Of a stretch of 40,651 bases of DNA, positions 1 through 40,651 are shown in pieces (the stretch's first letter is position 1; every line of letters starts with the position of its first letter). The stretch covers positions 1 to 40,651 of the forward strand of contig JAKDNL010000009.1 of NCBI GenBank assembly GCA_030451825.1, in the 5' to 3' direction. The position numbers and the translations under genes are program-made. The stretch is from Pseudonocardia sp. (GTDB taxonomy: Bacteria; Actinomycetota; Actinomycetes; Mycobacteriales; Pseudonocardiaceae). Under the pieces are notes generated by a model that was not told the origin of the DNA, searched no databases, and was given only the letters and a program-made list of their open reading frames with translations.

Positions 1-54
1 CCGCTACCGCTACCGCTACCGCTACCGCTACCGCTACCGCTACCGCTACCGCTA
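1..54. repeat. Hexanucleotide tandem repeat (CCGCTA)9
   Basis: Nine perfect, uninterrupted copies of CCGCTA begin at the window edge, so the full tract may be longer. On the plus strand the unit reads Pro-Leu, Arg-Tyr or Ala-Thr depending on frame. It lies directly upstream of the start codon at 64 and is probably the coding tail of a preceding gene. Confidence 0.95.
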
Positions 55-67
55 CCCGACGCGATGA
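1..67 (+). CDS. Possible 3' end of an upstream gene ending in (Arg-Tyr)n
   Basis: In frame 2 the repeat reads as nine Arg-Tyr pairs followed by Pro-Thr-Arg and a TGA at 65-67. That TGA overlaps the ATG at 64 as ATGA, the usual layout of coupled actinobacterial genes, so I infer that an upstream gene ends here. The other two forward frames are also open through the repeat, so the frame choice rests on this overlap. The family cannot be identified from about 20 residues. A repetitive basic/aromatic C-terminus would be odd and could vary in length by slippage. Confidence 0.35.
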   Translation, partial: RYRYRYRYRYRYRYRYRYPTR

Positions 68-1191
68 TCCCTCGCTACGGCGCGGGCACGCTGTCCGACG
101 TGCTTCCGGCCCTGCTGACCTCGCTGGGCGCCGGTGTCGGGCCGGACGCGGGAGTGTTTGATCTCCCCCCGTCGCGGGCGGCGGGTCTGCTGCTGATCGA
201 CGGGCTCGGACACGAGCTGCTGACCGCGCACGCCGCGGACGCGCCGGTGTTGGCCGCGATGGCCGACGCCGGGCCGTTGACGGTGGGGTTCCCGTCCAGC
301 ACGCCGATCAGCCTGACGTCGCTGGGTACCGGGCTGCCGCCGGGGGCGCACGGCACGCTCGGCCTGCGGTTCCGCGTCGAGGACACCCTGCTCGACGCGC
401 TGACCTGGTCCGACGCCGGCACCGACCTGCGCGAGCGGCTGGTGCCCGAGCAGGTACAGCCGTCACCGACGCTGTTCGAGCGCGCCGCGGCCGCCGGTGT
501 GGAGGTCTCGGTCGTCTCCGGGCGGGAGTTCCGGACGTCCGGGCTGACCCGGTCCGGGCTGCGCGGCGGGCGCTACCGGGGCGTGCACGCCCTGGGCGAT
601 CTGGCAACCAAGTTCCTGGACGGGCTGACCGGCCCGGGTCCTCGGCTGGCCTACGGCTACCACTCGGAGCTGGACCTGCTCGGCCACGTGCACGGGCCGG
701 GCTCGGCGCCGTGGCGCTGGCAGCTGCGCCTGCTCGACCACCTCGTCGAGATGCTGATCGAGCAGCTGCCGGCCGGTGCGCTACTGGCCGTCACCGGTGA
801 CCACGGGATGGTCGGGCTGACCCGCGTCTACGACGCCGACGACGGCGACGCGGTGCTCCGTTCCGGCGTCGCGCTGCTCGGTGGCGACCCCCGTGCCCGG
901 CAGATCTATGCACTTCCGGGTGCCGCCGACGACGTGCTCGCGACCTGGCGGGAGACCCTCGGCGACGACGCCTGGGTGCTCACCGGCCAGGAGGCGGTGG
1001 ATCGGGACTGGTTCGGGCCGGTCGGGGCCGGCATGCGGGACCGGGTCGGTGACGTGGTCGCGGCGATGCGTGGCACCGCGGGTGTCGTGCGGTCGGAGGC
1101 GGAGCCGATGCTGGCGGGCCTGCCCGGCCAGCACGGGTCGCTCAGCACGGCGGAACAGCTGGTCCCGCTGCTCGTGGCGCCGCCGCGCTGA
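64..1191 (+). CDS. Nucleotide pyrophosphatase/phosphodiesterase-like protein (alkaline phosphatase superfamily)
   Basis: The 375-residue product looks like a cytoplasmic type I phosphodiesterase/nucleotide pyrophosphatase, as no signal peptide is seen. Superfamily metal-site motifs appear in order: LLLIDGLG with Asp46, the GFPSSTPISLTSLGTG block (about 76-90) that should hold the Thr/Ser nucleophile, YHSELDLLGHVHG (about 200) with Asp and His ligands, VTGDHGM (about 244) with an Asp-His pair, and a C-terminal GQHGS. These fit a two-metal enzyme hydrolysing phosphodiester or pyrophosphate bonds; the substrate cannot be told. The ATG at 64 is preferred because it overlaps the TGA of a likely upstream frame. 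The gene converges on mftE and is probably unrelated to mycofactocin. Confidence 0.85.
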   Translation: MIPRYGAGTLSDVLPALLTSLGAGVGPDAGVFDLPPSRAAGLLLIDGLGHELLTAHAADAPVLAAMADAGPLTVGFPSSTPISLTSLGTGLPPGAHGTLGLRFRVEDTLLDALTWSDAGTDLRERLVPEQVQPSPTLFERAAAAGVEVSVVSGREFRTSGLTRSGLRGGRYRGVHALGDLATKFLDGLTGPGPRLAYGYHSELDLLGHVHGPGSAPWRWQLRLLDHLVEMLIEQLPAGALLAVTGDHGMVGLTRVYDADDGDAVLRSGVALLGGDPRARQIYALPGAADDVLATWRETLGDDAWVLTGQEAVDRDWFGPVGAGMRDRVGDVVAAMRGTAGVVRSEAEPMLAGLPGQHGSLSTAEQLVPLLVAPPR

Positions 1192-1221
1192 GATTGGCCC
1201 ACTTCGTCCTGACGACCGGCC

Positions 1222-1279
1222 GTGAGATGACGCTGGTGGCGCTCCGGCCAGCCTCTACGAGCCATCAGCATCATCTCAC
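1222..1279. terminator. Long inverted repeat between convergent genes, probable bidirectional terminator
   Basis: The arms at 1222-1240 (GTGAGATGACGCTGGTGGC) and 1261-1279 pair over 17 of 19 positions around a 20-nt loop. The hairpin lies in the 118-bp gap between the plus-strand phosphodiesterase (stop at 1191) and minus-strand mftE (stop at 1310), where a shared terminator is expected. There is no T-tract on either side, as is common in GC-rich actinobacteria. Confidence 0.7.
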
Positions 1280-1309
1280 CCGGGCAACCGGGCTCGGTCC
1301 GCCTCAGGA

Positions 1310-2041
1310 TCAGCGCAACCGGCCGGTGTCGACGTCGGGCTCCCAGCAGCGCAGGGCGTCGGAGGTTGCGGCGACCATCCCGTCGAGCAGCCGGCGCCCC
1401 TCCTGCGCGGACGCGCCGGACGGGTCGCCGAGCACGCCGTTGGGGCTGACCGCGGCCACGCCGCCGGTGCGCATCGGTTCCAGCAGGTCGCGCAGCGGCC
1501 CGGTCGCGCCGGGCGCGGCGGCATCGGTGCGCACGAGCTGCGGGGCCAGGGCCAGCATCAGCGACGTCTCCACCCGCCCGGCGTGCGCGTCCAGCGGGAT
1601 GCCGTCCGCATCGGCGCGCGCGGGGACGCACGGGATCCAGCCGGCGTCGCGGCCCTCGTGGCGCAGGAGCGTCACGGCCTCGATCAGCGTCGCGACGTTG
1701 CCGCCGTGCCCGTTGACCAGCACCAGCCGCGATGCCCAGCGACAGGCCGAGCGGCCGTACTCGACGAGCACCGCGCGCAGCGCCTCGTGCCCCAGCGAGA
1801 CCGTGCCGGGGAAGCCCTCGTGCTCACCGGCGGCGCCGTAGGACAGGGCGGGTGCGAGCACCAGCGACCGGTCACCGTCGTGCACACCGGTCGCGACGGC
1901 GGTCGCGACCCGCACGTCGGTGTCGAGCGGCAGGTGCGGCCCGTGCTGCTCCACCGACCCGACCGGGACGACGAGCGTTCGCGCCGGCGCGGAACCGGAG
2001 TCGGGATCGAGGTCGGTCCAGGTCAGGTCGCCGAGGAGCAC
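1310..2041 (-). CDS. mftE: MftE, mycofactocin precursor peptide peptidase (creatininase family)
   Basis: The 243-residue product belongs to the creatininase-fold metalloenzymes. In mycofactocin maturation MftE releases the C-terminal Val-Tyr-derived dipeptide from modified MftA. Visible motifs are VPVGSVEQHGPHLPLDTDV with likely metal ligands Glu31, His33 and Asp42, then VNGHGGN and HAGRVETS. The GTG at 2041 is chosen because it follows an AGGGTGGGG-like ribosome site and gives a family-typical N-terminus (VLLGDLTW); the open frame extends further upstream but only into low-quality sequence. It overlaps the preceding oxidoreductase gene by 19 nt, so it is translationally coupled and last in the operon. 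The usual neighbours mftD and mftF are absent, and downstream lies a convergent unrelated gene. Confidence 0.93.
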   Translation of the reverse strand: MLLGDLTWTDLDPDSGSAPARTLVVPVGSVEQHGPHLPLDTDVRVATAVATGVHDGDRSLVLAPALSYGAAGEHEGFPGTVSLGHEALRAVLVEYGRSACRWASRLVLVNGHGGNVATLIEAVTLLRHEGRDAGWIPCVPARADADGIPLDAHAGRVETSLMLALAPQLVRTDAAAPGATGPLRDLLEPMRTGGVAAVSPNGVLGDPSGASAQEGRRLLDGMVAATSDALRCWEPDVDTGRLR

Positions 2042-4017
2042 GTCCCCACCCTGCCTGCCCGGGCGTCGATCTCCACGGCGACGCGCTCGCCTTCGCGCAC
2101 CGCGGCGTCGATCCGGCGGGGTGCGAGGCAGTCGCCGATCCGGTACAGCGGGAGGTCCCGCGCGGTTGTCCACAGGTGATCACAGGGTGCTGTGGACAAC
2201 GCCGTGACGACGGCCTCGACCTGCCGGTGCTCGGTGACGCCGGTGGGATGGTGCAGCAACGCGACGTCCAGCGCGCCCGGTTCCCCGGTGGCTCCAGCGA
2301 CTCCGGCTCCGGTGACTCCGGTGACGACGCGGTCGGTGCCGGCCACGATCCCGGCCGCGTGCGCGCGGCGGCGGAAGTTCTCCCGGTCGAGGGTGAGCCC
2401 GAGGTCCTGCCCGACGACCATCGCCGGGGTCACGATCTCGACCGTGGCACCGCGGGCGGCGAGCAGCTCGGCGACGGAGGTGCCCTGGTGGAAGCCCGTC
2501 TCGTCGACGACGAGTACCCGTCCGGACGGGTCCGCGACACCGGACAGGACGTCGTGCGCGGACACCACGCCGGGCACCGTCCACGGCGGCGGCTCGGGCG
2601 CCGACCCGGTGGCCAGCACGACCGCGTCCGCGCCGAACCCGCGCAGCCGTCCGGCGTCCGCGGCGACACCCCCGCGGCCGTCCCCACCGGACCGCCGGCA
2701 CTCCTCGAGCAGGTCCCGCACGACGTGCCCGAGCTCGGCGCGTCCGGGAGCGGTGGCCGCGAGCGCGACCTGCCCGCCGGTCTGCGGCGCCCGCTCCAGC
2801 AGCGTCACCCGCTGCCCGCGCCGGGCCGCGGCCGCCGCGGCACTCAGCCCGGCCGGTCCGCCGCCGACCACGACCACGACCAGCCCGCGGCGGATCGGGT
2901 CCGGCAGCGGCACGGCCTCGTGCCCGGCCCGCGGGTTGACCACGCAGCCCAGCCACCGGTTCAGCCCGACCCGCCCGACGCACTCCTGGTTGCAGCCGAC
3001 GCAGGTGCGCACCGGGTGCCCGTCCGCGGCCTTGGCGGCGAACTCCGGATCCGCGATCTGCCCGCGCGCCACCCCGACCAGGTCGCACTCACCCGCGACG
3101 AGCGTGGCCTCGGCCTGGGCGGGTTCGGTGAAGCGGCCGACACCGATCACCGGCAGCGACACGGCGCGGCGGATCGCGGACGGGATGAACGAGGCGTAGC
3201 CGGCGGGTGTGTGCATCGAGGCCTCGATCAGGTACAACGACGCGGTGGCCACCCCGATCGAGGTGTTCACGTGGTCGACGGCGCCGGTGGCCTCGAGCAG
3301 CCGGGCCAGCGCGACGCCCTCGTCCAGGCCGATGCCGCCCTCGATCCGCTCCTGGGCGCCGATCCGGACGCCGAGCACCCGCTCCGGGCCGAGCACCGCG
3401 CGCACGGCCGCGACGACGTCGAGCACGATCCGGGCCCGGTTCGCCAGGCTGCCGCCATAGCCGTCGGTGCGCCGGTTCGTGGCCGGGGACAGGAACATCC
3501 GCAACAGCGACGCGTGCGAGCACTGCAGCTCGACGCCGTCGAACCCGCCCTCGACGCAGTGCCCGGCGGTGCGCGCGTAGGCCGCCACCACCTCGTCGAT
3601 CGCGGCGACGGTCATGGCCTGTGCGACCTCGCGGAACATCGGGTCGGGCAGCGCGGAGGGGGCGGGCACCGGTTCGCGGGAGTACATCCCGCAGGCCTGC
3701 CCGCCGTTGTGGTTGAGCTGGGCGAGGACCGGGACACCGTGCGCGTGCACCGCGCCGGTGATCGCCCGGTAGCCGGGCAGCACGGCCCGGTCGTGCCCGC
3801 GGATCACCTTCTCGTAGGGGCGGTCGTGCGGATGCACCGAGTGCTCCTCGGTGATCACCAGCCCGGCGCCGCCGGCCGCGCGGGCGGCGTAGTAGGCGGC
3901 GTGCTGGGCGGTGGGCAGGCCGTCGATCGCGTAGCCGGTGAGGTGCGCGGTGAACACGACCCGGTTGCGCAGCGTCAACGGGCCCAGTCGCAGCGGGGTG
4001 TGCAGCAGGCCGGTCAC
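2023..4017 (-). CDS. Mycofactocin-system FadH/OYE family oxidoreductase (type 2), Fe-S site intact
   Basis: The 664-residue fusion flavoenzyme has the 2,4-dienoyl-CoA reductase (FadH) architecture: an N-terminal old-yellow-enzyme TIM barrel (about 1-330; LNHNGGQ, NRRTDGYGGSLANR), a [4Fe-4S] cysteine cluster and a C-terminal FAD/NAD(P)-binding module (VVVVVGGGPAGLSAAAAAA at about 380). All four cluster cysteines are present at residues 339, 342, 346 and 358 (CxxC-x3-C-x11-C). Families of this type co-occur with mycofactocin genes. Its in vivo substrate is unknown; passing electrons between NAD(P)H and an enone or quinone-like acceptor is a family-based inference. The GTG start overlaps the upstream stop as GTGA, and the 3' end overlaps mftE. 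Confidence 0.88.
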   Translation of the reverse strand: MTGLLHTPLRLGPLTLRNRVVFTAHLTGYAIDGLPTAQHAAYYAARAAGGAGLVITEEHSVHPHDRPYEKVIRGHDRAVLPGYRAITGAVHAHGVPVLAQLNHNGGQACGMYSREPVPAPSALPDPMFREVAQAMTVAAIDEVVAAYARTAGHCVEGGFDGVELQCSHASLLRMFLSPATNRRTDGYGGSLANRARIVLDVVAAVRAVLGPERVLGVRIGAQERIEGGIGLDEGVALARLLEATGAVDHVNTSIGVATASLYLIEASMHTPAGYASFIPSAIRRAVSLPVIGVGRFTEPAQAEATLVAGECDLVGVARGQIADPEFAAKAADGHPVRTCVGCNQECVGRVGLNRWLGCVVNPRAGHEAVPLPDPIRRGLVVVVVGGGPAGLSAAAAAARRGQRVTLLERAPQTGGQVALAATAPGRAELGHVVRDLLEECRRSGGDGRGGVAADAGRLRGFGADAVVLATGSAPEPPPWTVPGVVSAHDVLSGVADPSGRVLVVDETGFHQGTSVAELLAARGATVEIVTPAMVVGQDLGLTLDRENFRRRAHAAGIVAGTDRVVTGVTGAGVAGATGEPGALDVALLHHPTGVTEHRQVEAVVTALSTAPCDHLWTTARDLPLYRIGDCLAPRRIDAAVREGERVAVEIDARAGRVGTCSSAT

Positions 4018-6206
4018 CGCGGTGCCCCGCCGGGGACCGTCGCGGGGCGTGCGGCGCCGATCGCCATCGCCGCCCGGCGCCCCTCGCGCACGGCCTCGGC
4101 GACGGTGCGGGGCGCGACGCAGTCACCAGCGCGCAACCGGTACCGGCCGGCCGGCCGCGGTGTTTCCCCGGGAAGGGTCGTCTCGGGGAGGGTCTCCCCG
4201 GAAAGGGCCTCCTCGGGGAGGCGCGCCGAGCAGTCGACCACCAGGTCGCAGGGCACCTCGCGGGTCGCTCCGGTGTGGACGTCGGCGAGCAGCGCGCGGC
4301 CGTCGGTCACGGTGCCCAGGGTGCAGAACAGCGCGCGGGTGACGCCGGCGCGTTCGAGCCTCGTGTTGGCGCCGGCGAGGTCGCCGGTGCGCCCGAGCTG
4401 GTCGCCGGCCACCGCGTCCGGGGTGACGAGTGTGCACCCGACACCGGCCGCGGCGAGCTGCTCGGCGATCCCGGCCCCGGTCCAGTCACCGACCGGGTCG
4501 AGCACGACGACCGCGGCCGGGCCGGCCCCGACAGACCTCGCACCGACCGACCCGGCGGCCACCGGGGCCGTCAGGGGAGCGGCCGCCGGGGCGGTTGCGG
4601 CCGGCCCGGCGGCCGGGCGGACGGAGGCGATCCGCTCCGCCACGGCGGCCGACGTCGACCCGGTCCGGAGCACGGTCCGTTCGAACTCGGCGGCCGCGAT
4701 CACCGGGATGTCGAGTGCCGGTGGCGTCGGAGGCCGGGAGCCGGTGGCCAGCAACACCACCGCGCCGGTCCGCTCGGCGGCGTCCAGGTCCTCCGCCGTC
4801 ACCTCGACGCCGGTGCGTACCTGCACCCCCAGCCGCCCCAACTCACGCTCCCACCAGGGCAGGAGCACCCCGATCCGCTCCCGCCCGTGCACCGCGGCGG
4901 CGAAGCGCAGGGCCCCACCGAGCACGCGCTCGCGCTCGTGCAGGCGGGCCCGGTGCCCGCGCAGGGCCAGCGTCCGTGCGGCCTCCAACCCGGCCGGCCC
5001 GCCCCCGACGACCAGGACCTCACGCGGCACCGGGTCCCGGCCCTCGACCGGGGGGTCGGTCGTCTCGTGCCCGGAGCGCGGCTCGGCCTCGTCGCCGACG
5101 ATCGGGTTGCGCGGGTCGCGCGCGAGGCTGCGCTGGTTGGACAGCGTGCAGGGCCGTATCCGTTCCGGCGTGCCGGCGCGGATCAGCCGGACGAGATCCG
5201 GGTCGGAGATCAGTGCGCGGGTCATCTCGACCAGGTCCGCGGTGCCCTCGGACAGTGCGGCGTCCGCCGTGCCCGGGTCGACGACGCTGCCCTGCAGCAC
5301 GAGCAGCGGCGGGCTCGCCACCGGCTGCGACCCCGGTCCGGGCCTCGAGCGCACCGCCGTCCGGACCGTCGCGCACGTCTCCCGGAGGAAACCCGGGGTC
5401 GTGTGCAGGTCCGGGCGGGTCGCCGACACCGAGAGCGCGCTCCCCCGCACCGGGACGAGGTAGTCCACGGCGTCGGCCACCGTCACCGCGAGGCGGGCGC
5501 CGGCCTCCGGCGTGATCCCCGCCCACGGCGCGAGCTCGTCGACGCAGAGCCGCAGCCCCAGCACCCGATCCGGACCGAGCGCGTCGCGGACCACGGCCAG
5601 TACCTCACGCAGCAACAGGCCACGCTCGGCGCCGTAGCCGTCGGTGCGGTGGTTGGTGAGGCCGGAACAGAACTGGCGCAGCAGCGAGTGCTGCCCGGCA
5701 TTGATCTCCACCCCGTCCAGGCCGGCCGCGGCGGCGCCCGTCGCGGCAGCGGCGAACCCGTCGACCAGTGCGCCGATCTCGGGTTGCTCCATCACCATCG
5801 GCACCTCCCGGGTGACAACGTCGGGCACCCGCGAGGGCCCCCACAGCGGGAGCTGCGAGTACGCCGTCGAGCCCTGACCGCCGGCGTGCCCGAGACCGGC
5901 CAGCACCAGCGGGCCGTGCGGGCGGCAGGCCGCGGCGACGGCCGCCCAGCCGGGCCGGCAGTCCGCGGCCAGCGGCGCGCGTTCGTAGGGGTGGTCGGAC
6001 GGGTGCACCGACGCGACCTCGGTGACGATCACGCCCGCACCACCCACGGCCCGTCGCGCGTAGTAGGCGACGTGGGAGTCGGAGATCTCCCTGCGGTACC
6101 CGAGGTTCGTCTCGTGCGGGCCGAACAGCACCCGCGACGCAGCGCGCCGGCCCCGGATCTCGACCGGCCCGGTCAGCCGACCGGATGCCAGGTCATGGTC
6201 GGGCAC
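4014..6206 (-). CDS. Mycofactocin-system FadH/OYE family oxidoreductase (type 1), Fe-S cysteines degenerate
   Basis: The 730-residue paralogue of the downstream oxidoreductase keeps the OYE barrel (AGLGHAGGQGS, GLDGVEINAGQHSLLRQF, NHRTDGYG) and the dinucleotide domain (VLVVGGGPAGLEAARTLAL at about 395). Alignment to the CxxC-x3-C-x11-C site of its partner gives Cys353, Ser356, Ser360 and Asp372, so three of four [4Fe-4S] ligands are replaced. A low-complexity Ala/Pro/Gly insert of about 45 residues (about 522-566) interrupts the C-terminal module, and another short TLPE/TLPG repeat-like stretch lies near the end. The enzyme may pass electrons directly between flavins, or use a different acceptor. 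The GTG start follows a G-rich ribosome site. The gene begins 92 bp after mftC, beyond a strong hairpin. Confidence 0.85.
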   Translation of the reverse strand: MPDHDLASGRLTGPVEIRGRRAASRVLFGPHETNLGYRREISDSHVAYYARRAVGGAGVIVTEVASVHPSDHPYERAPLAADCRPGWAAVAAACRPHGPLVLAGLGHAGGQGSTAYSQLPLWGPSRVPDVVTREVPMVMEQPEIGALVDGFAAAATGAAAAGLDGVEINAGQHSLLRQFCSGLTNHRTDGYGAERGLLLREVLAVVRDALGPDRVLGLRLCVDELAPWAGITPEAGARLAVTVADAVDYLVPVRGSALSVSATRPDLHTTPGFLRETCATVRTAVRSRPGPGSQPVASPPLLVLQGSVVDPGTADAALSEGTADLVEMTRALISDPDLVRLIRAGTPERIRPCTLSNQRSLARDPRNPIVGDEAEPRSGHETTDPPVEGRDPVPREVLVVGGGPAGLEAARTLALRGHRARLHERERVLGGALRFAAAVHGRERIGVLLPWWERELGRLGVQVRTGVEVTAEDLDAAERTGAVVLLATGSRPPTPPALDIPVIAAAEFERTVLRTGSTSAAVAERIASVRPAAGPAATAPAAAPLTAPVAAGSVGARSVGAGPAAVVVLDPVGDWTGAGIAEQLAAAGVGCTLVTPDAVAGDQLGRTGDLAGANTRLERAGVTRALFCTLGTVTDGRALLADVHTGATREVPCDLVVDCSARLPEEALSGETLPETTLPGETPRPAGRYRLRAGDCVAPRTVAEAVREGRRAAMAIGAARPATVPGGAPR

Positions 6207-6236
6207 CCGCGCCGCCCCCCATGATCGACGGGTGTA

Positions 6237-6270
6237 GGCGGATCGGGGCCACCACTGGCCCCGATCCGCC
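6237..6270. terminator. Perfect 15-bp hairpin inside the mycofactocin operon
   Basis: The arms at 6237-6251 (GGCGGATCGGGGCCA) and 6256-6270 are perfectly complementary around a 4-nt loop. In the minus-strand mRNA the hairpin comes about 27 nt after the mftC stop and before the first OYE gene. There is no U-run after it; the five-U run lies before it. It may be a partial terminator or an RNA-stabilising stem setting different levels of mftABC and the oxidoreductase/mftE genes. Confidence 0.8.
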
Positions 6271-6297
6271 CACAGAAAAAGATCACTGACGAGCTGG

Positions 6298-7557
6298 TCA
6301 GCTCCCGGCGACCGGAACCGCGACCGGCGCGGCGGCGTCGACCGGCATACCGGCCAGCGGGCTCTCGTCGCAGGCCCGGTCGGGACGCCGCGGCGGCGGG
6401 GCCAGGCTCAGCATCGTCGGCGCTGTGCTCCTGCCCGCCCGCCCGGCGCGGGAGTTGCGCGGCTCCGAACGGGAGTGGTCCACGTCCGACTTCGGGATCA
6501 CGGTCTCGCCGTTCCGGTCGGCCAGCATCTGCTCGCCGAAGCCGCGCACGCACTCGGGGTCCGGGCCGTCGAGGGGCAGGCCGGTGAAGAACTTCGCCGC
6601 CATGCACCCGCCCTGGCAGGAGTCGTAGTGATCGCAGGACGCGCAGGCGCCGCCGGTCTGTGGCTGGCGCAGCTCGGTGAACAGCTCCGAGTTCTCCCAG
6701 ACCTCCTGGAAACCGCCGGGCGAGCGGACGTTGCCGGCCAGGAAGTTCTCGTGGATCGCGAACGGGCAGGCGTAGACATCGCCGACCGGGTCGATCAGGC
6801 AGACCACGCGCCCGGCGCCGCACAGGTTCAGCCCCGGCAGGGCCTCGCCGAACGCCGAGAGGTGGAAGAACGAGTCGCCGGTCAGGACGTTGTCACCGCT
6901 CTTGACCAGCCAGTCGTAGAGCTGGCGCTGCTGCGGTGCGGTCGGGTGCAGCTCGTCCCAGACGTCCGCGCCGCGGCCGGACGGGCGCAGCCGGGTGATC
7001 CGCAGCTGCGCGTTGTACTTGTCCGCGATGGCCTTGAACTCGTCGAGCTGGTCGACGTTCTGGCGGGTCATCACGACCGAGATCTTGGGCTGGCCGAAGC
7101 CCGCCTCGGCCAGGTTCTCCAGCGCGCGGATGGACGTGTCGAACGATCCCGGGCCGCGCACGTGGTCGTTGACCTCGGCGGTGGCGCCGTCCATCGAGAT
7201 CTGGATGTCGACGTAGTCGGTGCGGGCGAGCTGCGCGGACCGCTTCTTGTCCAGCTTGATGCCGTTGGTGGAGAACTTGACCCCGACGCCTGAGTCGATC
7301 GAGTAGTCGAGGAGCTCCCAGAAGTCCGGGCGCACGGTCGGCTCGCCGCCACCGATGTTGATGTAGAAGACCTGCATCCGCTGCAGCTCGTCGATGACGT
7401 GCTTGGCCTCGGCGGTGTCGAGCTCACGCGGGTCGCGGCGGCCGGACGAGGACAGGCAGTGCACGCACGCCAGGTTGCAGGCGTAGGTGAGTTCCCAGGT
7501 CAGACAGATGGGCGAGTTCAAGCCGTACTGGAAATGGTCGACGAGCTTCACGGGCAC
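6298..7557 (-). CDS. mftC: MftC, mycofactocin radical SAM maturase
   Basis: The 419-residue product is a radical SAM/SPASM enzyme that acts on the C-terminal Val-Tyr of MftA, by decarboxylation and then C-C bond formation. The SAM-cluster motif CxxxCxxC is at Cys27, Cys31 and Cys34 (YACNLACVHC). The SPASM region has LCGAGRVVC, YACPF, CASCDHYDSCQGGC and a final PECVRGFG, enough cysteines for two auxiliary clusters. The C-terminal 65 or so residues, rich in Pro, Ala and Arg, look like a disordered tail. It starts with GTG 40 bp after mftB and needs the MftB chaperone next door. Codon use matches its neighbours and no damage is seen. Confidence 0.96.
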   Translation of the reverse strand: MPVKLVDHFQYGLNSPICLTWELTYACNLACVHCLSSSGRRDPRELDTAEAKHVIDELQRMQVFYINIGGGEPTVRPDFWELLDYSIDSGVGVKFSTNGIKLDKKRSAQLARTDYVDIQISMDGATAEVNDHVRGPGSFDTSIRALENLAEAGFGQPKISVVMTRQNVDQLDEFKAIADKYNAQLRITRLRPSGRGADVWDELHPTAPQQRQLYDWLVKSGDNVLTGDSFFHLSAFGEALPGLNLCGAGRVVCLIDPVGDVYACPFAIHENFLAGNVRSPGGFQEVWENSELFTELRQPQTGGACASCDHYDSCQGGCMAAKFFTGLPLDGPDPECVRGFGEQMLADRNGETVIPKSDVDHSRSEPRNSRAGRAGRSTAPTMLSLAPPPRRPDRACDESPLAGMPVDAAAPVAVPVAGS

Positions 7558-7597
7558 ACTCCACTGTGGTGCGTCGAGCGGGAACGGGCGAGGGCGC

Positions 7598-7912
7598 TCA
7601 GCGCGCTTCGATGGTGCCGGACTCGGCGAGACCGGCGAGGGCCTTCAGGTAGGCGGGACGCTGGCCCTCGGCGACGCCGGCCGCGGCGACCGCGGCATGC
7701 ACGTCGGGGTGGTTCTCGAGGCCCTTGACGACCTCGACGAGTTCGGGGGTCTTGAGGAACGAGAGCTTGCGGGTCACGAAGTCGTACACCAGCGCGCCGA
7801 AGGGCTCCGGGCGCAGCGCCACGTTGGGGCTGCACCGGTAGGCCGATCCGGGGTCGAACGCCGACCCCGGACCGGCCACCGTCTCGCTGGCGTCGAGCGG
7901 CTTAGTAGACAC
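7598..7912 (-). CDS. mftB: MftB, mycofactocin peptide chaperone (RiPP recognition element)
   Basis: This small protein of 104 residues presents MftA to MftC. The recognisable core is VALRPEPFGALVYDFVTRKLSFL followed by a short helical C-terminus, as in PqqD-like recognition elements. The open frame runs further upstream across mftA, but that part is the shadow of mftA. I place the start at the GTG at 7912, which gives the N-terminus VSTKPLDASET and overlaps the last codons of mftA by 11 nt, indicating translational coupling. A later GTG, in the codons for ETVAG, is a possible alternative. Confidence 0.92.
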   Translation of the reverse strand: MSTKPLDASETVAGPGSAFDPGSAYRCSPNVALRPEPFGALVYDFVTRKLSFLKTPELVEVVKGLENHPDVHAAVAAAGVAEGQRPAYLKALAGLAESGTIEAR

Positions 7913-8003
7913 CGCACATGCCGTCGATGGAGACCTCCTCGACGAGGGTCTCCTCGACGAGCGGCTCCTGAGTGGTGGACTCGTTCTGCTCGGTCGGGGC
8001 CAT
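7902..8003 (-). CDS. mftA: MftA, mycofactocin precursor peptide
   Basis: This 33-residue peptide is too short for most gene finders. It starts MAPTEQNESTTQEPLVEE and ends in the diagnostic IDGMCGVY, whose last two residues, Val-Tyr, become the cofactor core after MftC and MftE act. The leader is acidic (Glu-rich), as expected for MftB binding. The ATG at 8003 has a perfect AGGAGG at 8011-8016, about 7 nt away. It is the first gene of the operon, and a promoter with an operator-like palindrome lies just upstream. Confidence 0.97.
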   Translation of the reverse strand: MAPTEQNESTTQEPLVEETLVEEVSIDGMCGVY

Positions 8004-8042
8004 CGGCGTACCTCCTGCGTGACGGAACGGGCAACGTTTCGG

Positions 8043-8071
8043 ACGTTATTGGCACTCGGTGCCGAAAGCAA
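8043..8071 (-). promoter_or_regulatory. mftA promoter (-35 TTGCTT, -10 TAACGT, 17-bp spacer)
   Basis: On the minus strand TTGCTT (8066-8071) and TAACGT (8043-8048) are separated by exactly 17 bp and precede mftA by about 40 bp, giving a predicted 5' leader of about 33 nt. A second inverted repeat, AACGT-TTCGG-ACGTT (8033-8047), covers the -10 and start point. No other candidate upstream of mftA is as good. Confidence 0.65.
8051..8063. promoter_or_regulatory. Operator-like palindrome in the mftA promoter spacer
   Basis: GGCAC-TCG-GTGCC (13 bp) sits entirely between the -35 and -10 elements of mftA, a position where a bound repressor blocks polymerase. In mycobacteria the mft operon is controlled by the TetR-type MftR. 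No mftR is in this window, so the regulator would act from elsewhere. Confidence 0.55.
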
Positions 8072-8109
8072 GGATCGCCCGGCCCGCCCGTCCGATCAGG
8101 CAGGGGCGC

Positions 8110-9267
8110 ATGCTGGCCTCCGTGGAGGACGTCCTGCTGCACCTGTGCACCCCCGCCGACTGGCGCGCCGCCCTGACCTCGGGATCGGTCGCGCCGCCGT
8201 CACTGGAGGAGGTGGGCTTCGTGCACCTGTCGACCGCCGAACAGGTGGCGCTACCCGCCGAGCGCCTGTTCCACGGACGGCGCGACATGGTGCTGCTCGT
8301 CGTCGACCGGGCCACGCTGGACCGGGCCGGGATCGACCTCCGGTGGGAGCCGGGCGTGCCCGGGGACCCGGAGTCGATGCGGTTCCCGCACGCCTACGGC
8401 GCGGTGCCGGCGTCCGCGGTGCTGGCCGTACTCCCCTACCGTCCGGACGGCGAGGGCCGGTTCGCCGCGCCCTCGGTGCCGGAGCCGGACGCCCGGAACC
8501 GGGCCGCGCTGTCCGAGCCGTCGCTGCTGCGCCGGGCCGCGACCGAGGAGATCCCGGTGACCGGCGGCGTCGCGGTGCGCACCGACGCCGTACCGGCCTC
8601 GCGGATGCACAACCAGCTGCTGCTGGAGGGGGCCGTGGACGCCGCGACGGTCGTCGCCGAGGCGGACCGGACGCTCGACGGGCTGGCGCACCGGGCCGCC
8701 GTCCTCTACGGCGAGGCGCTCGCCGGCGCGGCCGACGACCTGCGCGGGCGCGGCTGGACGGTCGACGAGCTGCGCCTGATGACCGCGCCGGCCGCGCGGG
8801 CCCCCGGAGAGAGCGCCCCAGGTGGGAGCGGCCCGGGAGGGACAGGCCCGTCCCGCGTCGAGGACGTCGACATCGAGGCGCTGCGCCCGCAGTGGGACGC
8901 GACCTGGCGGCGCACCGTCCCGGGCATGCCCGACGGCGAGATCGCCCAGCTCACCGACCGCTACCGGATCGAGGAGGCGGTGACCCGGGTACTCCCGCTG
9001 GCGGTGCGTGACGGCGCGACGGTGGTGGCGTCCTGCCTGCTCAAGATCGACGGGGCGACGGCGTGGCTGGACCTGCTGGAGACCGACCCGCGACACCGCG
9101 GACGAGGGCACGGCCGGGCGCTGGTCGAGGCGGCACGCGACCGGGCCGCCGCGGCCGGCTGCGACCTCGTCGCCCTGAGCACGGCGGCGCAGGGCTGGCC
9201 GCGCGAGTGGTACGCCCGGTGCGGGTTCGTCGAGGTCGGACGCTGCTGGGTCGCCGCGCGGTTCTGA
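8110..9267 (+). CDS. DUF952 - GNAT acetyltransferase fusion protein
   Basis: The 385-residue protein has two recognisable parts. The N-terminal 110 residues resemble DUF952 (LLHLCTPADW, GFVHLSTAEQV, RFPHAYGAVP). The C-terminal 200 or so residues are GNAT-like, with acetyl-CoA loop DPRHRGRGHGRALVEAA at about 325-340 and a final WYARCGFVEVG. A Gly/Pro/Ser-rich linker separates halves of the GNAT region at about 235-255. I chose the ATG at 8110; a GTG at 8059 would place the start inside the mftA promoter. The gene is divergent from mftA with 106 bp between. Substrate unknown; a link to mycofactocin is not shown. Confidence 0.8.
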   Translation: MLASVEDVLLHLCTPADWRAALTSGSVAPPSLEEVGFVHLSTAEQVALPAERLFHGRRDMVLLVVDRATLDRAGIDLRWEPGVPGDPESMRFPHAYGAVPASAVLAVLPYRPDGEGRFAAPSVPEPDARNRAALSEPSLLRRAATEEIPVTGGVAVRTDAVPASRMHNQLLLEGAVDAATVVAEADRTLDGLAHRAAVLYGEALAGAADDLRGRGWTVDELRLMTAPAARAPGESAPGGSGPGGTGPSRVEDVDIEALRPQWDATWRRTVPGMPDGEIAQLTDRYRIEEAVTRVLPLAVRDGATVVASCLLKIDGATAWLDLLETDPRHRGRGHGRALVEAARDRAAAAGCDLVALSTAAQGWPREWYARCGFVEVGRCWVAARF

Positions 9268-9320
9268 GCGCGCCCTCCGACCGGGCAGGTGGATCCAGGC
9301 CGATCGACCCGGGAGGTGAC

Positions 9321-9350
9321 GCCCATTAGTAGCTGTTGCGGATAACTTGC
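9321..9350 (+). promoter_or_regulatory. Promoter/activator motif upstream of mdo copy 1
   Basis: A 30-bp block beginning GCCCATTA and containing GCGGATA is shared, 23 of 30 positions and without gaps, with 13446-13475 upstream of the second mdo. Within it TAACTT (9343-9348) could be a -10 hexamer, which puts CCCATTA at the -35 position, as for an activator-dependent promoter. The predicted leader before the ATG at 9433 is about 78 nt. Confidence 0.6.
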
Positions 9351-9432
9351 AATAGTCATGATTGGGCTCGTACTCGTCAGTGGCGATGCGCGGCTCCGCT
9401 GCGCTTCGCGCTCAGCACCCTCGAGGAGAGCC

Positions 9433-10704
9433 ATGGCCATCGAGCTCAACCAGATCTGGGACTTCCCGATCAAGGAGTTCCACCCGTTCCCCCGCGCCCT
9501 GCTCGGCGTCGGCGCGCACGACATCCTGGGCGTGGAGGCCAAGAACCTCGGCTTCAAGCGGACGCTGCTGGTCACCACGGGCCTGCGCGGCTCCGGGATC
9601 ATCGACGAGCTCAAGGGCAAGATCGAGTACCAGGGCGTCGAGGTCGTCGTCTACGACAAGGTGGAGTCCAACCCCAAGGACTACAACTGCATGGACGCCG
9701 CCGCGCTCTACCAGAGCGAGAAGTGCGACTCCATCATCTCGGTCGGCGGCGGGTCCTCGCACGACGCCGCCAAGGGCGCCCGCGTCGTGATCGCGCACGA
9801 CGGCCGCAACATCAACGAGTTCGAGGGCTTCTCCAAGTCCACGAACCAGCAGAACCCGCCGCACATCGCGGTCTCCACCACGGCCGGCACCGGCTCGGAG
9901 ACGTCCTGGGCCTACGTCATCACCAACACCAGCGACATGGCCAACCCGAAGAAGTGGGTCGGGTTCGACGACGCCGTCGTCTGCACCCTGGCACTCGACG
10001 ACCCGCTGCTCTACTACAGCTGCCCGCAGCACTTCACCGCCTACTGCGGCTTCGACGTCCTGGCGCACGGCTCCGAGCCGTTCGTGTCCCGGATCGACTT
10101 CGACTCCTCGATGGGCAACGCGCTCTACTCGGTCGAGCTGGTGGGCAAGTACCTGCGCGAGGCGACGTTCGAGCCGCGCAACCTCAAGGCCCGCGAGAAG
10201 ATGATGAGCGCGCAGTACATCGCGGCGCAGGCGTTCAACTCGGGCGGCCTGGGCATCATCCACTCCACATCGCACGCGGTGAGCGCGTTCTTCGACACCC
10301 ACCACGGGCTCAACAACGCGATCGCGCTGCCCCGGGTGTGGGAGTACAACCTGCCGTCGCGCTATGAGAAGTACGCACAGATCGCCACCGCGCTCGGCGT
10401 CGACACGAAGAACATGACGACCGTGCAGGCCGCGGACGCGGCGGTCGAGGAGGCCATCCGGCTGTCCAAGGACCTCGGCATCCCGGACAACTTCGGGGGC
10501 CTCAAGCCGGACTCGTACGACAAGAACCGGATGAACACCGGCAAGTACGAGGGTGTGGGCACCGAGATCCCGTCCGACGACAAGACCGTCCGCAAGATCT
10601 CCGAGCACATGATGGGCGACTACTGCACGCCGGCGAACCCGCGCGAGTGCACCGTCGACTCGCTGGTGCCGCTGGTGAAGCACGCCTTCGCCGACGCGTA
10701 CTAA
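9433..10704 (+). CDS. mdo: NDMA-dependent methanol dehydrogenase-type alcohol dehydrogenase (Mdo), copy 1
   Basis: The 423-residue metal-dependent (iron-containing family, group III) alcohol dehydrogenase is full length for the Mdo/Mno family, and its N-terminus MAIELNQIWDFPIKEFHPF is characteristic. It carries tightly bound NAD(H) and oxidises methanol or other primary alcohols; recycling of that NADH in vivo needs mycofactocin, mimicked by NDMA in vitro. Motifs: GGGSSHDAAKG (about 104-114) for NAD, metal ligands in GFDVLAHGSEPF (about 206-217) and IIHSTSHAVSAF...THHGLNN (about 275-295). AGGAG lies 5 nt before the chosen ATG; a longer frame from 9358 lacks family support. It heads module 1, ahead of a MoxR ATPase and VWA protein. 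Confidence 0.93.
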   Translation: MAIELNQIWDFPIKEFHPFPRALLGVGAHDILGVEAKNLGFKRTLLVTTGLRGSGIIDELKGKIEYQGVEVVVYDKVESNPKDYNCMDAAALYQSEKCDSIISVGGGSSHDAAKGARVVIAHDGRNINEFEGFSKSTNQQNPPHIAVSTTAGTGSETSWAYVITNTSDMANPKKWVGFDDAVVCTLALDDPLLYYSCPQHFTAYCGFDVLAHGSEPFVSRIDFDSSMGNALYSVELVGKYLREATFEPRNLKAREKMMSAQYIAAQAFNSGGLGIIHSTSHAVSAFFDTHHGLNNAIALPRVWEYNLPSRYEKYAQIATALGVDTKNMTTVQAADAAVEEAIRLSKDLGIPDNFGGLKPDSYDKNRMNTGKYEGVGTEIPSDDKTVRKISEHMMGDYCTPANPRECTVDSLVPLVKHAFADAY

Positions 10705-10735
10705 CAGGATTCCCACGTCACACCCCTCCCCGCGT

Positions 10736-10788
10736 GGCACTCGTGAGTCATGACGTGCGCAACTCGCTCGTCGTGACCCACGAGTGCC
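10736..10788 (+). terminator. 20-bp-arm hairpin between mdo copy 1 and its AAA+ gene
   Basis: Arms GGCACTCGTGAGTCATGACG (10736-10755) and 10769-10788 pair at 18 of 20 positions around a 13-nt loop, starting 31 nt after the mdo stop and ending about 50 nt before the ATPase start. It would act as a leaky terminator or a 3' stabiliser, giving much dehydrogenase and little ATPase from one promoter. Confidence 0.75.
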
Positions 10789-10839
10789 GCCGGGGCGGGC
10801 CGGTGTGGTCCGTCTGCGATGTGTGTACTGAGGAGACCG

Positions 10840-11892
10840 GTGTACGAGAGCGCCGAGAAGCTGACCGAAGCCCTGGCCGGCGAGAACTACGTCATCGACC
10901 ACGACTTCGCCGTCGTGGTCCACCTGGCCACCCACCTGGAACGGCCGCTGCTGCTGGAGGGACCCGCCGGCGTCGGCAAGACCGAGCTGGCCAAGTCGCT
11001 GGCCCAGGCGTCGGGGCGACGGCTGATCCGCCTGCAGTGCTACGAGGGCCTCGACGACAGCCGCGCGCTCTACGAGTGGGACTACGGCAAGCAGCTGATG
11101 CACGTCCAGATGCTGCGCGACCGGATCGGCGAGCTGCTGTCCGGGACCACGACCATGGCGGAGGCGTCGGCGAAGCTGCAGGCAGAAGACACCGGCCTGT
11201 ACTCCGAGCATTTCCTGTCCGTCCGTCCGCTGCTGGAGACCGTGCTCAGCGAGGACCCGGTGGTGCTGCTCGTCGACGAGGTGGACCGCACCGAGGAGTC
11301 GATGGAGGCGCTGCTGCTGGAGATCCTGGCCGAGCAACAGGTCACCGTGCCCGAGGTCGGCACGTTCAGCGCCCGCCGGGCGCCGTGGGTCGTGCTCACC
11401 TCGAACGACACCCGCGAGCTCTCGCCCGCCCTCAAGCGCCGCTGCCTGCACTTCCACGTGGACTTCCCGGACGTCGCGCGCGAGACCGAGATCGTCTCCC
11501 GGCGCGCGCCGGAGGTCGCGACCGACGTGGTCGGCGACGTGGTGGAGCTGGCCCGCAGGCTCCGCGACATGCCGCTGCGCAAGGCTCCCTCGATCTCCGA
11601 GGTGATCGACGCGGCGCGGGCGGCCGCCGTCCTGGACCAGGGCGCGGGCGAGCAGGTCCGCAAATACCTGCTCGCGGCGCTGCTCAAGTACAGCTCCGAC
11701 ATGGACATGGCGTTGCGCAGGCTGGACGGCCCCCCGGTGGAGGAGCCCGAGGTCGAGATCGCCGACGACAGCGGCTGGGTGAACCGCTCGAGCCGCCCGC
11801 TCAACACGACCAGCGCGGCGTTCCGGGGCCGCGGCGGCGGCTCTGCGTCCACATCGGCAGGTCGGGGCGGCCGGGGCACCGGGCGCCGATGA
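10840..11892 (+). CDS. MoxR-family AAA+ ATPase, module 1 (CbbQ/NorQ/CoxD-like)
   Basis: The 350-residue single AAA+ domain protein has Walker A GPAGVGKTE (about 41-50), Walker B VVLLVDEVDR (about 140), sensor 1 VLTSNDTRE (about 186) and an arginine-finger region LKRRCLHFHVDFP (about 198). MoxR proteins pair with VWA proteins to remodel or load metal into a partner enzyme. A C-terminal Gly/Arg/Ser tail lies after about 320. The GTG at 10840 is preferred because AGGAG lies just 5 nt before it; the in-frame ATG at 10819 has no ribosome site. It overlaps the VWA gene by ATGA. The likely client is the upstream Mdo. Confidence 0.88.
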   Translation: MYESAEKLTEALAGENYVIDHDFAVVVHLATHLERPLLLEGPAGVGKTELAKSLAQASGRRLIRLQCYEGLDDSRALYEWDYGKQLMHVQMLRDRIGELLSGTTTMAEASAKLQAEDTGLYSEHFLSVRPLLETVLSEDPVVLLVDEVDRTEESMEALLLEILAEQQVTVPEVGTFSARRAPWVVLTSNDTRELSPALKRRCLHFHVDFPDVARETEIVSRRAPEVATDVVGDVVELARRLRDMPLRKAPSISEVIDAARAAAVLDQGAGEQVRKYLLAALLKYSSDMDMALRRLDGPPVEEPEVEIADDSGWVNRSSRPLNTTSAAFRGRGGGSASTSAGRGGRGTGRR

Positions 11893-13439
11893 CGGCCGGG
11901 CTGCTCGACGTGTCCGGGGCACCCGGTAGCCGGGTGCTCGCCGTGCTGTCCGCCGCGTTCGGGCGGGTCCTGCGCACCCAGGGGGTCTCCGCCTCCCCGG
12001 CCGAGGTGATCGAGGTCCGCCGGGTGCTCGCCGCGCTGGGCGCCGCCGACCTGGACACGCTGCGTCCCGGGCTGCGCGCGGTCACCGTCAAGTACGACCA
12101 CGAGCGGGCCGGGTTCGAGCGCTCCTTCGACGCGTTCTTCGGGCTGATCGCCGAGGCGGTCGCGCGCGAGGCCGGGGACGAGCCCCGGTCGGGCATGCGC
12201 GAGCCCGGCGACGAGGGTCTTCCCACCGACCTGGAGCTGACCGAAGAGGACGACCCGCTCGGTCGCTTCGCGGACCACGACCCGCGGGCCGCCGAGGTCG
12301 GCGACATGATCGACTCCGAGGAGAGCGACGGGAACTTCAACCCGCATCGCGACGACGACGACCTGTCCATGGCCGGCTCGGACTCGGACCTGTCGGTGTC
12401 CTCCGGCGCGGACCAGGGCCGGCGCGGGATGAGCTACACCGTCGACCTGGAACGGGCCGGCAGCGCCGTGGCGAAGGAGCTGACCTCGGCGCAGAGCGCC
12501 CCGGTGGCCGACTCGATCGACTGGGACGACCCGGAGGCGATCATCGCCTGGCTGGCAGCCTACGACCCGTACTCGGTCTACGCCGACGGCCCGGAGGGCG
12601 ACCTCTCGCAGCTCTCCGCGACGCAGCTCGGACGCCTGGTGGAGGCGATCTCGAACTTCGTCTCCGCGCTGGCCGACCGGGTCGCCGAGTCCGGCCCGTC
12701 CCGCCCCGGCCCGGACGACGACCGGGAGACGTTCGACCCGGCCGACATGCAACGCGCCTGCCACGAGCTGCTGCGCCGGATGCGCGGAGCACCGCGACGG
12801 GTGCCCCGCAGGCACTCACACGGGCCGCTCGACATCCGGCACACGGTCCGGCGCAGCATGGCATCGGACGGCGTCCCGTTCCACCTGGTCATGCGCAGGT
12901 CGGTGCCCGACCGGGTCCGGCTGCTGGTCGTCGCGGACGTGTCGCTGTCGGTCCGGGCGGTGACCGCGTTCGTGCTGGCGCTGGCCCAGACCCTGCACAG
13001 GCAGGCCTACCGCTGCCAGGTTCTGGCCTATGTGGACACTCCGGTGGACGTGACGCAGACGCTGATGCGCGCGAGCGGGGATCAGGCACTGGCCGCCGTG
13101 CTCGCCGCCCCCGGCCTGGACCTGGACGCGACAAGCGACTACGGCCGCGTGATGACCGAGCTCAACAGCGAGTTCGCCGGGTTCGTGGACAAGCGGACCG
13201 CGGTGCTGTTCGTCGGCGACGGGCGGTGCAACGGCCTGCCCTCGGGCGACGAGGAGCTGCGCCGGCTGCGGCGTCGCGCGCACCGGGTCGGATGGATCAC
13301 CCCGGAGCCGCGTCGCTACTGGGACCAGGCCTCCTGCGCGATGGAGGTCTACGACGACATCGTCGACCAGGTCGTCATCGCCCGCGACGCCGCGGAGCTG
13401 CTCGATCGGGCCGGCGAGCTGGGGCACGCCCTGTCCTGA
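11889..13439 (+). CDS. VWA-domain protein, CoxE-like, module 1
   Basis: The 516-residue partner of the MoxR ATPase has an all-helical N-terminal part (about 1-100), an acidic Asp/Glu/Ser-rich linker (about 110-180, with EEDD, EESDG and DDDD runs), a helical middle (DIRHTVRRSMASDGVPF at about 315) and a C-terminal VWA domain with a MIDAS metal site: DVSLS near 350, TSDYG near 417 and FVGDGR near 440. This matches the CoxE/CbbO/NorD adaptors that bind both ATPase and client. No His-rich tract is present, unlike its module 2 paralogue. It is coupled to the ATPase gene by the ATGA overlap. Confidence 0.87.
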   Translation: MTAGLLDVSGAPGSRVLAVLSAAFGRVLRTQGVSASPAEVIEVRRVLAALGAADLDTLRPGLRAVTVKYDHERAGFERSFDAFFGLIAEAVAREAGDEPRSGMREPGDEGLPTDLELTEEDDPLGRFADHDPRAAEVGDMIDSEESDGNFNPHRDDDDLSMAGSDSDLSVSSGADQGRRGMSYTVDLERAGSAVAKELTSAQSAPVADSIDWDDPEAIIAWLAAYDPYSVYADGPEGDLSQLSATQLGRLVEAISNFVSALADRVAESGPSRPGPDDDRETFDPADMQRACHELLRRMRGAPRRVPRRHSHGPLDIRHTVRRSMASDGVPFHLVMRRSVPDRVRLLVVADVSLSVRAVTAFVLALAQTLHRQAYRCQVLAYVDTPVDVTQTLMRASGDQALAAVLAAPGLDLDATSDYGRVMTELNSEFAGFVDKRTAVLFVGDGRCNGLPSGDEELRRLRRRAHRVGWITPEPRRYWDQASCAMEVYDDIVDQVVIARDAAELLDRAGELGHALS

Positions 13440-13445
13440 TCTATT

Positions 13446-13475
13446 GCCCATTAATGGCAGTAGCGGATATGCTGC
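13446..13475 (+). promoter_or_regulatory. Promoter/activator motif upstream of mdo copy 2
   Basis: This is the same 30-bp block as at 9321-9350. Here its first part is a perfect palindrome, CCATTAATGG, and the -10-like hexamer is TATGCT (13468-13473). It starts just 7 bp after the stop of the module 1 VWA gene and leaves a leader of about 157 nt before the ATG at 13637. The two half-sites flanking TA recall the 7-2-7 layout bound by NarL-type regulators; this is only a resemblance. Confidence 0.6.
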
Positions 13476-13636
13476 GAGAGCCCGGTCGTCGACCGGCGGT
13501 CCCGGACTGCTCCCTGTACGACCAGACGGTTTCCGCCCCGCCCTCTTGACGGTCTTGCGCCGAGCCCCTGTGCGCGCGGTCACGGCACCCCTACCGTCCG
13601 GGGCTGACCCACCCGCCGGCACCAGAGAGGGCTGCA

Positions 13637-14929
13637 ATGCAGGTTGACGAACTGTTGAAGCCGTTCCCCATCAAGGAGTTCCACCCGTTCCCCCGGGCGC
13701 TGATGGGGCCCGGCGCACACGAGATGATCGGCCCGGAGGCCCTGAACCTGGGCTTCAAGAAGACGCTGGTGATGACGTCGGGCCTGCGCGGCACCGACGT
13801 CGTGCACAAGATCGTCGAGTCGATGAAGTACCACGGCCTCGAGGTCGTCCTCTACGACAAGGTCGAGTCGAACCCCAAGGACTACAACGTCATGGACGCT
13901 GTGGGCCTCTACCAGCAGAACAAGTGCGACTCGTTCGTCTCCATCGGCGGCGGCTCCTCGCACGACGCCTGCAAGGGCGCGCGGATCTCGGTCGCCCACG
14001 ACGGCCGCAACGTCAACGAGTTCGAGGGCTTCAACAAGTCCGAGAACCCGGCGAACCCGCCGCACATCGCGGTCTCCACCACGGCCGGTACCGGCTCGGA
14101 GACCTCGTGGGCCTACGTCATCACCGACACCACGACCGACCCGGACAACCCGCACAAGTACGTCGCGTTCGACGACGCGTCGGTGACCAGCCTGGCGATC
14201 GACGACCCGGTGCTCTACTTCGACTGCCCGGTCGACTTCACCGCGCAGTGCGGCTTCGACGTGCTCGCGCACGCGTCCGAGCCCTACACCTCGCGGCTGA
14301 ACTTCCAGCCGTCGCTGGGCAACGCGCTGCACGCCATCAAGCTGACCTCGGAGCACCTGCGCGCGGCGGTGTGGAACGGCCAGGACCTGGCCGGTCGCGA
14401 GGGCATGATGTACGCGCAGTACATCGCCGCACAGGCGTTCAACTCCGGCGGGCTGGGCATCGTCCACTCGATCTCGCACGCCGTATCGGCGTTCTACGAC
14501 CTGCACCACGGCCTGAACAACGCCATCGCGCTGCCGCGCGTGTGGGCGTTCAACATGCCGGTCTGTTACGGGCGCTTCGCCGACATCGCCGAGGCGATGG
14601 GCATCGACACCCACGGCATGACCAAGCCGCAGGCCGCCGACGCCGCGCTCGCCGCGTCCATCCGGTTGCTGCGCGATGTGGGCATCCCGGAGAAGTTCGC
14701 CGACGTCACCAAGGACTCGTACTCGAAGAACCGGCTGGGCCAGGGCCCGACCAAGTACTACGAGAACGTGACCCGGGTGGTCGGTGACGCGGCCGACATC
14801 GACCGGGTCACGAACCACGTCCTCGGCGACGCCTGCACCCCGGGCAACCCGAAGGAGTGCACGTTCGAGACGGTCCGCCCGGTCGTCGAGCACTCGTTCA
14901 ACGGTGACCTGGACGAGCTCATCCCCTGA
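13637..14929 (+). CDS. NDMA-dependent methanol dehydrogenase-type alcohol dehydrogenase (Mdo), copy 2
   Basis: This 430-residue close paralogue of copy 1 has a different N-terminus (MQVDELLKPFPIKEFHPF) but the same NAD site GGGSSHDACKG, metal ligands (GFDVLAHASEPY; GIVHSISHAVSAF...LHHGLNN) and C-terminal CTPGNPKECT block. Both copies look intact, so they probably differ in substrate (for example methanol against longer alcohols or formaldehyde) or in induction; the sequence alone does not decide this. AGAGAGG lies about 7 nt before the ATG. It heads module 2, with its own ATPase and VWA genes. Confidence 0.92.
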   Translation: MQVDELLKPFPIKEFHPFPRALMGPGAHEMIGPEALNLGFKKTLVMTSGLRGTDVVHKIVESMKYHGLEVVLYDKVESNPKDYNVMDAVGLYQQNKCDSFVSIGGGSSHDACKGARISVAHDGRNVNEFEGFNKSENPANPPHIAVSTTAGTGSETSWAYVITDTTTDPDNPHKYVAFDDASVTSLAIDDPVLYFDCPVDFTAQCGFDVLAHASEPYTSRLNFQPSLGNALHAIKLTSEHLRAAVWNGQDLAGREGMMYAQYIAAQAFNSGGLGIVHSISHAVSAFYDLHHGLNNAIALPRVWAFNMPVCYGRFADIAEAMGIDTHGMTKPQAADAALAASIRLLRDVGIPEKFADVTKDSYSKNRLGQGPTKYYENVTRVVGDAADIDRVTNHVLGDACTPGNPKECTFETVRPVVEHSFNGDLDELIP

Positions 14930-14936
14930 TCGACCC

Positions 14937-14955
14937 CCGCGGGCACTGCCCGCGG
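14937..14955 (+). terminator. Short GC hairpin after mdo copy 2
   Basis: CCGCGGGC and GCCCGCGG form a perfect 8-bp stem with a 3-nt loop, 7 nt after the stop codon. It matches in position, not in sequence, the hairpin after mdo copy 1, so both modules have a stem between the dehydrogenase and ATPase genes. Confidence 0.65.
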
Positions 14956-15090
14956 ATGAGCGGTTCCGTCATCAGACGCGCCCCAGCGGGCTCACCCGGC
15001 CTCCGCGAGTGATACTGGAGGTCGGGTGGGCCCGCTGGTCGCGTGCCGCCACGTTCGTCAGTCCCGGACGTGGCCCCGGAAGGAGAGTTC

Positions 15091-16389
15091 GTGTCCGAGG
15101 AAGTTGCCCCGTCGCAGTCCGGCGTCGCGCCCGGTCCCGTCGTCGCGGACCAGCCCTTCGAGTCCGTGGACGAGGTCGTCGAGGCCCTGCGCGGTCAGGG
15201 CTACATCGCCGACACCCGTCTGGCCACCACCGTCTACCTGCTGACGCGGCTGGACAAGCCGTTGCTGCTGGAGGGCCCGGCCGGTGTCGGGAAGACCGAG
15301 CTGGCCAAGATGCTGGCGCTGGCCACCGGCCGCCGGCTGCTGCGCCTGCAGTGCTACGAGGGCCAGGACGAGACCAAGGCCCTCTACGAGTGGGACTACG
15401 GCAAGCAGCTCATGTACACCCAGATCCTGCGGGAGAAGATCGGCCAGGTGGTGGCCGACGCCCCGGATCTGACCTCCGCCGTCGAGCGGATCGGCGAGCA
15501 GGACAGCGTGTTCTTCTCCGAGCGCTTCCTCGCCCCGCGCCCGCTGCTGGAGGCGATCCGCTCGCCCGAGCCGGTCGTGCTGTTGATCGACGAGGTCGAC
15601 CGCGCCGACGAGGCACTCGAAGCCGTCCTGCTGGAGACGCTCGGCGAGTTCCAGATCTCGGTGCCCGAGATCGGCACGTTCACGGCCGAGAAGCGCCCCT
15701 ACGTGCTGCTGACCTCGAACAACACCCGCGACCTGGCCGCCGCGCTCAAGCGTCGCTGCCTGCACCTGTTCCTCGACTACCCGGCCGCCGCGCGCGAGCT
15801 GGAGATCGTCAAGTCGAAGAAGACCGGGCTGTCCGACTCGCTCGCCGAGGAGCTCGTCACGGTCGTGCGCGGGCTGCGCGAGCTCGAGCTGCGCAAGGCC
15901 CCGAGCATCTCGGAGACGATCGACTGGGCCCGCACGCTGGCCGTGCTGGGCGTCGACGACCTCAACCCGCAGGTGCTCTCGGACACCGTCTCGGTCGTGG
16001 TCAAGTACGACAAGGACGTGAGAAAGGCCCTCGACGCACTGCCGCGCCTGGTCGACCCGAACGCCGTCGTCGACGACGACGGCGGCCACGGGCACGGCCA
16101 TGGTCACGGGCACGGCCACGACGGCGACCACTCGCACGACGAGCCGGCCGCCCGGCCCGCTCCCGCTCCCGCTCCGGCCGCGTCGTCGCGTCCCGCGGCG
16201 AGCGACGACCCGGACGACGGCGATGTCGACGGCGTCGCCAGACGCGCGGGCAAGGACGCGCCCGGACGGCACGGCGGGGTCTACGGCGGGCTGCCCGGCG
16301 GGAATCCCCCGCCGCCGTCCGCGATCCGCAAGGTGACGCCCGGGCAGGGAAGCCGCTCGTTCGGCGGCAGCCGCAAGCGCCCGATCTAG
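15091..16389 (+). CDS. MoxR-family AAA+ ATPase, module 2, with Gly-His-rich tail
   Basis: The 432-residue paralogue of the module 1 ATPase has Walker A EGPAGVGKTE (about 60-70), Walker B VVLLIDEVDR (about 163), sensor 1 LLTSNNTRD and LKRRCLHLF. It has an extra C-terminal region of about 100 residues that starts with an alternating Gly-His run and further His/Asp residues (about 331-352), then Pro/Ala-rich and Gly-rich disordered sequence. Such tracts bind metals in HypB, UreE and CooJ. The GTG at 15091 follows AAGGAGAG; the open frame starts at 15043 but without a ribosome site. The VWA partner starts 18 bp downstream. Confidence 0.88.
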   Translation: MSEEVAPSQSGVAPGPVVADQPFESVDEVVEALRGQGYIADTRLATTVYLLTRLDKPLLLEGPAGVGKTELAKMLALATGRRLLRLQCYEGQDETKALYEWDYGKQLMYTQILREKIGQVVADAPDLTSAVERIGEQDSVFFSERFLAPRPLLEAIRSPEPVVLLIDEVDRADEALEAVLLETLGEFQISVPEIGTFTAEKRPYVLLTSNNTRDLAAALKRRCLHLFLDYPAAARELEIVKSKKTGLSDSLAEELVTVVRGLRELELRKAPSISETIDWARTLAVLGVDDLNPQVLSDTVSVVVKYDKDVRKALDALPRLVDPNAVVDDDGGHGHGHGHGHGHDGDHSHDEPAARPAPAPAPAASSRPAASDDPDDGDVDGVARRAGKDAPGRHGGVYGGLPGGNPPPPSAIRKVTPGQGSRSFGGSRKRPI

Positions 16390-16407
16390 ATCGGGAGAGG
16401 AGCCGGA

Positions 16408-17952
16408 GTGGAAGCGAGCATCCATCGTTTCGTCCGGCTGCTCCGCATACGCGCGATCCGCATCTCGGTCTCCGAGGCCGTGGACGCGATGTTGTGTGCG
16501 GGCCAGCCGGGCGTCATGTCCGACAAGGCCACCCTCAAGGAGGCGCTGCGCGTCTCGCTGATCAAGGACCGGCGCGACGAGGAGGTCTTCGACGAAGTCT
16601 TCGACCTGTTCTTCTCACTGGTCAAGGTGGGCGAACAGGACAGGGGCCACGGCCACGGGCACGGCCACGGCGACCTGTCCGACGACGGTGTGCTGGAGGA
16701 CTTCACGCTCTCCGAGGAGCCGAGCGATACGCCGCAGGAGGGCCACGACCACGGCACGCCGGTCGACATCCGGGACTACTTCGACCCGGAGGACATGGCC
16801 GAGCAGTACAACCTGCACCAGGAGGCCAACAAGGTCGACCTGGCGGCGATGACCGACGAGATCGTGTTCTCCACGGACAAGGAGGGCCAGGAGATCACCG
16901 AGGGCCAGCGGGTCCAGATCGAGACCGACCGGTTCTCCGGCGGCGGTCTGCCCGGAGACATCTCCGAGGCCCAGGGCACCAAGGTCGACGCCGACCTCTC
17001 GGTCGCCCAGCAGGACGCCCTGCTCGGCTGGCTCAACTCCGAGGAGGATGCCCTCTCCGAGAAGGAGAAGGGCAACGAGGACGACGCGGCCGCGCTGCGG
17101 CGGCGCCTGGCCGGCGTCCTGGAGAACCTCCCGGAGGCGATCAAGGCCCACCTGGAGAAGCTGCTCGAGATCGAGCAGCGGATCGTCGAGGGGCACGACG
17201 ACGTCGACCGGGTCGCCGAGGTGGACCGGGCGAGCGAGCACGAGCGGATGCAGCTCGAGGACTCGCTGCGGCGGCTGGCCAAGTCGCTGCACGGGGCCCT
17301 GACCCACCGGCGCCGGGTCTCCCCGCGCGGGCGGATCGACTCGGGCCGCACGATGCGCAAGAACATGCGCTACGACGGCGTCCCGTTCAATCCGGTCACG
17401 GTGCAGCGCCAGGAGGACAAGCCGCGCCTGGTGGTGCTGGCCGACGTCTCACTTTCGGTGCGGGCCACGGCGCGGTTCACCCTGCACCTGGTGCACGGGC
17501 TGCAGGACCTGTTCGGCCAGGTGCGCTCGTTCGCGTTCGTGGCCGACCTGCTCGAGGTCACCGACCTGTTCGCCGACCACCCGGTGGAGCAGGCACTGGG
17601 GATGATCTTCGGTGGGGACCAGCTCGACGTGGACGCGAACTCGCACTACGGGCTCGCGTTCGGCCAGTTCCTGGAGGAGCACCCGACGGCGGTCACCCGC
17701 CGGTCCACGGTGCTGATCCTGGGCGACGGCCGGGGCAACGGGAACGACCCCAACATGGAGGCGTTCATCGAGATCACGAGGCGGGCCCGGGAGACGATCT
17801 GGCTCACCCCAGAGCCGAGATACTCCTGGGGCCTGGGCCGCTGCGACCTGCCCGCCTACGCCGAACACTGCGACCGCGTGAGAGTCGTGCGCGACCTGTC
17901 CGGCCTGGAGAACACCACCAACGAGATGGCCGGCGAGCTGATCGGACGCTGA
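16408..17952 (+). CDS. VWA-domain protein, CoxE-like, module 2, with Gly-His tract
   Basis: The 514-residue partner of the module 2 ATPase has a helical N-terminus, then a Gly-His run (RGHGHGHGHG, about 79-88) and a second small cluster EGHDHG (about 110), a long charged helical middle and a C-terminal VWA domain with MIDAS residues DVSLS (about 345), NSHYG (about 413) and ILGDGRGNG. The block GRTMRKNMRYDGVPFNPV precedes the VWA as in the module 1 copy. GAGAGGAG lies just before the GTG. His tracts in both partners point to metal handling by the complex. Confidence 0.87.
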   Translation: MEASIHRFVRLLRIRAIRISVSEAVDAMLCAGQPGVMSDKATLKEALRVSLIKDRRDEEVFDEVFDLFFSLVKVGEQDRGHGHGHGHGDLSDDGVLEDFTLSEEPSDTPQEGHDHGTPVDIRDYFDPEDMAEQYNLHQEANKVDLAAMTDEIVFSTDKEGQEITEGQRVQIETDRFSGGGLPGDISEAQGTKVDADLSVAQQDALLGWLNSEEDALSEKEKGNEDDAAALRRRLAGVLENLPEAIKAHLEKLLEIEQRIVEGHDDVDRVAEVDRASEHERMQLEDSLRRLAKSLHGALTHRRRVSPRGRIDSGRTMRKNMRYDGVPFNPVTVQRQEDKPRLVVLADVSLSVRATARFTLHLVHGLQDLFGQVRSFAFVADLLEVTDLFADHPVEQALGMIFGGDQLDVDANSHYGLAFGQFLEEHPTAVTRRSTVLILGDGRGNGNDPNMEAFIEITRRARETIWLTPEPRYSWGLGRCDLPAYAEHCDRVRVVRDLSGLENTTNEMAGELIGR

Positions 17953-17969
17953 AGCAGCGCACGTCGATC

Positions 17970-18026
17970 GCTGGACGAGAGCTCCGCTCGTGCAGCTCCG
18001 CTGGACGAACGCTCCGCTCGTCCAGC
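17970..18026 (+). terminator. Two tandem hairpins after module 2
   Basis: Two 27-bp hairpins repeat with a 30-bp period: 17970-17996 and 18000-18026. Each has arms of GCTGGACGA type; the second is a perfect 9-bp stem and the first has one mismatch. They follow the VWA stop by 17 nt and probably end the module 2 transcript before the lactate monooxygenase-like gene. Confidence 0.7.
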
Positions 18027-18102
18027 CGCGGCACGGGTCCGGGGCCCGGACTCGGGAGCGAGGCCATGGCTCGCAACACCGATGGTGGGGCAGGATGCGG
18101 GC

Positions 18103-19299
18103 ATGGCGGCCTACGGCGACTACCAGCTCGAGATCTACGGGGCCGGGCTGCGCGGCCGGGTTCCGACGCTGCCGATGAGGTTCGACGAGCTGGAGCGCCG
18201 CGCGCAGGCGGCGCTGCCGCCGTCGATCTGGTCCTACGTCGCGGGCGGGGCCGGTGACGAGCGCACCCAGCGCGCCAACGCCGACGCGTTCGGCGCGTGG
18301 GGCCTGGTGCCGCGGATGCTGGTCGGCGCGACCGAGCGCGACCTGACGGTGAGCCTGTTCGACTTGGAGCTGCCGACGCCGCTTTTCCTGTGCCCGATCG
18401 GCGTGCTCGGGCTGTGCGCGCAGGACGGGCACGGTGACCTGGCCACCGCCCGCGCCGCCGCCCGCACCGGCGTCCCGATGGTGGCCTCGACGCTGACCGT
18501 GGACCCGATGGAGGACGTCGCGGCGCAGCTCGGCGACACCCCGGGCCTGTTCCAGCTCTACACCCCGAACGACCGCGAGCTCGCCGAGAGCCTGGTGCAC
18601 CGCGCCGAGGGGTCCGGCTACCGGGCGATCGTGGTCACGCTCGACACCTGGGTCACCGGCTGGCGCCCGCGCGACCTCTCGACGGCGAACTTCCCGCAGC
18701 TGCGCGGGCACTGCGTCGCCAACTACACCTCGGACCCGGTGTTCCGCTCCCGGCTCGAGAAGAGCCCCGAGGACGACCTGGCCGCGGCGACCGCATACTG
18801 GGCCAGGGCGTTCGGGCACGCGTTCACCTGGGAGGACCTGGACTGGCTGCGCGGGGTGACCGACCTGCCGATCGTGCTCAAGGGAATCTGTCACCCGGAC
18901 GACGCGCGGCAGGCCCTGGACGCCGGCGCGGACGGGATCTACGTCTCCACCCACGGTGGCCGCCAGGCCAACGGCGGGCTCTCGGCGCTGGAGATGCTAC
19001 CCGACGTCGTCGACGCCGTGGACGGTCGCGCACCGGTGCTGTTCGACTCCGGTGTCCGGTCCGGCTCGGACGCGGTGCTGGCGCTCGCGATGGGCGCGAC
19101 CGCGGTCGGGGTGGGCCGGCCCTACGCCTACGGGCTGGCCCTCGGTGGCGAGGACGGGATCGTGCACGTGCTGCGCTCGTTCCTGGCCGAGGCCGACCTG
19201 CTGATGGCCGTGGACGGCTACCCGTCGCTGGCCTCGCTCGACCATTCGGCGCTCCGTCGAACGGTGGGGGCCGCACGGGTCTGCGGACCACGCCCGTAA
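18103..19299 (+). CDS. Lactate 2-monooxygenase-like FMN-dependent alpha-hydroxy acid oxidase
   Basis: The 398-residue FMN enzyme closely follows the mycobacterial lactate 2-monooxygenase pattern: YGDYQLEIYGAGL at the N-terminus, LPPSIWSYVAGGAGDE, FQLYTPNDRE, LDTWVTGWRPRDL and DSGVRSGSDAV. It would oxidise L-lactate or a related 2-hydroxy acid with O2. The catalytic His (about 283) is in STHGGRQ, where family members usually have SNHGGRQ. I start at the ATG at 18103, which aligns with the family N-terminus; an ATG seven codons upstream is possible. MftD belongs to the same superfamily but differs at the N-terminus and elsewhere, so this is not called MftD. It is separated from module 2 by tandem hairpins. 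Confidence 0.85.
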   Translation: MAAYGDYQLEIYGAGLRGRVPTLPMRFDELERRAQAALPPSIWSYVAGGAGDERTQRANADAFGAWGLVPRMLVGATERDLTVSLFDLELPTPLFLCPIGVLGLCAQDGHGDLATARAAARTGVPMVASTLTVDPMEDVAAQLGDTPGLFQLYTPNDRELAESLVHRAEGSGYRAIVVTLDTWVTGWRPRDLSTANFPQLRGHCVANYTSDPVFRSRLEKSPEDDLAAATAYWARAFGHAFTWEDLDWLRGVTDLPIVLKGICHPDDARQALDAGADGIYVSTHGGRQANGGLSALEMLPDVVDAVDGRAPVLFDSGVRSGSDAVLALAMGATAVGVGRPYAYGLALGGEDGIVHVLRSFLAEADLLMAVDGYPSLASLDHSALRRTVGAARVCGPRP

Positions 19300-19428
19300 C
19301 CCGGGCACCTGGCCGACCGGACGGGTTGGGCGCCCGCTCGGAGGGTTGTCGGCCGAGCCCGTGGTGGCGCCGGGGCCGCACCACCTACCGTCGAGGGCAT
19401 CGCCACCGCCTGCACCAGGGAGCCGTCC

Positions 19429-20139
19429 ATGATCGGACTCGACCAGCTGAGCAACGACCTCGCGGGCTGGCTCGACTCCACGTTCGTCCGACCGGGGTTG
19501 CTGGCCCCGGAGGCGTTCGAGGAGGCGTTCGTCGCGGTGGTGACCGGCGCCGCCAAGGACCCGGACACCCCCGACGACGCGTGGCTGGCGTTCTACCGCA
19601 ACACCGTCGACGCGCTGGCCGGCGAGCCGGTGCCGGGCGGGACGAACGCCGAGATGCAACCGGTGCACCAGCGGGCCGAGGAGCTCGTCACCGGCACCGA
19701 CGTGCTGGAGCTGGGCTGCTGCTTCGGGTTCCTGTCGCTGCGCCTGGCCGCGGCCGGGTACCGGGTCACCGCGACCGACCTGACCGGCGGCACCGTGGAG
19801 CTGCTCTCCCGGATGGCGCCCCAGCTCGGCGCGGACCTCGAGGTGCTGGTGGCCGACGCCCGCGCCGTCGCCCGCCCGGACGGCTGCGCGGACACCGTCC
19901 TCGCGGTGCACCTGATCGAGCACCTGCCCGAGGCCGAGGGCGACGAGGTGGTGGCCGAGATGCTGCGCCTGGCCCGCCGGCGGGTCGTGGTCGCCGTCCC
20001 GTTCGAGGACCAGGCCAGCGCCACCTGGGGCCACGTGCGGCGCTTCGACACCGCCGTCCTGGCCGGGATCGGCGAGCGCACCGGGCGCCCGTACACGGTG
20101 TCCGAGCACCACGGCGGATGGCTGGTCATCGACGTGTGA
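19429..20139 (+). CDS. mftM: Class I SAM-dependent methyltransferase, probable mycofactocin oligosaccharide methyltransferase MftM
   Basis: The 236-residue Rossmann-fold methyltransferase has motif I VLELGCCFGFLSL (about 92), then ATDLTGGTVELL, VADARAVARPDG, and TVLAVHLIEHLPEAEG. The N-terminal WLDSTFVRPGLL and FYRNT blocks and the C-terminal RRRVVVAVPFED, GHVRRFD and EHHGGWLVID match what I recall of MftM, which methylates the glucose chain on mycofactocin. The neighbouring mdo and mft genes support this. AGGGAG lies 6 nt before the ATG. A different small-molecule methyltransferase cannot be excluded without a family search. The gene converges on the alpha/beta hydrolase gene with 15 bp between. 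Confidence 0.65.
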   Translation: MIGLDQLSNDLAGWLDSTFVRPGLLAPEAFEEAFVAVVTGAAKDPDTPDDAWLAFYRNTVDALAGEPVPGGTNAEMQPVHQRAEELVTGTDVLELGCCFGFLSLRLAAAGYRVTATDLTGGTVELLSRMAPQLGADLEVLVADARAVARPDGCADTVLAVHLIEHLPEAEGDEVVAEMLRLARRRVVVAVPFEDQASATWGHVRRFDTAVLAGIGERTGRPYTVSEHHGGWLVIDV

Positions 20140-20168
20140 CCGGGGCCGGCCTCCCTACGGGGCCCCGG
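20140..20168. terminator. Hairpin between convergent methyltransferase and hydrolase genes
   Basis: CCGGGGCC (20140-20147) and GGCCCCGG (20161-20168) form a perfect 8-bp stem around 13 nt. It fills the 15-bp gap and runs into the last codons of the hydrolase, and is probably a two-way terminator. Confidence 0.55.
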
Positions 20169-20979
20169 CGTCGGACCGGTGGCGGGCCCAGAACGCCGCC
20201 AACGCGGTGGCCACCTCGTCCGGTCTCGTCACGGCGAACGAGTGGTTGGCGCCCTCGATCAGGACCTCCTCCGTCTGCGGGAGCAGCTCCCTCATCCGCT
20301 CCCGGATGTCCTCGACGATCGGGATCGTGTCGGTCCCGGCGAGCATCAGCACCGGGTGGGTGACCGCCGCGGACTGATCGGGGCCGAACGACCAGGCCTG
20401 CAGGGCGGGCAGGTCGCTCTCGAACATCAGCGCCGCGTCCTTCTCCAGCTGCCCCACCCCGCCCGGGATCCGCCGCTCCAGCATCGCCGGCCAGTCCGCG
20501 CCCCAGACGGCTGTCTGGAAGTCCGCTGCCGCACCCGCGGGGTCCCCGCTGCCGTACCGGGCGACAATCGGCGCGAGGGCATCGGCCAACGCCGCGGCCC
20601 CCGGCACCTCGAACAGCGCCGGTTCCAGTACCGCGACGCTCGCCACCCGCTCCGGGCCGGCCGCCGCCACTCCCAGCGCGACGGCACCGCCGTGCGACCA
20701 GCCGACGACGTGGGCCCGCCCGATGCCGAGGGCGTCGAGCACACCGACGCAGTCGGCGGCGTCGCGGTCGATCGACACCGGCCCCGGCCTGCCCGCGCTG
20801 CCGGCGTAGCCGCGCCGGTGGTAGCGGACGAGCCGGTAACCGCCGCCCAGCGCGTCGCAGACCGGGGCGAACGAGTCGGCGATCAGCCCACCGTGCACGA
20901 ACACCACGGGCACACCCTCGCCGCTCTCCGTCACGCTCAGGTCGGCACCGTCCACGGACACCAGTTGCGTCGTGCTCAC
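20155..20979 (-). CDS. Alpha/beta hydrolase
   Basis: The 274-residue hydrolase has the oxyanion segment VVFVHGG, the nucleophile elbow GWSHGGA (Ser at about 100), a likely acid in LAGTDTIPI (about 215) and the catalytic His in EGANHSF (about 245). The GTG at 20979 overlaps the stop of the upstream FAD oxidase as GTGA, so the two are co-translated. No signal peptide is seen. The substrate is unknown; pairing with an oxidase suggests a short catabolic or tailoring pathway. The apparent open frame extends upstream, but that part is an artefact. Confidence 0.85.
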   Translation of the reverse strand: MSTTQLVSVDGADLSVTESGEGVPVVFVHGGLIADSFAPVCDALGGGYRLVRYHRRGYAGSAGRPGPVSIDRDAADCVGVLDALGIGRAHVVGWSHGGAVALGVAAAGPERVASVAVLEPALFEVPGAAALADALAPIVARYGSGDPAGAAADFQTAVWGADWPAMLERRIPGGVGQLEKDAALMFESDLPALQAWSFGPDQSAAVTHPVLMLAGTDTIPIVEDIRERMRELLPQTEEVLIEGANHSFAVTRPDEVATALAAFWARHRSDAGAP

Positions 20980-22355
20980 GACCGCACCGCCGGCACGATG
21001 TTCTGGTTCAGGTGGAACAGGTTGTCCGGGTCGCAGGCTGCCTTGACCCGGCGTAGCCGGTCGTAGGTGCGGCCGTAGTTCTCCGGGGCCCGGTCGGCGT
21101 CGTCGACGTCCATGAAGTTGATGTAGCCGCCCTCGGTCCCGGAGTAGGGGTGCACCGCGCCGTAGTAGTCGCGGACCCACCGGGTGCGCGCCTCGTCGTC
21201 CGCCTCGTCCGGCCCGGCGGCGAGGATGACCATGGCGTACTTGGCGTCCCGGTGGCCGAATGCCGTCTCGTCCGGGCCGAGACGCTGGACCGCGCCGTTG
21301 AGGGGGTACAGGTGCATGCCCGAGGACACGGTCGGGACGCGGGAGCCGTGCTCGACGTGCGCGGCCACGGCGTCACCGGTCAGCCCGGTGACGTAGTCGG
21401 CCTTCCAGTACTGCCGGATTCCCGTGGGGAACAACCCGTCGAAGGCGGAGTTGAGCGCGGGGTAGGGCATCGGGCCGACGTGCTCCGCCGCGACCGGGGC
21501 GGCGTCGCGGAACGGCTTGATCGCCTGCTCACCCTGCTCGGGACGGCCGCTCCAGCAGGGCACGAGTGCGCAGAACCGGTCCCCGTGGCGGTCCTCCGGG
21601 ATGAACGGCAGCGGCGGGGCGAGCTGCCAGCCGAAGAACCCGCCGAGCTGCTCGGGCGCGTTGGCGATGTACTCGTCGTAGGCCTGCATGACCGCCGGCG
21701 CGTCCGCCAGCTCGTAGAACATCGGGCCGCCGTAGATCATGTCGACGTCGTGCAGCGCGAACTCCATCGAGGTGACGACGCCGAAGTTCCCGCCGCCCCC
21801 GCGCAGCGCCCAGAACAGGTCCTCGTTGTCGTACTCGCCGGCCGCGAGGATCCGGCCGTCAGCCGTCACGACCTCGGCGCCGACCAGGTTGTCGCAGGAC
21901 AGGCCGCACCCCCGCGCGAGGTAGCCGATGCCGCCGCCGAGGGTCAGGCCCGCAACCCCGGTGGTCGAGATGATCCCGCCGGTGGTGGCCAGGCCGTAGG
22001 CGTGCGTGGCGTGGTTGAAGTCCCCCCAGGTCGCACCGCCGCCGGCGCGCGCGGTCTTGCGGACCGGGTCGACGAAGACGTTGTTCATCGGCGACATGTC
22101 GAGCACGACCCCGCCGTCGCAGGTACCGAACCCCGGGCCGCTGTGCCCGCCGCCCCGGACCGCGAGGTCGAAGCCGCCGTCACGTGCGTAGTTGACCGCG
22201 GCGACGACGTCCGCGGTGGCCGCGGCAAGCACGATGAGCGCGGGACGGCGGTCGTGGACGCCGTTGTGCACGCGACGGTGCTCGTCGTAGCCCCCCTCGC
22301 CCGGCTCGATGACGGGACCGCGGACCTGCTCGCGCAGCTCGGTGATGGTGGCCAT
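20976..22355 (-). CDS. BBE-type FAD-binding oxidoreductase
   Basis: The 459-residue PCMH-type FAD oxidase has GGGHSGPGFG (about 70), whose His is the usual covalent FAD attachment, VAGLTLGGGIGYLARGCG, and the C-terminal berberine-bridge element NYGRTYDRLRRVKAACDP followed by DNLFHLNQNI. The second attachment Cys of bicovalent members is not obvious in GGIISTTGVAG, so FAD is probably linked through His only. The ATG at 22355 has AGGAGG 5 nt away. It lies 65 bp downstream of the SARP-like regulator gene on the same strand and upstream of the coupled hydrolase. Substrate unknown. Confidence 0.88.
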   Translation of the reverse strand: MATITELREQVRGPVIEPGEGGYDEHRRVHNGVHDRRPALIVLAAATADVVAAVNYARDGGFDLAVRGGGHSGPGFGTCDGGVVLDMSPMNNVFVDPVRKTARAGGGATWGDFNHATHAYGLATTGGIISTTGVAGLTLGGGIGYLARGCGLSCDNLVGAEVVTADGRILAAGEYDNEDLFWALRGGGGNFGVVTSMEFALHDVDMIYGGPMFYELADAPAVMQAYDEYIANAPEQLGGFFGWQLAPPLPFIPEDRHGDRFCALVPCWSGRPEQGEQAIKPFRDAAPVAAEHVGPMPYPALNSAFDGLFPTGIRQYWKADYVTGLTGDAVAAHVEHGSRVPTVSSGMHLYPLNGAVQRLGPDETAFGHRDAKYAMVILAAGPDEADDEARTRWVRDYYGAVHPYSGTEGGYINFMDVDDADRAPENYGRTYDRLRRVKAACDPDNLFHLNQNIVPAVRS

Positions 22356-22420
22356 GGTTCCCTCCTGGGTGCGGTGGCTGGTGCACCATGACGGAGCGGG
22401 CGTTCCGGAACCGTTCCCGA

Positions 22421-25400
22421 TCACCCGGCCGCCCGGCCGAGCGTGACCAGCGCGCGGTCGCGCAGCCACGGTGCGTCCTGCGCGACGGCGGTGTCGACCG
22501 CTCGCCGGGCAGCCTCGATCGCCCCCGGGCGGTTCCCGGTCCCGGCGATCAGTTCGGCGTCGATGCGCTGGAGCTCGGCGAGCAGGTAGCGCTGCCCGGT
22601 GCGGCCGGCGAAGGCCAGCGCCTCGGCGACGGCCGCCCGCCCGGCGGGGACGTCGCCCGCCCGGAGATGCCCGCGGGCGGACAGGCTCAGCCCGAGTGTC
22701 AGGTGCAGCGGCTGCTCGTGGCGAAGGACGTCGGTGACCTCGCGGATCACCGCGACGCCGCCGAGGTCCCCGTCCAGGACGTCGCGCCACCCGCCGAGCA
22801 TCGTCGCCAGCGCGTCGAAGTAACCGATCTGCATCGGCGACGTCACCGCCTCCAGAGCCGCGACCGCCCGGCGCAGGTCATCACCGGTCTCGGGGGACAG
22901 GGCCGTCCGGATCGCGTCGAAGGCCAGGACGTATCCCGTCGTCATCGGGTGATCGAGCTCCGCGGCGATCCGGGTCGCCCGCAGCATCGTCGATCCGGAC
23001 TCCCGCGCCCGGCCGCGGACCAGCTGGGTGAGCGCGAGGCGGGACAAGCAGACCGCCTTCGGGTCCTGGGCGAAACGGGCGATGTGCAGCGGGCTGTCCT
23101 CGATGCGATAGGCGTCGATCGCCGCCGTGAGCCGGTATGCGGCGGCGGCGAAGTCGCCGCACCAGAAGTCGGTGACGCCGAGGACGTACTCGCCCTCGAC
23201 GAGGGCGAGATGGTCGGTGCGCCCGGCCGCGACCAGCTCCTGACCCAGCTCCGCGGCGCGGTCGAACCGGCAGCTCACCACGGCGTGCAGGGCCAGACCG
23301 CGCAGCACCGACGCGCTCGGCCGGCTGCCGAGCCGGCGGTGCAGTGTGAGCGCGCGTTCGTAGCAGCGCCCGACCGACGGCGCTCCGTAGCCGCGCCGGG
23401 CGACCAGGGGCACCCCGAGCGCCGCACGCAGCCGCAGCTCGGTCTCGTCGCGTGCCACGCCGCGCGGCACGTCGTCGAGCAGGCGCAGTGCCCGCTGCGA
23501 CAGTGCGATGCCGTCGTCGAGAGCGAACACCCGGTACGCGTGCGCGGCCGCTCGTTCGTAGGCCGCGACCGCCCGCCACTCGACGCCGGCGGCCTCGTAG
23601 TGGGCGGCGAGCCGCGCGCTGACCGGCCCGAGGTCCTCGGCGTGATGGCTTTCGATCGCCTCGGCGACGGATCGGTGCAACGTTCGACGGCGCGCCGGGC
23701 TGATCGAGCCCAGCGCGACCTCCCGGATCCGGTCGTGGCTGAAGTCCCATGCCGCGCCACGCTCACGCAGGATGTGCCGTTGCCAGAGCTCGTCCAGGTC
23801 GCCTGCCAGGTCTTCCGGCGATCTCCCCGCGGCGCCGGCCAGCACGGTCGGGGTGAACGCCCGCCCGATCGTGGCCGCGACCTCGGCCAGCCTCCGTACC
23901 TGGGCGGGGAGGCGATCGAGCCGGGCGGTGATGAGGGCGTGAACCGTGGGCGTCAGGGCGCGCACCGGGTCGCCGGCGCCGATGCCGGCCCGCACCGCCT
24001 CGGCGACGAACAACGGGTTGCCCTCGGTCTCGATCCACAGCCGTTCCGCGGTCGCCGCGTCGACATCGTGGCCGCCCACCCCGGCCGCCATCATCGCCGT
24101 CGCCTCGCGGTCGAGGGGGCCGAGAACGACCGTGGTCACCGCGCGGGCCGCCGCGAGATACCGGCGCAGCAACACGACGGGATGGTCCTCGCCGACCTCG
24201 TCGTCGCGGGCGGTGCCGGCCACGAGCACCGGCGCCGACGGGGCGCAGCGCACGAGGTGGCCGCACAGGTCCAGCGTGTCCTGGTCGCACCACTGGAGGT
24301 CGTCGACGACGAGCAGCAGGGGCCGGGCGCCGGCGAGCAGTCCCTTGCCGACCGCGTCGAGGAGCCGGTGGCGCCGCGCCGGTTCGGTGTCCGGCGGCGT
24401 CACGGGCAGCAGGCGCGAACGAGCCCCGAGCTCGGGCAGCAGCCGACCGAGCTCGACCCGCCACACCTCGTCGAGCCGGTCGAGCGCCGGGCGCACGGCG
24501 TCCGATCGCAGCCAGTCGACCACCGGTCCCCACGGCTGCCCGCCGGCTGCCTCGTAGGCCCGTCCACAGGCGACGGCGTCACCGTCGGCCGACACCCGCC
24601 GGGCCAGCTCCTCGACGAGCCGGGTCTTGCCGATCCCGGCCTCACCGGTGACCAGGAGCATCTGCGAGCGCCCGGCCCTGGCCTCCAGCCAGGCCTCGTG
24701 CACGGCGCGCCACTGCTCGGAACGACCGAACAGGGTCGCACTCCCCTCCGCGGCCCCGGGCCGTCTGCCGCTCACCGGGCGCATCAACCGGTCGGCGACC
24801 GCGACGGTCGCGGCCTCGGGCGTGACGCCGAGCTCGCCGCTCAATGTCTCGGCCATGCGGTGATAAGTGCGCAGCGCCTCGCCGCGCTCCCCCCGACGGG
24901 CGAGCGCCTCGACGAGCAGCCGGCACCCGGGTTCGTGCAGCGGGTCGAGGCGCAGGAGGTTGCGGGCGTGGGTCACGACGTCGCCGTCCCGGCGGGCGTC
25001 GGCGGCGTCGGCGGCCAGCCCGGCGAGCGCTCCGATCGCGAGCCGGCGCAGCCGCTCCCGCTCGACGAGCACCCAGTCGTCCTCGCAGCCGGGCAGGAGG
25101 TCTCCCCCGTAGTACCGGACCGCTCCGGCCGGGTCGCCGCGCGCGAGCGCGTCGGTGAAGGCGAGGGCATCGACGAACCCCGCCGGGCCGGCACACCACC
25201 GGACCGATCGGTGCCCCGGCTCGACGAACTGGTCCGGGTCGGGCAACCGGTGCCGCACGTCGTGCAGCAGCTTGCGCAGGTTCGTCCGGGCCTGCGCGGC
25301 AGCCGAGCTCGGCCAGAGGTCTCCGGCCAGACGGTCACGGGGTACGCCGCCCCCGGTCGCGAGCGCCAGCCGGGCCAGCAACCGCAACCCGCGTGCCGTG

Positions 25401-25612
25401 GCGAGCTCGGGCAGCGGATGCCCGTCGAGCGATACCTCGACCTCCCCCAGGAGCCGGATCACCAGGCGTGGCGAGGGCGGCCCCGGGGCCGGAGGGCCGC
25501 GCCCCGGCGATCGGCCGGACAGCACAGGACGGGCGTCATCGTCGTCGGCCGGCACCACGGTGACGAGCTGCGACGGGCCGCGGCCCCCCGGCTGTGGTGG
25601 TCGGCGATCCAT
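22421..25612 (-). CDS. SARP/AfsR-like transcriptional regulator (wHTH-BTAD-ATPase-TPR)
   Basis: The 1063-residue protein has an N-terminal OmpR-type winged helix (RLLGEVEVSLDGHPLPEL at about 50, then RTNLRKLLHDVRHRLPD), a BTAD helical domain (to about 285), a STAND/AAA-type ATPase with Walker A VTGEAGIGKTR (about 322) and Walker B LLVVDDLQWCDQDTL (about 435), and a long TPR-like C-terminal half. No C-terminal LuxR HTH is seen, so DNA binding would use the N-terminus. AGGAGG lies 4 nt before the ATG. It probably activates the downstream oxidase/hydrolase genes on the same strand. The ligand is unknown. Confidence 0.85.
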   Translation of the reverse strand: MDRRPPQPGGRGPSQLVTVVPADDDDARPVLSGRSPGRGPPAPGPPSPRLVIRLLGEVEVSLDGHPLPELATARGLRLLARLALATGGGVPRDRLAGDLWPSSAAAQARTNLRKLLHDVRHRLPDPDQFVEPGHRSVRWCAGPAGFVDALAFTDALARGDPAGAVRYYGGDLLPGCEDDWVLVERERLRRLAIGALAGLAADAADARRDGDVVTHARNLLRLDPLHEPGCRLLVEALARRGERGEALRTYHRMAETLSGELGVTPEAATVAVADRLMRPVSGRRPGAAEGSATLFGRSEQWRAVHEAWLEARAGRSQMLLVTGEAGIGKTRLVEELARRVSADGDAVACGRAYEAAGGQPWGPVVDWLRSDAVRPALDRLDEVWRVELGRLLPELGARSRLLPVTPPDTEPARRHRLLDAVGKGLLAGARPLLLVVDDLQWCDQDTLDLCGHLVRCAPSAPVLVAGTARDDEVGEDHPVVLLRRYLAAARAVTTVVLGPLDREATAMMAAGVGGHDVDAATAERLWIETEGNPLFVAEAVRAGIGAGDPVRALTPTVHALITARLDRLPAQVRRLAEVAATIGRAFTPTVLAGAAGRSPEDLAGDLDELWQRHILRERGAAWDFSHDRIREVALGSISPARRRTLHRSVAEAIESHHAEDLGPVSARLAAHYEAAGVEWRAVAAYERAAAHAYRVFALDDGIALSQRALRLLDDVPRGVARDETELRLRAALGVPLVARRGYGAPSVGRCYERALTLHRRLGSRPSASVLRGLALHAVVSCRFDRAAELGQELVAAGRTDHLALVEGEYVLGVTDFWCGDFAAAAYRLTAAIDAYRIEDSPLHIARFAQDPKAVCLSRLALTQLVRGRARESGSTMLRATRIAAELDHPMTTGYVLAFDAIRTALSPETGDDLRRAVAALEAVTSPMQIGYFDALATMLGGWRDVLDGDLGGVAVIREVTDVLRHEQPLHLTLGLSLSARGHLRAGDVPAGRAAVAEALAFAGRTGQRYLLAELQRIDAELIAGTGNRPGAIEAARRAVDTAVAQDAPWLRDRALVTLGRAAG

Positions 25613-25658
25613 CGTGCCTCCTCGGCCGGCGCCGGGGACGGGGGCGCGGGCTGGGCTC

Positions 25659-25706
25659 CATTGGACTCGCCTTCGTCTGCCCCCTCGACGCCCGTTCGGT
25701 CCAATG
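25659..25706. promoter_or_regulatory. Inverted repeat upstream of the SARP-like gene
   Basis: CATTGGAC (25659-25666) and GTCCAATG (25699-25706) are perfect 8-bp inverted arms whose centres are exactly 40 bp apart, about four helical turns. They lie 47-94 bp upstream of the regulator start codon and could be a regulator site. The spacing is too long for a simple terminator stem. Confidence 0.35.
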
Positions 25707-25726
25707 TCGGAGAGGCAACCGTGACG

Positions 25727-26923
25727 TCATCGAGGTGTGACCGGGGCCCGCGGTGTACCCGTGACCCGGTGCATCACCAGCTCCAGCGGCCCCCGGTCGA
25801 ACCGGCGCAGCCAGCCCGTCGCGGCGAGGGTGAACCCGGCGCAGACCACCGCCCAGAGCAGCGGCACCCACAGCACCCGGGTCCACTCCCCGGCACCGGC
25901 CATCACGCCGGCCAGGCCCAGGCCCCACGGGTAGCAGAGCACGCTCGCGACGACGTTCTGCAGCACGTAGCAGGACAGCGACGTCCGGCCCACCGCCGTC
26001 ATACCGCGCCGGAACGGGCCGGATCGGGAGCCCGCGCCGAGCACCACCGACGTCACGACGGCGGCCAGCCCCACCGCGACCAGCGGCGCGCAGAGGTACC
26101 GGTCGACCAGGAACCAGCGCTGCCCGCCGAACGAGGTGAGCAGGTTCAACGGCAGCCCGCACGCCCCGACCAGCATCATCCGCCGGCGGATCCGGGCCCC
26201 GCCCGGCCCGAACGCCCCGGACCGCAGCAGCCGCGACCCGAGCAGGAACAGCACGACTCCGGACGGCACGATCAGCACGATCTCGGCGCGGAACACCCCC
26301 CACTGGTCCAGCCGCATGCCCACCTGCCCGAGATATCCCGGCGGGGTGGGCGGGAGCGCGACCGACGGGCCGCCGGGCGCGGCGGTGAGCAGCCCGACCA
26401 GCAGCACCTGGGCCGTGCCCGCCGCCACGATCGCGGCCGTGCGCACCCGCTCACTTCGCCCGATCAGGTACGCCACGACCATCGAGGTGATCGCGTAGCC
26501 CATCAGCACGTCGAACTCGAACACCAGCACGTAGTGCACCAGGCCCTCGACGAGCAGCACCGTCGCCCGCCACAGGTACCGGCCCGGCCAGCGCAGGCCA
26601 CGACGCACCGCGGAGCGGTACTGCAGCTCCATCCCGACGCCGAACAGCAGCGTCAGCAGGCCGAGGAACTTGCCGTTGGCCAGGAACCGCAGGAACGTCT
26701 CGAGCGCGGCCGGCGCGCCGGACAGGTCCGCGGCCGTCCCGCCCCCGAGCACCGACGCCGGCCCGCCCGGCGCGGCGAACAGCCACACGTTCGACGCGAA
26801 CGTGCCCAGGATCGCCAGCCCGCGCAGCACGTCGAGCACCGGGATCCGGGGCGACGCGCCCGTCCGGAAGTCCCCCGGGACCGGGCCCAGGGGACTGCGC
26901 CGCGGGTCCCGCTCAGCGCCCAC
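25727..26923 (-). CDS. DUF418/YeiB-like multi-spanning membrane protein
   Basis: The 398-residue integral membrane protein begins, after a charged 25-residue head, with IPVLDVLRGLAILGTFASN, the start typical of DUF418/acyltransferase-like proteins, and carries about nine or ten hydrophobic segments. The C-terminal part has GRTSLSCYVLQN and WLRRFDRGPLELVMH, as in the YeiB/DUF418 family. The exact function is unknown. The GTG at 26923 overlaps the preceding gene by 11 nt, so the two are coupled. Confidence 0.8.
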   Translation of the reverse strand: MGAERDPRRSPLGPVPGDFRTGASPRIPVLDVLRGLAILGTFASNVWLFAAPGGPASVLGGGTAADLSGAPAALETFLRFLANGKFLGLLTLLFGVGMELQYRSAVRRGLRWPGRYLWRATVLLVEGLVHYVLVFEFDVLMGYAITSMVVAYLIGRSERVRTAAIVAAGTAQVLLVGLLTAAPGGPSVALPPTPPGYLGQVGMRLDQWGVFRAEIVLIVPSGVVLFLLGSRLLRSGAFGPGGARIRRRMMLVGACGLPLNLLTSFGGQRWFLVDRYLCAPLVAVGLAAVVTSVVLGAGSRSGPFRRGMTAVGRTSLSCYVLQNVVASVLCYPWGLGLAGVMAGAGEWTRVLWVPLLWAVVCAGFTLAATGWLRRFDRGPLELVMHRVTGTPRAPVTPR

Positions 26924-27566
26924 TGGCCTGCTCCGGCTCGCGGGACCCGAACACCGTGGCCCAGAGCGGGCCGACGACGAACCAGATGCCGCCCACCACG
27001 CCCACCCGCGAGGCCCAGGACCACATCGGGTCTCCCGGCCACGTCGACGGCGCCGGGATCGGTTTACCGGCGACGAGCGCGATCAGCACCAGCACCGCGC
27101 CCGCGATCGCGGCGGCCGCCACCAGCTTCGAGAACTCCCGCCACTCGTGGCGCGTCCGCCCCGGGCCGCCGCGCGGCGGCCGGACCGGTGCCGGGCCACC
27201 GGCGAAGCGGTGCGCGAACCGGACGTCGGCCCAGCGGATCAGCGAGTGCCCGAACGCCACGGTGATGCCGAGATAGACCGCGGCCAGGCCGTGCACCGGG
27301 CCCGGCGGCGACCCGGATGCCACGTCGGCCAGTGAGGCCACGATCAGCACGACGTCCAGCAGCGGGACGCACAGCAACAGCAGCGCACTCGCCCGCGGCA
27401 TCCGCATCAGGTAGCGCGTCACCAGCCCGCCCACCAGGAACACCCAGAAGGCCACCTCCGCCGCGCCGATCAGCAGCACCAGCGGGTTCTGACTCAGGAA
27501 CTCCCCCATGGCCGTAGAGCCTGGGGCGCCCGAGGTCGAGCCGGCGTCGGCCATAGTGACCGTCAC
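26913..27566 (-). CDS. Hypothetical membrane protein
   Basis: This 217-residue protein has about five predicted membrane segments: LVLLIGAAEVAFWVFLVGG, ALLLLCVPLLDVVLIVA, VHGLAAVYLGITVAFG, LVAAAAIAGAVLVLIALVA and VGVVGGIWFVVGPLWATVF. A basic Pro/Arg/Gly-rich loop lies near residue 125. I do not recognise a named function. The GTG at 27566 follows AGGGAGGG; an ATG four codons in is an alternative. It is divergent from the histidine kinase gene and overlaps the DUF418 gene, so both may be membrane partners. Confidence 0.72.
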   Translation of the reverse strand: MTVTMADAGSTSGAPGSTAMGEFLSQNPLVLLIGAAEVAFWVFLVGGLVTRYLMRMPRASALLLLCVPLLDVVLIVASLADVASGSPPGPVHGLAAVYLGITVAFGHSLIRWADVRFAHRFAGGPAPVRPPRGGPGRTRHEWREFSKLVAAAAIAGAVLVLIALVAGKPIPAPSTWPGDPMWSWASRVGVVGGIWFVVGPLWATVFGSREPEQASGR

Positions 27567-27586
27567 GGCACCGCATCCCTCCCTCT

Positions 27587-27626
27587 TTCGACGGACGCCG
27601 CGCCGGCGCCGGCGTGCTGGGATGGG
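27587..27626 (+). promoter_or_regulatory. Upstream block shared by the kinase and regulator genes, copy 1
   Basis: TTCGACGGACG and CGTGCTGGGATGGG, separated by 15 nt of GC-rich sequence, lie immediately before the GTG at 27630. The same two elements, separated by 16 nt, precede the response regulator at 30068. A promoter close to the start codon (near-leaderless transcript) is likely. Confidence 0.5.
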
Positions 27627-27629
27627 CGG

Positions 27630-28886
27630 GTGATCGCGTACCTCGCCGAGGAGACCCCCGGTCCGAGGTGGGCCCGCGACCTCGCCGTCGCGCTGGCCTA
27701 CCTCGCCGTCGGCGTGCTGCTGCTGTGGGCGGTGCCGGAGGTCCGGATCGTCTGGTGGTCCGGCGGGCGGCCGGAGAGCTCGCTGACGACGTCGGCGGTA
27801 CTGGTCCTGGCGCTGGCCTGCCTCGGCGCGGCCGGGCGGCGCTCACTGCCGGTGGCCGGGCTGGTGCTGTCCGGGGCGGCCGTGCTGACCGGCCCGCTGC
27901 TGGTCGGGTCCACCGACCTGGCGACCATCCTGGTGTTCGCCGACCTGCTCTACTGCTCGGTCCTGTTCACCTCCCGGCGGACGAGCCGCACCGTGGCGGT
28001 GCTCAGCGGCGCCGTCGTCGGGCTTGTCGCTCTCGGCGCGCTGGTCACCGACGGCGGGCGGCTGGCACTGCTCAGCCTGCTGAACATGCTGCTGCTGGTC
28101 GCGATCCCGGTGCTGTGGGGCACCGAGGTCCGCCGGCACCGCGACCTGGCCGACACCGAGCGCGACCGCGCCGAGCAGGCGGCCCGGATGGCGGAGCTGG
28201 ACCGCGAGACCGCGGTCGCCGCCGAGCGGGCCCGGATGGCCCGCGACCTGCACGACATCGTCGCCGGGCAGCTCTCGGCGATCGCGCTGCAGTCCGAGGC
28301 TGCGCTGCACCGGCCGGACACCGACCCGGAGCTGCTGCGCCGGGTGCTGGGCTCGGTGCGCGCGGGCAGCGTGTCCGCGCTGGCCGAGATGCGCACGATG
28401 ATCGGCCTGCTGCGCGCGGAGCCCGGCGACGAACCGCGCACCGCACCGGCCCGGCTCGATCAGCTGGGCCCGCTGCTCGACGCCGCCCGCGACCGCGGGC
28501 TGCGCCTCGACGTCGCCGACTCCCGGCCGCCCGGCGCCGAACCCGCCGCGGCGGTGGAGCTGGCGGCCTACCGGATCGTCCAGGAAGGGCTGACGAACGC
28601 GGCCAAGCACGCCCCCGGCTCGGGCGTGCGGCTCACACTGGGCCACGAGAGCGACGCGCTGGTCGTGCGGCTGGACAACGACCTCACCGCCACCCCGGCC
28701 GGGCCGCCGGGCACCTCGGGCGGGACCGGCCTGGCGGGGCTGCGGGAACGGGCCCGGGCCGTCGGGGGCCGGTTCGAGGCCGGCCCGGCCAAGGGCGGCT
28801 GGCGGCTGCGGGCGAGCCTCCCGCTGGTCGCCGACTCTCCCGTGGGGGACGTTACTCACCCCGGAGCCAAGGAGAGCCTCAGTTAA
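27630..28886 (+). CDS. Sensor histidine kinase (NarL/DesK type, HisKA_3)
   Basis: The 418-residue membrane kinase has about five N-terminal hydrophobic segments (to about 165), a short coiled linker, the phospho-acceptor block MARDLHDIVAGQLSAIAL (His at about 207) and an HATPase domain with IVQEGLTNAAKHAP (N box, about 313) and GTGLAGLRERA (G box). No separate sensory domain is visible, so the membrane part probably senses the signal. Its likely partner is the NarL-type regulator at 30068, but a lipoprotein gene lies between. The last codons overlap a possible iron box for that gene. Confidence 0.88.
   Translation: MIAYLAEETPGPRWARDLAVALAYLAVGVLLLWAVPEVRIVWWSGGRPESSLTTSAVLVLALACLGAAGRRSLPVAGLVLSGAAVLTGPLLVGSTDLATILVFADLLYCSVLFTSRRTSRTVAVLSGAVVGLVALGALVTDGGRLALLSLLNMLLLVAIPVLWGTEVRRHRDLADTERDRAEQAARMAELDRETAVAAERARMARDLHDIVAGQLSAIALQSEAALHRPDTDPELLRRVLGSVRAGSVSALAEMRTMIGLLRAEPGDEPRTAPARLDQLGPLLDAARDRGLRLDVADSRPPGAEPAAAVELAAYRIVQEGLTNAAKHAPGSGVRLTLGHESDALVVRLDNDLTATPAGPPGTSGGTGLAGLRERARAVGGRFEAGPAKGGWRLRASLPLVADSPVGDVTHPGAKESLS
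28868..28886 (+). promoter_or_regulatory. Possible iron box (IdeR/DmdR site) before the siderophore-binding gene
   Basis: The 19 bp CAAGGAGAGCCTCAGTTAA match the actinobacterial iron-box consensus TTAGGTTAGSCTAACCTAA at 12 of 19 positions, including AGG, AGCCT and the final TAA. The site ends with the kinase stop codon and overlaps a -10-like TAATCT (28884-28889), 38 bp before the start of the iron-related lipoprotein gene. Confidence 0.45.
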
Positions 28887-28923
28887 TCTGGGCGCGTTCG
28901 TCCGCCGCTCCCCGGAGGTCATC

Positions 28924-29997
28924 GTGTCCGTGTCCCTGAACCGCGTGTCCCTGAACCGCGTGTCCCTGAACCGCGTGTCCCTGAACCGCCGGTCCCTGCT
29001 GTGGGGGGCCGGAGCCCTCGGCCTGGGCGCGCTGGTGTCCGGCTGCTCGTCGTCGGAGGCTCCCGCTCCGGCCGACCCCGACGGCGGCTCCCGCACGATC
29101 GCGCACAAATACGGCAGCACCCAGATCTCGGGCACCCCGCAGCGGGTGGTGACCGTCGGACTGACCGACCAGGACTACCTGCTCGCGCTGGGGACCGTCC
29201 CGGTCGGGGTGCGCGACTGGTTCGGCGACCAGCCCGGCGCGCTCTGGCCGTGGGCGCGGGAGAAGGCCGGCGGCACCGTCCCGGCCGTGCTGCCGATCGA
29301 GACGCTGCCGATCGAGCAGGTCGCCGCGCTGCGACCCGACCTCATCGTCGGGCCGAGCTCCGGGCTGACGCAGGCGGAGTACGACGCGCTGTCCGGGATC
29401 GCCCCGACCGTCGCGCAGCCCGCGGAGTTCGCCGACTACGGCGCGCCCTGGCAGACGATCACCGAGATGGTCGGTGCCGCGCTCGGCCGTACCGAGCAGG
29501 CGGCCGGCCTGGTCCGCGACGTCGAGGCCCGGTTCGCGCAGGTCCGCGCCGCGAACGCCGGGTTCGCCGGGCGGACCGGCCTGCTCGCGACGGTCCTGGA
29601 GGACGGCTCGTACTACGCCTACGCCGAGGGCCCCGCGCCGCGCTTCCTCGTCGACCTGGGGCTGGACCTGCCACCCGCCACGGCGGGGATCTTCACCGGC
29701 CCCGAGCGCGCCCCGGTCGGGCTGAGCCGCGAACAGCTCTCGCTGCTGGAGGCCGACGTCGCGCTCGTCGGGCTCTACGGCGACAAGGCCGCCGGTCAGA
29801 TCGCGGCGGACCCGGTGGTACAGAACCTGCGGGTCGCGCGGGAGGGCCGCATCGTGGCGATGCCCGAGCTGAGCACGCTCAACGGGGCGTTGTCGTTCGG
29901 GTCGGTGCTGAGCCTGCCGGTCGCGCTGGAGCAGGCGCCGCCGCGGATCGCCGCCGCCCTGGACGGGAACCCGGCCACGGCCGTCGCCCCGGGCTGA
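28924..29997 (+). CDS. Iron-siderophore ABC transporter substrate-binding lipoprotein
   Basis: The 357-residue periplasmic-binding protein is of the FecB/FhuD/FepB type (GTPQRVVTVG, LRPDLIVGP, LVGLYGDKAAG, VAMPELSTLNGALSFG). The signal peptide has NRRSLLWGAGALGLGALVSGC: a twin-arginine-like pair and a lipobox VSGC, so export is probably through Tat with lipidation at Cys. The n-region contains four perfect Val-Ser-Leu-Asn-Arg repeats, so it is unusually long. GGAGG lies 5 nt before the GTG at 28924. No permease or ATPase genes are adjacent. It probably binds ferric siderophores, though the ligand is inferred only from the family and the iron box. Confidence 0.85.
   Translation: MSVSLNRVSLNRVSLNRVSLNRRSLLWGAGALGLGALVSGCSSSEAPAPADPDGGSRTIAHKYGSTQISGTPQRVVTVGLTDQDYLLALGTVPVGVRDWFGDQPGALWPWAREKAGGTVPAVLPIETLPIEQVAALRPDLIVGPSSGLTQAEYDALSGIAPTVAQPAEFADYGAPWQTITEMVGAALGRTEQAAGLVRDVEARFAQVRAANAGFAGRTGLLATVLEDGSYYAYAEGPAPRFLVDLGLDLPPATAGIFTGPERAPVGLSREQLSLLEADVALVGLYGDKAAGQIAADPVVQNLRVAREGRIVAMPELSTLNGALSFGSVLSLPVALEQAPPRIAAALDGNPATAVAPG
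28930..28989 (+). repeat. Four perfect 15-bp tandem repeats in a signal peptide
   Basis: GTGTCCCTGAACCGC occurs four times without change, each encoding Val-Ser-Leu-Asn-Arg; a fifth, decayed unit follows as CGGTCCCTGCTG. Each unit begins with an in-frame GTG, so copy changes keep the frame and any unit could serve as an alternative start. Confidence 0.97.
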
Positions 29998-30023
29998 TCC
30001 GTCCGCGGCTGATCCCTGCGACC

Positions 30024-30064
30024 TTCGACGGACGCGCGCGGGCGTCCGTCCGTGCTGGGATGGG
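30024..30064 (+). promoter_or_regulatory. Upstream block shared by the kinase and regulator genes, copy 2
   Basis: TTCGACGGACG and CGTGCTGGGATGGG occur in the same order as at 27587-27626, ending 3 bp before the ATG of the response regulator. The match suggests that kinase and regulator have similar promoters despite the gene between them. Confidence 0.5.
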
Positions 30065-30067
30065 GCC

Positions 30068-30724
30068 ATGACCGGACCGTCCCCCGCCCTGCGCGTCGTG
30101 GTCGCCGACGACCAGGACGCCATCCGCACCGGCCTGGTGATGATCCTCGGGTCGGCGCCCGACATCGAGGTCGTCGCCGAGGCCGCCGACGGGACGTCGG
30201 CCGTGCGGGCCGCGGACCGGCATCACCCGGACGTCGTACTGATGGACATCCGGATGCCCGGTATCGACGGTATCGAGGCCACCCGCCGGATCCTCGACGC
30301 CGGGTCGTCGCAGGTCCTGGTGCTGACCACGTTCGATCTCGACGACTACGTCGACGACGCCCTCGCCGCCGGAGCGGCCGGGTTCCTGCTCAAGTCCGTC
30401 GACGCACCCAGCCTGTGCCAGGCCGTCCGCGCGGTCGCCCGCGGGGACGGCGTGCTCGCCCCGGAGATCACCCGACGGGTGATCGGCCGCTACGCGAGCG
30501 TCCCGCGACGTGGCGCCGTACCCGGCCTGGACCAGCTCACCGCGCGGGAGACCGACGTGCTGGCCAGCCTCGGGCGAGGACTGTCCAATGCGGAGATCTC
30601 CACCGCGCTGGTGATCACCGAGGCGACCACGAAGACGCACGTCTCGCGGGTCCTGACCAAGCTGGGCCTGCGCTCGCGCACCCAGGCCGCGATCGCGGCG
30701 CAGGAGGCGGGGCTGGTGTCCTGA
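30068..30724 (+). CDS. NarL/LuxR-family response regulator
   Basis: The 218-residue regulator has a receiver domain with the acidic pair VADDQDA, the phospho-acceptor Asp in LMDIRMPG (about 60), LTTFDLDDYV and the conserved Lys in LLKSVDAP (about 110), followed by a LuxR HTH (LTARETDVLASLGRGLSNAE to TKTHVSRVLTKLGLRSR, about 155-205). All key residues are present, so it should be phosphorylated, most likely by the kinase encoded at 27630. The target genes are unknown. It converges on the molybdenum hydroxylase genes with 22 bp between. Confidence 0.9.
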   Translation: MTGPSPALRVVVADDQDAIRTGLVMILGSAPDIEVVAEAADGTSAVRAADRHHPDVVLMDIRMPGIDGIEATRRILDAGSSQVLVLTTFDLDDYVDDALAAGAAGFLLKSVDAPSLCQAVRAVARGDGVLAPEITRRVIGRYASVPRRGAVPGLDQLTARETDVLASLGRGLSNAEISTALVITEATTKTHVSRVLTKLGLRSRTQAAIAAQEAGLVS

Positions 30725-30746
30725 CCGGTGATCGCGGCCGTCGGCA

Positions 30747-31562
30747 TCAGGCCCCGGCGGCGGTCTCCAGCGCCCGGCGGGTGAGGACCTTGACCAGGGC
30801 CCGGCGATAGGCCGGGGTACCGGACGTGTCCGCCGGGGGCTCGGTGCCCTCGTCTGCCAGTGCGGCGGCCTCGGCGATCGACTTCCCGGCCTCGAGGGCC
30901 TCCTCGGTGGCGGTGGCGCGCAGGGCGGTCGAGCCCATGTTCACCAGGCCGACCCGGCCGTCCACGACTGCCACGGCGACGATCGCCCAGTCGTTGCTGC
31001 GCCGGGTGAACTTCTCGTACGCCCAGCCCGCGTTCGGAGTGCGCGGCACCCGGATCTGCACGACGAGCTCGTCCGGTTCCTTCACCGAGGAGAACACCCC
31101 GGTGTAGAAGTCCGCGATGCCCACGGTCCGCTCGCCGCGCGGGCCGCGCAGCACGACCGAGCCGCCCAGCGCGAGGATCGCGGCGGGCAGGTCGGAGGCG
31201 GGGTCGCCGTGCGCGAGCGAGCCGCCGAGCGTGCCGCGGGCGCGGACCTGCGGGTCGCCGACGGTCCGGGCGACCGCGGGAACCAGCGGGCACTGGGCGC
31301 CGAGAACGTCGGAGGTCACGAGGTCGCGGTGCTTGGTGCCGGCACCGATCAGGACCTCGTCGCCGTCGACCCGGATGTAGTTCAGCTCGGCCAGGCGGCC
31401 GATGTCGATCACGAACTCGGGCGCGCCGAGGCGCACCTTCATGACCGGGATCAGCGAGTGGCCGCCGGCCAGGACGGTGGCGTCCTCGCCCTTCTCGGCG
31501 AGCAGCGCGATCGCGCCGTCGAGTGTGTCGGGGCGTGCGTAGTCGAAGGCGAGGGGGATCAT
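30747..31562 (-). CDS. Molybdenum hydroxylase FAD-binding (medium) subunit, CoxM-like
   Basis: The 271-residue subunit starts MIPLAFDYARPDTLDGAIAL and has the two FAD contacts of this family, AGGHSLIP (about 32) and GTLGGSLAHGDPASD (about 110). It passes electrons from the Fe-S subunit to the final acceptor. The ATG at 31562 overlaps the small-subunit stop as ATGA. It is the last gene of an L-S-M order operon. There are no accessory maturation genes next to it. Confidence 0.92.
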   Translation of the reverse strand: MIPLAFDYARPDTLDGAIALLAEKGEDATVLAGGHSLIPVMKVRLGAPEFVIDIGRLAELNYIRVDGDEVLIGAGTKHRDLVTSDVLGAQCPLVPAVARTVGDPQVRARGTLGGSLAHGDPASDLPAAILALGGSVVLRGPRGERTVGIADFYTGVFSSVKEPDELVVQIRVPRTPNAGWAYEKFTRRSNDWAIVAVAVVDGRVGLVNMGSTALRATATEEALEAGKSIAEAAALADEGTEPPADTSGTPAYRRALVKVLTRRALETAAGA

Positions 31563-32128
31563 GCGCCACTCTCCGGGGCGGGGGTGTGGGCCGAACCCAC
31601 TGCGAAGTTCGGCGCGGTGCGCAGCTCGTCCGAGTCGGCCTCGGCCTTCTGCTCGGCGTCCGGGTCCTTGCCGGCCGCGACCAGCACCGCGCGCACGATG
31701 TTGTGGTAGCCGGTGCAGCGGCAGAGGTTGCCCTCCAGCCCCTCCCGGACCTTGCGCTCGTCCAGGTCGTCGTCGTGGCTGATCAACGAGACCGCGGACA
31801 TCACCATGCCCGGGGTGCAGAAGCCGCACTGCAGGCCGTGCTCGGCGTGGAACGCGGCCGTGACCGGGTGCGTCGGGGTGCCCTCGGAGGCGCCGTCGAG
31901 GCCCTCCATCGTGGTCACCGACTGCCCCTCGGCCTGCACCGCGAGCAGCGTGCAGGACTTGACCGCCTCGCCGTCGAGCAGGACGGTGCACGCCCCGCAC
32001 GAGGTGGTGTCGCAGCCGATGTTGGTGGCCTTGAGCCCGACCTGTTCGCGCAGGTAGTGCGCCAGCAGCAGCCGGGGCTCGACGTCGGCGGAGGTGTCCT
32101 CGCCGTTGACCGAGATCTGAACCTTCAC
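31559..32128 (-). CDS. Molybdenum hydroxylase [2Fe-2S] (small) subunit, CoxS-like
   Basis: The 189-residue subunit has a plant-type ferredoxin site (CDTTSCGACTVLLDG, about 40) and a C-terminal site CGFCTPG...GNLCRCTGYHNI (about 100-145), giving two [2Fe-2S] clusters. A non-conserved acidic/Ala tail of about 30 residues follows. The GTG at 32128 overlaps the large-subunit stop as GTGA and gives the typical start VKVQISVNG. The three subunits should form a heterotrimer or its dimer. Confidence 0.93.
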   Translation of the reverse strand: MKVQISVNGEDTSADVEPRLLLAHYLREQVGLKATNIGCDTTSCGACTVLLDGEAVKSCTLLAVQAEGQSVTTMEGLDGASEGTPTHPVTAAFHAEHGLQCGFCTPGMVMSAVSLISHDDDLDERKVREGLEGNLCRCTGYHNIVRAVLVAAGKDPDAEQKAEADSDELRTAPNFAVGSAHTPAPESGA

Positions 32129-34446
32129 TGTGCTGATCCTCCCTGGCTGCCCCTCTCCGAGGCGGTATCGATGGGCGACTCCGCAAGCTTCGTCGCCGTC
32201 TGGATCGCTTCCCACACACGCAGCGGGGTGAGCGGCATGTCGATGTGGCGGATGCCGAGGTGCGCCAGGGCGTCGATGACGGCGCTCTGCGTGGCCGGCG
32301 TGGAGCCGATCGTCCCGGCCTCGCCGATGCCCTTGTAGCCCATCGGGTTGACCGGGGTCGGCGTGGTCATCTCGACCAGGTCGAAGCTGGGCAGCTCGGC
32401 CGCGGACGGGATGCCGTAGTCGGCGAACGTGCCGGTCAGCGGCTGGCCCTCCTCGTCGAAGACCACCTCCTCCAGCAACGCCTGCGCGATGCCCTGGGCG
32501 ATCCCGCCGTGCCGCTGGCCGTCGAAGAGCAGCGGGTTCAGGATCGGGCCCGCGTCGTCCACCGCGATGATCTTCTCGACGGTGACCTTTCCGGACTCGG
32601 TGTCCACCTCGACGACGCACACGTGCGAGCCGAACGGGAAGGTCGGCTTCTGCCCGTCCCACGTGGTGTCCACCTTGAGCTGCTCGGCGGCGGCCAGCTC
32701 GGCGAACGTGACGTTCTTCGAGCCGGGCACCCCGCGCACGGTGATCGACGCGGAGTCGGTGTCCACCTCGAGGTCTTCCACGCTCGCCTCGAGCAGGTCG
32801 GCCGCGCGCTGCTTGGCCAGGTCCACCAGTTGGCCGGTGGCCTGGTGCACCGCGATCCCGCCGGTCTGCAGGCTGCGCGATCCCATCGTGCCGCCGCCGT
32901 TCGGGATCAGGTCGGTGTCGCCGTGCTTGACCGTGATCTTGTCGAGGCCGACGCCGAGCTGGTCGGAGGTCAGCATCGCCCAGGCCGTGGCGTGGCCCTG
33001 CCCGTGCGGCGAGGTCCCGGTCAGCACCGTGACCGTGCCGTCAGCGTGCACCTCCACCGAGGCGTCCTCGGCGTAGGCACCACCGCCGGTGATCTCCACA
33101 TAGGACGAGACGCCGATCCCCAGCTGGCGCACGTCGCCGCGCTCGCGGCGGGCCTTCTGCTCGGCGCGCAGGTCCGCGTAGCCGGACTCGGCCAGTGCCA
33201 GGTCGAGCGCCTTGGCGTACTCGCCCGAGTCGTACTCGACCCCACCCTTGGTGGTGAACGGGAACTTCTCCGGCGCAACGACGTTGAGCCGGCGGACCTC
33301 GGCGGCGTCCTTGCCGATCTCGGCCGCGAACAGGTCCATCGCGCGCTCGATGGCCGCGGTGGCCTCCGGGCGGCCGGCACCGCGGTAGGCCGCGATCGAG
33401 GTGGTGTTCGTGACGACGACCTTGGCCCGGGACTCGACGTTGTCGATGTCGTAGGTGCCCGGCGCCATCATCCGGGTGAACATCGGCAGGAACGTGCCCA
33501 GGCGCGGGTAGGCGCCGGCGTCCTGGACGACGTCGAGACGGTAGTGGGTGACCTTGCCCTCGCGGGTGCCGCCGATCGTGATCGTCTGGCGCTGGGCGCG
33601 GCCCTGCACCATCCCGGTCATGTTCTCCGAGCGGCTCTCGTTCCAGCGGACCGGACGGCCCTGCGCCCGCGAGAGCCACGCGACGAGCGCGAACTCCGGG
33701 TCGGAACCGATCTTGGCGCCGAAGCCGCCGCCGACGTCGGGCAGGATGACGTGGACCTTGTCCTTGTCCAGCCCGAGCCAGCCCGCGATCTCGTCCCGGC
33801 CGCCCTGGGCGTTCTGGTTCGAGATGTAGAGGGTGACGCGGTCGCCGTCGGCGAACGCGCTGGCCGCGCGGGTCTCCAGCGGGGCCGCGGCGAGACGCTG
33901 GTTGACGATGTCGCGGGTGACCACGACCTCGCAGCCGTCGAACCAGTCGGCAGCCGGCTCCTCGTCGTGGTTGTAGGCCGCGGCGATGTTGGTCCCGGCA
34001 TCGGGGAACAGCAGCGTCTCGTCGGTGGCCGCCACGAGCGGGTCGATCACGACCGGGAGCGGGTCGTAGTCGACGTCGACCAGGTCGGCGGCGTCCTCGC
34101 CCTGGTAGAACTCCTCGGACAGGACCGCGGCGACCGGCTCGCCGACGAACCGGACCCGCTCGGAGGCCAGGAACGGTCGGACCATCGCCCTGTTCGCGCC
34201 CGGGAACAGCAGCGCGGGGTCGATGTCCAGGTCGGCGCCGGTGACCACGGCGACGACGCCGGGCGCGGCGAGCGCCTCGGCGGTGTCGATCGAGGCGATC
34301 GTGGCGTGTGCGACCGGGGAGCGGACGAGCGTCAGGTGCAACGCTCCGGTCAGCCGCTCGTCGGTCAGGTCGTCGGTGTAGGTCGCGCCCCGTGTGAGGA
34401 AGACCGGATCCTCGGTTCGGACAACGCGTGTGCCCAAGATGCTCAT
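32125..34446 (-). CDS. Molybdenum hydroxylase large subunit (form II CoxL-like / aldehyde oxidase type)
   Basis: The 773-residue subunit binds the Mo-pterin cofactor. The active-site loop reads AYRGAGRPEA (about 352); form I, true CO dehydrogenase has AYRCSFR, so CO oxidation is unlikely. Other motifs are GGGFGAKIGSD, SPHGQGHATAW and the catalytic Glu in GIGEAGTIGSTPA (near 735). The substrate is likely an aldehyde or N-heterocycle. As an inference from distance only, it could oxidise aldehydes made by the Mdo dehydrogenases encoded about 17 kb away. It is the first gene of the three-subunit operon, starting at an ATG at 34446, 153 bp downstream of thiD. Confidence 0.92.
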   Translation of the reverse strand: MSILGTRVVRTEDPVFLTRGATYTDDLTDERLTGALHLTLVRSPVAHATIASIDTAEALAAPGVVAVVTGADLDIDPALLFPGANRAMVRPFLASERVRFVGEPVAAVLSEEFYQGEDAADLVDVDYDPLPVVIDPLVAATDETLLFPDAGTNIAAAYNHDEEPAADWFDGCEVVVTRDIVNQRLAAAPLETRAASAFADGDRVTLYISNQNAQGGRDEIAGWLGLDKDKVHVILPDVGGGFGAKIGSDPEFALVAWLSRAQGRPVRWNESRSENMTGMVQGRAQRQTITIGGTREGKVTHYRLDVVQDAGAYPRLGTFLPMFTRMMAPGTYDIDNVESRAKVVVTNTTSIAAYRGAGRPEATAAIERAMDLFAAEIGKDAAEVRRLNVVAPEKFPFTTKGGVEYDSGEYAKALDLALAESGYADLRAEQKARRERGDVRQLGIGVSSYVEITGGGAYAEDASVEVHADGTVTVLTGTSPHGQGHATAWAMLTSDQLGVGLDKITVKHGDTDLIPNGGGTMGSRSLQTGGIAVHQATGQLVDLAKQRAADLLEASVEDLEVDTDSASITVRGVPGSKNVTFAELAAAEQLKVDTTWDGQKPTFPFGSHVCVVEVDTESGKVTVEKIIAVDDAGPILNPLLFDGQRHGGIAQGIAQALLEEVVFDEEGQPLTGTFADYGIPSAAELPSFDLVEMTTPTPVNPMGYKGIGEAGTIGSTPATQSAVIDALAHLGIRHIDMPLTPLRVWEAIQTATKLAESPIDTASERGSQGGSAQ

Positions 34447-34599
34447 CGAGCACGAGGCTATACGCGTGGCAGCGCGGCTGCGCCGGTCACCATGGCCCTG
34501 ACCTGCGGATTAGTCGACCCTAAGCGGATCACAGGCTCACGAAAGGCCGAATCCGCGGGGTTTCGTGGTGTAAATCGACGTAGATGCGACTATCGACGG

Positions 34600-35472
34600 C
34601 TAGGTCGCCTGATCGTCGTCGTCCCACCACGGACGCACGGCCCACAGCGGCGACACCGGTCCGTGCCCGGCGCCCAACGGGTAGGAGTGCCGCACCGCCT
34701 CGACGATGTAGCGCTTACCGAACCGGACGGCCGCGACCGGATCCATCCCGCGGGCCAGCCCGGAGGCGATCGCCGCGGCCAGCGAGTCGCCGCCGCCGTG
34801 GGTGTTGCCGGTGGCGAACCGCGGGCCCGGCAGCTCGAGGAACTCGTCACCGTCGTAGAGCAGGTCGATGCAGCCGTCGGTGTCCTCGGCCAGGTGCCCG
34901 CCCTTGACCAGGACGTACTGCCCCCGCCCGCCCATGAGCGCCTGCAGTGCCCTCGCCGCGGCGTACTGACCGTCCCGGTCGTGCACGTCGTGTCCGACGA
35001 GCAGGCGCACCTCGTCCAGGTTCGGGGTGACGAGCGTGGCGCGCGGGAACAGCAGCGTCCGGTAGGCCTCCAGCGCGGCGCCGGCCAGCAGCGGGTCGCC
35101 GTGCATGGACGCCGCGACCGGGTCGACGACCAGGGGGGTCGCCCGGCCGGAGCCGATGCCGTTCTCGTCGCAGGTCCGCGCGACCGTCTCGATGATCTCG
35201 GCGGTGGCCAGCATTCCGGTCTTGGCCGCCTGCACCCCGATGTCCTCGGCGACCACCCGGATCTGCCCGGCGACCGTCTCGGCGGGGATGGGGTGCACGC
35301 CGGTGACGCCGAGCGAGTTCTGCACGGTCACCGCGCACACGGCCAGACACCCGTGTACCCCGCAGGCGGCGAATGCGCGCAGGTCGGCCGGGATCCCGGC
35401 GCCGCCGCCGGAGTCGGTGCCCGCGATCGTGATCACCCGCGGCGGGGTGGTGCCGACGGTGGGTTCCGGCAT
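34600..35472 (-). CDS. thiD: ThiD, hydroxymethylpyrimidine/phosphomethylpyrimidine kinase
   Basis: The 290-residue ribokinase-fold enzyme phosphorylates the thiamin pyrimidine twice. Motifs: ITIAGTDSGGGAGIPADLRAFAACG at the N-terminus, AAKTGML, VVDPVAASMHGDPLL and a C-terminal catalytic loop NTHGGGDSLAAAIA. Standard ThiD has HGTGCT at that loop; here GGGD restores the general ribokinase GxGD form. The tail ends in HGPVSPLWAVRPWW. AGGGAGGA lies at the end of a TPP riboswitch just before the ATG. Pairing with thiC makes the thiamin role secure, although the loop change leaves some doubt about specificity. Confidence 0.9.
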   Translation of the reverse strand: MPEPTVGTTPPRVITIAGTDSGGGAGIPADLRAFAACGVHGCLAVCAVTVQNSLGVTGVHPIPAETVAGQIRVVAEDIGVQAAKTGMLATAEIIETVARTCDENGIGSGRATPLVVDPVAASMHGDPLLAGAALEAYRTLLFPRATLVTPNLDEVRLLVGHDVHDRDGQYAAARALQALMGGRGQYVLVKGGHLAEDTDGCIDLLYDGDEFLELPGPRFATGNTHGGGDSLAAAIASGLARGMDPVAAVRFGKRYIVEAVRHSYPLGAGHGPVSPLWAVRPWWDDDDQAT

Positions 35473-35481
35473 GCTCGGTCC

Positions 35482-35555
35482 TCCCTGGTCGGCATTACCC
35501 GACCGGTCCGCGGTCGGTGGCGTCCGGCCACCCTCTCAGCCCAGCCGAGCGGAGC
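35482..35555 (-). ncRNA. TPP riboswitch upstream of thiD
   Basis: On the minus strand the thi-box core CTGAGAG (35533-35539) and GGGTAATGCC (35491-35500) lie at the right distance, with an intervening GC-rich stem. The ribosome site AGGGAGGA follows within 10 nt, so thiamin pyrophosphate probably represses by hiding it. Outer stem limits are approximate. Confidence 0.9.
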
Positions 35556-35677
35556 TCGCGGAGCGAGCATCTGCTGTGGCGCGCGGGCTCCCGCTGTCTG
35601 CCGTCCATGACGGTAACCCGCCGCGCCGGAAGTGTCGGTGCCCCGTGCGACGCTCTGCAGCGAGGGAGGGTAGATGG

Positions 35678-36296
35678 ATGACGCCAGGATCCTGCGGGAC
35701 AGGCTCTGCCCGGCTTGCCGAGTTGTTCGAGTCCGGTGTCCTGCTGAGTGTGCCGTTCACCGTCGCCGGCTATCTCGCTCTGGGCGAGACCGAACAGCGG
35801 ACGGAACTCGTCGAAGGGCAGTTGGTCCTTGTTCCCGGCCCCGGAGTGCGTCACCAGCACGCGCGGATGGAACTGGCCGTCGCCATGGGTGATCGGTTGC
35901 CGGATCACCTCCAGGCAATCCACGGCGTCGACGTCGACCTGCAGCTCGCCGGCCCGGGCGAGCCGGGCTGGGTGCGCTGCCCGGACCTCGTCGTCGCGCC
36001 GGGAACGGCGTGGGAGGCGGTCCGGGAGGGTGGCTGCATCGCCGCGGCCGATGTCCTGCTCGTCATCGAGATCGTCTCCTCCGCATCCCGGCGGAGGAGA
36101 CCACGTCACCAAGCGCGGCGAGTACGTCGACGCGGGCATCGGGCACTACTGGATCATCGACCTCACCGAGCCGGTGTCGATGCTGGCCTGCCACCTGGCC
36201 GGGGAGTTCGGCTACGCCGACAGCGGTGCGGTGACGGGAACGTTCGCCGCCACCGCGCCGTTCGCCGTCACGCTCGATCTCGACGCGCTGCTGTGA
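35678..36296 (+). pseudogene. Uma2-family (PD-(D/E)XK nuclease-like) gene, frameshifted
   Basis: The first part, from the ATG at 35678 (AGGGAGGG 8 nt upstream), encodes FTVAGYLALGETEQRTELVEGQLV, PGVRHQHARMELAVA, CPDLVVAPG and DVLLVIEIVSSASRR, the Uma2/DUF820 pattern. The expected continuation, DHVTKRGEYVDAGIGHYWIIDL, is in another frame and runs to 36296. The switch lies in the run CGGCGGAGGAGACC at 36089-36102, where one extra base would explain it. It is either a decayed gene or a sequencing error. It sits alone between the thiD and thiC leader regions. Confidence 0.8.
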
Positions 36297-36313
36297 GGTC
36301 GCCGCACTGGGGC

Positions 36314-38056
<1,743 letters not shown>

Positions 38057-38187
38057 CGTGTTCAGATGTGATCGAAACCGTAACCACGGATCAGCGCCGA
38101 GCGCCAGACCTGATCTCCGGACGGGACGCGGCGCGAGATCACCCGCGGAAGCGGAATAGCGCCCGTGCCTGCGACGTTGCGGCGGGC

Positions 38188-38619
38188 ATGACGCAGAACG
38201 CCGAACTGAGCCCGACCGACTGGGTCCGTGACCAGACCGAGAAGATCATCGAGAGCGGCACCACCGAGGGCGTGACGGTGCTGGACCGCCCGATCATCCT
38301 GGTCACCACGACCGGCGCGAAGTCGGGCAAGCAGCGCTACGTCCCGGTGATGCGGGTCGAGCACGACGGCAGCTTCGCCATGATCGCGTCCAAGGGCGGT
38401 ACCCCCGAGCACCCCGCCTGGTACCACAACGTGGTCGCGAACCCGACCGTCACGGTGCAGGACGGCGCCTCGACCGGGACGTTCGTCGCCCGCGAGGTCA
38501 CCGGTACCGAGCGCGAGCAGTGGTGGGAGCGCTCCGTCGCCGCCTACCCGCCCTACGCCGACTACCAGACCAAGACCGACCGGGTGATCCCCGTGTTCGT
38601 GCTCGAGCCGCGGGGCTGA
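38188..38619 (+). CDS. Deazaflavin (F420)-dependent nitroreductase-family protein (Ddn/DUF385-like)
   Basis: The 143-residue split-barrel protein has TTTGAKSGKQRYVPVM (about 45-60), the typical GxxSGxxR cofactor stretch of F420-dependent Ddn-like reductases, followed by ASKGGTPEHPAWYHNVVANP and a C-terminal RVIPVFVLEP. It probably reduces quinones or other small electron acceptors with F420H2. The ATG at 38188 aligns best with family starts; a longer frame from 38068 overlaps the TPP leader region. It is monocistronic and divergent from thiC. Confidence 0.85.
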   Translation: MTQNAELSPTDWVRDQTEKIIESGTTEGVTVLDRPIILVTTTGAKSGKQRYVPVMRVEHDGSFAMIASKGGTPEHPAWYHNVVANPTVTVQDGASTGTFVAREVTGTEREQWWERSVAAYPPYADYQTKTDRVIPVFVLEPRG

Positions 38620-38915
38620 GCTCGCGCCCCCTCGCACTCATGGAGCTTCCGTGTCGCGGCGCCGCACGAAAGGGCCACGATTGCGGCAGGACCCGGGACC
38701 GGCCGGGGGCTCACCGCACACCGCACGTGCACACGGGCCGGCACCTGATCATGGTGTCGGCGGCGTGTGACGTGTGTCGCTTGCGGATCGGTGACGGAGG
38801 GGGCACCGTCGGTGTCTCAGGTTTCCGTCGCAGTCCCCGTTTCCCGGGAGACTCGGAGCGGAGCCCGGACCGGGCCAGTACATGGCCCGCGACCTGCAGG
38901 AGAGTTGGCGCCACG
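38620..38915. other. 296-bp intergenic region, no gene recognised
   Basis: No open frame here shows family resemblance. It contains a short inverted repeat GGGCCA-GTACA-TGGCCC (near 38873-38889) just before the small gene at 38916. I see no T-rich terminator, tRNA or clear promoter. Confidence 0.5.
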
Positions 38916-39137
38916 ATGCCGTTCGAATCCGACACCGGTCCCTCCACGAACGACACCGCCGCACCGGCCGACCCGGACGGCGCCTGGCGCGACCGGCTGG
39001 TCGAGCTGCACGTCCTGGCCGAGAACGGCGACGAGGCCGCCGCGGGCGAGGCGCAGGCCTGGATCGCCTCCGACGAGCGGGCGCGCCGCGCGTGGCACGA
39101 GATCGAGTCCACCTGCCACCAGCTGCGCGGGGCCTGA
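38916..39137 (+). CDS. Small hypothetical protein
   Basis: This 73-residue acidic protein has a disordered head (MPFESDTGPSTNDTAAPADPD) and a helical body (RDRLVELHVLAENGDEAAAG and ARRAWHEIESTCHQLRG). The body recalls the short N-terminal helices of some FecR-like or anti-sigma proteins, but no function can be assigned. AGGAGAG lies about 12 nt before the ATG. It converges on the permease gene with 7 bp between. A longer frame runs upstream through non-conserved sequence. Confidence 0.55.
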   Translation: MPFESDTGPSTNDTAAPADPDGAWRDRLVELHVLAENGDEAAAGEAQAWIASDERARRAWHEIESTCHQLRGA

Positions 39138-39144
39138 ACCCACC

Positions 39145-40651
39145 TCATCGGTCGCGTTCGCGTCCCGGCTCGGTCACCGACGCGAGGAGCGGTCGGCTGG
39201 CCGCCGTCGCACCGAGCACGCTGAGCGTGCCGGCGGCCAACAGCCCGCCGAACACCACCAGCCCGCCGGGTTCGAGCGCGGCGCTCGCCATGACGAACGG
39301 GGACGCGCAGAGCAGCCCGAGCGCCAGCGCGATCGCACCGTTGGCCAGCAGCGGGACGAGCGTCTCCGCCCGGCGGGCCCGGTCCAGCACGGCCAGCGGG
39401 GTGCCGGTCAGCCGTTGCAGGTAGAGCACGTGCCGGTGGTCGAGGACCCGGGCCGCGGCGGTCGTCCCGGCCGCGGTCGCGGCGAGCAGGAACGTCGCGA
39501 CGAGCACCACCAGCGCACCGAGGCCCAGGTCCGCACTCGAGACCGTCTCGCCCTGCGCTGCCTCGGCCGGGGTCAGGGCGAGCGTTCCCGGCACCGCCCG
39601 GTCCAGCACCGTGCGGACGCGGTCGTGCTCCACCACCGGAGCCGCCACCGTGAGCGCGACGAACCCGTCCCGAACCGGGACTGCCTGTGCCGACTCGTCC
39701 GGCTCGGCCTCCGTCGTCACCCCCACGCCCGGGCCGAGCTCGGCGCGCACCCGACCGGCGACGGCCTCCGCCCGGGCAGCCGGCACCGGCATCGTCACGA
39801 CGTCGGTCCGGCCCTGCTCCACACCCGCGAGCGCGGACGTCAGCGGTGCGAGGAACCCGGCGACGAACACGGCCAGGGTGAGCCCGGCCAGCGGCCGGAA
39901 CGCACCCTTCGGGTCGTCGAGCAGGCGTCGTCCGGCCAGCAGCCGGTGCGGCGAGCGGGCCCGCCCGGCCATCGCGGTGCCGACCCCGCGCACGACCAAC
40001 GGGCCGATCACACTCACCGCGCCGAACAGCGCCAGCATCCCGACCGCGAACACCGGCCCGGCAAGGGCGATCGGCGAGGTTTGCAGAGCGGCGTTCGCCA
40101 CACCGAACACCACCACCGCCGCGACCGGGCCGAGCACCCGCAGACCGCGCACGACCTGCGGGTCCCGGCGCCGGGCCACCCCCAGCGGGCTGATCACGAC
40201 CCGGCGCAGCCCGGCCACCGCCGATGCCGTGGCCAGCAGCGTGATCGCGACGAGCACCACGAGCAGTGTCGACGGTGAGGGGCGCACGTCGGCGGCGAAC
40301 CATCCGCCGCCGGCCAGCGGGATCGACGCCAGCGCCGGGGCGGCGGCCCATTCCAGGGCGATCCCGGCCAGCGCTCCGGCGAACGCCGCGACGCTCACCT
40401 CGGTCACCGCGACCACGGTGATCCGCGACGTGGACGCGCCGAGCAGCCGCAGCGTGGCCAGCCGCTCCCCGCGCCGGGCCGCGGACAGTCGCGCCGAGGC
40501 ACCGATCAGGCCGGTTGCGGGGAACAGCACCAGCGCTGCGGCGACGATCGTGAGCTGCCGGTAGATCTCGGCCATCACCGCCGCGTCGTGCCCCGGCGCC
40601 GCGGCGTCGGCCGGCCGGTCATCCGGATCCTTCGCGGCGCCGAGGGCGATG
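39145..40651 (-). CDS. FtsX-like permease, 5' end cut by the window edge
   Basis: The frame is open to the end of the window, so the N-terminus is missing; the visible part is about 501 codons. It has alternating hydrophobic helices and extracytoplasmic stretches: SARLSAARRGERLATLRLLG (the FtsX/MacB-type signature after a first helix), a middle four-helix block and a C-terminal pair after an outside domain near residues 290-350. It is probably the membrane part of an ABC exporter or lipoprotein-release-like system; the ATPase gene would lie upstream, outside the window. Confidence 0.82.
   Translation of the reverse strand, partial: IALGAAKDPDDRPADAAAPGHDAAVMAEIYRQLTIVAAALVLFPATGLIGASARLSAARRGERLATLRLLGASTSRITVVAVTEVSVAAFAGALAGIALEWAAAPALASIPLAGGGWFAADVRPSPSTLLVVLVAITLLATASAVAGLRRVVISPLGVARRRDPQVVRGLRVLGPVAAVVVFGVANAALQTSPIALAGPVFAVGMLALFGAVSVIGPLVVRGVGTAMAGRARSPHRLLAGRRLLDDPKGAFRPLAGLTLAVFVAGFLAPLTSALAGVEQGRTDVVTMPVPAARAEAVAGRVRAELGPGVGVTTEAEPDESAQAVPVRDGFVALTVAAPVVEHDRVRTVLDRAVPGTLALTPAEAAQGETVSSADLGLGALVVLVATFLLAATAAGTTAAARVLDHRHVLYLQRLTGTPLAVLDRARRAETLVPLLANGAIALALGLLCASPFVMASAALEPGGLVVFGGLLAAGTLSVLGATAASRPLLASVTEPGRERDR

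Follow-up and report, generated by a model that had tools for sequence, protein, structure and literature searches.

The MoxR-type ATPase MadB and the VWA-domain protein MadC are encoded in a constant three-gene unit with the alcohol dehydrogenase Mdo of soil actinobacteria. The pair probably serves as a dedicated machine for the maturation of Mdo, in the manner of NorQ/NorD, and its most likely task is to insert the metal of the enzyme. The window, which is the whole 40,651-nucleotide stretch analysed from a Pseudonocardia-like genome, contains the order mdo–MoxR–VWA twice on the same strand. The earlier note had described two such sets, each with a hairpin behind mdo, and all six genes were confirmed. 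The type A module spans positions 9433–13439 and the type B module positions 13637–17952, with the following features:

9286..13472, + strand: type A module as a unit, missing at the corresponding place in Pseudonocardia sp. KRD291
9321..9354, no strand assigned: upstream motif of module A, GCCCATTA then TGTTGC-N9-GCAATA, weak
9433..10704, + strand: mdo1, type A, predicted NDMA-dependent methanol dehydrogenase, a nicotinoprotein of the iron-containing alcohol dehydrogenase fold (TIGR04266, 871 bits; Pfam Fe-ADH)
10705..10818, + strand: mdo–madB spacer of module A, strong hairpin without a T run (-71.3 kcal/mol, z -8.7)
10819..11892, + strand: madB type A (MoxR1), MoxR AAA+ ATPase with intact Walker A and B motifs (NF047784, 519 bits)
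11889..13439, + strand: madC type A (VWA1), CoxE-like VWA protein, acidic linker without a His run (NF047783, 700 bits; Pfam VWA_CoxE; AlphaFold2 model m556b681dad48)
13446..13474, no strand assigned: upstream motif of module B, GCCCATTA with overlapping TATTGC-N9-GCAGTA, weak
13637..14929, + strand: mdo2, type B, predicted from TIGR04266 (672 bits)
14930..15090, + strand: mdo–madB spacer of module B, strong hairpins without a T run (-100.0 kcal/mol, z -6.0)
15091..16389, + strand: madB type B (MoxR2), MoxR AAA+ ATPase with a His-rich C-terminal tail, GTG start (NF047784, 383 bits, under cut-off)
16408..17952, + strand: madC type B (VWA2), CoxE-like VWA protein with HGHGHGHG in the linker, GTG start (NF047783, 263 bits, under cut-off; alignment; AlphaFold2 model m7aa12ebfe412)

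The start of VWA1 overlaps the stop of MoxR1. Both Mdo proteins pass the curated TIGR04266 cut-off of 625 bits. The helpers of type A are already named MadB and MadC in NCBIfam, and those of module A exceed both cut-offs (475 bits for MadB and 600 bits for MadC). The helpers of module B match the same models below threshold, so that they are homologous to these families and not members by that rule; with their His-rich segments, they form a divergent branch not captured by these models.

The arrangement of mdo followed by its own ATPase and VWA genes occurs far beyond chance. The 298 genomes surveyed in the order contain 37 Mdo copies (35 at fetched loci and two in the window), and every one of them has this arrangement. 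The same genomes contain 37 full-length relatives of MadC, all with Mdo and none without it, which rules out, for these subfamilies, a general pair serving many enzymes. Among 80 named loci, the ATPase was present in all 80 and Mdo in 79. Outside the order, where the copies had room for a next gene, MadB adjoined in 20 of 20 cases and MadC in 17 of 19. The survey proposed in the earlier note, for which rare adjacency would have spoken against a dedicated pair, thus points to dedication. Two loci (L132 and L139) contain MadB without an adjoining MadC; by eye, the open reading frames that follow resemble the cargo that separates MadB from MadC in L145 and L146, and we therefore read these two loci as interrupted modules. 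The other MoxR/VWA pairs of the genome that carries the window (C263 and C130) had far lower scores and no His runs.

The hairpins between mdo and the MoxR gene are stronger than those of dinucleotide shuffles, from which the z scores were calculated, and 40 of 49 folded mdo–MoxR spacers had z below -2. The related promoter motif that had been noticed upstream of the modules is weak: GCCCATTA is common to both (at 9321 and 13446) together with an inverted repeat, TRTTGC-N9-GCARTA. Repeats of this kind precede 6 of 39 Mdo genes (both window copies and 37 loci from the range L151–L188), with 2.3 expected from mononucleotide shuffles; as the mark of a regulon the motif is weak and was rejected.

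Sequence comparison identifies the modules as two ancient subfamilies lying side by side. Types A and B are 62% identical in Mdo, 52% in the ATPase and 27% in the VWA protein; they belong to separate clades and have closer relatives elsewhere, which rules out a recent tandem duplication. The supposed duplication of a whole module is instead a separate old subfamily, in a 4.2-kb unit of only three genes, placed beside module B. Alignment by blastn of the window with the locus of strain KRD291 (L151) gave matches at 6298–9285 (88%) and 13473–17922 (93%), and between them KRD291 has 73 bases in place of the module A unit. The contig of KRD291 ends soon after this locus, so that the absence applies at that place and a copy of module A may lie elsewhere.

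Trees of 131 modules recovered types A and C as clades for Mdo, MadB and MadC. A split of A and C from B and B' was found for Mdo (0.96) and not in the MadB or MadC trees, and type B was not a clade in the MadC tree. At the level of subfamilies, the pairs keep to their own Mdo, as had been supposed when each pair was taken to match its dehydrogenase. The expected co-evolution is clear at this level and weak within type B. There, mirror-tree correlations at the 41 loci with mftC were 0.85 for Mdo–MadB and 0.81 for Mdo–MadC, no better than the 0.84 of the Mdo–mftC control, and were set aside as support. The partial correlations given mftC were 0.52 for Mdo–MadB and 0.34 for Mdo–MadC, with none of 999 permutations as high.

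The ligand residues D208, H212, H277 and H291 of Mdo are kept in 130–131 of the 131 modules, and the Walker A and B motifs of MadB and the DxSxS (MIDAS) motif of MadC are present in all of them. What is new here, as read from the protein sequences, are the His-rich segments in the MadB tail and MadC linker of types B and C. A His-rich MadB tail occurs in 102 of the 107 type B modules and in all 3 of type B', and an HxH motif in MadC occurs in the same numbers of these types and in 18 of 18 type C modules. The five type B modules without the MadB tail are the same five that lack the MadC motif, and at least two events were involved. In type C, six His within 20 residues of MadB were reached in only 1 of 18 modules. 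No His-rich segment was found in the 10 MadB and 10 MadC proteins of type A, one of which has a MadB tail (L079) with 4 His in 20 residues. The tail of the window MadB of type B contains 8 His in 20 residues, a density reached by none of 2000 shuffles. The His density of the window MadC of type B is not unusual by shuffling (P 0.30), and its motif is therefore argued from conservation.

A mechanism of maturation can be proposed. The MoxR AAA+ ring of MadB would hydrolyse ATP and twist MadC. Freshly synthesized Mdo would be gripped by three parts of MadC, namely the N-domain, the linker and the MIDAS metal site in the VWA domain. Mdo opened by MadC may then admit a divalent metal, most likely zinc, into its Asp-His-His-His site. 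In types B and C, the His-rich segments of the MadB tail and MadC linker would hold or pass the metal, and type A presumably works without such a store. We infer the physical action on Mdo, the identity of the metal, the direction of its transfer and the mechanism as a whole.

Expression data for Mycobacterium smegmatis are consistent with a link to zinc. The genes 6242, 6241 and 6240 of the mno operon are reported to fall together about 24–28-fold in a zur mutant, about 5–6-fold in an smtB mutant and 3–5-fold on zinc excess; these changes are all decreases, the published data mark no Zur site for the three genes, and the table puts brackets around the values of 6240 and 6241 under zinc excess (PMC7174638). 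An assignment of this operon to type A by gene order was dropped, since Mycolicibacterium loci of type B likewise carry an Fe-ADH and MftM downstream. No study of MadB or MadC was found in the open-access literature searched. The remark that no described case was known agrees with this for experiments and needs amending for annotation, since NCBIfam equivalog models of MadB, MadC, MadR and MadS exist.

We count adjacency, clades, conserved residues, paired His-rich segments, a NorD-like layout and the zinc response in favour of maturation with metal insertion. We count against it the absence of His-rich segments in type A, the rarity of six His in 20 residues in type C MadB, the shuffling result for the window MadC, its lack of a NorD sequence match and a fold match confined to the VWA domain with Midasin ahead, the features of the zinc response noted above, and the related methanol dehydrogenase (Mdh) of Bacillus methanolicus (same fold; Zn and Mg), described as active in E. 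coli with a Nudix activator only (PMC3602061). Of the activase or metal loader first suggested, the dedicated pair stands, and metal loading is supported in part, by the His-rich types B and C and the zinc response and not by type A. A fuller version of the metal reading is plausible and is put forward tentatively: MadB and MadC would act as an insertase devoted to the metal of one nicotinoprotein alcohol dehydrogenase. Zinc, or a different divalent metal, would in types B and C pass from the His tail of MadB to the His motif of the MadC linker and, by ATP-driven stretching of the linker, into Mdo; the machine would have a built-in store, and its specificity would be kept by co-inheritance of the three genes as a movable unit.

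A less probable reading, though one worth serious attention, is an activase comparable to CbbQ/CbbO of Rubisco. In this reading the pair would open Mdo that is already complete, either to free a nucleotide that is trapped or damaged or to give mycofactocin access to the tightly bound NAD(P)H, and metal would have no part. Mdo is described as a nicotinoprotein tied to mycofactocin (PMC11778925, PMC3023750), the Mdh of B. methanolicus has a dedicated activator, ACT (PMC3602061), the CbbQO and NorQD pairs are reported to be highly homologous (PMC13036017), and type A has no metal store, all of which would fit; the zinc response and the His-rich segments found in types B and C would be left unexplained. 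These segments are equally unexplained by a general chaperone for the folding, assembly or protection from aggregation of multimeric Mdo, which we regard as improbable; we also know of no MoxR/VWA pair for other decameric or dimeric enzymes of the Mdo fold. The joint rise of the MSMEG_6241 and MSMEG_6242 proteins in mycofactocin mutants, reported with a discussion of aggregation (PMC8406134), would suit a chaperone, as would the mdo–madB hairpin, which may mean that far more enzyme than helper is made. The pair is very unlikely to serve another neighbour, such as the downstream Fe-ADH or an alkane monooxygenase, and to adjoin mdo for regulation. Many modules do have a further Fe-ADH downstream, and two of the four plasmid modules opened adjoin methane/ammonia-monooxygenase-like genes, but such neighbours vary and are missing in the window, where module A consists of three genes only, whereas Mdo, MadB and MadC are constant.

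Through Mdo, actinobacteria gain access to methanol and other alcohols. Synthetic methylotrophy is said in a review to pass over such enzymes because of their mycofactocin requirement (PMC9214030). If Mdo also needs MadB and MadC, a transfer that omits the pair would fail for a further, fixable reason, and the few known kinds of MoxR/VWA target would be joined by a new enzyme class. Metal delivery by machines of this kind becomes directly testable through the His-rich segments, with type A and the five type B modules as natural variants without them.

Among known systems, the Mad genes themselves occur on a Tsukamurella plasmid in the order mdo-madB-madC-adh-madS-madR, with all four Mad models over cut-off. 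Neither MadS (NF047786) nor MadR (NF047785) is encoded in the window, and a MadS kinase lies on another contig of the genome. ACT resembles the pair as a helper that raises the activity of a related methanol dehydrogenase; it is a Nudix hydrolase, unrelated to MoxR/VWA proteins and not known for metal insertion. CoxD/CoxE of CO dehydrogenase is a MoxR/VWA pair, MadC matches Pfam VWA_CoxE, and CoxD is reported to act in building the CuSMoO2 cluster (PMC3471820); its target differs, and the genome studied here encodes a further pair, CoxD/E-like, next to an XdhC/CoxI-family gene. CbbQ/CbbO is likewise dedicated to one enzyme, but it releases inhibitors from finished Rubisco and has no link to metal. 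NorQ/NorD is similar in organization: a MoxR ATPase and a VWA protein of three parts are encoded together with a single metal enzyme. Iron insertion into cytochrome c nitric oxide reductase requires NorQ/NorD (PMC13036017, PMC9976466), and the NorD linker is necessary (PMC13036017). Their target is a membrane oxidoreductase, whereas Mdo is a soluble nicotinoprotein alcohol dehydrogenase, and the His-rich metal store proposed for types B and C is a further difference. The window MadB of type B matched NorQ over a short stretch only (E 1.6e-5), and its match to Midasin was stronger. The window MadC of type B found no NorD by sequence in the PDB at E 10; its fold match to NorD (E 1.8e-4) covered only the VWA domain and ranked below Midasin. 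The AlphaFold2 models of MadC of both types (pLDDT 65 and 69, with the VWA domain and N-domain confident) predict an N-domain, a disordered linker and a VWA domain, the layout described for NorD (PMC9976466). Judged from sequences and models, the Mad pairs share with the NorQ/NorD type intact AAA+ motifs, a MIDAS motif within a three-part VWA protein, and a place beside the gene of the presumed target.

The window is one 40.7-kb contig of a source genome whose assembly totals 7.5 Mb over 968 contigs, with completeness of 94% and contamination of 8%. It carries two three-gene sets that adjoin divergent mycofactocin genes encoding MftB, the radical SAM maturase MftC, and a FadH/OYE oxidoreductase. 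Each set, or module, encodes the NDMA-dependent methanol dehydrogenase Mdo, the MoxR AAA+ ATPase MadB, and the CoxE-like VWA protein MadC:

9433–10704, + strand: mdo of module A, passes TIGR04266
10819–11892, + strand: MoxR gene (madB) of module A, passes NCBIfam MadB
11889–13439, + strand: VWA gene (madC) of module A, passes NCBIfam MadC
13637–14929, + strand: mdo of module B, passes TIGR04266
15091–16389, + strand: MoxR gene (madB) of module B, matches NCBIfam MadB below its cut-off
16408–17952, + strand: VWA gene (madC) of module B, matches NCBIfam MadC below its cut-off

The nearest named relatives at the mdo locus are Pseudonocardia. The stretch between mftB and module A (8059–9267), also present in Pseudonocardia sp. 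KRD291, encodes a protein of 402 aa that combines a DUF952 domain at its N-terminus with a GNAT domain at its C-terminus. The gene at 18082–19299, flanked by the module B madC and mftM, encodes an LldD-like FMN enzyme, which P. endophytica has at the corresponding position. The window enzyme scores 197 bits against the MftD cut-off of 471, and because this is so far under the cut-off, it may, judged by sequence, be a second pathway enzyme rather than MftD.

The two modules were previously read as a duplication, which is not borne out. They share 62% identity in Mdo, 52% in the MadB core, and 27% in MadC. Across 298 genomes of the order Mycobacteriales, TIGR04266 scores form two groups, 831–975 bits for 10 copies (type A) and 645–693 bits for 27 copies (type B), and the scores of MadC divide in the same way (672–793 and 245–299). 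Trees were calculated for 131 complete modules, taken from 137 Mdo, 138 MadB, and 138 MadC sequences above score limits. Types A (n = 10) and C (n = 12), the latter a third type found in a different family of Actinomycetota, are clades in all three trees with support of 0.99–1.0, and type B (n = 106) is a clade in the Mdo and MadB trees and not in the MadC tree. Types A and B occur together in two of the 298 genomes, side by side in the source genome and on separate contigs in the other (G081). KRD291 matches both flanks of module A (88% and 93%) and lacks 9286–13472 at the corresponding place. Therefore, module A forms a unit of 4.2 kb, comprising three genes with a putative promoter, gained in the window genome or lost in KRD291. 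Its best relatives in the set have identities of 80–84% (Mdo), 65–66% (MadB), and 52–56% (MadC), and module B is 92–96% identical to KRD291.

The adjacency survey proposed in the earlier note upheld the three genes as one unit. In the order, all 37 Mdo copies (35 of 35 fetched loci and the two in the window) are followed on the same strand by MadB and then MadC, always of one type within a module. Searching the 298 genomes for MadC yielded 37 full-length matches, and the next match (168 bits) covered part of the protein. A survey of 396 genomes across the phylum yielded 27 Mdo-like copies, spread over 25 genomes; six of these copies belong to the order. Of the 21 others, 20 have room for a next gene, which is MadB in every case (20/20), and 17 have MadC after MadB on the same contig. 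Of the remaining four, two stop at contig ends (L114, L148) and two are followed by apparent foreign cargo (L132, L139). In this survey, four MadC genes lacked a listed Mdo; each is close to or at the end of its contig, next to a complete or partial MadB. Extra genes separate MadB from MadC in L127 and L136, and both proteins are otherwise intact around the inserted foreign genes of L127, L136, L145, and L146. All four loci belong to family f32. The L127 insert encodes a ParE-like toxin together with a DDE transposase, and those of L145 and L146 encode PD-(D/E)XK nuclease-family proteins. Locus L124 (genome G370) carries two tandem MadC genes (4424–5929 and 6153–7676), of which the latter is more divergent, after a single Mdo and a single MadB.

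A search of named genomes, with a type B protein leading the query, found 359 relatives, of which the best 80 were kept; all 80 are type B. MadB is present in 80 of these 80 and Mdo in 79, the exception (L187) being at a contig end. No type A genes were found in the flanks of these loci (up to 8 kb, some shortened by contig ends), and mftC lies inside the fetched stretches of 41 of the 80. The module is present in all four plasmids examined. In two, the Mycolicibacterium chubuense NBB4 plasmid and the Rhodococcus sp. ZPP plasmid, a type B module lies near methane/ammonia-monooxygenase-like subunit genes, which suggests that the module accompanies alkane oxidation on mobile DNA.

The earlier note knew of no described case of such a helper for Mdo. 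NCBIfam already names both proteins and also has models for MadS and MadR. A Tsukamurella plasmid carries the row mdo-madB-madC-adh-madS-madR with all four Mad models above cut-off; an experimental study of MadB or MadC was not found in the open-access literature searched. The module is thus real and strictly conserved, and its helpers are named, yet unstudied as far as that literature shows. Type B is a divergent His-rich branch missed by the present MadB and MadC models.

Excerpts of PMC11303327 and PMC7174638 describe the M. smegmatis mno operon, which runs from 6242 (dehydrogenase) through 6238, with 6241 annotated as ATPase AAA and 6240 as hypothetical; from gene position, we take these two to be MadB and MadC. 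Gene order cannot separate type A from type B for mno, because Mycolicibacterium type B loci share a similar layout. Fold changes of 6242, 6241, and 6240 tabulated in PMC7174638 were −27.6, −24.6, and −24.4 in a zur mutant, −6.4, −5.1, and −4.6 in an smtB mutant, and −4.6, (−3.7), and (−3.0) in zinc excess, with brackets as in the source table, which marks a Zur site for none of the three. The 6242 and 6241 proteins go up together in mycofactocin mutants, according to part of PMC8406134. Both window modules have strongly folding mdo-madB spacers, as do 40 of the 49 loci tested. Since no T run follows the window hairpins, we interpret them as putative elements for processing or attenuation, which would give much Mdo and little MadBC, fitting a catalytic helper.

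Mdo residues D208, H212, H277, and H291 (numbering of module B), which we take from iron-containing alcohol dehydrogenases to be the metal ligands, are kept in 130–131 of 131 sequences. MadB Walker A and B and MadC DxSxS are kept in 131 of 131. MadB tails with at least six His in 20 residues occur in types B (102/107), B' (3/3), C (1/18), and A (0/10); a further 15 type C tails and one of type A (L079) have four or five and four His, respectively. An HxH motif follows the MadC N-domain in types B (102/107), B' (3/3), C (18/18), and A (0/10). Residues between the His vary. The same five type B modules lack both segments, in at least two events, because L085 sits among His-bearing relatives (a nine-member clade with support of 0.998 in the MadB and MadC trees), apart from L106–L109, which group in the Mdo and MadB trees and not in the MadC tree. 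Shuffled sequences were as His-dense as the window's type B MadB in 0 of 2000 cases and as its MadC in 30%; therefore, the MadC motif rests on conservation. Control proteins of the source genome (two other MoxR and two VWA) have at most three His in 20.

MadBC very probably serves Mdo, which is the firm part of our reading. On balance, we favor a machine of the NorQD kind that is dedicated to Mdo and most likely inserts its metal, the latter being the part that we infer. Counted against metal insertion is that type A has no His store. B. methanolicus Mdh, which has the fold of Mdo, also counts against it: produced in E. coli, it requires no more than a Nudix activator to be stimulated, according to excerpts of PMC3602061. 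The main rival, that MadBC is an activase of the Mdo nucleotide site, is rather unlikely in our estimate. The tree co-evolution test gave, within type B, no help in deciding function.

The source genome has other MoxR/VWA pairs. On contig C130 (5000–19000), a CoxD/CoxE-like pair and an XdhC/CoxI-family gene directly precede genes for an ErcA-like Fe-ADH and for a histidine kinase that scores 536 bits against the MadS cut-off of 500; MadS elsewhere comes after mdo-madB-madC. On contig C263 (1–12000), an orphan pair lies close to the gene of a RecQ-like helicase, and no target enzyme is evident alongside; partial MadC matches of this kind are found in numerous genomes across the order.

AlphaFold2 models of MadC (mean pLDDT 65 for module B, 69 for module A) predict an ordered N-domain, a low-confidence linker of about 110–120 residues, into which the type B His motif would fall, and an ordered VWA domain. 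A fold search with the module B model found many kinds of VWA domain, Midasin first and NorD at E = 1.8e-4. As excerpts of PMC13036017 describe, NorQ stretches the NorD linker, and partial deletion of this linker yields nitric oxide reductase without FeB iron. NorD is a linker-bearing VWA protein acted on by a MoxR ATPase, and MadC is likewise predicted to possess a linker.
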